Origin: Rhynchonema sp. JSB1_4 | Lineage: Eukaryota; Nematoda; Chromadorea; Monhysterida; Xyalidae | Reading direction: 5' to 3' | DNA length: 64,000 nucleotides | Assembly (NCBI GenBank): GCA_030248065.1 | Contig: JASAMV010000285.1 | Coordinates: 37,947 to 101,946 of the forward strand | Shown here: positions 1 to 64,000 of the stretch, one piece after another | Layout of the letters: each line of letters begins with the position of its first letter | Position numbering within the stretch: position 1 is the first letter of the stretch | Translations under genes and position numbers: made by a program | The notes under the pieces: generated by a model | The model's database searches: none | What the model saw: the letters and a program-made list of their open reading frames with translations, nothing else | Told to the model about the DNA's origin: nothing

Positions 1-2227
1 GCGCCGCAGCCACAGGAGAACGTAATGTTTCAGCGATGCCAGCCAAACGCGGACTCGATTCATCCGATGGACGTTCCTGAATTGATAAAAATATTATTGT
101 TTAATTTATTAAAAATAATTTTGTTAATATTGAGCAGAGTTAATTCGCTTTTGTGGTGACAGCAACAAACATGACATGATCAATATTTTCAATCGCCTCC
201 TCACCTCCACTGAACAGGGATCTTATAGTTCTGGGTTGGTAAGATGGCATTAGGTTGAGGGCCGAACAACAGTTTGTCCGTCTTGCATGGGTAGCAAAAG
301 GAGTGTATAGCAGTGTTTTATTGAGTTTTGTATAAATGTTAGCAATTTTTATTATAATAGAGCAGTCTAAAGAACCGTCAAGTCGCCACCGAGCCGTCTG
401 ACTGGTTAGTACTGGACTGAAAACCAGCATAAAAGGCCCACAGGTGGTAAAAAACGTTTTTGTCTGAAAAAAACGGAAAAAAGGGTTTTTCTAGAGGTCA
501 AATAACGAACCGATATTTTTCCGGGCACTGAAAAAATATTGGAAATTTTCGGAAACATTTCCAAATTTTCCAAGGAAAATTGGAAAGTCGCGAGGTCAGC
601 TTTTCAAATCGTGCAAAAACAGCATTCTTTAATGTGTTTTGGTAGACTTGTGTAGGATGCAATTTCCTCATGAAGCAATTTTAGACCACATTTTGCCCAA
701 ATGTGCCCCATTTGAACAGGCGGCCAACTGTTGGCCTGGAAAAAGGGAAAAAACGTTTTTTACGGTAAATATATATTTTCCGGACAAATTGCAACTATAC
801 ACGCACTGACTGGCTGCTGAACGAGTGAGAAAACCAATCAGCACGAAACAGAATCAGTCCCCCGTTCTTTTACAGAACGAATCTACTCAGGCCAGAAACG
901 ACAAAACACGAATAATGAGCCATAAAGCAACGCATTACCTTCAACAACGAACGCACACCAGTTAACACGGGCGATTTCGCATTTGGAGGTGTTTTTACCA
1001 GACGGCTGACACCTTGCACGTTGGGTGACACCTGGGAATGTTACGGTCACAGCGTAAAGGATTGCGAACAAAAACCACATATTACTGTTCTGTCTTTCTG
1101 TTTTTGAAAATAAAAAGAAACAAATCATTTAGGGCCGTATCAACCGTGAAGGCAACTGTTTTGGCATGGGCAAAGTTTGCTTAAACCGCATTTTATGATT
1201 TGGCGGGCGCACCGATTTTTGACCAGCGTAAAAGTCGAACCTTCCGTAAGAGCGCCGTCGTTGCTTAATCGCCAGCCAAATGTAAGTTGATACGGCCCTC
1301 AAATGAAGACAATTAGTTCCCCAATTGCGCACGCCTGCGTTGTTTTAGCTGTCCCAACACCAAAGTAAAGATGTGAAAGCCAGAATTGATCAGACATAAC
1401 CGTCACGTCAACCGACAGTCACCACCCAAACTATTCCTTGCACCTGTGGTTTCGGTGTTTTCACCAGCTCAGCCACACCCTGCAGTTGTGGTGACGATGA
1501 GGCGGATCGTCGTTTTGGCACACGCAATAGCTCGGCGACGCCCGTCAGCTGGGGTGATGCCTGAAGTGGAAAGGAGAGAACGCGATGAAGAATGATGCTG
1601 ATTGGTCCGTAAGCACATCGTACAAATGTTTCGTCACGTCTACATTTGTGAATTGCGAAGCACGGTTGTTTCATTCGTATCAAAGCAGATAACCGCGAAA
1701 ATCAGAGACGAAAACACGCGTTGAGCTGAATTTAACTGGAACAAAACGTGAGCCTCAGGTCCGAACAGTTTGACAGCATGGAAAATCAGACGGTAATTCC
1801 AGCTAGATGTTTGATCTCATCACCGGCTCAGTACAACCAGATTGGCAATCGACTTATACAATCTCAGTGTAACATCAGTGTTTTCATTGAATTCATTTTT
1901 GTCGACATTGGCGAGAAACCAGGAAAAGCGAACTTCGCAGTGTACACCAGCTGCTCCATCATGAGAACGAAAACACTCCAAAAACGCCCAAATACCACAA
2001 TTCCACAACTTCCAAGAAAATAGAACACCAACCTCCACCCGGGGCGTTTTGACCAATCCAGCCACACCGCGATATTTGGGCGACGGCGGTGCTTTTGGTG
2101 TGCGCATGGTTCGCTTCACACCTCGTAACATTGGTGATTTATTTGATGATTTGCGCGCACTTTTCATCAATTCGCGCACGCCGGTCACTTGCGGCGAGAC
2201 GGCTGTGTGGGTCGAGGATTGCGTCAG
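1..2227 (-). CDS. Ki-67-like short repeats encoded on phase-0 exons
   Basis: Exons 2227-2039, 1560-1444, 1031-939 and 76-<1 carry at least eight units of a repeat with consensus S-P-x-L-x-G-V-x-x-L-h-K-T-P-K. They are SPQVTGVRELMKSARK, SPMLRGVKRTMRTPK, SPKYRGVAGLVKTPR, SPQLTGVAELLRVPK, SPQLQGVAELVKTPK, SPNVQGVSRLVKTPP, SPVLTGVRSLLK and SPRLAGIAETLRSPV. The core resembles the conserved heart of the vertebrate Ki-67 repeat (LxGxKELFxTP). The three complete exons are multiples of three (189, 117 and 93 bp) and begin and end in phase 0; the edge exon also begins in phase 0. The repeats run off the left edge, so their number is unknown. Confidence 0.8.
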
Positions 2228-5200
2228 CTGGAATTTTTATGCCGACGAGATAAAAACATAAACATGAACATAAACTTGAGATTAAAACATATACATGAAC
2301 ATAAACATGAGATTAAAACATATAAACATGATTGAGGGCAAACATCATGGTCACAGATGATCGAGCGTCAGCGTTTTTTATGCGTCGGACACGCGGCTAT
2401 TGTCCTTGTTGTCGTGCAATGGTTTTGACACTTTTTTGCGGTGCAGTATTTTGTATCGAATAAACGGCGCGATTACCAACAAGACCACCCTTCCTTTCCA
2501 TTTCATCGTGGTCGATGAAGCGCAAAACATTTACGTACAGAGTTTTTCTTGGGTTTTCAACAAAGATTCCTGGTTAATCAAAAAATACCCTGCATGTTTC
2601 TCTCACTTCAAATCGACCTAAAATCACAAATTGCAGACACCCAGAATTTTCAAATTTGGCTACTAAAACGAAATCCCAGGTAGATTTTGAAAAAATCACC
2701 CACCCTCGCGCTGGTATTGACAGACTGCGAGTCACTGCGGTCACCGCTGACGATGGTCGACAGCCGACGGGGCGATGAGAACTGCATCAAATTAACGGGC
2801 TCTTCACCATGTTCAACACCCGTTTCGCCGACTACAACATCCGCCACTTGGTCTTCGTCAGTGATTGGTTCGAGTTCTTCGGAGATTTTCTGAAATTTAC
2901 ATGTGGCTGTTGTCTTGTTATTACGTGATTCGCAGTCGTTTAGAAAACAAACAGCAGTTAGGTATGAAATTCAGATCTCACTGAACACGACAGGATGTTA
3001 GTACACTAATGTGAGATTCAATACAATTTTGGTACTACTTTGTTCGGGTCGGGATAAGTTTTTATCGTTTTTCACAGCACAAATGGTACTGCCTGCCACA
3101 TAGCCTGAGAATATATTACGAATCGTCGAAACATTCCTGCATTCTCCGGTATTTGTGTTCAGGCCATCACACCTATTAACCATGTGTAAAAAAACGAACA
3201 TGTAATTAACAAAACATCGAACAACAACAAAACATACAGATTTATTCGCACCGCTGCGTCGCACACTTTTCGGCGGCGACGGAATGTCTTCGAGGTCGAT
3301 CTCCTCAAATTGCGACGGCGAGTACGGTATAGGCGTCTTGCGTTTGCGACCGGGCGATGAGCGAGACGTACCTACGACAATTTATGCGAAAGTTTTGAAG
3401 TTTCTTAGGAACAAAGTGTGGCTTGGGGCACGTCCAAATGCCATCAAGTATCAAGTGCATTTGCACTGACGATGATGTTTACAACACAATACATACTGTA
3501 TTATCAGCATGTGCCATTCACAGGCCGTGTGCTTGCTAAGAGATATTCTAGTCTCTGCCTTAGCAAAACATTTCTTACACAATCGCTCATTCACGAGTGT
3601 TTACGAATGATCAGAAAAGATAAAGGAAAAAAACAATGACGCTAGCAACGCACCACCGCTAATACCAGTGATGTCAATTTCAGCGCTCGAATTATACGAT
3701 CGTTTCGGCGCGAGCTGTGTCTGCAGCTTGTAGATGCTCGCATCACTATGCGTCCGTGCCGCCGTCTCAGTGAAATCGTCGGTCAGCATCGACCTGCAAG
3801 GCGACATTCAAAGGTGGTCAGCACATCAATAGACGCTCATCTTACAAGATCACAAGCAAAACGTTTGCCAACTGCAGTTTTGCCCGTTTCGCGAGTGCTG
3901 ACAACAAAACCCCCACTCGAAGTCGAAAGTATTTGGCGCGTCGGACAGAATATATATATATATATATCTACCGGTGTGGTGGTGGTGCACAAATTACCAC
4001 GAATTATGAAAAAAAAACTCACAGATTGCTCAACATCGAGCTTCTGCGCGCGCTGCGACTCAAACTGCCGCGACTCAACGAGCCAACACTCGGATGCGGC
4101 GTACGATCAATGAGTATCGCCGCCGGACGGGGCACAGGGGCACTTGGCGTGTACGTTGCTGCCCCGCCACTGCTGCTATCACTGACGGACATGGAGACTG
4201 ACTTGGCTGAAACGTGAACCAACTCGCATGTTTTCAACAGCAAACTAATGTGCCTAGCACAACTGGCTGCTACAATTTTGGAGGGTGTCCCTTTTAGAGC
4301 CTTAGCTGTCGTGGGTGATACGTGAAAAAGGTTGCACTTCATAACTGGGCACTACCACCTATCACCAATTTTAATAGCAACCTTAACGAACAACCGCCAA
4401 CCAGCAAACAACAACAACACAACCGAACCCAAACGAACGTGTGCGTTTCTTCGTGATCGACCCCGGTGTTTTCTTCACGGATGACCAACGACCCTTCACA
4501 CTCACATTCAACGGCACACTGTTGCTGCTGCTGCTGTTCGATGTTGAGCGCATGGTGGTGGCGGATGCGCGTGATTTCTTGCCGGTCGATTGTTTGGCTG
4601 CAAGAAATGAACGAAAAAGTGAGAAAAAAACGTGAAGTTGAATGAAACGTGTAACGTGCATCGTGCTCATTGGTGTGTTCATCCATGAACATATTCATTT
4701 AATTTGGCCATACAAACTGTTACTAATTCTAACGTCGCCAACATCCTAATGATAAAACATCAACCCAGAAAGGCCATCAAATGGTTAGATTTGTGTCCAT
4801 CGTTGTAGTAAAACCACCAGCGCCGGTTCTCAAAATCGAGGTAGGGTTTTTTTTACTTCAGACAGCAAAAAACGAAACAAATCACAACTCACGGGTCGGC
4901 AGCCTATCAGCTCCATCCGGCGTTGCGAACATTTCCTCCGCAGTCAGAAACGATTGCGACGATTTCCTCGACTTTGAACTGCTTCGACGTTTGGATGCGG
5001 TCGAGGCGGACGTGCTTGTCGACATGGACAGCTCCGGGATTGACACATCGAATATATCACCCGGGCTTGAAACATCAGCCAGCTGGCCTCCAAAGCCGTT
5101 GCCGCCTGCAGTGCTGTTGGCCAGTGAGTTGGGCGGGACCGGCGGGATAGATGATGTGGTTGACGATGTCGATTTACGGCTAGATAAACGGCGACCTGGC

Positions 5201-8200
5201 AAAAATATTGATATTTTTCAGATTGTTCTGTACGTTTTTGGTAGCGCTAGGTGGGGTCGGTCGAGTGAACCCATCGATGCCCCAGCGAACCAAACTTGTA
5301 TTAACAGACCTTTCGAAACATTTTCGGCCGATGTGGCTTTGCGCACGGGCACCTGCGTTTGCATTAGGGCCTTTTTGGGCTGTGGTGTTTTGGATGCGGT
5401 CTTTTTGATGCCGAAACGCGACACGGGAATGGAAGACGAGAACTGCGGAATTCTGGACACGACTTTCGACTGAAAAAAATAATCGCAGTCAGATATTTCA
5501 ATAATTTAATCGAGACTTCATCAGTTTCAATTTCTAACCTTGGTGACGCTCTTTCGCGGCGAGCGCTGTTTCTGCGCAGACTTCCTGGCGCTTGATCGTG
5601 GAGTGATCTTCGCTTGCAGCACTTGCGCATAGGTCTTTTTCGGTGTTGGCGTCTTCTTTTTGGGCGAGACAGACTTTTTGGCCGATTTCGGTGGAGTGTC
5701 AGTTTTGACTTTGGTCGGCGACGGGGTTTTCGGTTTCGGCGGCGATTTGTTTCGGTTCGGCGACGCGCGGGGCGCCTGAAAAGGAACTTATGCTTTTTTC
5801 GGAATGTCGAGACATTATCATAATGAACGGAGCAGTGCGAGCCGAGAAACTGAGAAAGCACCTAGACATTGAACTGATAAAGTTCCGAAAACCTTTCGCA
5901 CGAGTTCATTTTTCAACGCCAGGTGCCGGGCTGTCATATTAATTAACAGTACCGATCAGTGGCGTGAGAAACGAAATCCAATTCGGGAACTTCCCACACA
6001 CACCCAAAAAAAAACCCCCACCGGGGGGGGAAAAACCCCGGGAAAAAACAAAAAAAAACTAAGCAAAACCGCAAACCGCAAAAAAAAACCCCACCCCAAC
6101 CCCCCCCCCATACCAGGGGGGTAACCCCCCCCCCAACGACACCACTGGTACCGATTGAATACCTATGCCTATTATCATTTTAGCCGGCTCGTCAAACTAT
6201 TCCCTCAAATCTCTGTCACGATGTTTCCCGTCATTCCGCTCACCCGGGCAGCAGCAGCCAACACCGGAATTCGACTCGGCGTCTTCGTGGACACCTTCGG
6301 CGGTCCGGCATTTACGACCGGCGTCGCTGGTTTCATGATCGACTGCACCGATCGCAAACGCGGCAGCGCCATTGTGTCCTCAACGATGTCGTCGGCGTCC
6401 TCGTCGGCCGCATCCGTGTCCTGGTCGAAACTCGATGTGCCTGTGTGACATTGGCAATGGACTGGTTTTGGCAGTTGGCACCAGGGTTTTTTCATCGGTC
6501 TTCTCAGATTTACTCACTGCTGTTACATTGTTGCAACGTAGGTTTGATTCAGAGGTGGGAATCGGGCCGGGTTACCTCGGCCCGGCCCGGCCCGACATTC
6601 AAAAAAGGCGGCCCGGCCGGGCCCGATTTTTTTCGGCCCGACTTTTTCAGATGTTTTGAAGAAAATTTTTTGGTGCAAAAATTAGTTTTTTGTTTAAAAA
6701 TACCTGAAAATTATAGAAGTCGGTCCTAAGCTGCTGAATCGCAAGAAATTTTGGCTAATTTAGAGTAAGAAGTACGATTTTTTATTGAAATTCGATTATG
6801 TCGGGCCTTTTCGGGCTGACCATCCCGGCCGTTCGGGCCGGAAACCTCGGCCCGGCCCGATTCCCACCTCTGGTTTGATTACCCGTTGCCCGCTCTCGTT
6901 GGGTTGCACTTTTGTGCGCAGTAGTGATGTTTTACTCGAGCAATAAGATCAACAAGATCTGCTCGAGGTCGTTTTTGGAGGTCAATTGGCCAGAGGTGTT
7001 CGCTCCGACGAGGCCTTCTGTGAAAACAGGCCGAAACGGGCAAACCTCGCTGCTGTTATATTATTCCAAAGCGGCACTTCGATTTTGTGCCAGGAGGCGA
7101 TTGTCGGCGGTTGATGTTGTTGTAAGAAGGCTATGCAGCAGAATAAACTGGGAGATAGGATTATCTAAATTTTGAACGGCCTTTCGCACAATTTTTGCCT
7201 TTTGTTACTTTTAAAAAGTGAACCAATTCCAAAGCGATTCAAGACCGACAAGATGCCTGAACTTGGTGCTACATATCTTTGTATCTGAAAATAGAGGACG
7301 GCATAACCTCGGATTGCCGAAACTTCAGATTTCTAATAAGGGAAATTAATTGACTGGCTTTTGTGCACCAGACCAGCAACATCATTTAACCCTGACCCGC
7401 CTTCGTTTTGTCACCCGGGCGGAAGTGATAACAACAACAATTCCCGCAATAACCGCACGTAACCCACCAGCCGACGGTCCGAATTCAGCATAATACGACT
7501 TCTTTCCAATTTTCGGTATCGGCGTAACGCTGACGTCACGATTGAAGAGCACGTTTCGTCTGATCACCGACCCGCCCGGCGACCGTTTCGGTGATCGTCT
7601 GCCGGCGGTGCGCAACGCCGATCGCGGCGTCGGCGTCTTTTTCGACATGCCGAACAGTTGAATCGGCGTCGTCACGCCCACCTGCACGATTGATTGGGTG
7701 GGAACGCTGGTTATCGTGAAAGTTGGGAACATGACGGGCTGTTTTTGGGACAATTTTGGAAACCGCTGGTTAATTGATTGATAACGCTCGATCGGACCGT
7801 GCAAAACATTTATACCTTCTGTTTTATTTATTTTTAGTTAGAGTCGAGTCGAAACTATTGATTTACTCGTAATTATGGAAACTGGACATGCATTGGACAA
7901 AACATTTTTGCTCAAGGTCTGGAGATCACACCAGATTGACAGACAGTTCAAAAACTAAAGGAAAAAAGCGTGTTTCTTAAAACAAAAAAAACAAAAAAAG
8001 AATTCGAAGTAACCCACCGATGCCGTGCGCACGGGCGATGATGCCTCCGCTTTCGATTGTTTTCGCAGTTTCTTATTCCCGTGCGCTTCTTCATCTTCGT
8101 CTGAATCAGGACTACCCAAGCGCTTGGGGCTGTCAATCATCTGAACAAAATATTGTTTTATAAATATTTTTCAAGATTTGAAAATTCACTTATTGATCGG

Positions 8201-11200
8201 TATCCTACTTGACGATCGGTGTCTCGTCTTGATCACGCTGCGTCTCTCAGCGTTCATCTTTCAAATGTTCATTCCTACAATTATTTCGACTTAAATAAAA
8301 CAGTGAGATCGAACTTATTACATTACCGGCTATTACAGATTTCCAACTCAAAAAAGACCAAAACAAACAAAAAACCAATACGACAAAATCGCACCTGCGG
8401 CGAGAGAATCAAATGTCGCGGACTGGTGCTGGCCCGCGGCGGACTGCGCAACAAACGTTTGCCAAAGTTCCATTCGTCAAATTCATCAGCGTTGTCCGCA
8501 TCATCGCCGTCGTTGTCGCTGAAGCTGTACGCGTCTGCAATCAATCAATCAATCAATCGACAATTGCACGTGATTGCGATTGTATCATCTGATCACACTT
8601 CGGCCAAGGTCGGATCCAGGAGGGGCCACAGGGGCCATGGCACCCCTTTTGGTCAAATTGGTTCCGAAGGGGAGCGCACGGTCTCAAAAAGAAGGGCTCC
8701 TAAATCGGAAAATTTTCTGAACAAGCACTGGATAAAATGACTTTTCAAAAAACGGATCAAACACCAGATAAAACGAGTTTTTTTTAATTCTGCCCCTCCT
8801 TTGGCCAAAAGCTGGATCCGCCACTGATGATCAGCATTAATTTCATTTTGCGAAAAAAATCAGTTCAGCTCAGTTCTTCCCGGTTGCAGAACAATGCCAC
8901 GCATTTAATTGACGATAATTGTTGTTTTATTGAGAAAATTTTAGTGTGAAAGGTGGCTGCAGCGTCCGTGAGATTCCACGGTGTCGCATACAGAACACAG
9001 ACATGAGACTAGTTGCAAGAGCACACCAAAACAACAATATTTATCATCTGAAGAAATACTGATTCCTCTTTATTTCAATGATGACAGAATCAGCCACTTT
9101 GCTGGCATTGGCCGGTTGTGGTTGGTGGGTGCAACATGGTTTGGACCAAATCTCGCGATTTCGTTGCTCCTGTGGTTTTGGTCCCGCGCAAAAGTTGCTC
9201 CCCTGTTAGCTGTGATAAACTTTCACGCTGGATGGATGACGTCACAGAGACAACGACATCGCAAGATATGGCCCAACCCATTTCGCACCTTCTTCGACCA
9301 CACCCGTCCCGACCCTGCCATGCCCGCAAAGTACACACTGGCCCTATTCTTCACCTGCAGCGCGTTTGGCACGTCTCGACTATCGTGACAAATGGTTCGA
9401 CAAAAAAAACAACAACAATTTTTCACAAAACATCCGAAAAAAACCAACGCGCACCCCGGAACGGCGGCGTTTCATCCTTGGCCGTCGACATTTCCGACGA
9501 ATATATGGGCGAGCGTTTCCCCGACGTTGATGACGATGCACGCGCGTTGGTGGACGAGGACGAATCACGACGCAGCGACGGGGGAAGACTCGCTGGCGCT
9601 GGCGGCAGTGTCGCTGGAATGCAGAACTAACTGATCGAAGTCTGGACAAACAAAACGTGTGTCCCAAAGAAAGCATGATTTGGGTTCCCGTGTGCTCATA
9701 CACAATCCGTTCTTGAAAGGTTTCTTTCGTGTTTTTTTTCCCAGAAAAATACAAAGAACCAGTTCTTCGGCAACTGTGAAGCAAGCCTAACAGCTATGTA
9801 TTTACTGACCCCACGGCCAACGCCCACCCTAAACCCAAATTGTCAGACCAAATCAACGGTGCGAAAGTTTCAAATCGTCCTGGCGCTGCGCGAACCCGAA
9901 ATCTGTATCAAATTATTTCCAGTTTTTTTTTACAATTCCATTTGATAGTACTTTTATTTATTGCGCATTTCGTGACTTTCGCAAACTCCCAAATGACGCC
10001 CGGCAAAAAAACAGAATATCAAAAAAAAACACCACAAAACGCACCGATTTTCTGCGCCTGTTTCGGCGTGAGCACGGCACGCGACGGCGAGGTGGTAGTC
10101 GCTTTTCCGAAAGTTGGATTCGGCGCGGCTGCCGCAACGTTGCTGTAACGAAATCGGTGCTCGCCTACACGCACAATGTCGCCTTCATTCAGCACGACGC
10201 GTTGTTTCATCTCGATTGGCACTTGGTTGATTTGCGTGTGATTGTCGTGCGTGAAGATCACAACCTGGGCGAATACAGAAAAGAGACTAAGGATGAGAAA
10301 ACAGACGCAAGTAAAAAGCTGTTGTTCATCACAGCGCGGTAACCCGGGAGAAGTCTGGCCGGGCTACCCCGCCGCTCCGTCCGAATCAGCCAGTGTAGTT
10401 CCTGGGGGGAGGGGGGGTCCCCCCTCGGGTACTACGTCTGTTCCCCCTCCATGGTACGCCTGCCCCGCTGTTCCCCCTCCGCCCTCCGGGTACGTCTGCT
10501 CCCTCAATTTTTACCTAAGATAGGCTAATTTTGGCCTAAAATAGGCATTTTTATAGGCAAATAGGCCAAATAGGCATAAAATGAGTGATTTTCAGGTCAA
10601 TGACGTCAAAAATCGCCAAAATACCCTTTTTATTGAGGTTTTTTCCTAAAAGGGGCAAAAATGAGCCAAATTTTCGACCTCAAAAAATGACTTTTCTCCA
10701 AATTTGGGTCCTCCCCCCCCTTCCGGGTCCTTCCCCCCCTCCCCCCCAGGTTGGTACGTCTGTTCCCCCTCCGAAAAAATGGGGGTACCGCCTGTTCAGT
10801 GCTGTGGCTACTTTGGCGGGGCGGGTAGGGTACACAGGTGGAAAAAATCGGGGCGGGTAGGGGGGTAATGTACCTGGGATTTTGGGGGGGGGGGGGGAAT
10901 CCGGTTTGGGGGGGGGGGAGATTTTTCGCGGCGGGTAGGGTACAATACAAGTTTTACCGCGTGCATGTTTTTATGAAATAAAAGTTCCATAAATCGGGCG
11001 CAGCGCGATTTTTTTTGACATTTTCAGGGTTTTCGGTCAAAATTTGGGCATTTTTGACCGAAAAATGGGCATTTTGGCGGTAAAAATCGGGGCGGGTAGG
11101 GTACCAGGGCGGGGCGGGTAGGGTACCAGAGCAGGGCGGGTAGGGGGGTGGGTAGCGTACCAGGCCGGGGCGGGTAGGGTACCATTGGAGGACCCCCCCA

Positions 11201-14200
11201 CCCCCCCCCCCCCCCCAGCCACAGCACTGCGCCTGTTCCCCCTCCGGACCAGGAACAACACTAGAATCAGCCTAACCGCGCGCGATGGACTATTGTGGCG
11301 GAATGCGGATGGAAAAGATAAAAGAACTGGCTTTTTCGTGAAAAATGTTATCCAATTTTTAAAAAAATGACGTTTTTGACCCAGTGTAGTACTTGGTCAG
11401 GGTGTTGACGATAGATAGATTGGGAACCGAAATGTGTTGACGATAGATAGATGACCCAAGTCCGAAATCTGGGGGGAGGGGGTCGACCCAAACTTGTTGA
11501 CGATAGATAGATGGTGGGGGGGGTCGCCAAAAATCAAGGTATAGTATAGTGTACTAAGTTGGTAATAATGTGTAAATATTAATGAAAATGTACTAAGATG
11601 CACTAAATCCGCGCGTAGCGCGCGATTTTTTGCCTATTTGGGACAAAAAATACCGATTTTGAGCCATTTTGAGGCAAAAATACCCATTTTGGGGTCGAAA
11701 TGTGTTGACGATAGATAGATTGTTCCCAGAATTTGTTGACGATAGATAGATTTGCCCATAAGTGTTGACGATAGATAGATGAAATCAAAAAGTGTTGACG
11801 ATAGATAGATGAATTTGGGGGGGACCCCCCCACCCCCCCCCCCAAGTACTACCCTGTTTTGACCTCATTTTTCAACATTCTGGACGGAGGTTCATCAACG
11901 CCGAAGTGCCTGCCTGCCATTCAGAGGTTTTAGAAACCAAAACCAAATGAACCAATGTAACTTGGATATCTTGAACAGTTTCTATGTTTTCAATGACACG
12001 TCTTTGCACTTTGCTTCAATGCAATTTTTGCGGTCCACAAAGAACCGGTTTTTCAGGGACGGGAGGGAAGGGAGGCAGCGGCGTCCGCGTTTTTTCTGCC
12101 CGAACCCCGAACCGACCGACGGACGGTGCCAGCCAAAAATGAACTCACTTTCTTGTCTTCATCCAAAATCACATCGCACTGATGAGCGGAACCGCCCGGA
12201 ATGCAGATCGACATGTCAGAGCTACTGAAAAAAAACAAAAAAACGGTTAAGAAATGAATGCACAGAAGCAGAGGTCGCAATCGGGCCGGCCCGACCTCGG
12301 GCCGGGCCGGGCCGCGATTTTGGGCTTTTGACTCGGGCCGGGCCGGAGATTTGGAGGGTCGGGCCAGGCCGGGCACCCCGGCCCGAAGCTTCTGAAGTGA
12401 CTTATTTTACTAAAAAAGTAGGGATTTTTTTGTCAAAAAATACTAAAATTTTTGACGGATTCGGGAAGTAAGTGATCAGTATTGTCTATCTGACGACTTT
12501 TTCATGGAAAACAATCAGTGGTGTGGCTACCCAAGCGTGCAATCAACCTACTGTACCACCAGAAAGGCCTACAATCAACCTACCTGCTGTACCGGCCGAG
12601 CTAGGGGGGGAGCAAAATTTTTTGTCTAAATTTTGGTGAAAATGTGCTCTAAAACGCCAATTTCGCGCGCAGCGCGCTTTTTTTCGCCTATTTGGAGCAG
12701 TGTTGGAGGTGGGGGGGGGGTTTGGGGAGGGTAGCCCCCCCCCCAGTACAGTAGGTATCCCCCTCGCCTGGTACAGTAGGTATCCCCCCCGATGTTTGGC
12801 ATGGTACAGTAGGTATCCCCCCCCCGATTTTCACCCCGGTACAGTAGGTATCCCCCCGATTTTGCCCCAAAAGTGCCAATTTTTGACCAAAATGGCCAAA
12901 ATTAGTGTAAAATCAGTGGTTTTTACCTCAAATTACCCCAAATTCGCGCGCTACGCGCGCAAATACTACGTTTTCACACGATTCCACACATAATAAACAC
13001 ATAAAAAATTTTCACCCCAAAACCTAACCCCCCCCCCCCCCCAAACCCCCCCTAGGTACATAACCCCCAGGCCATCGGCTCTGGTACACAATGGTGTGGC
13101 TGGGGGGGGGGGTGGGGGGTGGGGTCCCCCCCCAAGGTACAGTAGGTAGGTTGCCGCCCCTCGCCTGGTACAGTAGGTAGGTTGCCGCCCCCAGTGTAGT
13201 TCCTGGTCCGGCGCGGCGGTTAGTGTACCTACCCCTTTTTTCCGTGCGGCGGTTAGTGTACCTCCCTGGGGGGGCCGGGGGGGGGGGACGACCCAAATCC
13301 AGGAAAAAGTCACTTTTTGGGGTAGAAAATTTGACCGATTTTTGGCCCTTTTTGGAAAAAATTCTTCATGAAAAGGGTATTTTGGCGACTTTTGACATCA
13401 TTGACCTAAAAATCACTCATTTTAGGCCTAAAAATGCCCATTTTAGGCCTAAAAATGCCAATTTTAGGCAAAAATTGAGGCGGTTAGTGTACCTGGCGCG
13501 GCGGTTAGTGTACTAGTGTACCTTGGTCGCGGCGGTTAGTGTACCTTAGGGGGGGGACCCCCCCCTCCCCCCCCCAGGAACTACACTGGCCGCCCCTCCC
13601 CTGGTACAGTAGGTAGGTTGCCGCCCCACCTAACTTTTCACCCAAAACATTCATTTTTGGCTTAAAATTGCATAAAATTAGCATATTTGTCTGCAAATAG
13701 GCGAAAAATCGCGCGCTGCGCGCGAAATTAGTGTTTTAGGCCACATTTTCTTCAGTATTTAGACATAAAAAATTTCGGTTTCCAGATGACCCCCCCCCAA
13801 GTGGTACGACCCCCCCCCCTAGCTCGGCTGGTACAGTAGGTAGGTTGCCGCCCCGCATTTTGGGTGGTACAGTAGGTTGCCGCCCCGCCTGGGTAGCTAC
13901 ACCACTGCTGGTACAGTAGGTATCCCCCCTCTCCGAGCGCGGTACAGTAGGTATCCCCCCTCCAGAGTACCTCCAACACTGATTTGGAGTGAAAAATATC
14001 GATTTTGTACGATTTTGAGCCAAAAATAGCAACCTACTGTACCAGCCGGGGCAGTGTAGTTCCTGGTCCGGCGCGGCGGTTAGTGTACCTACCCCTTTTT
14101 TCCGTGCGGCGGTTAGTGTACCTCCCTGGGGGAGGAAGGGGGGGGGGAAGACCCAAATTCAGGAAAAAGTCACTTTTTGAGGTAGAAAATTTGACCGATT

Positions 14201-15994
14201 TTTGGCCCTTTTTGGAAAAAATTCTCCATAATAAGGGTATTTTGGCGACTTTTGACAACATCGACCTAAAAATCACCCATTTTAGGCCTAAAAATGCCCA
14301 TTTTGGGCCTAAAAATGCCTATTTTAGGCAAAAATTGAGGCGGTTAGTGTACCTGGCGCGGCGGTTAGTGTACTAGTGTACCTTGGTCGCGGCGGTTAGT
14401 GTACCTTAGGGGGGGGGACCCCCCCTCCCCCCCCAGGAACTACACTGAGCCGGGGGCGGCTACCTGCCTACTGTACCAGGATGGCGCGTCATTCTACCTA
14501 CCTACCAATGGTGTGGCTGGGGGGGGGGTGGAGGGGGTCCCCCCCAAGGTACAGTAGGTAGGTTGCCGCCCCTCGCCTGGTACAGTAGGTAGGTTGCCGC
14601 CCCTCCCCTGGTACAGTAGGTAGGTTGCCGCCCCTCCCCTGGTACAGTAGGTAGGTTGCCGCCCCACCTAACTTTTCACCCAAAACATTCATTTTTGGCT
14701 TAAAATTGCATAAAATTAGCATATTTGTCTGCAAATAGGCGAAAAATCGCGCGCTGCGCGCGAAATTAGTGTTTTAGGCCACATTTTCTTCAGTATTTAG
14801 ACATAAAAAATTTCGGTTTCCAGATGACCCCCCCCCAAGTGGTACGACCCCCCCCCCCCTAGCTCGGCTGGTACAGTAGGTAGGTTGCCGCCCCGCATTT
14901 TGGGTGGTACAGTAGGTTGCCGCCCCGCCTGGGTAGCTACACCACTGCTACCTACTGTACCTAAGGGGGCCCCCACCCCCAGCCACACCATTGAAAACAA
15001 TTTATTTTCAACCAAAAAAATAGATTCAAAAATCGCAAAAATTATGACAAAAATTGGGTTAAAATCTGAGCCAAAAAATCGGGCCGGGCCGGGCCGGAGA
15101 TTTGGAGGTTCGGGCCGGGCCGGAGATTTCGGGGTTCGGGTCGGGCCGGGCCGGGCCGGAGATTTGGGGGCTCGGGCCGGGCCGGGCCGGCCAAACCCGG
15201 CCCGATTGCGACCTCTGCACAGAAGTAGCCCACATGCAGGGTAGTACTTGGGGGGGGGGGCGGGGGGGGGGGGGGGGCGCCCCCCCCCCCAAATTCATCT
15301 ATCTATCGTCAACACTTTTTGATTTCATCTATCTATCGTCAACACATATGGGCAAATCTATCTATCGTCAACAAATTTTGGGAACAATCTATCTATCGTC
15401 AACACATTTCGAACCCAAAATTGACATTTTTGCCTCAAAATGGCTCAAAATCGGTATTTTTCACCACAAATAGGCAAAAATCGCGCGCTACGCGCGGATT
15501 TAGTACATCTATACACATTTTCATTAATATTTACACATTATTACCTACTTAATGCACTATACTATACCTTGATTTTTGGCGACCCCTCCCCACCATCTAT
15601 CTATCGTCAACAAGTTTGGGTCGACCCCCCCCCCCAGATTTCGGACTTGGGTCATCTATCTATCGTCAACACATTTCGGGTCCCAATCTATCTATCGTCA
15701 ACACCCTGACCAAGTACTACACTGCCCACATGCGACGGCAAAAGAAATGCTTTCATCAAGGAAAAAATCAAACCTGCCGATCGAAAACTCGGTTCTCATC
15801 GGCGCCTTGACGAGTGGATATTTGTGGCTGTCGGTGCCATCCTGTTTGTAGAAATAGAACCAGCCGTAGAATTCGGTGGCGTCGATTGTCGACGTTGAGG
15901 TCATTTTACCGATCGATCGATTGCTTCGACGTGGGTGCGGCGACGACGATGAGATTTTCGGCGACACAACCGGCTCGTTTTGATCATCAAACAT
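1..15994 (-). CDS. Ki-67-like FHA-domain chromosomal protein, 21 coding exons, 3' end outside window
   Basis: Exons, 5' to 3' on the minus strand: 15994-15774, 12224-12149, 10264-10045, 9613-9455, 8534-8395, 8140-8018, 7681-7468, 6440-6244, 5775-5539, 5469-5310, 5195-4893, 4597-4439, 4206-4023, 3897-3846, 3720-3654, 3371-3252, 2906-2704, 2227-2039, 1560-1444, 1031-939 and 76-<1. I located each by its GT and AG sites. Reading phase agrees across all junctions except around 3846-3720, where two acceptors compete (3720, or 3793 with an unknown donor). About 1,100 residues are visible. The order is N-terminal FHA domain, basic Ser/Pro/Lys-rich middle with an RVxF motif, then short SPxLxGVxxLhKTP repeats. 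That is the order known for Ki-67, which coats mitotic chromosomes and recruits PP1. The family call is inferred from architecture and motifs, not from a search. The start codon at 15994 is the first ATG of exon 1, but the frame stays open upstream; a second ATG lies at 15904. Confidence 0.72.
77..938. other. Intron of the Ki-67-like gene
   Basis: This AT-rich intron lies between repeat exons 1031-939 and 76-<1. At 440-780 there are runs of short A/T-rich words (GGAAAAT and GGAAAAA types). I see no conserved exon in it. A minus-strand frame at 140-430 is open but lacks the repeat signature and suitable splice sites. Confidence 0.5.
1131..1299. mobile_element. Short MITE with AGGGCCGTATCAAC termini
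   Basis: The sequence starts AGGGCCGTATCAAC and ends GTTGATACGGCCCT, a perfect 14-bp terminal inverted repeat around 141 bp. A relative with GGGCCGTATCAACTTTGAAG at one end lies at 41712-41907. It sits in an intron between two repeat exons of the Ki-67-like gene. No target duplication is clear. Confidence 0.7.
3252..9613 (-). CDS. Low-complexity basic middle region of the Ki-67-like protein
   Basis: Thirteen exons from 9613-9455 to 3371-3252 encode a disordered region rich in Ser, Pro, Lys, Arg and Thr. An acidic patch (SFSDNDGDDADNADEFDEW, exon 8534-8395) is followed by many SP and TP sites such as KTPTPRS, KSVSPKKKTPTPKK, SPTKVKTDTPPK and GRKRKTPIPYSPS. These fit cyclin-dependent kinase targets in a chromatin-associated mitotic protein. 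Exon 6440-6244 carries LPRLRSVQSIMKPATP, which may be a worn copy of the C-terminal repeat. Exon 5775-5539 is the most basic. The weakest part is exon 3897-3846: it fits the phase from the left but reaches the next exon in frame only through a poor acceptor at 3720. Confidence 0.65.
6001..6135. repeat. Homopolymer A/C/G patch, probable low-quality sequence
   Basis: This is about 135 bases made almost wholly of runs of A, C and G, with no repeated unit and almost no T. It resembles neither the neighbouring introns nor the GC-rich transposons, so an assembly or base-calling fault is more likely than biology. It lies in the intron between exons 6440-6244 and 5775-5539. Confidence 0.5.
6550..6872. 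mobile_element. Non-autonomous hAT-type element, CAGAGGTGGGAATCGG family
   Basis: The termini are CAGAGGTGGGAATCGGGCC and its complement. They are flanked by a perfect 8-bp duplication, GTTTGATT, at 6542-6549 and 6873-6880. The interior has CCCGG-rich ends around an AT-rich middle without a coding frame. Eight-base duplications and CAG-type ends point to hAT transposition in trans. Copies of the same family lie at 27080-27498 and 41604-41698. Confidence 0.9.
7468..7681 (-). CDS. Exon with candidate PP1-docking RVxF motif (RNVLF)
   Basis: This exon encodes VGVTTPIQLFGMSKKTP and, further on, GGSVIRRNVLFNRDVSVTP. The segment RNVLF fits the protein phosphatase 1 docking pattern [RK]-x(0,1)-[VI]-x-[FW], and it sits in a basic Ser/Pro context like the PP1-binding region of Ki-67 and Repo-Man. 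RVxF patterns also occur by chance, so its meaning depends on the family assignment. Donor GTGGGT at 7467 and acceptor at 7682 keep the frame (phase 0 in, phase 1 out). Confidence 0.5.
8605..8826. mobile_element. hAT-like MITE with CAGTGGCGGATCCAG end
   Basis: The right end, read from the minus strand, is CAGTGGCGGATCCAGCTTTT. The left end, CAAGGTCGGATCCAGGAGGGG, is a worn match. No target duplication survives. It lies in the intron between exons 9613-9455 and 8534-8395. Confidence 0.55.
10045..15994 (-). CDS. FHA domain of the Ki-67-like protein, split over three exons
   Basis: Exons 15994-15774, 12224-12149 and 10264-10045 join in phases 2 and 0 to give an FHA fold. The first strand is WFYFYKQDGTDSHKYPL. 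Next come EFSIG followed by SSSDMSICIPGGSAHQC, and HTQINQVPI leads into VLNEGDIVRVGEHRFRYSN. The SxxH-type loop (SAHQC) and the TQ(I/V)N turn line up with the same places in the vertebrate Ki-67 FHA domain, and GDIVRVGEHRFRY is typical of the last FHA strands. FHA domains bind phosphothreonine. The Arg usually found after the first Gly is replaced by Ser across the exon 1-2 junction, so phosphopeptide binding may be altered. The two introns inside the domain are 3.5 kb and 1.9 kb and consist largely of nested transposons. Confidence 0.8.
10391..11263. mobile_element. hAT-type element, CAGTGTAGTTCC family, with a nested insertion
   Basis: It begins CAGTGTAGTTCCTGG and ends CCAGGAACAACACTA. It is bounded by a perfect duplication, GAATCAGC, at 10383-10390 and 11264-11271. 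The subterminal regions carry several copies of GGTACGTCTGTTCCCCCTCC-like units, as expected of transposase-binding arrays. A second element (10797-11229) is inserted inside. It sits in intron 2 of the Ki-67-like gene. Confidence 0.88.
10797..11229. mobile_element. hAT-type element nested in 10391-11263
   Basis: The ends are CAGTGCTGTGGCTA and CCAGCCACAGCACTG. The flanking duplication CGCCTGTT is perfect (10789-10796 and 11230-11237). GGGGCGGGTAGGGTACC-like units repeat near both ends. A GC-rich palindrome (GGGCGCAGCGCGATT) lies in the middle. Confidence 0.88.
11382..11856. mobile_element. hAT-type element, CAGTGTAGTACTTGG family
   Basis: The termini are CAGTGTAGTACTTGG and CCAAGTACTACCCTG, with the perfect duplication TTTTGACC at 11374-11381 and 11857-11864. 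Seven copies of TTGACGATAGATAGAT, grouped toward the two ends, look like transposase-binding iterons. The centre has the GCGCG-N3-CGCGC palindrome. An inverted copy lies at 15237-15724. Confidence 0.9.
13089..13907. mobile_element. hAT-type element, fourth level, CAATGGTGTGGCT family
   Basis: It begins CAATGGTGTGGCT and ends AGCTACACCACTG, with the perfect duplication CTGGTACA at 13081-13088 and 13908-13915. Its subterminal unit is GGTACAGTAGGTAGGTTGCC. A close copy without the inner insertion lies at 14506-14947. Confidence 0.9.
13192..13588. mobile_element. hAT-type element, fifth and innermost level, CAGTGTAGTTCC family
   Basis: The termini are CAGTGTAGTTCCTGG and CCAGGAACTACACTG. The perfect duplication GCCGCCCC lies at 13184-13191 and 13589-13596. 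GGCGGTTAGTGTACC units repeat toward both ends. The copy at 14052-14447 is nearly identical, which suggests recent activity. Confidence 0.92.
14052..14447. mobile_element. hAT-type element, near-identical copy of 13192-13588
   Basis: It has the same termini and internal order as 13192-13588, but its own perfect duplication, AGCCGGGG, at 14044-14051 and 14448-14455. It is therefore an independent insertion and not a segmental duplication. Confidence 0.92.
14506..14947. mobile_element. hAT-type element, copy of 13089-13907 without the inner insertion
   Basis: The ends are CAATGGTGTGGCT and AGCTACACCACTG, with the perfect duplication CTACCTAC at 14498-14505 and 14948-14955. It shows the uninterrupted form of the fourth-level element. 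Confidence 0.9.
15237..15724. mobile_element. hAT-type element, inverted copy of 11382-11856
   Basis: It begins CAGGGTAGTACTTGG and ends CCAAGTACTACACTG, with the perfect duplication CCCACATG at 15229-15236 and 15725-15732. Arrays of ATCTATCTATCGTCAACA lie toward both ends. It ends about 50 bp from the first FHA exon. Confidence 0.9.
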
Positions 15995-18029
15995 CCTACT
16001 TGACCTGTAACTCGCCTAAAAAACCAACACCTGCTAATTTTTTGCCTGACAAAGCCTGAAAATGCCTGACAAGAAACGAAAAACATCGTGAAAATTGTTT
16101 CCCGCGTCCAAACAAAATTTGAATTTCTCCCTCGACTACCGTAACCCTAGAGGGGAAAAACAACAGCCGTCAGCATGGGCACAATGACTGATGACTGACG
16201 GATATTAAAAGGTCTGAATGGTCCCCGTCCGCATGATGTTGATAAAAAAAATATCGGGTTTGTTGTGTGCTGTGTGGCTCATTATTGTGAGAATGTGAAC
16301 TGTGGTGTTCTTTCGATAATATCCGCTCGACATTCGGCACTCGACAACAACACTGCTGCTCTCACGTTATCACTCACGAATTTGAAAAGTACAAGAACGG
16401 ACTTGATTGGTCGTTGGTCCCGTTCAATTGATAGGTTTTGTGCCAATGTACCGCCGATTCGTTACCAATTGAAGAAAAATGAAATGACAAGTTCACGTCT
16501 CGCTGCTTCACTTGGTTCATCGAGGGTATAATGCAAATTTCGGCCAATTGTTTCGTCGTTAACGCAAATCGTCAACTCAAACATAGCTCTGTGTGAGCGA
16601 AATACAGTATATATAGTATTTCGTTTTTATGCAAGGCAAAGGAAACAAACAACCCCACGTTATAACTCAACTCCAGTTCGGGGTCGAGATTTCAGAAAAC
16701 CAATGAAAGAGATTAAGAATGGGTCCTTGTTAATCCAAGCACAACAAGCAAACATAGTGAAATGTTTCATTGACATGCTGGCAGCGCACACGTAACAAAG
16801 CTCACAGCGAGCATGTGCAACATTGTTGCTGTTGGAATCCACAGGCAAACGTTGACACGTTTTTTTGCCTGCTGCGTGATTGAGTCGAAATTGTAATCTC
16901 GACCTCAACTAGAAGTTCAGTTATAACACGGGCCTGCTTGTTTCCTTGGACCAAGAAAAACAGGAAACACTATATATGTGGCATTACGACTGAGTTGACG
17001 ATGTGCAGTGACGACATGAATATAATCCCACATTTCGCGTGCCTATATGAACGTGAACATACACACGTAGCCGACGCCACTGTTTTGTTGAATTTGGATG
17101 CCAAAAACAACAGAAACGTCAACAACAACGCATTTAGACGTTTCAGTGGGACACGAAGTACGTCTGTGCATGTAAGTTCCATTTTAAATGTCTGGATTGT
17201 GATGTCAGCGGCGTTTCTGTTAATCAGTTCGAGTTCGTTCCGATGATCACAACACAACGTAGAGGCGTTGCTTTCTATGCGTTACTTTCCCATTGCCATT
17301 GCTATCACGCATGGGTATGTTCCGTGTTCTGTGATTTGTTCCAAAAGGTGATGTTTCCCGATTCATGGCCAGCTAATTTTGAACCCATCTCTGATGGCTT
17401 TGGAATATATTGAGTGATGCTAATCTTCTCTTATTGACTGTTTGATCTGATTTATGTTTCTGCACAGCGTGTCAGGAAGTTCATCTGTGTTTGGTCACTA
17501 AACTACAAACCAAACACTACTTTGTGCTTTCACATCAATGCTTGGGGATCCACCTCTGAAATCAATAGTTGTGTTTTCCATCACAGTTTCTCATCATCGC
17601 TGTGATCTTGAGAACTCAAGGATCAACAAGTGTAGTCATCATCGCATCAGCACCTCATGCTGCCCATTGCTCTGGCTGTGTCTTTTTTTATTCAGATCAG
17701 TCCCATACTGTGTATTTGCATGGCGCGATTCGGGAATCTCAAATCCTGTCATCTCAAGAAAGCTCTGGGTTTTATCGTGATTTTCGTTTGCCAATTTCTG
17801 CCAGTTTTTTTTCGTCTTTTGATCTGACTCATTTATTTGTCGATATCGGTTTCCGATTATCGACCTTTGACGCTCTCTGGCTCAAAATCTGGTCCAAAGC
17901 AAAACTGAAACACCACCACAGTTTTCTTTTCAGAAAAAAAAGCGATAAGCCGATGAGGTGACATACGTGCAGTTTCGCACGGACAACAAAAAAAACCAAC
18001 GCACGGGTCAACAACAACACCAGACAACC
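15995..18029. promoter_or_regulatory. Divergent intergenic region between the Ki-67-like gene and apl-1
   Basis: The two genes are transcribed away from each other across about 2 kb, so both promoters should lie here. I see no clear TATA box or CpG-rich block. Several frames are open (for example 17569-17961), but none shows a recognisable domain or convincing splice structure. The call rests only on gene orientation. Confidence 0.35.
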
Positions 18030-18101
18030 ATGAGGCGATTACTATACACAGCCGCGTGTCTGATCACGATTCAGATTCAGCTGGCCTTGGCTTATATCGA
18101 G
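18030..18101 (+). CDS. apl-1: apl-1 exon 1, signal peptide
   Basis: The exon encodes 24 residues beginning [20 protein letters not shown], a basic start followed by a hydrophobic core, then AYIE. Donor GTTTGT follows in phase 0 and the next exon (19895) begins in phase 0. The ATG has an A at -3 in a CAACCATGA context. No other upstream ATG with a signal-like frame is seen nearby. Confidence 0.85.
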
Positions 18102-21100
18102 GTTTGTTCCTTTGGGTTTGTCGCATCAAAAGCGTCACCCCCATCAGAATGGACGGTGGCGTGGAATTTTCGAAACAGGGTAAAGGTCAGTTGGGCGTAG
18201 GTCGGTGTAAAGTTCCGTCGAAAGCTCGGTCGGCGAAGCTCGGTGTAAACGTGAAACATTGCCTGTTATTAACGTGGAATGTTTCAAGTTTACACCGAGG
18301 TATATCACACTGAGCTGTCGACCGAGCTTTCCACCGACCTTTAGGGCGCGCCCATGTAGGCCAGGGCCAGGGCCGGGGCCGGGGCCGGGGCCATGAAAAA
18401 TAATCTATGTCCGAGGCCCTGGCCCCGGCCCCGGCCCTGGCCTACATGGGCGCACCGACAGGGCCGGGGCCGGGGCCGGGGCCGGGGCGAAACATTTTTC
18501 TGCATAGGCGACGTTAGAACTACAGGGTTGTCAATAATCCAACATCGGTTTCGTATACATATGCAGCTGTGCGTGTGTGTTCGTGTTGGGTGTGCTGTTG
18601 CCTGATGTATCAAGGGCACGGTCATTTTGGGGTTTTATTTAGGTTATGCATATGTATTTGTTCAAGCAAATTAATATAAAGCGCTTTATTCTTAAAAATA
18701 CTGGCTGATGAAAAGTCACCAGATCACATAAATTTTTTGAGCAACCACAGTAAACGACATGTCTGCGCGAAATTCGAGTAACCTATAGCTCAACCAATCA
18801 GCGAAACGCGCACCTCGTGTATGTGCACGGTCAAAAGCAAACTGTATGTGTATAATTGCAGGTAGAAATTCAGTGTCTTGTCAACCATATTTCAAACTGC
18901 AGCCCGAATTTGCAATTTACAAATTTGTATAATCTAAAGAAAAAACACAAGATAGCCATGCCCTTGATAAATCAGGCAGTAGCGCACCCAACGCGAAAAC
19001 ACACGCACAGCTGCATATACGAAACCAATGTTGGATTTATTGACAACCCTGCAGTTGAAACGTCGCCTATCCAGAAAAATGTTTCGCACCGGCCCCGGCC
19101 CTGGCCCCGGCCCCGGCCCTGGCCCCGGCCCAGGCCCCGGCCCTGTCGGTGCGCCCATGTAGGCCAGGGCCGGGGCCGGGGCCAGGGCCTCGGACATAGA
19201 TTATTTTTCATGGCCCCGGCCCCGGCCCCGGCCCTGGCCCTGGCCTACATGGGCGCGCCCTTACACCCAACTGACCTATATACCGTTTCGAAAATATCAC
19301 CCTGTGGCGTGGTCATTCGAGCCTGGTCAGGTGACCACAGGGGTCTACGTAGGTTACCGCCTGTGAAAGGGCTTAGGCTTAGGCTGCCGAAATCGGCCGG
19401 CGGTACGGGACACTAGAATTTTTTAACTTTTTAAACTTTGATCTCTGGAAGCACAAAAATTGACCATTTCTTGCTTGAAGTTGTCGCAATCACGAGGCTT
19501 GAGAGAGCTTTTATTTTGGGGGAATGCATGGGGAAGTTCACGAAATTTTTACTGGAATTTTCGGGTTCTCAACGACACCAGTTCAGGAGGCCCAGGCCCG
19601 ATTTTTGTGAGAGTCGGCCGCCGGCCTGGGCAGCCTGGGCATTGCGTTGTTGTATTTATTGGGATCATTTCAAAATCGAGCCCCCGGGTTTCGTCTTGTT
19701 TAGAGAGATGGCATCATTCTAAAACTCAACTGTGATGCGTGGGAAAAGTGCGGAACAACGAAACGAAACGGTGTCGTTTTGCCGCCTAACGTGTTTCTCA
19801 ATTGTGTCCCAGTTTCTTCTGATGTATTTTGCGTGACTTTATCCGAATGGTTTCCAAAATTCCAAAACTATTTCCGCCCTTCATTCATTTTCAGTCAGTC
19901 GCCGCCAGCGTTGATGGTGCCGTGCCCTCATCATCAGAGCGAACCGACCACGAGAGATTCGTGCCGTTGGTCGCGTTCCAATGCGGATACAGAAATCAGT
20001 ACATGAACAAAGACGGCCATTGGATGAGCGACAACAATCGCTACGCGACGTGCATGACCGGGAAATTAGATATTCTCAAATATTGCAGGAAGGTGGGTCA
20101 TGGTTGGATGTGCAATTCGTTGCTCGCTTTGTTTTTGTAATTAAGGTTCGTTCAGCTGGATCAGATGCGTGATCAAAATAAGCTTTGTGCTTGGAGAGTA
20201 AATCGTTGCTGCTGTATGATTTTGATACACCTCATTGCCAAAACAAAAAATAAAGCCTCATATAAAATAAGGTTTTTTCAAATTTTCAGCAAGTCTGATG
20301 CAACGTTTTGTAGCCAAAACGTGTTGCATGTTTTGTCTGGGAATGATAACGCAATGCAGTTTCACGGCGACTTGTACGGGTTTCTCCGTACAGTAACTTA
20401 TTGAAGTGACAGAGCCAGAACATAAATTTACACACATTTGTTTTCTCTCCATTGTACATTTCAATTTAAATTTACCGACAGGCATTGATAGATGCCTAAT
20501 GTGTACGTCCTGCGAATGAACAACGAATGGGAGGGGCTGTGTAATGTTTTTGCTGAATAATCAGTTGTTCCTTTATTAACATCAAAGCAAAAAATATTTA
20601 CACTCGTTTCGACGAGTATTTTGTTCTTCGTATAAGCAAATTTCGACGATTCCGGTTGCAGACTTATCCCGATCTGGACATAACTAACATCGTCGAATAC
20701 CAGCATCACCAAACCATTCATGACTGGTGCAAAGAGGAGGGCACACCATGCAAATGGGTGCACACGGTCAGACCCTACAGATGTATTGGTGAGTCACACA
20801 TGTTTTCCATTTTGATCTCTCTTTCTTTGTGTTTTCACATTTTGAAAAGAAATGTTATGCTACGTTGAGAGCCAGCCAGTCACCACAATGTTGTGATAAG
20901 CTCTGTGATAATGTCCGGTCAAATGACTGATTCATAACACGTGAAAGTGCGAAATCATGTCAGCTCTTGCAACCCAAACCCTTTTCTGTGCGACCTCGTG
21001 TGATTTTGGGGTATGTGTGTCTGCCGAGAATTACAGCGTGTTTATTTTGCTGGCAAAGCAGTGAGCGGAAGAGCGATGCGAGCCAACCAACCCACAGAAT

Positions 21101-24100
21101 CCTCTTACATCTGAGCGCGTCATATTAATAATATCTTTATTTCGATATTTTATGTTCAACCAAAATGTGTGTGTGTGCAATGCGCATAACGACACGCACA
21201 TGTGCATAGTAGTGCACGTACGGACACATCAAACGTTGTTTTACGCTCCTGCCCAAAACGCAACGTTTTACTGGTGTTTCGCTGCGTGTGGGAACGAGAA
21301 AAGATGGGAAATACAAACGCGTTGCGAGAGAATAGTACTGTGTGACACAAGCACCTTGTATTTGTTCTGCCATGCAACGTCTATATCGATTGTGCAGCAT
21401 TGTGGGTCGGGGATTGTCTATTATTCAAAACTGGCCAAAGTGAATAATAGTGCCTCTCTCCAGATCTCAGATTTTCGACCGATTTTAGTTCTGGTGACCA
21501 ACCCACATCTGCATATGCACATTGCCAACGTGCGCTGTTGTTCACCGCACCGTGTGACACAAAAGTGCACCACAAGCATGCATGTGTGGCATTTTGTACG
21601 ATTTGGAGCACAAAAGTTTTGACTCGGAAAACGTTCACAGTGCTGCTTCAGCAACACACGCAAACGTGAAAGTGACTTTATGTTTTCTTGGCAATAATAA
21701 AACACTGTGGTTGGTTGTGCTGACGCTGGACTGCAATGCATGTCAGCTGGAGGAGCAGTTTTGTTTTATAACTGGTAATTCAGCAAGGGTCATTTGCTTT
21801 GGAACATGCTGAACCTGTGCCGTAATACGTGCACCATACGGTGTGGATTTTTTTTTGGACTGTTCTTTTCTCAGATGACAGTGTCTTCTCTGTTGTCACA
21901 GGTGGAACATTTTTTCCTCGAGGATCGAAAAAAAGCAGTCAACAATAATGCGAAAATATTTGTATTCAAATTATTTGTCTGTTGGGTGGCCCGACGAAAA
22001 CAACCAGCAGGAACGCGTGACTAAACAAATATGTTTCCAAGACCCGCCCGACATAAATAAAAGCTGATCAACCTGCAAGCACACTTCAAAAGTCTGACGT
22101 CGAGTCAATTGCAGGAGGGTGCCTATGTGGGGGCTACTTGCTCGACACACCCCTGCTTCTGTGCATCTCCTTTCACTCTGTGAACATGCATAATAGATGC
22201 TGTAATGATGATGACCAACCCATGATCAATTGCGTGACGCGCTCACAACAACTTAGCCATCGAATCAGGCAACTACTTAAAGTTAGGAGTGAAATGAAAG
22301 GGGGAGCGTCACACCAACAGACACAGGGCACGCGTGCAATGTGCTTTTATGGAAGGTGAATATCGTAGGAACTACCGCAACAGAGACTGGTTATGTCTCG
22401 ATTTTGGTCCCCCCCCCCCGAACGCACGGGAGAAAATTAGGAGCTTCCACATGAAGGAGTATAACTGCACTTGGCTGTTCCGAATAACTATACCATCTCG
22501 GTTTTACTCATGTTCGCGGTGCGGGTGGTACAAACGCCGGAGTCGCGATACGAAATTGCGTTTTAGTCACCAAAGATGTGTGCGGACGAAAATAACGTGC
22601 TCTCCCTATATCCTCGCCTCTCGAGGGCCGCTATTCGGACACCAGGCTCGCACTGATACCAAAGTGACTCCCATCTGTGGCTCATGTCTGTGCAGTTTGT
22701 AATGAATGAGACTGGCAGTGCCTGCTGTCCATAGTACTCATCGAGTGCTCTTTATGATGCTCATTAGTTCCTTATTTCGGTGGTTAGTCTTCTTGTGTAT
22801 ACCTGCAACTTGCAACATAAAGTATGTACCTAGTGGCCGTTTTTCAGTAACATGACTCTGCCACAGCAGCAGCACCAGTTTAACGATGACAGATACTCTC
22901 AATGCTAAAACCATAACCAATGGCGTCAGGAAGTATAATCGGAGCAGCTTTGACCCGGTGCCTGATGGACCCAATTTAGCCATACGAAGTTATACGTGCG
23001 TGTCAGGAGACAAGTTCAGACGCATTAGGTCGTTCGCGTGTCATGTCGTCATGTTTTTTGCCAACTAACAAGCAATGACTCCCGCTGTGGTGGCTTGCAC
23101 GCCGGCGGGATACCATCAGCGAGCGGTTGGTGCAGCACGAAGCGGATACGCGTCGCTTATAATCAGTGTCACGCCACAAGCACACAAAAACGAGTGCGTA
23201 TGCACACGCTTTCATGTCCATGTCACACAGATGCGGTGACAACAACACAACAAAGTTCATACTTTCCTCTCCAGGCTCTTGTACACAGCTGCGTCGACAG
23301 GACAGCTTGTACATACATATAGGTACGGTATGGACTATGTACATCCATGGCTACAAATGTAAGTAAGCCTAACGTGTCATGTGCACACACACGCACAGCA
23401 ACGGGACATTAAACGCACTAAGTAAGCGCGCGGACACGCGGAACACTCATGCATGTACAGTACATGCTGAAAGTCGGCAGCACTCGCACTGCGGCGGGGT
23501 ACAATGGCTTTGTGCACGTGCGCTCTAGTTGCCGGTTGACTAGCTCGGCAAGCTCCCCGCTACATGCGGCCAGCCAGCTATATGAGCATGATTACGCCAC
23601 AATGAACACACGCATGCCTACAAAACGGTCATGTACATGTGTCGACATGCTGCAGTTGTGGCCACAGAGCTGGCCTGTTTGCTTGCTAGTAGCCGAATCG
23701 ATACAACCCTCTCACAGGCCATGTAACCTTGCTAGGATCTGGGATACACAGCCAACGAGCAAGCGGCGCAGATAAGGGGAAGTTATGTTTACGGCCGCGA
23801 CTACCGGCATGGACTGACTAGGGGCATGAAGTTTGATATATATTGGATCGGGAGGTATCACAAACCGATAGCGAACTCCTACAGTACATGTTTGCAGCGA
23901 CAACAATAACAACTGCAATATGCATGTGCGGCTGCTATATTTGTTTGTATCTACACCACATCTGCGCTCGTTATTTGCTCCACCGGCCGTTATTGTTCGC
24001 AATGTTTATTACCTTGAAACCGCCATGGTCGCCACATGTTGCACGCATGCATATTTTGCATATTGGACACTCACGTCAGATAATGCAAATGCTGTGTGGT

Positions 24101-27100
24101 GTTTCGTTGCCGTGTTCGTGTCAAAGCCGAGAGAAAGAAAAAAGGGACCTTGCTTTGTTTCGCACAACGGATAATGAAAATGTTTGGGATTGTGTTTTGT
24201 TGCGCTGCCCCCCCCCTCCCCCCGATCGGCTCAATTGCAGTGGGTGGATGGACGAGTGAGATTTGCTTGCATTCATAACCGTTGTTTTGCGATCGTGTGG
24301 TTTTCCCTCTGTAGATTTGTTTGGCATTTGGAATCGGTTTGGTTTTTTTTTCAATCGCGTGTGACTGTGACACGTTTGATGGTAATGACGCAAGCAGTCC
24401 GCTTGCCGTTATGCCATGGGATACAAAAAAAAAAAAAAGGAAAGGTACCGGGGCTCGGGAAAAAGAGAAGAAAAAAAAAGGGAAGGGGATTGCTCTATGT
24501 AAGAATACAGAAAGTGAACACTTACAATACATTTAAGAGAAACTCTTCAAACGCGTTCCTAAACCCGAAAAGGGCAGAAGGGGTGCACGGGATAAAGCGG
24601 CCACGTAACCCCCAAGCCCAGGGACCCCAAAACCGCACAAGGGACGAGGAAAGAAAAAAAAAAACAAAAACAAAAAAAAAGAAAAAAAAAAAAATAAAAA
24701 AAAAACAACATAACAGTATAGCACCGGAATTAGGCAACAGCAAAACAAAGAAGACATCGTGGCATTAGCTTATTGGCGACATATTCACAAGATAGCTTAC
24801 GTATTCAATAGTGTTTGTGTGGGGAAAAAAAATTCGCAACGCGGAATGAAACATCAGCAGGTCAGGTTATCGGAAATTTTGCTATACCTGTAGTGTTAAA
24901 ATCGGGGGTGCTGGCGTGAGCGCGTGTGTTGGGCTTTCGCTAATTTTATTATTGCGATAATGTCGTATACCAGCCGGCACAAAACGCTGAAAAAATCAGC
25001 CCGATCCGTGCAGTAGAAAGTGGTTTTCCAGACACCCGAGAAATCGTGATGTCCGCGTATCCAAATTTCTGGTCATTTTAGTTTTAAGTTAACTCCTCCT
25101 AGGAAACTGAATGAAGTCGGCTAAGTTACATATCAATCGACTCGTCTGGATGTGGAGGTGTCCTAGACAGAGCCCGATTTTTGAAACATCACTTCTATCG
25201 CGAGAAAACCGGCCACAAAGTTGCGTGAGAAAATGGCCGACGTTTCCCGCGCAAAGGGGGCGGAGTCGGCTGCTGATTGGCTGTTGTTGGCGCGCGCGCG
25301 TGTGCGTTTCTTTACACGTGTTTTCTTTTTCTTTTGTTGGCCTTGTTTTTTGGGAGAAACAGCAGCGAGTTGATTGTAAGTTTAAGCCTCGTTGAAGCCT
25401 ACGAAGCTCTTAAAAGCCTACGCTAAAAGCCTAAACGAAGCCTAAGACTGAGATCCCGGCCCGGCCCGGTCAGTCAATTTTCAAGGGCCGAAAAGCGAAA
25501 CATCATAGCTTTCAATGAAAAAGTTGTCAGACAGACAACTACCAGAGGTCGCAATCGGGCCGGGTTTGGCCGACCCGGCCCGGCCCCGGCCCCCAAATCT
25601 CCGGTGGCCAAAGCTCGGCCCGGCCCGAATTTTTTTAGGTCAGATTTTTACCCGATTCTTGTCATAATTTTTGAGATTTTTCTGAACCTATTTTTTGGTA
25701 GAAAAATCATTGCTTTCAGGTCGCAATTGGGGCGGCCCGGCCCGAGTCCCCAAATCTCCGGCACGGCCCGAGCAAGCTCAAAATAGCGACTCGGCGCTGC
25801 CCGGCCCAAGCTCAGGCCGGCCCGATTGCGACCTATTTTTCAGATTGTATTCTCAGATCGCGATCTAGACGTGAAAATTTCCAAAAAAAAGCCAAATCCA
25901 ACATCCAAAAGGACGTGAAAAAGCCAATTCCAACATCCAAATCTAATCACGGCGATGCCTAAGAAGAAGAGAGGAAGCGGTTTGGCGACATCCGGTGCGA
26001 AGCGTCGCGATAAAAACCGGGGCACAGACAGGGCAATTGGAGGAAAAATAAAGGCGAACAAACATACGAGAGACGACAGTGCGGCAGACTCGGTTGGCGT
26101 GGCTGAGACGGTTGGTTTAGCAATATTACCGTATTGTCGGAAATAGAACCCCCCATTAATTGACCCCCCCATTAATTGACGCCCCCTCCCCCCATTAATT
26201 GAACCCCCCTAAATGGCTCGAAATCAAAAATAGAACCCCCCCCATTAATTGACCCCCCCATTAATTGACGCCCCCCCCATTAATTGAACCCCCCTAAATG
26301 GCTCGAAATCAAAAATAGAACCCCCCATTAATTGACCCCCACCCATTAATAGAACCCCACCCCCAACCTTCACCGTACCACAGATTAGTGGTATGGTAGG
26401 GCTGTGTTGTTGTGTCAAACCTTGTTTAAGCTTGTGCACACAACAGACCAAGCTTTTTAAGCATAATTGCCGTTGTTGACGTTAGAAAATACCGAAAACA
26501 AGCCATTTTTATGGGCATTATTAACAATGGTTTTTTGTCGGGGGGGGGGCAAATGAAAAATATACCCCTCCCCAAAATAATTGACTTCCCTCCCCCCATA
26601 AATTGAACCCCCCAAAAATGACCCCAGTGAAAAAATAGACCCCCCGGGTTCTATTTCCGACAATACGGTATTGGCTTGTTTTAATTAGAGGAAGCTGGGA
26701 GCGTAAAGTCCGGCCCGAGCCCCCAAATCTCCGGCCCGGCACGGCCCGACCCGAACCCCCAAATCTGGTAGGTACAGTAGGTATCCCCCCCTCGCCTGGT
26801 ACAGTAGGTATCCCCCCCGATGTTTGGCATGGTACAGTAGGTATCCCCCCGATTTTCACCCTGGTACAGTAGGTATCCCCCCGATTTTGCCCCAAAAGTG
26901 CCAATTTTTGACTAAAATGGCCAAAATTAGTGTAAAATCAGTGGTTTCTACCTCAAATTACCCAAAATTCGCGCGCTACGCGCGCAAATACTACGTTTTC
27001 ACACGATTCCACACATAATAAACACATTAAAAATTTTCACCCCAAAATCTAACCCCCCAAACCCCCCCTAGGTACATAACAGAGGTGGGAATCGGGCCCG

Positions 27101-30100
27101 GTTACCTCGGCCCGCCCCGGCCCGACGAGGTCCGGGGGTCGGCCCGGCCCGACAGTTCCCGGCCCGGCCCGACTTGGAAAAAAGTCGGCCCGGCCCGATT
27201 TTTTCGGCCCGACTTTTTCTCATGATATTTTGAAGCAATTTTTTGGTGCAAAAATTACTGTTTTTTGGTTTAAAAATACCTGATAATCATGGAAGTCGGT
27301 ACTAATTTGCAGAATCGCGAGAAATTTTGGCAAATTTAGCCTAAAAAATCACGATTTTTATTGAAATTCGATGATGTCGGGCCTTTTCGGGCCGGCCACC
27401 CCGGCCCGGCCCGGCCCGACATTCCGAAAAGTCGGCCCGGCCCGACCGTTCGGGCCGGAAACCTCGGCCCGGCCGCACCGGCCCGATTCCCACCTCTGGT
27501 ACATAATCCCCCCAGGCCATCGGCTCTGGTGCAGTAGGTATCCCCCCTCTCCGAGCGCGGTACAGTAGGTATCCCCCTTCTAGAGTACCGTAAAAACCTA
27601 GATACAGCCCCCCCGGAATAGAGCCCCCTCCAAAAATGGGGCCAGTGAGTTAATAGAGGCCCCCCTTCTATTTAGGTTTTTACGGTACCTCCAATACTGG
27701 CTCGGCCCATACATTAGTGTAGAGGTCGGAATTGGGCCGGGTTTAGCCGACCCGGCCCGGCCCGGCCCGAGCCCCCAAATCTCCGGCACGGCCCGAGCGA
27801 GCTCAAAATAGCGACTCGGCGCTGCCCGGCCCAAGCTCAGGCCGGCCCGATTGCGACCTCTGTTTCAGATTGTATTCTCAGATCGCGTTCTAGACGTGAA
27901 AATTTCCAAAAAAAGCCAAATCCAACTTCCAAAAGGACGTGAAAAAGCCAATTCCAACATCCAAATCCAAATCTAATCCCGGCGATGCCTAAGAAGGAAG
28001 CGGTTTGGCGACATCCGGTGCGAAGCGTCGCGATAAAAACCGGGGCAATGACAGGGCAATTGGAGGAAAAATAAAGGCGAACAAACATAAGAGAGACGAC
28101 AGTGCGGCAGACTCGGTTGGCAACTTTGTGACTTATTTATTTTATTGTTGACAGCCAAGAACGCGGGCTGTTCACTTGAATTTACCGTAAACACCTAATT
28201 ACAGCCCCACCCCGTAGTACAACCCCCCGAAAAACACCGATTTTGAGCCTTTTAGAGTCAAAAATATAAATTTTGGGGTCGATTGTTGTTGACGATAGAT
28301 AGTTTGTTCCCAGAATTTGTTGACGATAGATAGATTCAGTGGTTTTACCTCAAATTACCCAAAATACTACGTTTTCACACGATTCCACACATAATAAAAA
28401 CATTAAAAATTTTCACCCCAAAACTTAACCCCCTAACCTCCCCAAACCCCCGAGGTACATAACCCCCAGGCCGTCGGCTCTGGTACAGTAGGTATCCCCC
28501 TCTCCGAGCCCGGTACAGTAGGTATCCCCCCTATTATGTCATATTATTCTAATAAATATTAATAAATATAAATAAATATTAATGAAAATGTACTAAGATG
28601 TTCTAAATCCGCGCGTAGCGCGCGAGTTTTTTGGCTATTTTGGTAAAAATACCGATTTTGAGCCATTTTGAGTCAAAAATGTCCGTTTTGGGGTCGATTG
28701 TTGTTGACGATAGATAAATTAGCCCGTAACTGTTGACGATAGATAGATGAAATAAAAAAGTGTTGACGATGGATATATGAATTTGGGGTTTCCCCCGCCC
28801 TGCCCCCCCAAGTACTATCCTGCCCGGCCGGACCCGATGTGACCAATGCTCGGCCCCGCCCGCTTTTTTCATCAGATTTTTTTCATAATTTTTTTGGTTT
28901 TGGCAGAAAACCAAAGGTCGCAATCGGGCCGGCTTGAGCGGCTGTAATTTTGCCCTTTTGGTTCGGGCCGACCATGGAAAACTTCGGCTCGGCCCGGCCC
29001 AGCCCGACAGTGGGGCCGGAAAACTCGAGCCTGGCCGGCCCGATTGACATCTCTGGTTGTTTTTTAAGCAACGGCTTTCGGGGATTTTGATTCAAAAAGG
29101 TGGTCTTGCCCGGCCTGGCCAACTCTGAAAACCAGTGCCAACAATCACAATTTTTTATTTTCATTTTCAGAGTCGACAGAACGAACCGGCAACAAATGCC
29201 GACGAAAAACAAACCAAAAAAAGACATCCAAAATCGTGACAGAACCAGACGACCGAGCACACGGGGAGAATAGTGAAGCTGGGATGGTTGGTGAATTTTT
29301 TGTCTCATTTATAATAAACATGCATAAAATGTCTATCGCCGTCGTATTTTCGTTTCCGATGGCGAGTTCGGTCCGCTGCGCATACATTGTTGATCAGGCC
29401 GGAGATTTGGGGGACGGGTCTATAATGCCCTGTCATTATGTCGTCAAATTTTTCGATTCTTTGCCTCCGTAACTAGCTAAAATCGGTTGTTTTTTTCTAT
29501 ATTTTTTTCTAAGTCGGCCTGGCTCGGCCCGTTTTGGTTTGAGATCGGCCCGGTACGGCCCGGCCCGGTCCGGCCCAGCTCGGTCGGAGAGCTTTCAAGG
29601 GTCGAAAACTGAAAATGTCCAAAATGAAAAAAATCCAAAAAACTCTGCTGGATACTCGTTTTAAGCCTCAAGCAATACTTTTTACGTACATGCATATTTT
29701 TACATAATATACATTAGTGAAGCCTTTTTGACACTAGGTAAATTCATGTGACTGGTTTTGGTGTGTGCATTGCTTCGCTTCGTTTTTTTTCGCGTATTTT
29801 TGAAGCAATTTTTTGGCAGGAAACCAGTGGTCACAATCGGGCTGGCCCGACCCATGGAGCATCGAGCATTTCTGGTCAAATATTGTTCCTTAACGACGAT
29901 ACAAAATTTTGTATCGAGCATTGTTGGTGGTTGAACAAACGAGAGAGCAGCGCAGCTGGAGTGGTTGGTGCATTTTTTTGTTTCAGTTGGCTGGTGGGAA
30001 AATTCAGTATCGCAATTTTTTTCGGTAAAAAAAACAGCGTCGGCCCGAGTATGCAGGCCTGGCCCGGCCGGCCCTCCAAATCTCAGGCCCGTAGTAGTTT

Positions 30101-33100
30101 TTGATTAAAGGTCGGTTTATACTCTGACTATCTGGCAGTAGCAGTCAGAAACTTGCGACTGCCCATTCGGTCAGCTCATTAACTGAGCAAGGACAGTAGA
30201 CGGCAGGTACCGGTCAATAGACAGAGCTGTGCAGGCAATCACTGCCTTGCTGGACACTTCTGCGTGGTAGTGACTTCTTCGGATTTTGACTTCTACTTCC
30301 CGGAAGCCAGAAGTATAAATCGACCTTAAGAATGCTTGATATAAAATTGTATATCGTTCTCAAGTATCAAACAGCGGTTTGTGAAGCAGAGTGCATGATA
30401 TAAAAATTTGGACTTTCAGTTAAAAGCCAAATAATGAAGTAAAAGTAAAAAAAAGTGGAGAGCGAGAGTGAAACCAGAACGTTCGTAAACATTGCCAAAT
30501 TCTTTAGACCTTTATTTGCTTGACGGTTAAGCTTTCCAGAAAACAATGGCCACAAAAACAACAGCTTAGAACTATATAAACAGAAGTAAAACAACAATAC
30601 AAACATTATTTTGTCGTTTCAAAAAGTGACTTACAACAATTCCTGTATTTCTGTAAAAAATATAAATTAAAACCAGCTACATTACTTTACATAGTGTCAA
30701 AACATGTACGGTTACACTAATGCACATTATGTAAAAGTATGTATGTACGTTGTAACAGTACATTGTGAATACAGTGAACATTCGATATAACGAATTTCGA
30801 TAAAAAAATTTTTGTGACTTTCAAGCAGCAGTTCTTGACCAAATACTTCTGATGCAAATGCAAACACAAATTAGAGACATTGCAACGCAAAATAACACAG
30901 TGTCAAAGTTGGAACAGAATCAGACAACGAGACAATACAGACAGTGTCAACGAAGAGGATCACATCGCAACATAAAAACGGACATCCAGAATAGCTGCAT
31001 CATGAACACTTTGCCAAATGGTGTGGTGCAGATGTACACTGCAACCTAAAAATTGGAAGATTTGTTAGTCCGGCCCAAAGGTAGGCATTCTGGGTCTGGT
31101 TTTATTCAAACCAGGAATGCTTTTTTGACCAAGAAAGTTTTATATTGCCGTTGGTATTCCTGATCTAAATGTCGGAAAAAATTCAGCAGGGGCTGAAGTG
31201 AATGGGAAGAGTAGGTGACAATTAAAGCACTTAAAGCACTAAAGGAGTGTGCGTGGCAACCTGACATCGCCGTTGACCTGGAAAAATATCCAGGTCGTTT
31301 TTTACCAAGAAGCAGCAGCTTTTTGACCAAGAATGCTCGCTACAAAGCTTTATATTGCCTTTGGTAGGTATTTTGGATCTAATTGTCGAGCAAAGATTTA
31401 GCAGTGGCTGAGGTGAATGGGAAGGGTAGGTGACAATTAAGACACTTCGAGGGCATCGCGCAGCGATGCCCGAGGAGTGTGCGTGGCAATGTGGCTTCGC
31501 CCTTGAACTGGGAGAAACTAGGAAAAAAGAGCCTAAACAGGCTTACGGAATTATGCAACATCCGTAACTAAACCTAGCCTAGACTTCTGACGGTACAAAT
31601 GGAAGAAACAAGTCTAACCGTATACTTATGACGGTACAATGGGGAGAAACAAGGATTATCGAGCAACAGTTATGCGGTCCGACCACGTGATGTAGAAAAA
31701 ATGGCCTTGCATAGTTCCGGCGCCCGCTCGGGGGAGGCGTAAATGCATAGTGCCGTGTTACATTGGGGGTTAGTCAAAACTTCGTACAACAGCGCAGAAC
31801 ACTTGTGTGCACTTGCACTTACATTTGTGCTTGTCTGTTACCTGATGGAAAACTATGATATGAAAATGAAAAGAGGAAAGTGTCAATAAGGGTTGTCTTG
31901 TGAAACCGTGTGTTCAACCCAACGCTAAGCCGTGTGTTATTTAATAGCCAGGGATTTTGTGCCTTTGTTGTCTGGTCTGATAAACCGCATCTTATTCATA
32001 CGAACTAATTAGCTTGTCCAAAAAGACAAAAGCCAACTGATGATTATTAGCGAGTTGAACAAATCGATTCCGTGAAGTTGCATAAGAATCGGGATAATAA
32101 GACCTAATATACATAGTATAAATGTGATAATGGGTGCTATTGTGGGATTATGTGGCGGGTGAAATCATACAGCACTTGTTTCTCACACTGACTAATGATA
32201 AGAAGTAAAATGAAACGTGTGTAATTGCGCTCGAAGATTGTGTTCTGTTACTGAAAAAAATGCTACTGAAAGAAATGGTGAAAACAAATGGGCAAAAAAC
32301 GGATGGGGTGCCGAACACCGAGCGGGCGCCGGAACTATGCAAGGCCATTTTTTCTACATCACGTGGTCGGACCGCATAACTGTTGCTCGATAATCCTTGT
32401 TTCTCCCCATTGTACCGTCATAAGTATACGGTTAGACTTGTTTCTTCCATTTGTACCGTCAGAAGTCTAGGCTAGGTTTAGTTACGGATGTTGCATAATT
32501 CCGTAAGCCTGTTTAGGCTCTTTTTCACTTACACAAGTGCACGCGGCATTAGCATGTAGCTGCACTAAAAGCATTTTTCGACTATTGTTAGATTTCTATT
32601 TTTCGGCCGGCCGTGGAAGTTTGTCTTCCTCTGTCGCTGCGTGTCACATCAGCAGCCAAGCGAAAAACGAAAAGATACAGATTGAGCAGGGTAAGGGGCT
32701 GAAGATACGGGAGAGACGCGGATCGACTCCCAGATGGAACAAAAAACTGTGCCCATTTATGGAGGCAGCCATGCAATCGTGGCTCTTCCAGATATTTGCA
32801 TTCCATTGCACTGTTGTCAGAAACTGTTGCGTCCCCTGCTTTTAGTTTGCAACAGCGCGTTTTGGGTAGCGTTCCTCCCCATTCTCTTGCTCTCCACAAT
32901 TCCCCAACGAACACCAAAAGTACGCCATTGTGTTCACCAGTTCTACGCTTAAATCAATGCACATTCGCATGTGAGCGATCCTATACTCATGTGGTTCGTG
33001 AAAATGACCCGCATTCCCACACATACAATCTGGCTATATTTGAATGCATGGGCACGCGACAATAATGGGTGTCTTGAGTTTCATTAGTGCCAGCCGACCA

Positions 33101-36100
33101 AGGAACGGGGGAGAACTTGTTGCCTGGGAAAGAACGTTCCTTCCGCGTAGTCTCTCTGCTGTTGTTCGTTTCAAAGCAATGAACACACCCATATAGTTTC
33201 ACACGCTGGTCCTTATAGCGGCCTGCATTGCCTCTATTACGATGATGTGCATATGTTTCTGGTTTGCGAATTGGCCACGGGGCCATTTCCAATCGTATTA
33301 TATTCCCAATGTTCAGTGCACATTCAAGCACAGTCTAAACGTATTGTATTGTATTCTGTATGCGCAACAACAGCAGCTTGTGTTTGCACAGCCCATACTC
33401 ACATAACGGCGACACTGTGTGACTTTGACTGTGCTTTAAAGCTGCTGGTTAACAACCCTTCGACCGCGCTTGATCTTGGGGGTAGTATATATAAACAAAC
33501 TTTGGACATCGTGTTACTCGACCCTAATCTGGTGAGCCGATTGGTTGCTTCCTGATGTTTCACGGCCACGTTGAAGTTTGCCCCTCGTGAAAAAAACCGA
33601 AAAAATTTGAAACGCTGCTGTGACACGAATAGGCTGTTTCAAAGTTTGACACTAGAGTGACAGCAACCTCCAACAGTGTGCCGAAAACCGCAATGCACAA
33701 TAGCTGTTGAAACGTCCGCATTGTTGAATAAAAAAAATAAAAGGTTTCAAAAACCTGGCCATTTTTTGTCAGGATTTTCTACTCGTATAATTTTAAGCAT
33801 CTGTGGTGAATGAAATAAGTTGTCAATTACAAATAAAAATCCTCTAATTATCAAGTTCTTTGTTTGTGCTCCCCAGTTTTCAAACCCCTACGCAGCTCAC
33901 ACAATGCTTACCACAACATGCGCAAGGCAGCCATTCCACAGCGCACACACAACGACAACACACAGCCGGCACAGCGACAACACAGCAATGTTTCAGCTGG
34001 CAAGCTTTGTTGTGTGTGCGCGCTGTGGAATGGCTGTCTTGCGCATGTTGTGGTAAACATTGTGTGAGCTGTGTAGGGTTTTGAAAACTGGGGAGCACAA
34101 ACAAAAAACTTGATAATTAGAGGATTTTTATTTGTAATTGACAACTTATTTCATTCACCACAGATGCTTAAAATTACACGAGTAGAAAATCCTGACAAAA
34201 AATGGCCAGGTTTCTGAAACCTTTTATTTTTTATTCAACAATGCGGACGTTTCAACAGCTATTGTGCATTGCGGTTTTCGGCACACTGTTGGAGGTTGCT
34301 GTCACTCTAGTGTCAAACTTTGAAACAGCCTATTCGTGTCACAGCAGCGTTTCAAATTTTTTCGGTTTTTTTCACGAGGGGCAAACTTCAACGTGGCCGT
34401 GAAACATCAGGAAGCAACCAATCGGCTCACCAGATTAGGGTCGAGTAACACGATGTCCAAACTTTGTTTATATATACTACCCCCCAAGATCAAGCGCGGT
34501 CGAAGGGTTGTTAACCAGCACCTTTAATAATGCTTGCTGGAAACAGAGAAAGAAGGGGAATGGCATGCAATTTGTTCGGCACTGCGGCTGCCCTGCCAGT
34601 CACCCCAAGCCCAGCCGTTCGAAGCCATAACGACAGCACAGGCAATATCAATTTAACTGCACCACTGCGGTGCAGAAAGCTGAACAGTTGAGAGCTGCTA
34701 CTGTATTTTACGTGTTTGTTATGATGACGATAACAACAACATGTGTGCGGCTTCAGAAATGACGAGAAATTCGACAATTGTCACTGCAGTTGGCACGAGA
34801 AGTGATTCGAGAATCTCGAAATTCCTGTTTCGATGACAGATTTATTTCGTGACAGTTCAGACGAAGATAAAACAATGTGGAAGTAGCAGCCAAAGAGCAC
34901 ACATTGGGTCGTTGAGTGCAATGTTTCTCGCATATTGCACAACGTCAATGTGCAGAAATACGACACTCTGACCAACGGTGGGGCAAGCAAAGGCGTGTTT
35001 GTTTGCTTGGGGTGATGAATTGAATTCAAATTGAAATACATATCACCAGCGACCGCAAAACAAACTCGAAATTGCACATTTTCTTGAAGCGGACACGAAA
35101 AAAATACATATCCTGATGAAAGCACCCTGGCCGAGGCACGTGTGAACACGAAACGACAGACAAAGTGCTCCCTTTCAAACCACGATCCGCGTTTTCTGGA
35201 CTCTGGAACAGTCACTGCATTCAAATGAGACAGGCGCGGGGGCCCAGAGTTCCTTGTGTGCATGTGAATTTTGCACACCTGTGTCCCTTGCCCACCATCA
35301 GGGAATGAATGAACACTTCCTGCTCGATTTTTCACCTCGTTTCCTCGTCTGCGCATCTGAGACACGCGAATGTGGATAATCTGTGCACTCGCAATGTGCC
35401 TGTGCCTTGTGTATCGTTATTATGAAGCGATTGGGGCAACCAACCAGCACTAAATCGGACAATAATAATGTGCATCAATCCATAACCTAACCACATCATA
35501 CCCAGGTATGGGTGCACAATATGGTGCACATGTGTTCATATGAAAACCCATGCGTTGGATCGAAAACGAATCCCGTGAAATTATATTCAACATCATCAAC
35601 ACGCCACCAATATGAAGTTCACGTGTCAAACATAGAAAACCACACCTTACACAGAGGACTACGTTTTCCTACCTTGCGTGCACAAGTTGATGAGAAGGGA
35701 CACTTCGCTGCAACATGTTGTTTATTTGTGGATGTTTTTCAGTGTGAAATGTTCTCGTCTGGGTCTGCCATAAAAGTATGCTCAAAATTGTGAAGTTCCC
35801 TCGTGTGTGGGGGAAGCCCCAAGCAATGCAATCGTAAATAGGATTATGCGTCACAGCACAGCCTTGCTAGGTAAACACCTTGAAAGCAAAACACATGCCC
35901 AAAATAATATGTACCTAATACATGGGTGATTGGATAGTGCAGGGACTGGCTGGTCGCACCGTTACTCACGTTACGTGTTATCACAGAAAAACGTTCCTTG
36001 TGATTTTTTGGTACACTTTAGTATCAGCAGAAACAAGAACATAACGCAGTCTTGTAAAACCCGTCTGAACACGGAAGTTACGGCAGAGAGAAAGGGGTCG

Positions 36101-39100
36101 TCATACGAACATGGTAAAAAGGCTGCAAATCAAAATTAAGAGAAAATATAATTTTCGCTTCTTTTTTTTTCAGTCGGCGAGTACACCGGTCAGCCGTTGC
36201 AAGTCCCGCCCGGCTGTCGTTTCGGTCACGTGAATGAACAGGATTCGTGCAATGATTTTGCGCACTGGCAGAATCAGGCGATTGATCAGTGCGGTCGCAG
36301 TCTCGGAACTGACAAGGTCGCGATGGTTGAATTTTTTTCTTCGAGTTTGAATTTGCTTTTGCTTGTGTTCTTGAGCGCAATGGCACCCGGAATTTAACAA
36401 CGAGCCACACGTCTAGTTCTTTTATGTGCTTGTCGAAACATTTTGTTCGCGAAAACTTCGTTTATCGAAGGGTACGAAACAATACAGCTGAGATTTGCAA
36501 TAAAATCATGTATCGTCTCTATCAATCATGTCCATTGATTATTGGATATGAAGTGACCAACCATGCAGGAATCCTGGACAATAATGCCCACTTAGAATAG
36601 GTGCTATGTACATCTACACTCCACACCTTGTTTTTGGTTGCCCATCTCGTCGTGTTTCACAGTCCGGTGGTGCACCTGGTGGTCGATATCAAACTTGGTG
36701 ATCGCGATCGAATCTCACTTGCTTTGGTCGCGTGATTCTTGCATTAATAATATTAAGAAATTTACTGGAGCCACTAATTTCGTCCAGCTTTAGTTATTCA
36801 TTTTAGGTCCGGGAACATCTTTCACGCTGGACGAAATCAGTGGCATCACTAAATTTCTTAATATCCTTAATTCAAAAAAGAAAATCACGTGACCGATGCA
36901 CGATCACATCCGATCCGATCACCAAGTTTCATATCGCTCATCATCAGCGCTTATGCACCCAGGCGTGACGCGGCCACGTGCGGTGACGTTGAAAACAAAA
37001 AAAAACAGATACAAACAGAAACAATTCGTTTACCTTTTTGCAGCGCACGATGCGCGTTCGGTCGTTCGCCATGCTCGAACCATGCGGCGTGGATATGTTC
37101 AGCGGCGTGGAGTTCGTTTGTTGTCCGCAAACGGCCGAGAAACAGCCGGAGGCGACCTTGCTTGTCGATAAGGCAAAGGCGATCGGTTGGTTTGGGTGGT
37201 GGAATTGAGAAATGTTTTGCTGATCACAGATGTAGATGCGGGTGACGAATGAAATAATCTGGTTCAGTCGCCCCTGCATTGTATGAAAACATCAAAAAAA
37301 TGAAAAATGAATTTGTAAAAATATAATTCAGTCGAGACCGACTTCGACAAGAAGAATAAAAAAGAGAAATCGACCGAAGTCGTCGCCGACCTGGATGAAG
37401 ATGATGACGATGACGGTAATTTCTTTTTGTTTTCGTTCCATTTTCTCTTTATTTACATTTTTCGTATTTTCTTTTTAATTCTAGCTTGATGCAAAATTTG
37501 TCCTTGTTTTTCTTCAGAGGAAGAGTATGACGATGAAGATGAGGATGATGACGAATATTGGGACGACGACGAGAAGAAAGGTGATTGGGATTGTCTCATC
37601 ATCGAATTTTATCTGATCAAATTAATTTTAAATTTATTTTTAGCCGCACCAAAAGAAGAACCGAAGAAGAAAGACTCGTCAGTGGATGTGAAGGTGAAAG
37701 ACACTGAGGACGACCCGTACTTCCAATTGGCCGACCCAGACAAGGAGCATCAAATGTTCAAAGAAGCACTGCAGCGACTCAAGGACAAACACATGGAACG
37801 TGTGAAGAAGGTCTGTGCTTTTCTCTTGCATTATATTCGCCCGTTTTCTCTTAATTTTAGTGTTTACATCTAACTAAAGGTGATGACCGACTGGTCGGAG
37901 TTGGAGAATCGCTATGCGGAAATGAAGGAAAAGGATCCGAAATACGCCGAACAGTTCAAGAAGGAGACGACTGAGGTGAGAGAGAATTGAATGAAAATGG
38001 AGAAGAAAATGAGCCTGCCCCTTGCCAATGTTTCACGATTAATATAGCGATCAGTCCGGTGTTATTTGTCAAAGACACGTGATTTTGCCTTGACGATGCG
38101 TCGAGAGTTACTCGTGCCCTTAATTTCGATCAGCGTTGCTGCTTCCAAGGCGGCTCAACAAACAACAACTCGTCAGAATTGACGGCGCGTCTTTGAACGA
38201 CAACCAGCAGAATCACGATATATCGTATAAAATGCAAAAGTTTCGTGCGTGACGGCTGGCCGGATCGTGCCAGTCACCGTGTTTGATACTGCTTTCGTAA
38301 CAAAATTCAAGAAACCATATCCTGAATTATCAAGGCATAGCATAATCAATTCAATTGCAGCGTTTCCAACGTACGGTCAAGGCGCTGGAGGACGAAACGA
38401 AAGAACAGCGTCAGCAGATCCATCAAATCCACCAGGAACGAGTACAGGCCGTTTTGAACGAGAAGAAACGAGACACAATCAGAGCGTTCAGGGACGCGCT
38501 TGCGAACAGCGTGGATAAGAAACCGCAGACACCGAGAGTGTTGAGCACGTTGGAGGTACTATACGTTTGGTTATGGGTGTTGAATTTGTTGATGCGCAGT
38601 TCACCCTGAATGATAAGGGGTGCTGGAAGTTTCGGCTGATTGGTATGGGCGCAGGCACAACAAAGGTCGTGTCGCAACGCGAGCAGACCTGAATGAGTGA
38701 CCGAGAAACAATACGTAGCATTAGGCGTGGGTGATACGATCTGCGTTGATCACTCGATAGCCCCCGTTTCTGACAGTTTGCCCAGGATATTTTGCATTGA
38801 AAAGGAACGTCTCGTTGAAACAGTACCTGCGCTCGTCGCTTATCCGGACGCAAAGTGACCGTGTGTTCGCGCATAAGACCACACCCGAACGTTGAAATTG
38901 CCGACGCTCAATGGTGGATGTTGCACAGCGCAGTACAATAATGCAGGTCATAGACTAACACCAACTGTATTGAGCCGATGATGAGATCAAACATCTGGCT
39001 GGAATTACCGTCTGATTTTCCATGCTGTCGAACTGTTCAGACCTGAGGCTCATTGTCGCAGATAATTATTTCATTTATTCTTCCTTCCGGGGCTGTTCGT

Positions 39101-42100
39101 CAAAAACTAACTGAATATTTATTGACACAAGCAGGTCTTACATTGCTCTCGCAACATTTTTCTGACAAAACTACTCGCAACAAATATGTTGCTCGAGGGC
39201 GAGAGTATCAACCAAGGCAAAGTCTTCAACATGAAATTCAAATTCAAAATGAACTTAAAAAAATCTCGTTTGAAATTTTTATCTCCCAATTTCCAGTCGT
39301 ACATCCGCGCGGAGGAGAAAGATCGCATCCACAGCCTCAACCACTACTGTCATCTGCTGAAAGTCGATCCTCCGCACGCTGCTGAGGACCGGCTGACGTT
39401 GCTGAGGAAATTGAACGACATTGACATGCGTGTGAACGCGACCATAGCAATGCTGCATGACTTCCCTGAATTGGAACGGAAAGTCAAACCGACCACATGT
39501 TAGTTCGCATGGTCTATTATTGTTATTGGTAGCGTTGTTCGACGGTTTTCGTTTCATTTCCGAAAATTGATGATCGATCGAACCTAATGATCGGTTTTCG
39601 CGTGGTTATGCATGGGCTTGCTTGTGAATTTTTGAACTTGGAATTCTTTGCGATTTGGAAATTTAATTCTGGTTTTGATTCCTCACGTTGTCACAATTTC
39701 GAATATGAAAAGAGCAGAGCTGTGTTGTTTGATTTTAAACTTTTCATGTCAAAATGTTTCGTGATACCGATAAGGAAGGAGTCGAATATACGAAAAACAT
39801 TAATTATCAAAAAATAATAACTTCCGTCGGTTCGTTGAACTTGAACATCCGTAAAAAAGCGACGGGACACTGCGTCATTGCCTCCAGCGCCAAAATTACC
39901 GCTCCAAACAGTGTGATTGTCTTCTTCGCATTGCCCAAAAGTGTCGGATCCCAATATAATCATGCCACCATAACACGACGGCAGTCTGTAGTGCCTTTCC
40001 CAATCGCACAACCATAACGCCAATCCATTGCAGTGTCCTTCTGGGTCGAGTACCGACGCGAGAACACTCCCTTGACGCATGACAGGGATGCAGTTAGTCT
40101 GGGCGCAAAAGGCAAGGATGAGCGACTGGTGACGTTGTATGAGACGCAGCTGTGTGTGCCGGAGGAAAGTGATAGTGGACCCAGTGCCGGTATCCTGCCC
40201 GCTGATTTGTGTGAGTTGCGGTTTTTGTGGTTTTTGTTAACTAAACCTGTGCTCAGCTTCCGCATCCAAATTGGTGTGGTCGGTTTTGGCTTGTTAGTGT
40301 CACTTTTTTATCCGGGATTGTTCGAGACTTTGCTGCGATACGTCAAGATTCTTGGGAGACAGCACTGTAACTGATATTCTAACCACAGTTGCATCAGTAC
40401 ATCTTGAGATATTATTGAAGCGAAAGCTGATTCGATTGTTAGGTATGACTTGAGGGACCAACTTTCACGATGGTCACAAGTACAAGAACAGCGGAAAAAA
40501 TCGGGCCAAACACAAATTGTCGCATCCAACCGTAGTTCTCGCAGTGTCGTAGTGCGTGATGGCCCTCGCATTTCGCTACCATTATTCAATGCATATCAAA
40601 TCGCATTCAACATCAATCAAATGTCCATTCAATCAATCCACTACCCATTCGCAGTACGACCGGTGATCGAAGTCGGCGCCGCCGTCGAACGCGAGCAGAT
40701 TCGCAGCGAACGACCGTTGCATTACGTCGACGATCAGGTTGAGGTGGCGTCCCTGGCACGGCATGACAAACTGGTGCATCAACATGATGGGGTATGTTAC
40801 ATAGTATAGTAGGTGGTGCGCGAATGAAGCGAGCGAGCGTGTCGTCCTGACCATCAGTGTATTCTGTGGAGCGGGATATACATCAATGGCGTTGATCCGA
40901 TCGGATCTACGCTTGGTCATGTGTGGCATGATTTCTTTTGTATTGGGAATTGTAGGCCATTGTCAAGGTCGTTCCAAGACTGGTTCAATCTGATTCGATC
41001 CGATCACAAAGTTTGATTGACCGTATACCTACGGTTGTGGTCTCAACTGGAACCTGAATATGAATAGTCTCACTTGCTTTACTTGCGTGGTGCAAGTCCG
41101 CGAAAACAGCTGTCTCGAAATTTTCATGTCGCACCGACATAAATAGTGCGTTGCGGCAAACTGATTCGTGGGGCCGTGAACCATTTCCGTTTTCAATGTT
41201 GTATTTTGTTCGTGTGCGACCCATTTATAATACAACCTACTGACGATTGCCTGGTGCACCGGCTGTCTGCGAGACCAAGCTGCCCCTCGAAAGTAGCCTA
41301 ATTAATAAGCGGTACCCATTGCTGTGCAATTGCAATGTTACGATATTACCCCCACGATTGTTGCAGTGGGCGTCGGACGAGACGGTGCAAGCGCACGGCC
41401 AGCACACGTTGGCATTGGTCGCAGCGATCGGCTTGGTCGTATTGGTCGTCGGCATGGTCGTTGTCCGCAGACGACGGTCGTACAAGAACGCTGGCTTTAT
41501 TGAGGTATCGGATGGGTGTTGCGTTCGGTTTCTTTCGGTGTTGTTTCTTGGGCGGCGAATTTGGTTTGAAGAACTGTCATGCAACAGCTTGATGGAATGT
41601 AATCAGAGGTGGGAATCGGGCCGGGTTACCTCGGCCCGGCCCGGCCCGACCCGACAGTTCGGGCAGGAAACCTCGGCCCGGCCCGATTCCCACCTCTGAA
41701 TGTAATCAACATGGGCCGTATCAACTTTGAAGGCAACGGATGCTTGTTAGAACGACTGGACCAGACTTGGCATGCCTAAGACGTGCCCAAAAGTTGGCAA
41801 GCCATGCTATAGCTATCGATTGCTTTTGTGCCGCAAGCTTGCGCCCGCGGGGGCATGTAGGTACTCAAGACTAGGTCGCGGGCCGTTGTCATCAAAGTTG
41901 ATACCGTCTTGAGGGCAGGTACTGGCTGGCTGGCTACAGGGGCAGCGTCACACAACGACAGGCTAGCAAAATTTCGAACATCCGGCTGCTGATTTCAAAC
42001 CAGTGCTTGGTTTTCATTATCCGACTCGCAATTTTGTGTGTAGTGCCAAAATGGCCATGATTTATCTTTCCTCCAAATGATACGCCTAATTTTGTGTATG

Positions 42101-42274
42101 TAAAAATTTACTGAGCAGGTGGACCTTTCCAACCAGAAATTATGCCAAATCTGACAAAATTTTGCACAAGTAAAGTTTCAGGTCGATCTATACACTCCGG
42201 AAGAGCGTCACGTATCCTCGATGCAATGCAGTGGGTATGAGAATCCGACTTACAGATACTTCGATAAAGCCTGA
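18030..42274 (+). CDS. apl-1: Amyloid precursor protein family, APL-1-like, 15 coding exons
   Basis: Exons: 18030-18101, 19895-20092, 20662-20788, 36174-36316, 37044-37185, 37332-37415, 37518-37580, 37644-37810, 37880-37975, 38361-38555, 39297-39498, 40034-40210, 40655-40791, 41367-41504 and 42182-42274. All junction phases agree and give about 677 residues, close to C. elegans APL-1 as I recall it. The order is signal peptide, E1 (growth-factor-like and copper-binding subdomains), acidic stretch, E2 helical domain, juxtamembrane linker, one transmembrane helix and a short tail ending [13 protein letters not shown]. There is no Kunitz domain, as in invertebrate APPs, and the juxtamembrane region does not resemble vertebrate amyloid-beta. 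APP-family proteins are type I membrane proteins shed by secretases; in worms the shed ectodomain acts in moulting and development. The 15.4-kb third intron is filled with repeats. Confidence 0.95.
18186..19277. mobile_element. Inverted-repeat element in apl-1 intron 1 carrying GGGGCC hexanucleotide hairpins
   Basis: The ends are AGGTCAGTTGGGCGTA and its near-complement TACACCCAACTGACCT. Homology continues outward through TTTTCGAAAC on both sides. Inside, (GGGGCC/GGGCCA) tracts at 18355-18395 and 18458-18488 face complementary (GGCCCC/GGCCCT) tracts at 18413-18440, 19083-19150 and 19160-19250. This gives several perfectly pairing GC-rich arms. The part near 18200-18340 resembles a hairpin at 53945-54075. 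There is no coding frame. Confidence 0.65.
19895..37185 (+). CDS. apl-1: apl-1 exons 2-5, E1 domain
   Basis: Exons 2-5 encode E1. The growth-factor-like part includes [52 protein letters not shown] and [16 protein letters not shown]. The copper-binding-like part has [18 protein letters not shown] and ends [20 protein letters not shown]. The spacing of cysteines matches the family, and the closest remembered relative is C. elegans APL-1. The histidine cluster that binds copper in human APP is only partly present, so metal binding is uncertain. Exon 3 ends at 20788 and exon 4 begins at 36174, so E1 itself is split by the huge intron. Confidence 0.93.
20789..25440. other. First part of apl-1 intron 3, no gene recognised
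   Basis: This is intronic sequence with scattered open frames, none with a domain I recognise or with paired splice sites. A slightly more GC-rich stretch at 22330-24100 differs in texture from its surroundings and could be a worn insertion. Poly-A and poly-purine runs fill 24121-24712. Confidence 0.4.
24421..24712. repeat. Poly-A and poly-purine tracts, possible sequence artefact
   Basis: Long A runs broken by single G, C or T bases flank a stretch at 24540-24650. They could be real simple repeats or low-quality consensus. Open frames across them are rich in Lys, or in Phe on the other strand, and are not credible genes. Confidence 0.45.
25543..25836. mobile_element. Worn hAT-type element of the CAGAGGTCGCAATCGG family
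   Basis: It begins CAGAGGTCGCAATCGGGCC and ends with GGCCCGATTGCGACCT, where the last TG and any target duplication are missing. A second terminus-like run starts near 25719, so two copies may be fused. It is the same family as the outermost element at 12269-15217. Confidence 0.6.
25837..26146 (+). pseudogene. Transposon remnant with a basic 63-residue N-terminal reading frame
   Basis: From 25955 an ATG opens a Lys/Arg-rich frame ([20 protein letters not shown]) that ends at 26146 soon after entering an inserted MITE (26129-26668). A second copy of the same block at 27864-28125 has lost codons after MPKK, which breaks the frame. Both copies follow a CAGAGGTCGCAATCGG-type terminus. The frame could be the start of a lost hAT transposase, but I cannot identify a BED finger or DDE core in it, so that is inference. 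Confidence 0.4.
26129..26668. mobile_element. TA-flanked MITE with CCGTATTGTCGGAAATAGAA termini
   Basis: The left end is CCGTATTGTCGGAAATAGAA and the right end is its complement, with TA on both sides (26127-26128 and 26669-26670). The interior contains several copies of CCCCCATTAATTGACCCCC-like units. TA duplication suggests a Tc1/mariner-type mechanism. It interrupts the transposon remnant that starts at 25955. Confidence 0.75.
27080..27498. mobile_element. hAT-type element, CAGAGGTGGGAATCGG family, nested
   Basis: The termini are CAGAGGTGGGAATCGGGCC and its complement. The perfect duplication GTACATAA lies at 27072-27079 and 27499-27506. The uninterrupted target sequence is visible at 13053-13067 and 28453-28467. 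It resembles 6550-6872 but is longer at both ends. Confidence 0.92.
27588..27685. mobile_element. 98-bp MITE inserted at a TA dinucleotide
   Basis: The ends are CCGTAAAAACCTAGATACAG and, on the other side, CTATTTAGGTTTTTACGG, flanked by TA (27586-27587 and 27686-27687). The host element at 13963-13981 shows the empty site GAGTACCTCC with one TA. That proves TA duplication on insertion. A single related end is present at 28188. Confidence 0.85.
27705..29060. repeat. Mosaic of transposon fragments in apl-1 intron 3
   Basis: The stretch contains a CAGAGGTCGCAATCGG-family fragment (27721-27863) and the second copy of the 25837 block (27864-28125). It also has pieces of the GATAGATAGAT-family element with its GCGCG palindrome (28260-28335 and 28560-28815) and a worn element at 28914-29055. 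Fragments abut without intact ends, as if joined by deletions. Confidence 0.6.
29061..31064. other. apl-1 intron 3, worn GC-rich fragments then plain AT-rich sequence
   Basis: Traces of CCCGG-rich elements occur at 29510-29590 and 30040-30090. From 30110 on the sequence is AT-rich and I see no exon or clear repeat. Confidence 0.4.
31115..31515. repeat. Imperfect direct duplication of a roughly 200-bp unit
   Basis: Two units (31115-31285 and 31318-31500) share TTTTTGACCAAGAA, TTTATATTGCC, GTAGGTGACAATTAA and GGAGTGTGCGTGGCAA in the same order. The second has a local hairpin, GGGCATCGCGCAGCGATGCCC, at 31450-31470. They lie beside the element at 31524-32526. Their nature is unknown; I could not match them to a tRNA, 5S or snRNA. 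Confidence 0.55.
31524..32526. mobile_element. Element with about 215-bp terminal inverted repeats
   Basis: The left arm (31524-31738) and right arm (32312-32526) are nearly perfect complements, from AAAAAAGAGCCTAAACAGGC to CCGGCGCCCGCTCGG. About 570 bp lie between them without a recognisable coding frame. The long arms resemble fold-back or Mutator-like non-autonomous elements, but I see no clear target duplication. Confidence 0.7.
33440..34523. mobile_element. Large fold-back element flanked by TTAA
   Basis: Two arms of about 540 bp face each other around a centre near 33980. The ends are AGCTGCTGGTTAACAACCC and, on the other side, GGGTTGTTAACCAGCACCT, with TTAA immediately outside both (33436-33439 and 34524-34527). 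TTAA duplication is typical of piggyBac-type transposition, but the terminal bases are not the usual piggyBac ones. A second copy is at 60990-62067. Paired open frames on both strands are a consequence of the palindrome. Confidence 0.75.
34528..36173. other. Last part of apl-1 intron 3, nothing recognised
   Basis: I see no repeat with a partner in the window and no exon before the acceptor at 36173. A minus-strand frame at 34781-35365 (194 codons) lacks any domain and is probably chance. Confidence 0.4.
36725..36895. repeat. Small palindromic element in apl-1 intron 4
   Basis: Arms at 36732-36790 and 36825-36880 pair through CATTAATAATATTAAGAAAT, ACTAATTTCGTCCAGC and their complements. The short spacer is unpaired. 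It looks like a MITE; no target duplication is clear. Confidence 0.55.
37332..39498 (+). CDS. apl-1: apl-1 exons 6-11, acidic region and E2 domain
   Basis: Exons 6 and 7 encode a Glu/Asp-rich stretch (DLDEDDDDD and [21 protein letters not shown]), the usual link between E1 and E2. Exons 8-11 give the E2 helical domain: [74 protein letters not shown] and [18 protein letters not shown]2 dimerises and binds heparan sulphate in known relatives; AEEKDRxHSLNxYxHLLK is a family signature. Introns here are short to moderate, and all phases agree. Confidence 0.95.
40034..42274 (+). CDS. apl-1: apl-1 exons 12-15, juxtamembrane linker, transmembrane helix and cytoplasmic tail
   Basis: Exons 12 and 13 encode a poorly conserved linker ending [14 protein letters not shown], where RHDKL matches worm APL-1. 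Exon 14 (41367-41504) carries the transmembrane segment [19 protein letters not shown] and the stop-transfer RRRRSYK. Exon 15 (42182-42274) encodes [15 protein letters not shown] and [13 protein letters not shown] before TGA at 42272. TPEER is the conserved phosphorylation site in APP tails. GYENPTY is the NPxY signal bound by PTB adaptors such as Fe65, X11 and Dab. The last intron holds two small transposons. Confidence 0.95.
41604..41698. mobile_element. Minimal 95-bp hAT-type element in the last apl-1 intron
   Basis: It has the CAGAGGTGGGAATCGGGCC ends of the family at 6550 and 27080, but almost no interior. The perfect duplication AATGTAAT lies at 41596-41603 and 41699-41706. Its termini and the few dozen bases next to them are therefore enough for mobilisation. 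Confidence 0.93.
41712..41907. mobile_element. Relative of the GGGCCGTATCAAC MITE
   Basis: It begins GGGCCGTATCAACTTTGAAG and ends in ATCAAAGTTGATACCGT. It is the same family as 1131-1299 and starts 13 bp after the hAT element at 41604-41698. Confidence 0.6.
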
Positions 42275-44377
42275 AATTGGTGAAGTAACGTTCGATTACG
42301 ACATGCTTGACTGACAAGACTTCTGTGAAAATCTGTGTTGGTTTTTCCTGTTTTTTTTCGGTCCAGTCATTTTTTTCGAAGGATGATACAAACGTTTTTT
42401 GGCTTTTTCTGGCTTGTTCCTCTGTAAACATTCGCACGGCCGCGTTGTGTTTTTTGTCATTCACTGAAACTTATTGTAAACGTTTTTTTAGATACTACCT
42501 ACATCTGGTTTATCTGGTAAACTTTTCCAATGGTCCGTGTTTTTTGAGACGTTTTTTATCCCTTGAGGTTTGTGATTTCCAAATCATTCGCAAATTTCTG
42601 GATTTTCTCACAAATTTGGTTTTTATTCATAAGACTGTATTTGGTAATAATTATCATTGCTTTGCTTTATTTTCGCGCAAAGTGTAGCACTTTGAATACT
42701 ATTACGAACGCTTTCTCTTGGCATTTATTCAAAAGGATAAAAAACCTGTAACTGGCTCCTTTCATTTTGACAAATTTTGTGTCATAAACTTTTTTTTATC
42801 ACGTATTCCTCTTCGAAAGTTCCCAAACAGTTCGCTTATCCAATTCTGTATTTTGCTCTATCTTCTATAAACGTTCTATTGTTGATTTTCTCAATCTGTC
42901 ACACTTTTACACAATAATGTTGCTTTTGCATATTTCTATATAGATCTAGAGAGCTGCTATCTTTTGACTGCATTGCGATTGTTTCATACCATGTTTTAAT
43001 TGTGTTATGTATAATTTGTGTCCTTCTAAAAATAATCGTGATTATGCTATCTCATTTTCATCTAAATCTTGCTCCGGGCGCTAAACAATTCTACTAGAAC
43101 ATCAGTAATATATAATTGCTACCATTGAAATCACAGCTTATTACAGCAATGTAAATAGCAGAGGTCCGATCAGTATATACGCTTCTTATTTGCATTTATA
43201 TAAAAAGTGTAGCTGATATGTTTGTAATAATGCGCCCACCACAAAATTATCAGTTTTATACGTTATCCCTATGGGGTCTCCGACGTGTTTTTGGTCTTGG
43301 CTTTTGTAGAGCATAAGGATAATTCAAGCGATTTACACTGTTCGTTTAACATGCACCAATTATATGTTTCTTTTGATTTCTGACTATAATTTATAAAAAT
43401 GCGTCATTTTTTTCGTTATATTTTAGACAACAATGTTTTGATAATATAATGTTTACATTTCCTCACATTAGCCGCTCTATTCTGTAAATTCATTGAATCT
43501 ATACAATAAAGGTTGTACAGTGTTATACAGATTGAGTTCTTGACATTTCCGAAAATAACAACGCCCTTTACACAAACACAATAAATACTCTTGGATTCAG
43601 CCGAGACAAATATGTATAATATTGACGTCCAATAAACAGACAAGTTTTGTGCACGACATCAAACAGCCTGAAACTTATACACAAACAAAAAACTTATTAC
43701 GAATCATAAACGATTGCGTTAAACACCGGATAAAGGCACCTTGTGGGTCAAAGCAGGTTTCGTAAATCGGTCTTGCACAAAAGCAAGGACATCTGAGTTA
43801 CATGGCAGTTCTCTCGTCTATCGGATGGACTTGGATAGCGGCTTGCGAAGTGTGCGACTTGGTAGAGTTGGCACTTCTGCGACGGGATTCTGGGATGAAT
43901 TTTAATTTGAATTGTCTTGGTCATGCATATGACTGCTGTCATCAAGCGGTTTGTGTGTGTGGACCAACATTCTGTCATGCCGCTAATTTTGACCAGAGTA
44001 AAATGAGATTTTTTAGCTATCCGAAACAACTGTACGCTCGCCGAATTAAAGCGATCCAAAAAATTGAAGGGTTGTTTTGGGTCTCCTTGCAAGAACAGGG
44101 CAAGCCATATGGTCAGGTATTATAGCGAAACAGCAAAGAACCGCCGCTCTAAGACTGCACTTTGACCTGGCTTTGCAATCCTCACCCTGACTGCGGACCA
44201 TGACCCACAAAAAGTTTTCAATCTCTGAGTCGCTATTCGATCGAGAATTTGACTTCAGGCCCGGACTTCGAGACCCACAATGTTTGACACCGGCTGTTCT
44301 GCCGCATTTATGACCCCACACACACGCAACCTCTCTGCAACAGCATTGAGTCCTTCATTATAAGATGTTTCACCACA
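42275..44377. other. AT-rich convergent intergenic region
   Basis: It lies between the stop codons of apl-1 (plus) and the CUB/lectin receptor (minus), so it should hold both 3' ends. An AATAAA at 43505-43510 could end a long apl-1 3' UTR. Open frames on both strands at 43750-44125 have no recognisable domain. Confidence 0.45.
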
Positions 44378-46410
44378 CTAACCCTGCATATTGCTCCAGA
44401 ATTCGTCCATACTAATGGCAGACACGTTGTCCATCACTCTTACATGTGGTCGATCGAAACGGTCAATAGGGGCCATCGATCGACCGGTTAGACCGTTGTC
44501 GCGATGGTGGGGCAGACGGGAAACCTGAAAAACGTCAGCGCGGGAATTCAAAAAAAAATTCGGATGATGACATGTGGGTTGTCCGTGAAGGCGTGTGGTT
44601 TCACGACTTTCGAGAAATGGCGGTCACATGTGGACTTTTATAAATCGATATACATACATGGGCATGATGACAACCAGGATGGAAGACCTCGTTATTGTAG
44701 ACTGGACTTGCTGTTGTGTGATTGTTATCGCTCCGACGTGCCAGATATCTTTTGAGGGTTTCGCTTGGATTTTCTCCGAAACCTAATCTGGTTGGGGTAA
44801 AGGTTGAATCACTGTAATTTTTAGGACATCTGCAAGCCGAATTCAAATGTGCTGAAACCACACGGATGGACAGTGCACTCCTTGCGGCAATTAGGGTAAT
44901 TCGTCTTGCATTATAGGTATAGCAAATTAACAACCGCGTAAAAGCCGTCGAGCAAATGGCGGACTCAAGCCCCCCTCCAAACAAAAAAAAAAAAAACATC
45001 CCCCCCCACAAAAACCCCCCCAAAAATATAACCCCCCCTCCCCCGCACCCGCGCGCCCCCCCCCCGCCCCCTTTTGTGCCGTGTTACAGGAATTTATCAC
45101 TATTCTAAATCTTTTTAGAAACTCTCTGTTTATATTTTACAATACCTGTGGTTGTGCATATCCGTTGGCCATGCGTCCATTGCCGGTCATCGTTGTGATT
45201 GGTGGACTGACCAGTCTGGCACCCGTCGTTTGGTACTCATCCAAACTGCGTTCCCGCTCAACAGCGCGATCGGAATTATTGTCGAACGATCTATGAATAT
45301 CAAGCTGATGTTTTCAGAACCGAAACGATCAGAAATAATTAGATATCTGCAGTCCATCCAATACAATGCTCATGCGTTTGTGGTCAGAAGCCCGACTGAC
45401 CAATTCGGAGCCGAACCAAGGCTTTGGTGTCCTGGGTTTCCACATATCTCCCTCCCTCAAAACCAGAACGGGGCGCCAGAGACTCCTCCGAATAGATTAT
45501 CCGGCACTTCAGATAAAAAAACGCTAATTTTGACGATAGATCTGACACATACCTGGCAGGTTTCGGTGGTGGCAGTGGCCCAGTAATCACATGATTCCCC
45601 CTGGCCGTCTCAGCGTGAAACATCAGATTGTCGTTTGTGCGCTGCGCAAGTCTGGATGGCTGTAGGCTGACTTCGCCGGTCAAGACTTTGGTCTCGTCTG
45701 CTTGGGGGTAGGCCTCAATTGTGGCCGCATGTTGTGGCGAGTGTGGTACAAGGGGTTCGATCGAGCTGAAAATGGATATATTTATATTTTGTGACAAAAA
45801 TATTTGGAAAACATTGGTGAAACTTGATGTGCGGTTCGATTCCATCCGACGCTGAGCCACGATCAAGTTGCTAAGGTGAGCCAAACCGGATCCAATCAAC
45901 GTGACACTCCTGCTTCCCAAATCGGAAAGGGACAGAGAAGCGGATTGCGGGCAGTTGGCGTCCCCGCGGAGCCTAGGTCTAAGCCTCCCGATCCCAAAGA
46001 ATGTATCAGATTGGTCCCGTCCAATCGTAACCCGAACAGTTGATTTCTTTTGAACACCTTGTCCATAACAAAGCCAAAACCAGAAAATCGGTATTGTTTG
46101 TTTGGTGGTCAGCTAAAAGTCGTCAACTCAAGCACCCCTAAGTGACCAATAATGCATGGCATTTGGCGTGAGTTGATGACCACAGCAGCTGACGACATGA
46201 ATAAAAGCCAGAAAATCACACCCTCTGACCTATTGCTCCTGAACCTGGTCTTGTACTTGATGCAACACGCCACCAGACACATTGCCAACAACATCAACAG
46301 AGCGGCAATGAGCGGCCATAAATAGAACCACGACCATTCAATTGAGTCGGCACCGGGGAATCCTGATCGAATCAGGTCATCGGCGGGCGACGCGAATTTC
46401 GTTGTATCGT
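44378..46410 (-). CDS. Transmembrane helix and long cytoplasmic tail of the CUB/lectin receptor
   Basis: Exon 46410-46230 encodes FYLWPLIAALLMLLAMCLVA, then a basic stop-transfer (KYKTRFRS). Three further exons give a Ser/Thr/Pro-rich tail. It contains PLPPPKPAR, which fits the class II SH3 ligand pattern PxxPxR. It also has tyrosines in DEYQTT and NGYAQP, and ends SAISMDEFWSNMQG. The tail is encoded in phase-matched exons 45765-45553, 45290-45146 and 44524-44378. Signalling through adaptors is plausible but inferred. Confidence 0.8.
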
Positions 46411-48085
46411 CTGAAGGGAAGGCAGTTGTCCATAATGCTGTGCAGTTCAGTGCACGCTTGCTTGATCCTCTTTGCAAGTGACTCATGGTGAATATTTTTC
46501 ACTGCGTTGAGCTCAATCAGGTCAATAGGGGTCCACCTGTGTAGAATTACTAGGATCCCCAAAAATTGGACCTGATAATGGGAAATGGTGACGTGCAAAC
46601 AGGTTTTCGCTCACTCGGTACAATAGTAAACGGCAGGTGCTTCTCGTCATTAAGGGAGGGTGCCCCGCATGTTGTGTCCCGCCCTACCATTTGTCCCGGA
46701 CAACCAGGTCATTCAGAAAGGGCAAGAAGAACAAGTACTCCATGAACAGCCGTGAAACATCACCAAAGTGACACCCCACGAAAACCAACTATAATTCCTC
46801 TGACAAATGAACGCGCGTCTATTCCTGCAATCATCCACTCCATACAATGTATCACTGCTCGTCAGATACACACAGTCCGCGTCAGCGGTATTCATGTCGA
46901 GCGAGGGAAAACTGAAAATAAAGGGTAAAAAATTCTACCGCAAAATATTTTCTTCCACAAAAACAGAAAAAATTACTAACGGATCCGGCCACAAGAACGT
47001 CAGCGCATCAAAAGTGCCCTCATCGCGAGCGTCGTGGTATCCGATCCAGGGATGCTCACTGACGGGTGCATTTAGCATCACATCGTGATACAAGTCTGGG
47101 AATAATCAAAAATTTTCAGCGACTTCAAGGTTCAGATCCACCATACTAGTCTTTTTCCGACAAATCTCACAAAATCCCGTTTCTTTGGTGATCAGGTTAC
47201 TTTGGTGTGGTCTTTGAAGCGCATCGGATCTTGAACATGAATACTACGGCGCCCAGTGGTTTGTCCCGACATGTTTTCAAACATCGTGCTACTGCTTTTC
47301 ATTGAGGCCGGGAATTCCATCACGAAAACTAACACAATCAAAAGCGACAAACATAACCGTAACTCACCACCGACGGCCGAGTACTGTACTTCGTCGCTAA
47401 ACGTCGCCAAATTTGCCCGGTTCAATGCACACTGTCGTTGCGCGTCAACCCACGATTTGGGCGCAGTGAACAGACGATAGCAATAACGTTGGCCGATTGC
47501 ACCGCGCTCAAACCAACCCAGCGGACAGCCGGGCACCGCTGAAATGTTCGGTGATGTTTCACATTCCAGTTCTGACTACGGACCTTGTTAAACTTTTGTG
47601 ACCAATCCTTGTGCATTTTCAAATCAGAGACATATGCGCAGGTACTTCGATATTTAGGGCTCCACCAGATAGACACGAAACCCGAAACATAAATTTTTTC
47701 TATGTCCATGTTTCGGGTATCGGGTCTTGAAAAAAAAACCCGAAACCCGAAACACAAAGCATGATAATCGAAAATGTTTCGGTCTTTCCACTTGTAGCTG
47801 ACGTGAACAATTTATACAGTCAGTCCAAACATTTTCGATTATCATGCTTCGTGTTTCGGGTTTTTAAAAAACCCGAAGCATGGACATAGAAAAAATTTAT
47901 GTTTCGGGCTTCGGGTCTATCTGGTGTAGGCCTTACGGATGGCACTATTTTGGCCAGCTTGAATGTTAGACTTTATGTGTCGCAAACGCAATTAGCGTGC
48001 GTAATTTTGTTGCTTCACGTCGTGGCCAGACCGGATCAGGAATAATGCAGCTTTCGTTTTCGATTTGAGTAGCCTACGTATGTAC

Positions 48086-48168
<83 letters not shown>

Positions 48169-49655
48169 GATCTGCATTTTGTGTCGGTGGTGCACAACAA
48201 TGGTCAGCAGAAGCGAATCCGGTATACAATGTGGACCTAGAGTAGATTCTGACGTCCAGACCAATACATACATACTGTAGATCCACAATGATGCAATGAT
48301 GTATAGGCATGGTTGTAAGTCTTGTGTACCAATGAACAAAACATTGTCGTTGGTTGTAAAGGGCAAAATTTTCAAGTTTTCATAAAGATCACCCACCAAA
48401 CTGCGCATACGACAAATTGACACCCTTGAGTTGCGTGCCCTTGTCACTTTTGAAGTGCACATACAGCCAGTCGTTTGAACTTGTGATCGAATCGGGATAC
48501 ACTGAGCCACACCACCGAGCAAGTGGCGTGCTTGTGTTGCTATCGGTGACAAGGTCTGAAAAAATTGTGACTTTATTGTACAAAAAACATGCACTTGTTG
48601 TTGTCTAGTGTTGTTTTGGCTTGAAGTCCGAATTCCCACGGATGTGAGACAACTGAACCCCTATCTTCATGTCTGTCCTACAACGATTTATACGTCGTTG
48701 AGCATTAATTTCCTTCCAGGTACATGTAATTTGGATAGTGTTTGTTGTGTTTGTCAAACGATTCGTCTCTGACGATTGGCCGCCCGGATCACCTTTGTTG
48801 TCAGGCGTCCCGGACAGCAACGTGCCACTGCGGCCCTGAGCAACCGGCGTGCCCTCAAAGCACCTTATCGGTTGATCCTTGACTATGGGTTTTTCGCCTG
48901 ACGCCAACCTATAAGTCACCATAACATTCTGATCGCGCAATTCAAACCTCACTCACCAGCACCGTCATAGACTTGCAGAAAGTCATCACAGTTTGTGAAT
49001 AGTCGATCTTCCAATTGTGAGTCAGTCACTTTTAGCACCACCCTGTAGTTGGGCGCCTGCGCTCGAATGATCCAATGACAGTCACTGTTGGGCGGGTATT
49101 GCTGTTCGGATTGGTAGCCGGGCGTGTACAGGGTCTGCCAAAAGTCGCTGGCTAACAGCTGACGACGCTGGTCAAAGGTTGGACAGCTGGGATTTACTGT
49201 AATGGACAATGAAATGATATACTATATGAAAATGCACCTTGGTTTGAAAATACCGTATGAGCTACGAAGGGACAGTCATGAAAGCTCACCGACATCAGCG
49301 CACTGCCTATGTATGTCCAGCCGAACAAACAAAAACCCGCTCATAATCATTATTCAGAAATAATTTCCCCTGTTCTGAACAGACACAAAGCCGTGTGAGA
49401 ACTCAAGGCAATACGAGCGATTTGAAATTTTTCACGCACATAATGTATATAAAAACACTGCTCCTGGTGAACATGAAGCTAATTATTTGCTCTGGCTATT
49501 CTCTCACCTTGAGTTAACGAGCCTGCATTCAGCTCTTGCGTCCGGCCGCGGTCCATTTGATCAAGTATGGTGATTAGGAGTGCGTAGATCAGCATGCGAA
49601 AACAGACCGAGAACCTCTGATAGTTGACGATTGGTTTTCTTCTTCTTTTGCACAT
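44378..49655 (-). CDS. Single-pass receptor with CUB and C-type lectin domains, 11 exons
   Basis: Exons, 5' to 3': 49655-49508, 49196-48957, 48897-48724, 48555-48397, 47538-47368, 47095-46981, 46911-46790, 46410-46230, 45765-45553, 45290-45146 and 44524-44378. All junction phases agree and the frame ends at TAG (44380-44378). The protein is about 604 residues, or 584 if it starts at the ATG at 49595, which gives the cleaner signal peptide MLIYALLITILDQM. The order is signal peptide, CUB, C-type lectin-like domain, transmembrane helix and a tail of about 180 residues. CUB plus lectin combinations are common among nematode clec proteins, but those I recall are mostly secreted, so the membrane anchor and long tail are notable. 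A role in recognition at the cell surface is inferred from domains alone. Confidence 0.85.
44970..45075. repeat. Poly-A and poly-C patch, probable low-quality sequence
   Basis: Runs of A and C with scattered single bases fill about 100 bp inside the last intron of the CUB/lectin gene. The texture matches 6001-6135 and is unlike real simple repeats elsewhere in the window. Confidence 0.5.
46790..47538 (-). CDS. C-type lectin-like domain exons of the receptor
   Basis: Exons 47538-47368, 47095-46981 and 46911-46790 encode the domain: CPLGWFERGAIGQRYCYRLF, SWVDAQRQCALNRANLATF, HPWIGYHDARDEGTFDAL, ADADCVYL and GVDDCRNRRAFICQR. Cysteine positions and the WIG motif are standard. EPN or QPD, needed for calcium-dependent sugar binding, is not visible, so the ligand may not be a simple sugar. 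Confidence 0.88.
47657..47932. mobile_element. Fold-back MITE in the intron between CUB and lectin exons
   Basis: The ends GGCTCCACCAGATAGAC and GTCTATCTGGTGTAGGCC face each other. Inside, repeated CGAAACCCGAAACA units pair with TTTCGGGTTTTT-type runs, and AAGCATGATAATCGAAAATG pairs with its complement. There is no coding capacity. Confidence 0.7.
48084..48164. repeat. (TA)n microsatellite
   Basis: Forty or so TA units with two interruptions lie in an intron of the CUB/lectin gene. A smaller TA run occurs at 3951-3967. Confidence 0.9.
48397..49196 (-). CDS. CUB-domain exons of the lectin receptor
   Basis: Exons 49196-48957, 48897-48724 and 48555-48397 join in phase 1 each time. The domain shows LYTPGYQSEQQYPPNSDCHW, LFTNCDDFLQVYDG, LARWCGSVYPDSITSSNDW and LYVHFKSDKG, which are the classic CUB strands and cysteines. 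The middle exon adds a Gly/Thr-rich insertion (GRSGTLLSGTPDNKGDPGG) that is longer than in most CUB domains. The Asp of the DDFLQVYDG turn is a usual calcium ligand. Confidence 0.85.
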
Positions 49656-52600
49656 TTCTTTGAATATGTTCTTCAATTTTTCTTAACTTTCATCATTTAT
49701 TTATATTTTGTGATTTTTATTCGCATCTGTATACAGTCACATAATAATAAAAAATATTCATGCATAATAATAATGACGCGACGACGGTTCGGTACGCTGT
49801 TGCCTGGGTAAACAAAAACAGTTTCATCATAACACATCCTGCTGATCAAGCACAAAGCAAGATTACGGTGTTATTATTTTGCTGAAAATAAATCTCGCTA
49901 GATGTACACATTAATACAGTCTCAAAACATATCAGGTACACACTGACTAGCATGGCTTTCATGAAGCCACAAAGCACCCAATTAGCGGGACCGAGCTCAT
50001 TTCATTGGGAGACTCTGATTATATACCGCTGTGGTAACAGCTGGTGACGAAATTACAGGTATGGTATGGCGGCATGAAAGCCATGATTCACGCTGCGCGC
50101 GTAAAGACACAGACACCAGCAAGGGGTATTATAGCTTACAGAATATGAGGGGAGTGACTTGTAGCTTGGTGGCTTATACGTAAGCTGGTAGTTATAACAT
50201 GCCACCACCAAAGCAAGAGTCAAACGGTTGTATACCGCTATGCGGGTGGCTACTATTCAGAGCGGTTTCCGCTTTACGCTACACACGTAAATACCACATA
50301 GCGCACGGACGAACTCAACATTAAAATTCACGTGTACGTATGTATTATGTGTGTCCCTGCGCTCGACATCAGGTATACCATGCACGGCGGACTTGGTTTT
50401 GCCAAAGGGTCGCGTTGTCTTGGCAACATTGGGGCTTATGGAGAAACGGGGTGCCACATACAATATCAGTGAAGCTATACGCTAAGCAGCCTAGGTATGT
50501 ACACTGGGGATGGATTATGTTTTTCTGTACACGCTTGTTTGGTATGGCGGTGCGTATCTCTATTTTTACACAATACATATCAACACATGCATAGTGCATT
50601 CGCGTGAGGAACGTTTTCTGGCGTGACTTGCATTGCGTGGCCAAGTGGCTAAGCTCAGTTTCATTTTGGCTTCAGAATATCGAGGAGTAATCAGCTGTTC
50701 CTCTCAGGAAGTCGATAATGTGCATATATGTACTTCATTTCCGATAGTGCCAAGTGGGAAATTTTCCAACGTAAGGCGAACTTCTTTTCATCCATTAGCA
50801 ACATTCTCAATATTAATTTCGTTCATACACAAAAGTTTACTCACTGTGCCAACAATCAAGTAGATTTCATATGCCCGTGCTGCCCACAGACCACAATAAT
50901 CTAAAACCTAATATCCAGGCTCGGTGCCATGAGGCGCCAAGCCCCAAACGCTAAATGGATCAGAAAGGATCCCAGGGCTAATAGGTGTGTGTGTGCTGTT
51001 GTTTGGTACATGACTGTGCAATTCAGGGGGCAACAAGTATGTTGAACCCATAATTTACAAATTTACGTGCCAGGTGGGCATGCGCAGAAATGCAAATCAC
51101 ATTATCACACGATGAACAATGATTGTTTCTCCTCACACCACAAGCAGGTAAAATATCACGACAAATGTAGTACGGGTTCAGGACAGCGGAACAAGCTCTC
51201 GTAGCCCCAGGGATGGAAGAGGCAAATGCGAATTTTTAGATCATCCCCTATACGTACATACGTTGTGCCTGAGCAAAAGTTGACTTGGCTCCAAACGGAC
51301 ACTCTGCAAAGAAGGGTTAGTTGCCATGCTGGGTACACCAACATCAAATTTTCTGGAGCAATTTGGTGACAGTTGGTTGATGTGCTGAGTAATAATATTC
51401 GGTTGCTGGTACACGTTCCTTGAGGGCCCCAACGAGATTGGGTTAGCGGCTCAAATATCTCGCTTCCCTAAAAAGCGTTGAAGCGTCACAGAAGAACATC
51501 TTCTCATCATGATGCTGGAGGGAATAATTGGTTGACGCGCTGGGTGATCATTGTGTACACATACCCCTCTGCACGCCAGGCCTGTCTTCCAATCTTGCAG
51601 CCCGGAAGGCACAACCAAGACTGAGAAAGTGCTGAATGATGTTTGTGCTGAGCAAACCCACTCGTTTATATAGCACACAGACCCAACAGTGATTGGCTGT
51701 TGGCGCAGCCCATAATCCCCTCCCCTGGGGTGCAAAGCAGGCTCACAGTGTCAAACAGCAGGCATGATCCGGCTCAAGCTGCGCACACACATCTGTGTGA
51801 CATACACTTTGGCGCCCAATTTTGAGTACAAGTATAATATCCAGCCATATACCTACAGGCTACAACACTCTCTTTGTGGCGGTGGGTGATCGAAAATACA
51901 GGCTGATTGCTTTGGCGTCAACCCATGATGTCGACCTATGGTGTCAACCCAGTGTTAAAGCCATCATATCCATAAAATGCACGGTGCTCGTGCATTTGAT
52001 ACTCCGACGCAAAAACACCTCAAGTAACCGATTCCGGGCGGCAATTGACAATTTCTCCTTATCTACGAGGTAACGGCCGTGACCTCCGTATACCTTGGTT
52101 GGGGAACCGAAAGATCGCGGTTTCGCGTTGGGGGGTTTGTAATATGTATATGTTGATCTTTAACATTAAGCAACTATCTTAACAGCCACCATTCAGCTTA
52201 TTTACTTACCTTTTCAGAAATATATAACATGACTTTATTATCGTTACGCACAACCAAGTTCCACGCAGAAATCTGACCATTTGACAATTTTTGGAGTTTT
52301 GCCGTTGTTGTAGAAAGGCAGTTTTGCTCTCAGAAACGAAACCCAGAGTTCCTAGTGGTTAAGACGATTGCGCCTTTAGCCCCATATATTACGATTTTGT
52401 CTGACGTCGCACTGTTTAAGAAAAATACAGGTAAAGTGAACACTGCAAAAAATGATGGGCTTTTTTGGTACATTGTTGTCCGTGATATGTGCTTGGGCTA
52501 TTCCAATAAGTCAAATTTGTATCAATTTAAAGCAGACACCCACAGCAATGTAGGAATAAGAGCAACAGAAATGGACATCCAGTTTCTATCTGACCGAGCG

Positions 52601-53688
52601 TTTTATAACCAAAGTTCAAAAAATCGAGCTTGAAAAATTACGTTTTTGATTGTGTGGAGGAATAGCGAACTTGAAAGGCCCCAAAACCGATGACAAAAAA
52701 GTGGCGTGTGCAATTCAATTCGGGCAAGCGCTTTTGAAATTCTCCATACAACACCTTTAATATTAAAATCGATTATGACCCGGAGTGAAATTTGTTAATT
52801 GATTTGGAAAGACAATCGCCCGAGCAAAGGGTCGAGACCCGGTGTCGCTGCTGCAAGCATGTGGAAGCATTTTTCAGGCACCCTTAAAGTTGCGCAAAAA
52901 ACGTGCTTTTTTCAATTTTTTTTGTCCAAATTTTTCAGCCACTCTTTGCGCAGATAGCATAGTTATGACAGTGTGCTATAACTGGACACATTTATCAACA
53001 ATCTGGTGAAAACAGCGATATCGATATTTCTCGAAATTCCATTCACAAAAATAGTTACGACTTTTTAAGTATTTTTCTCCTCGGCCTTCTTTGGACTCAG
53101 CACAAAATTTCCTTATTTGAGCTATGTATATCTCGGCTTAGACAGGGAACTTTTAAAAAATATTTTGCCTTTGTAATATTCCCAACCCACAGAACTGACG
53201 TTTGTCCCAAACTCAAAATCGATCAGATTTGGCCTTTTTCGTTCGAATCTACCTGGCAAAATGTTTTAAAAAGGCGAAATGTGAGTTTCAAAAAAAGGTT
53301 TTTTGAAAAAAATTATTAATTAAGAATTTTTTTTGAAACAACCCTGGACGTGACCGTTAACAGTGACTTCTGTCGTTGCAACAATCGGGTCACGCACGTG
53401 TCGTCTCATTTGAAGCTCAGCGGCAACAGTCAATACAGTGTTTCCGAGCGAGGCCAACTTGCTGACGATATTTTCATAGTTGTAGACAAGGAACGATAGT
53501 CGTGTGAAGATACAATGACCATGAGACCCAATATGATCTTCTGTCTTTATATTCTATGCTCTACGGGGTGACCGCTAAGCTTATAAAGAGACAAACTGCC
53601 ATGATACCCAATGCTGCTGTTCTGAAGTTGACATATCTTTGCTATCAATTAGATTTCCAAGGCGTTGAAACATCACCAGCCAAGCATC
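49656..53688. promoter_or_regulatory. Divergent intergenic region between the two lectin-receptor genes
   Basis: The genes on either side point away from each other across 4 kb. I see no exon, no repeat with a clear partner and no obvious core promoter motif. A short ATG frame at 53518-53571 (MTMRPNMIFCLYILCSTG) is signal-like, but it stops at once and the stronger signal peptide at 53689 fits the next exon. Confidence 0.35.
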
Positions 53689-56600
53689 ATGCCCCACTCA
53701 ATCCGTTTGATCGCCCTGCTTCTCTTGCTGCTTGTGTGCCACCGAATTGAGATGAAAGTCGATTGGAAAGCTGAATGCGAAGGTTTGGCCTGGTTCCACC
53801 ATCGGTTGTTTTCCAATTAATCAAAAATGTAAGTACCGAAACTTGGCACTTGAGTGCAAAGCATACAATATTTAGCTGCTGGATGGTTCAGAAACACGAT
53901 AAAAACATTTATGTACATGATCATTGCATAAGTCCTTGGTCTTCCCCCCGGCTCGTCGGTGTCAGCTCAGTGTAAACATGAAACATCCCACGTTAACAGC
54001 AGGCAATGTTTCATGTTTACACCGAGCTGACACCGACCGAGCATTCGATTGAGCTTACACCGACCTTTACACCCAACTCATCTTTACACCGTTTCGAAAA
54101 TATCACCCAATGTCTGGTGCATTCGCACTGACGATGGCCGCGTGCACCGTTTATATATGTTGAAACACGACGAAAATGTAGACGATCAAGCAACAACGTT
54201 CCTAACCACACACAACAATTCACATCATTTTATCATCACGCACATTGTTGATCCGATCAATCACGTAGTTTTTTCTGTGAAACATCTGCCAGTTAGCCAG
54301 ACACAACCCAGTGAACTTCCAGGCGCCCCCCATTTGAGCTACACGGACGTGGACGTGCCCTTCTTCCTGGAGGGACGTTGTTTCGTGGCGATCCGATCTC
54401 GATTTTCGTTCACCGACTTTAGCTTTGCCCGACGTTTCTGTCCAACCGTCCATCCACCCCGGGGATTCAAACGTGGCATATTGGGCAGCGTCATCGATAA
54501 AGAGGAATTCATGCAGAAATTCGTAAGTCGAAGGTTTTTATGATATATACATAGTACCTGCATATGTATACATAGCAGCGGTGGACATTACATTATCTAT
54601 CGCAACAGTTCATCGTGCAGATCAGGCAAAATTTCGTGCACATTACTGTTCTGTCAGGGTAAATTATCAGTCAAGTCAGTGCCAAATACAGTTAGGCTGA
54701 TGTGTTCCACTAAACTGTCAGAATTTGAAGAAACTGAAATATCATACAATATTCACGACGATGTGTGCCAATCTGATGCCTTTGCACTGACGATGACTTG
54801 ATACACCGTCTGGCCGTAAGAACAGATAATCGAAACAGGGCTGCCGAAAATATATGGTACAATTCATACGATGTTCAGGCCGAATTCCCCTCCTTCTGGA
54901 CCGGTGCCCACAAACGCGATGGATCCGAGAAGTTCATCTGGCTGGCTGACAATGTCAAAGTGGCCGAATCCGTCTGGCAACAAGGTTGCGGATCTGAATG
55001 TGGACCGCTTATGGCACTGTTTTTTGCCCTTAGCACTAAATTAACATTTTGCCTAATTCCATAAAACCTAAACCTTAACCTAATCTAAAACCCGGGGCCT
55101 TAGAATTGCATTCATGCTAAAATTATCGTCGCACTGACAGGTTGTCCTGCCACCCAACACCAACGCCACGCCATCTTCTATACTCGACCGAACGCCGGCG
55201 GGCTCTGTGACGCCGACGATAACCAGAACTCGTCGATCTTGTGTGAATTTGCGCTCAAAGGTAGTGTACGCCATATGGTCTTAATTCTACGTTCGAAGAA
55301 ATTAGAACCGATCGGATCATGGGCAAGTTGTTTTTTTTCACTTCAGACCCCGATGCAACGCTGCCGCCACCCGAAACCTCCACTCAAACGCCACATTTGA
55401 CAAAAACGACTTATGGTTGGCGGTTTATTTACGGTTTTACGCTTTTTGCTGATAAAAAAATTAAACATTTTTTCATTTTTCTTCAGAACCAGGCTTGTCC
55501 ACCAGTACCGATGCCCAAACTGAAGAAACGTTTAGCAACACAATTTCAGAAAACATGCAAAGTTAGACTGTTCTGGATTGAATGGGTGATAACCGGCCCC
55601 ACGCATTCGCTCTTGTTATCATGCCCATCAGGTTATTCGAAGTTTAACGGACATTTTCTTACCGTAACCACACAGGTATCCCTACTACTCCGACAGCCGT
55701 AGTTTCTCCCAAGTCCAGCTGTGAACAAGGTTAATCTATGGCTTATTTTCAATATATCCGATGATGTTCCAATAATTCGGTTTATTATCGAGTAGAACAA
55801 CGTCAAACACTGCAATAATGTATCCCCCAAACCAAGACGCATGCCCATTGGTGACACAATACACACTTTGTTGTCATCCCATTGCTGAGGTACCCGTTGC
55901 CCATAAGGCACCCCCTTGCCATCGTGCCCATTGGTAAGGCCCCATGCTGTCCATTGGTGACATAAATATGTTGTACAAATTGCATGTGAGCATGAGAGAC
56001 ATGCAAGTATGACCATAGATGTCAATTTGAGAGTACGTCCGATGGCCGGACGCCGCCGTGTACATGGAGGAGCGATGTTTCGTGCTCGCCTACTCAGCGT
56101 TCGCATTCACCAACTTTGAGTGGGCAAAGGTTCTTTTTGTGTATATTTATTCACACATTCAAAAATGAAAAAATTCTGCAAATAAGTAAACAAAATTATA
56201 TCAAAAAACCTACACAGAACTTCTGTCGCACCTGGCTCTTCCCGCCGGCCGGATTCAAACCCGTTCATTTGGGCAGCGTGATCGATAAACAGGGATTCAT
56301 CGAAAAATTTGTTGGTTCACACAGAAATGTGTGGAAAAGTAAACATGTGGATGTATTTTTCAGACATTTTTCAGTCAGCCTATCCGTCATTCTGGACTGG
56401 TGCCCACAAACCCGAAGGATCCGAGCATTTCATCTGGCTGGCTGACAACGCCACAGTTGCCGAGTCCGTCTGGAAACAAGGTTGAGTTCCTTCCGGGCAT
56501 AACGGCATTGCCAAGAAATGCATTAGCACCACGCCATACATGAGCGTAAACCAAAATCTAGGCCTGGTATCAAACCCAATGGGGTATACCTAAGTCAAAG

Positions 56601-57363
56601 CGTAACATTGCGCTGCGCCTATGCCTAAGCCTGAAAATACATACCCAAGAATTGCAAATATTCAACCCGAGCGCCATAACTTCACATTACTCTAGGTTGT
56701 CCCGCCAACCCACGCCAACACCACGCCATGTTCTATCCGCAGCCGGAAGGCGGGCTCTGTGACGCTGACAAAAGCCAGAACTCGTCGGTTTTGTGTGAAT
56801 TTGCACTCGAATTTCCCGCCAAAACCACTGTGTCCTCCACACAACGGGACGAAACGTCGACAAAACAGCCTGTCGAGTCAAGCTCGATGTCAGAGAAAGT
56901 GACTGAGACAGGCACCGGTGGGTATACGGTAGCCCCGACGGCGGGTACGGTAGCAGCCGGTAACACACACCGGAACGTGATCCAAACTGTCGCAGCGAGG
57001 CGAACATGTTTCAACAGTGACGTGTTTTTGGGTCCCGTTTCGCCCTACAGACTTAGCGGCGCACCGGGTCATCATCAGTGCAAATACACACCAAACTGGG
57101 CTGGCTCGATGAGCACCACTTGCTGCTGTTTGTGCAAACGCGAAATCTCAAAAACGTCTCAAAAACTTGCCACGTCTGTCCATATATGTATATTTGCAGT
57201 GAGCACCACCACCCGCGGCCAGGCCCGACCCCCTCCATCCACTGGTGTCGTTGTGTACATCGTGCTTGCACTGGTCTTTGGCATCGTATTGGCTGCGCTG
57301 CTCACGATATACTTGGTTTGGTTTGAACTCGATTTGACTGAAAACATCAAAATTCAAAATTGA
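53689..57363 (+). CDS. Single-pass membrane protein with two C-type lectin-like domains, 12 exons
   Basis: Exons: 53689-53782, 54323-54522, 54879-54984, 55141-55260, 55347-55415, 55487-55561, 55676-55729, 56032-56129, 56218-56310, 56375-56480, 56696-56917 and 57200-57363. Phases agree throughout and give about 466 residues, ending at TGA 57361. The signal peptide is MPHSIRLIALLLLLLVCHR. Two homologous lectin-like domains are joined by a Thr/Pro-rich linker (three small phase-1 exons), then a Thr/Ser-rich stalk, the helix VVYIVLALVFGIVLAALLTI and a short tail. The acceptor at 56031 (TTTGAG) is weak. No domain carries EPN or QPD. The gene is head to head with the CUB/lectin receptor. Confidence 0.85.
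53945..54075. repeat. Palindromic element in intron 1 of the tandem lectin gene
   Basis: CAGCTCAGTGTAAACATGAA pairs with TTCATGTTTACACCGAGCTG around a short spacer. It is related to 18200-18340 in apl-1 intron 1, including the outer CGACCTTTACACCCAACT and TTTCGAAAATATCACC segments. Confidence 0.6.
54323..55260 (+). CDS. First C-type lectin-like domain of the tandem lectin protein
   Basis: Exons 54323-54522, 54879-54984 and 55141-55260 encode GRCFVAIRSRFSFTDFSFAR, GILGSVIDKEEFMQKF, FPSFWTGAHKRDGSEKFIW, LADNVKVAESVWQQGCP and GGLCDADDNQNSSILCEFAL. It keeps the same exon boundaries as the second domain, except that the second has one extra intron (56130-56217) cutting its first exon. Confidence 0.85.
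56032..56917 (+). CDS. Second C-type lectin-like domain and stalk of the tandem lectin protein
   Basis: Exons 56032-56129, 56218-56310, 56375-56480 and 56696-56917 encode YMEERCFVLAYSAFAFTNF, FKPVHLGSVIDKQGFIEKF, YPSFWTGAHKPEGSEHFIW, LADNATVAESVWKQGCP and GGLCDADKSQNSSVLCEFAL, then a Ser/Thr/Glu-rich stalk (SSMSEKVTETGTG). It is closely similar to the first domain, so it arose by internal duplication. Confidence 0.85.
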
Positions 57364-58556
57364 TTAAATTCAAAGGAACATTTTACAAAACTCAACGGGT
57401 TACCACCCTCTGATCTGTTTTGGTGAGCTTTGCCCTAGTGTTCTTTAATATACATACATGTACTATGATGATTTATATGCCGATATTGTAAACCTTGATT
57501 CGATCAGCTCATCATACATTGCGTTGCAACGAGAACTTCCTGTTGGAACTGCAACTTGAATGAATTGTGGAAACATGAATTATGGGTAGAATTTCATTCA
57601 CGTGTGATCCGCTCTTTAAACTAAACCCCTAAACGCTAAATCAATGGCCATCTACTTTGGCAGGCCAGGCAATGTATGAAAGGCACCGGGCAACCGTATG
57701 CACTTTGCTGGCATCCGCTGGTGAGGGGTGGATTTCGCTTTGATTTGACGTCAAAATGTTTTTTGTGCATGTCACTGATGTAAAGTTATGCATGCCATTC
57801 AGTCGTGCACGTCACGCGTGTTGACACACATGGTGACATATTTTGATGTCAAAAAGCGCCGGCAATGTGATTTGCGCATCATAGCTTGGGCAGCACGTCC
57901 TGGCATAGGCAGCCCATCTGCTCAAGTCACTTTCTGCACACGCAGCGCGCAGCAGCAACACGCCACTTTCTGAACAAAGTGTACATTTTGAGCGAGTGGT
58001 GCGGCTTTTCAATTAATCCGGTTTTCATTAGCTGCTTGACATGACACTTTTCTGCACTTTTGAAAAATTTGGGGATGTTTCAAGTGGTAACTGCAGAGAA
58101 TAGATGCATTCATTGATGGCAGTAACGTAGCGTGCAGCGTGTGTGTGCGAGTGCCATGAGCTGGCGGTTTGCCTATACATTTGCTCCACGCATCCGTCTG
58201 CAAGGCACAATTACCCATTCGATTATGCTCTTTGGGATCGACAAATGTTGCATAATGCTTGGACCAACTCTCGCAACCCGAATCTTTGTGGTTGCGTTTG
58301 GACTTTTCATATCATGCCAAATAACTCCCCCTCCGAATAAGTTCACCACTTTGCTGCTTATTCGGAAAATTTCTGAAAACAAGCCCCCATTATTGGTGCA
58401 TGCACTTTTATTTCAGCTTTTACCTGTCATTTTTACCATGACACATCACGCATGTATGAACCGCATGTATGAATGCTTGTTTGTATAAGTTTAAGCCATG
58501 TTCCACTTTTTTGCCAACGACAGCTGTTCTGTGGCATTCTTGCTTCCTTGTACCTG
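57364..58556. other. Downstream of the tandem lectin gene, nothing recognised
   Basis: The 3' UTR of the tandem lectin gene should begin here. No further exon or repeat is evident. Confidence 0.4.
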
Positions 58557-59324
58557 TTCGCCTGGTGCAAAGTGGCGTGACCGGTGAGCATAATGTCACG
58601 TGACTCTTGTTGTTGTTGGGAATACGGACTGCACAACCGGCATGGAACCGTGTTGAACGTTGCAGCAGCACTCAATGCAGTCTCGTGTTGGGTTCTCTCG
58701 GCCCAGAGCACGAGGCACAGTGATGCTGCATGCCCAGCCATCACGCAGTCACGTGGGGCGGGTGTATGCGGTGTGTAAAGAGAGAGTCTGTATCTGTGTG
58801 TGTGATGCAAACGCCTGCTGTGCTGAGGACAAACAATCTGTTGCATAGCGAGACGCACACGCACGCTCAAACAGACTGAACCGTCCACGTTCAAAACAAT
58901 GACCGCCTTTTTTCGTTTTCTGCGTCTGGTAGCGTGCGAAGCGATACGATAAACAAAACCCACGAAAAACTGATTGTTTTGAATGTGGACTGTTCCGTGC
59001 GTGAGGTTCATTGCGTCTCGCCTCAAGTGACGTCATCGTTATGCAACAGTTTGTTTGTCCTCAGCACAGCAGGCGTTGGCATCACACACACAGATAGATA
59101 CACACACCCACCTCACCTGATTGCGTGATGGCTGGGCATGCAGCATCACTGTGCCTTGGGCTCTGGGCCGAGAGAACACAAGACTGCGAGACTGCATTCT
59201 GTTTCTTGAGTGCTGCTGCAACGCTCAACACGGTTGCATGCCGGTTGTGCAGTCCGTGTTCCCAACAGTAACAAGAGTCAGGTGACATTATGCTCACCGG
59301 TCACGCCACTCTGCACCAGGCGAA
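58557..59324. mobile_element. Fold-back element with arms of about 375 bp
   Basis: The arms run inward from TTCGCCTGGTGCAAAGTGGC on the left and GCCACTCTGCACCAGGCGAA on the right. They pair almost to the centre near 58935, including GACTGAACCGTCCACGTTCA with its complement. Mirror-image open frames on both strands are explained by the palindrome. Confidence 0.75.
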
Positions 59325-59476
59325 ATGATGGCGCTTTGTCAACACATTCAATTCCTTGCTTTTCCATCCGTCAAATCTTGTGTCAGTTCCATTTCTAATG
59401 TTGTGTGTGCTGTTCGTGTCCCTGTTTACGCTCGAAAACGCCCATTTTCTCCGCTTTTGCACGAGCGCTTTCTTCA

Positions 59477-59796
59477 CAGTGGCAGATCCAGCTTTTGGAC
59501 AATGGAGGGGTCAAACCCAAACAGTCATTTTTATCTGGTGCTTGTTCCATTTTTGAAATTTTAATTTTTCATACAGTGCTTGCTTAAAATTTTGGCGCCT
59601 TTCACACCAAATATTGGACAAAATGTGACAGCGAAATTTTGGCACATTCACGCTCGCGAAAGCCAAATTTCATTGAAAATAGGTGCATCTGACGCGAAGC
59701 GCGCAATTTTTTACCTTTATCAGAGCAAAAATCCTGCGCTTTGGGAGTCCTTTTTCCTGTCCTTTTTCCCATGTGACCTGCCTGGAGCCGCCCTTG
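59477..59796. mobile_element. hAT-like MITE with CAGTGGCAGATCCAGC end
   Basis: The left end is CAGTGGCAGATCCAGCTTTTGG-like and the right end is CCTGGAGCCGCCCTTG. The flanking 8 bases match only loosely. The interior has GACGCGAAGCGCGCAATT (59691-59708), which resembles the palindromic core of the GC-rich hAT families. Confidence 0.5.
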
Positions 59797-60989
59797 TTGC
59801 TTTGTATTGTCGAGGTTTATGTGCATATCCACTGGTACTCAGATTGAACAACTCATTGTTTCAGTCAAGGGTGTTGCTGGGTAGTATGTTCTGCACCATG
59901 GGTTAACAGGGCGAAGGTCATTATTATCCGGTGTTTGTTTCATTTCTGAAACGTCCTTTTTATCAAATGCTTGTTCGAAATTCGGGGTCTTTGAACAATG
60001 CGTCAGTCACAGCAGTTGTAGCGCGCGCGTGATTTTTCCGGAGGGGGTACGGTACCCCTTGAGCGCCTGAGGGAGGAACTTGTAGTCCTGGTACGCCCTC
60101 TCCTGTGCCACTGATCTCAGTCATAAGCCTTGTTTTGGGGGGATTCCATTCTGCCCCAGACACGGGTTTTATCAAGTATTTGGTCCCAATATGCCCCGCT
60201 CTCTCGACCAGCCTTAGTTCAAAAAGGTAAAGAAATGTTTTCCAAAAAAATGTTCAAAAAAGTTCACCACAATAGGATTTCCGAAAATTTCGGAGGCAAA
60301 GCCCACGTTTTGTTATTCTTAGACTTTTTTTTATATCATAAAAATGTTTGCTCGTGTGCTGTTTGTCGAAGCTTGCAAAAATATCAGAATGGGAATTGGG
60401 GCCAACTCTCAGCTCAACAGGAACTTTTTTAAAGCTTAGGTTCATGTTTGGATCTAGGTTATCGGCGGGAACCTACCGTTGTACTCTATGAATGTGACGA
60501 ATACAACGGCTTTAATCTGAAACATTTCTGAATTGGGGACAGCAGGTGGCAACAGATTTTACAAATTGGCCTGATTTTTCGTTGATAACGAACTGTGCAT
60601 GATCAATAGTTGTTTGAAAGTGTATATTTGTTTATGTTTTTCTCCTCAAACTAGACGGGGCCCGTGCCTACTAAAGCTTCGCGCCCGCGCACCCTGGGCT
60701 ATCCGAAAACCTGTTAGCGCATATCCAAAGCTACCCGTGAAAATTGAACCGTGCCCCCGAGGGAGGTGGCCACATACATACATACATACATCTTCCTGTT
60801 TCAGCAGTATAGATTTATGTAGTTCCACCATATTTTCTCGGAGTTCTCCACGTTTACAGCCCTCTCGTTCGGAAACGCTTCCGAAATGAGCCCCGGGCGC
60901 TCTATTTGGGGTAAAATTTTTACGAAGTTGGCAAGAAAGGCATTTGCTTTTCTTCACAAAACAGGTAGTTTTCGCACACTCTTTTGGTA
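59797..60989. other. Intergenic sequence, no gene recognised
   Basis: A few open frames are present, none with a domain or signal peptide that convinces me. A short CATA microsatellite lies at 60774-60791. Confidence 0.4.
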
Positions 60990-62067
60990 AGCTGCTGGTA
61001 AAAAACCCTTCGACCGCGCTTGATCTTGGGGGTAATATATTTTAACGAAGTTTGGGCATCGTGTTACTCGACCCTAATCTGGCGAGCCGAGTTGTTGCTT
61101 TCTGATGTTTCACGGCCACGTAGAAGTTTGCCCCTGGTGAAAAAAATCCGAAAAAAATCGAAACGTTGCTGTGACACGAATAGGCTGTTTCAATGTTTGA
61201 TACTAGAGTGACAGCAACCTCCAACATTGTGGCGAAAACCGCAATGCACAATAGCTATTGAAACGTCCGCATTGTTGAATAAAAAAATAAAAGATTTCAA
61301 AAACTTGGCCACTTTTTGTTAGGATTTTCTACTCGTATAATTTTAAGCATCAGTGGTGAATGAAATAAGTTGTCAATTACAAATAAAAATCCGCTAATTA
61401 TCAAGTCCTTAGTTTGCGCTTCCCAGTTTTCAAAACCCTACATACAGTAGCTCACACAATGTTTACCACAACATGCGCATGGCAGCCTTTCCACGCGCAC
61501 ACACACAAAGTTTTGTAGCTGAAACATCATTTCCCGTCCGGCTGTGTGTTGTCGTTGTGTGTGCACTGTGAGCATGGCTGCCTTGCGCATGTTGTGGTAA
61601 ACATTGTGTGAGCTCTGCAGGGTTTTGAAAACTGGGAAGCACAAACAAAAGACTTGATAATTAGAGGATTTTTATTTGTAATTAACAGTTTATTTCATTC
61701 TCCACAGATGCTTAAAATTATACGAGTAGAAAATCCTAACAAAAAATGGCCAGGTTTCTGAAACCTTTTATTTTTTATTCATCAATGCGGACGTTTCAAT
61801 AGCTATTGTGCATTGCGGTTTTCGCCACAATGTTGGAGGTTGCTGCCACTCTAGTATCAAACTTTGAAACAGTTTATTCGTGTCACAGCAGCGTTTCAAT
61901 TTTTTTCGGTTTTTTTCACCAGGGGCAAACTTCAACGTGGCCGTGAAACACCAGGAAGCAACCGATCGGTTTGCCAGATTAGGGTCGAGTAACACGATGT
62001 CCAAACTTTGTTCATATGTACCCCACAAGATCAAGCGCGGTCCAAGGGTTATTGTTAACCAGCAGCT
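60990..62067. mobile_element. Second copy of the large fold-back element
   Basis: Its arms match those of 33440-34523 closely (AGCTGCTGG ends, GACCGCGCTTGATCTTGGGG, CATGCGCA-containing centre). The flanks are GGTA and TTAG, so a TTAA duplication is not preserved. Confidence 0.75.
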
Positions 62068-62140
62068 TTAGGATCAAATTGCGTGCCTTGAAATGCACAC
62101 ACAAGTGATTGTGATAACACTCAATAACGTTAGCGATGAT

Positions 62141-62541
62141 TAGTGTTCGAACGGCATCGCTTATCGGGATCGGGATTGGAATCCCGATTATTACTTTGGA
62201 TCGGGATCGGGATTGAAATTTTCGGGGTTGATGATCAGGATCGAGATCAGGGTTACAGTTTTTGGCACAATATAAATCACACTGTTGAAGATGTTTCATT
62301 TTTACCCAGCGGTCGGGATGCAAACCACCCCACAGCAAAAATGACGAAAAAATGGTACGCGATTCGACAATTTTCGTTCACATTTCATTGGTCATACCAC
62401 CTACTATTTTGTATCATATAAAAGTGACACAACTCCACTTTTAGCAGCTGTATAATCCCGGTACGAATGCCGGACCCGGATCGAGAATTGGAGCCGGAAA
62501 ATTAATGTGGATCGGGATTTCGGGATCCAGTTCGAGCACTG
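62141..62541. mobile_element. hAT-type element with GATCGGGATCGGGATT-rich interior
   Basis: The ends are TAGTGTTCGAAC (first base changed from C) and GTTCGAGCACTG. The perfect duplication GCGATGAT lies at 62133-62140 and 62542-62549. Subterminal GATCGGGATCGGGATT repeats resemble transposase-binding arrays. There is no coding frame. Confidence 0.85.
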
Positions 62542-64000
62542 GCGATGATTTCTAGAACTGTCAAAATCCCACCCAAAAACCCCAGGGGCTATATTTGGAA
62601 AAAATTTTTCCGAATAAAGACCTTGGGGCACTCTTTGGATAAAATGTTTGTGACAAAAAAACCGATTTTTCACCTTTCCGAATGAGTCGCCGGGAGCTTT
62701 GTGTGGAGAACTCTGGGATGGGGGCAATGTGTGTGGTGGGTGGTTCACAAATCGAAGAAAACGGATTTCGCTCAATGTTCCACAAATAAATATAGTTTCG
62801 TAGTGGACACGTACAAAATTTAGTTTACAATTCCATAGCAAAAAAATAAGTTGATGGAGACACTGGTACAAACACGGGGATGTAGTTTAGGGTCGATAAG
62901 GTTTGGGCTTAGCCGTAGGATGAGCTTAAGCTTAAACGTACAGATCTCAGTCTAAGCCTAGCTCCGAGCTTAAAGTTAAACCACTACTTTATGCAGAATA
63001 TAAAATACAGCAAAACAGAGAAGAATTGAAAATATTCTTGTTTGGAAACTTGCAAATTGTGGGCGATATTTGTAGCATTGTGCCCAAATAATTTTATGTT
63101 TTTAAAACCAGAATTTTGGTCAGATTTTCTGTATGGAGCGCGAAACAGTTGATTGTGAGCATTTTTCTCAATTTCTTCTATGTTGCGTTATTAGGGGCGA
63201 AGTCTGTTCATATTAACGTTTGTGTTTTTTGTCGTTTAAAAATACCATATTTAACCTTTCCAATACCAATTTTCTCAGGAATGCAGCAGGACACAACAGA
63301 AATGTGACAAGGCGAATGAATGCTTTGCCTCACCATGCCTGGACAATGCATTTTAAACGCATTTTCTTTCGATTTCGGCGACAATTCCTCAAAGTTGAAA
63401 GAGTTCCGACATTCTACGGTGCTCGATGACAGCCATTCGGAGGTGATGATTGACCAATGCAACTTCGTTCGTGTCAATTTGCCACTGAACGGTACAAAGG
63501 TTTGAAGGCAGCTGCTTGTGCAGGTGTTCCGAATTTTGTATTGCTTTCGTGAAATTCGAAATTTGTGACGGAGACAAAGCTCTCGTTTTGGAAATGAGAT
63601 TCTTTTCTCTTCTTCCGAACCCGAGGTTCAGAACCAAGTTCACCTCGTCTGCCCAATCTTGCACGGCTCACAACGAAGTTCCGGTTTCACCACAAATCGA
63701 AAATTTGGGTGGGCTTACATGCGTATAGGTATAGGTGCCAGCGAAAATGGCTTGGCTTGATTATTTTGAGTTTGTGCCAAAAATTAACCAGCTCACACAT
63801 CTACGGTGACATTTCGAAGAAACACATATTTATCTAAACGGGCTGGACAGGGCCAGGAATAACATGCTGGCCAACCATACTTGTCAAAAAAGGACCGGAA
63901 GTGCACTTTCGGTCACTCTTCGTGTGTGCGTGGACCTGCGCGGGAATTCAAAACAAAAAACCGTCCAGATGTTAGATTCGGGGTCGTGTTCTAGCATGTT
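62542..64000. other. Right edge, no confirmed gene
   Basis: Overlapping open frames at 63320-63505 (plus) and 63389-63664 (minus) have ordinary amino-acid composition, and either could be an exon of a gene continuing past the edge. A plus-strand stretch after the acceptor-like TTCTCAG at 63280 reads CDKANECFASPCLDN, faintly EGF-like, but it stops soon after. None of these is strong enough to call. Confidence 0.3.

Follow-up and report, generated by a model that had tools for sequence, protein, structure and literature searches.

In the DNA of a nematode we read a gene of 28 exons whose product is probably a divergent homolog of Ki-67, within the Ki-67/bridgin family, and would also share its chromosome-coating mechanism, the family assignment being made with this one nematode sequence. 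The likeness to Ki-67 is supported by the match of an N-terminal FHA domain, by a comparison of repeats in fixed register, by Cdk-type sites and by a strongly basic C-terminus. The original prediction had seen in this gene the architecture of Ki-67, and this is partly supported: no LR-type tail and no recognizable PP1-binding domain were found. Because PP1_bind, KI67R and an LR tail were each looked for and not found, the protein is not filed as a Ki-67 member by a strict rule; its function is nevertheless most likely that of a Ki-67. What we count as observed is the gene model at the DNA level, the relationship of the FHA domain, the array of repeats, the abundance of Cdk-type sites and the basic character of the tail.

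The window, i.e. the whole stretch of 64,000 nucleotides analyzed, corresponds to positions 37947-101946 of its contig, in an assembly of 204 Mb and 5,747 contigs. The sequence to the left of the window was added, and exons were read by eye and then checked by script. The gene lies on the minus strand, extends from a start codon at window position 15994 to a TGA stop at -2637 (2,637 bases past the left edge), is complete on its own contig and encodes 1,447 aa with a pI of 10.6. Twenty exons touch the window, instead of the 21 first counted; exon 20 crosses the left edge and eight more (exons 21-28) lie outside. The start codon with the N-terminal FHA domain (exons 1-3), the RNVLF string (exon 7) and the SPxLxGV repeats were all found on this strand, as announced. 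GT-AG borders are present in 27/27 introns of the hand-read model by the script check, and the joined frame contains one stop, its last codon, versus 44 and 64 stops in the other two frames. Since exon boundaries were chosen by hand to agree in phase, the phase match is no independent proof; usable alternative splice sites exist for at least exons 2, 12, 14 and 17. Exons 16 onward all begin in phase 0. GC3 of the coding sequence is 0.60 and intron GC is 0.45. Searches of the same genome (E <= 10) with the FHA piece (3 matches) and the repeat piece (4 matches) led only to this locus, and no close paralog showed up in them. The window gave no Rfam match at the gathering threshold and no tRNA. 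TE-like non-coding elements with a palindromic GCGCGC-type core were observed at 10820-15700 (introns 1-2) and at about 26700-28700; they bear short repeat arrays, one of them being TGTTGACGATAGATAGAT at 11403-11793, with its reverse complement at 15297-15686.

The FHA domain is spread over the first three exons. Exon 1 (15774..15994) carries the start codon, a short N-terminus and the first part of the domain (GWFYFYKQDGTDSHKYPLV...EFSIG), with an FHA match in PDB; exon 2 (12149..12224), whose acceptor possibly lies 3 bases further in, continues it with SSSDMSICIPGGSAHQCDVILDEDKK; exon 3 (10045..10264) ends it with NHTQIN...EGDIVRVGEHRFRYSN. Pfam FHA matches the whole protein at 4.7e-4 (21.0 bits for a cut-off of 20.7) and the segment at 8.5e-6. 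Among the 177,635 distinct sequences of PDB compared with phmmer, the best matches are human Ki-67 (2aff, 5.2e-5; 1r21, 6e-5), with 27 of 90 aligned residues identical; CHFR (0.57 and 0.63) and EmbR (0.93) come next. The domain is thus of the N-terminal Ki-67 type, and no profile search placed it in another family. CHFR likewise has an FHA domain and is the next best PDB match, but at 0.57 only, and Pfam shows FHA as the sole domain here. The Ki-67 signal depends on the domain in full, since exon 3 by itself reaches Ki-67 at 0.41, just after an unrelated protein (0.39). Elsewhere in the genome, two further FHA exons had Cep170 (0.046) and ArnA (0.38) as best PDB matches, Ki-67 being unlisted; as single exons with partial domains they are weak controls. 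We compared the six positions which we take, from human structure work, to form the phosphothreonine site of human Ki-67: S45 and N67 are kept, and R31, K46, H48 and T66 are changed, so that 4/6 of these positions differ. Shifting the alignment by one residue puts Ser in place of Ile at the human R31 position, and no visible splice choice gives an arginine after the glycine. Judged by these residues, the domain would probably not recognize phosphothreonine as FHA domains usually do. The NIFK FHA-ligand domain (PF12196) gave 3 matches in this genome, the best at 0.40 and none over the cut-off.

Between the FHA domain and the repeats lies a long S/T-P-rich body. Exons 4-6 (8018..9613: 9613-9455, 8534-8395 and 8140-8018) form an acidic, S/T-P-rich linker, and exons 8-9 (5539..6440: 6440-6244 and 5775-5539) an acidic stretch followed by a basic block dense in Cdk-type sites. 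The string KTYAQVLQAK in exon 9 may resemble one of human Ki-67, and it was left out of the argument. In exons 10-11 (4893..5469: 5469-5310 and 5195-4893), exon 11 bears FGGQL...FDVSIP and a lone FLTAEEMFATP. Exons 12-16 (2704..4597: 4597-4439, 4206-4023, 3793-3657, 3371-3238 and 2889-2704) encode a Ser-rich, mixed-charge region, the donor of exon 12 being ambiguous. SP/TP sites number 69 in the protein (shuffle mean 33.5, maximum 52) and Cdk-type [ST]Px[KR] sites 22 (shuffle mean 6.15, maximum 15), each over 2000 shuffles. One segment has a weak Pfam match to SMC_ScpA (0.014, under the cut-off), which we took as chance.

Nine repeat units occupy residues 961-1123, 16-21 aa apart, in exon 17 (2039..2227, repeats 1-3), exon 18 (1444..1560, repeats 4-5), exon 19 (939..1031, repeats 6-7) and exon 20 (1..76 in the window and on to -127, repeats 8-9). 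At least eight SPxLxGVxxLhKTPK units had been proposed; SPx[hydrophobic]xG[VIL] is matched 8 times (shuffle mean 0.03, maximum 1 in 2000), and there is a ninth unit, TPEFAGLGELF, but the ending is looser than stated, with KTPK, KTPR, KTPP and RTPK found once each and the remaining five units ending otherwise. Compared with the published Ki-67 core LEDLAGFKELFQTP, in a register fixed on the glycine by hand, the nine units score a mean of 17.7 BLOSUM62 units, and 6 of 5000 shuffled motifs did as well. Tests on the best single place are weaker than this fixed-register test: for the 14-aa core the score was reached by 25/2000 shuffled proteins and 43/2000 shuffled motifs, and for the 22-aa motif by 56 and 62 of 2000 shuffles. 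The best eight places in the whole protein fall on the array in 7/8 cases with the 14-aa core and in 5/8 with the 22-aa motif. Pfam KI67R (PF08065) matched neither the whole protein nor its segments at E <= 10, a level at which, as for the other Pfam negatives, HMMER filters discard most weak matches; the KI67R profile had no match in this genome or in the control genomes. In human Ki-67 the repeats are of about 120 aa and lie in one exon, a single exon being the rule in vertebrates (PMC8354752, in the part consulted); here they are spread over four. The string DIADTVK, with a basic RGR stretch after it, is present in exon 20 (window -127 to 76) and again in exon 21 (-669 to -532), which suggests a duplicated exon end.

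PP1 recruitment, another part of the original prediction, found less in its favor. Three RVxF-type strings are present, RNVLF in exon 7 (7468..7681, as RRNVLF, a possible PP1 docking string), RHVRF in exon 24 and one inside the FHA domain, and this is not above chance for the composition (shuffle mean 1.06, maximum 6). No recognizable PP1-binding domain was detected: Pfam PP1_bind (PF15276) is unmatched at E <= 10 by the whole protein or its segments, and exon 7 has no Pfam match; pieces of exons 7, 24 and 11 have no match in PDB at E <= 10. Elsewhere in the genome PF15276 has a sole match, on another contig and below the cut-off (E 0.55), and 0/14 control genomes matched. The KiR-SLiM, FDxxLP(P/A)N(T/S)PL(R/K)(R/K)Gx(T/S)P (Kumar 2016, PMC5005033, as excerpted), fits at best at 6/14 positions, which is chance (shuffle mean 6.16). 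A pattern drawn from exon 24, [RK]x(0,1)[VI]x[FW]x(2,4)LxPx(9,11)[TS]P, was reached in 3/5000 shuffles and was discounted, having been written after seeing the sequence. Recruitment of PP1 by the candidate strings is only a possibility. According to Booth 2014 (PMC4032110), a Ki-67 that cannot bind PP1 at this site still brought nucleolin back to the chromosome periphery in human cells; therefore loss of the PP1 site would not exclude a coating role.

Exons 21-28, outside the window up to the stop at -2637, encode the basic tail. The C-terminal 296 aa (residues 1152-1447) contain K 22%, A 15.5%, T 14.2%, R 7.8% and L 0.7%, with a pI of 10.99. A test for an LR-type region beyond the left edge had been suggested; the tail is basic but Lys/Ala-rich rather than Leu/Arg-rich, and looks histone-H1-like by eye. 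A lysine-rich chromatin anchor is plausible by analogy, because the basic domain of bridgin needs its basic nature and not a specific sequence, and can be replaced by the human Ki67 basic region (PMC7794384, as excerpted). Foldability indices, by a FoldIndex-type formula, are 0.11 for the FHA domain, -0.071 for the middle, which has positive runs, -0.364 for the tail and 0.016 for the repeats, and 372/1397 windows across the protein are positive. Disorder of the repeats is not clear, since their index is slightly positive. As for the features by which the bridgin/Ki-67 class was screened for (Sridhar 2021), the FHA domain and the basic C-terminus are present, and the middle has a negative index overall, positive runs included.

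By analogy to human Ki-67 (PMC8354752, as excerpted), the protein would be anchored on chromatin by its Lys/Ala-rich C-terminus. Its long and Cdk-phosphorylatable middle, for the most part disordered, would project outward together with the repeats as a brush separating mitotic chromosomes, and the FHA end and RVxF strings would bring in partners, perhaps including PP1 at the exit from mitosis. The gene shares with animal Ki-67 (MKI67) the N-terminal FHA type, a long S/T-P-rich body, motif-like repeats and a basic C-terminus. It differs by a Lys/Ala-rich tail in place of a Leu/Arg-rich one, by changed FHA phosphate-site residues and by the lack of a recognizable PP1_bind or KiR-SLiM. As in Repo-Man (CDCA2), RVxF-type strings occur in a basic, Cdk-site-rich protein, but the PP1 domain common to Repo-Man and Ki-67 is unmatched here, and Repo-Man is not known to have an FHA domain. 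No homolog was found in the protein database with the full protein, residues 40-640 being scored (E <= 1, top 7970 word-sharing candidates), with residues 41-160 (E <= 10, 52 candidates scored) or with the 132-aa FHA piece (E <= 10, 3 candidates scored); these negatives are not evidence of absence, because the database may hold few nematode proteins.

Other readings were weighed against a divergent homolog of this family. It is possible, and we put it forward tentatively, that the gene is a genuine Ki-67 ortholog retained by a single nematode lineage, its FHA domain blind to phosphothreonine, its repeats spread over phase-0 exons and its PP1 docking shifted to a place next to the chromatin-binding tail (RHVRF, exon 24). 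An unlikely reading is a kinetochore protein like bridgin (Bgi1, of Cryptococcus neoformans and other fungi), whose FHA domain and middle would bind the outer kinetochore and whose basic tail would bind centromeric chromatin. Bridgin, of similar length (1295 aa versus 1447 here), begins with an FHA domain and ends with a basic region that is exchangeable for that of human Ki67; it also has a putative PP1 site, and its unstructured middle bears 13 repeats (PMC7794384, as excerpted). The likeness is one of architecture. The middle of bridgin is however acidic, with a pI of 4.65 versus 10.65 here, and bridgin is located at kinetochores (same source); the FHA domain matches animal Ki-67 in the comparison with PDB sequences, and the repeats resemble the Ki-67 motif, the one motif to which they were compared. 

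Proline-directed sites and basic tails are common among chromatin proteins, and a body that is disordered, basic and rich in Cdk sites could have given an unrelated FHA protein the look of Ki-67 by convergence. The FHA domain is indeed the sole significant database match, and KI67R, PP1_bind and KiR-SLiM fail; yet the domain prefers Ki-67 among all PDB sequences and the repeats resemble the Ki-67 motif in fixed register, and we regard convergence as improbable. Least credible of all, and very improbable, is that the manual exon joining fused adjacent genes (two or more), a small one for the FHA domain and another for the repeats and basic tail: the model is read from DNA, introns 1 and 2 are long (3549 and 1884 bases) and repeat-bearing, and AATAAA occurs in introns 1-4, 6 and 7 (1-2 each) and 19 (3) for a base-composition expectation of 0.30 per kb, but the frame stays open across 28 exons, a body of this kind is expected to begin with an FHA domain, and AATAAA is absent from introns 20-27 and from introns 8-18, which ties exons 8-19 together.

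That the DNA comes from a nematode, as was proposed from the letters, is supported by 57 matches to the cuticle collagen N-terminal domain (PF01484) and 15 to TTR-52 (PF01060), all over the cut-off. The assignment rests on these families because the canonical SL1 leader was not found in the whole genome (0 matches, whether exact or with up to 2 mismatches), as would fit a gap in the assembly or a lineage that lacks canonical SL1. A divergent homolog in a nematode does not make Ki-67 any older, contrary to the much greater age first proposed for the system, because the Hydra and Trichoplax sequences, aligned with those of Ciona and Saccoglossus in Booth 2014 (PMC4032110, as excerpted), already imply a pre-Bilateria age; Sridhar 2021 likewise names Ki67 as the bridgin homolog in metazoa (PMC7794384, as excerpted). 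Its interest is that the fruit fly, also a moulting animal, has no obvious Ki-67 copy: excerpts report no obvious Ki-67 ortholog detected in Drosophila (PMC9359577) and no predicted Repo-Man orthologs in Drosophila and C. elegans (PMC9576876). Judged by title and abstract opening, none of the open-access papers listed as matches describes a nematode Ki-67. A copy in a nematode would show that Ecdysozoa retained Ki-67, would give a compact invertebrate Ki-67 (1,447 aa) and would help to separate a core (basic anchor, Cdk-rich body, short motif) from vertebrate extras (KiR-SLiM, 120-aa repeats, LR domain). Were it a genuine ortholog, the lack of Ki-67 in lineages such as flies would be due to loss, and not to an original absence from moulting animals.

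Other features were observed in the neighborhood and in the genome. About 1.5 kb downstream on the same strand lies a CHMP7-like ESCRT-III gene, named by eye, which extends leftward from about window -4170; Pfam Snf7 matches a hand-joined piece of it (5.6e-26). A CUB-domain exon (PF00431, 2.6e-6) is found within 47195-49221 on the minus strand, and an adjoining ORF looks by eye like a C-type lectin, although its sole Pfam match, to poxvirus A33R, is below the cut-off (0.0024). The mitochondrial contig, of 13,206 bases, has 9 TGA codons inside COX1 and shows by eye the gene order nad5, cox3, cox1, nad3.
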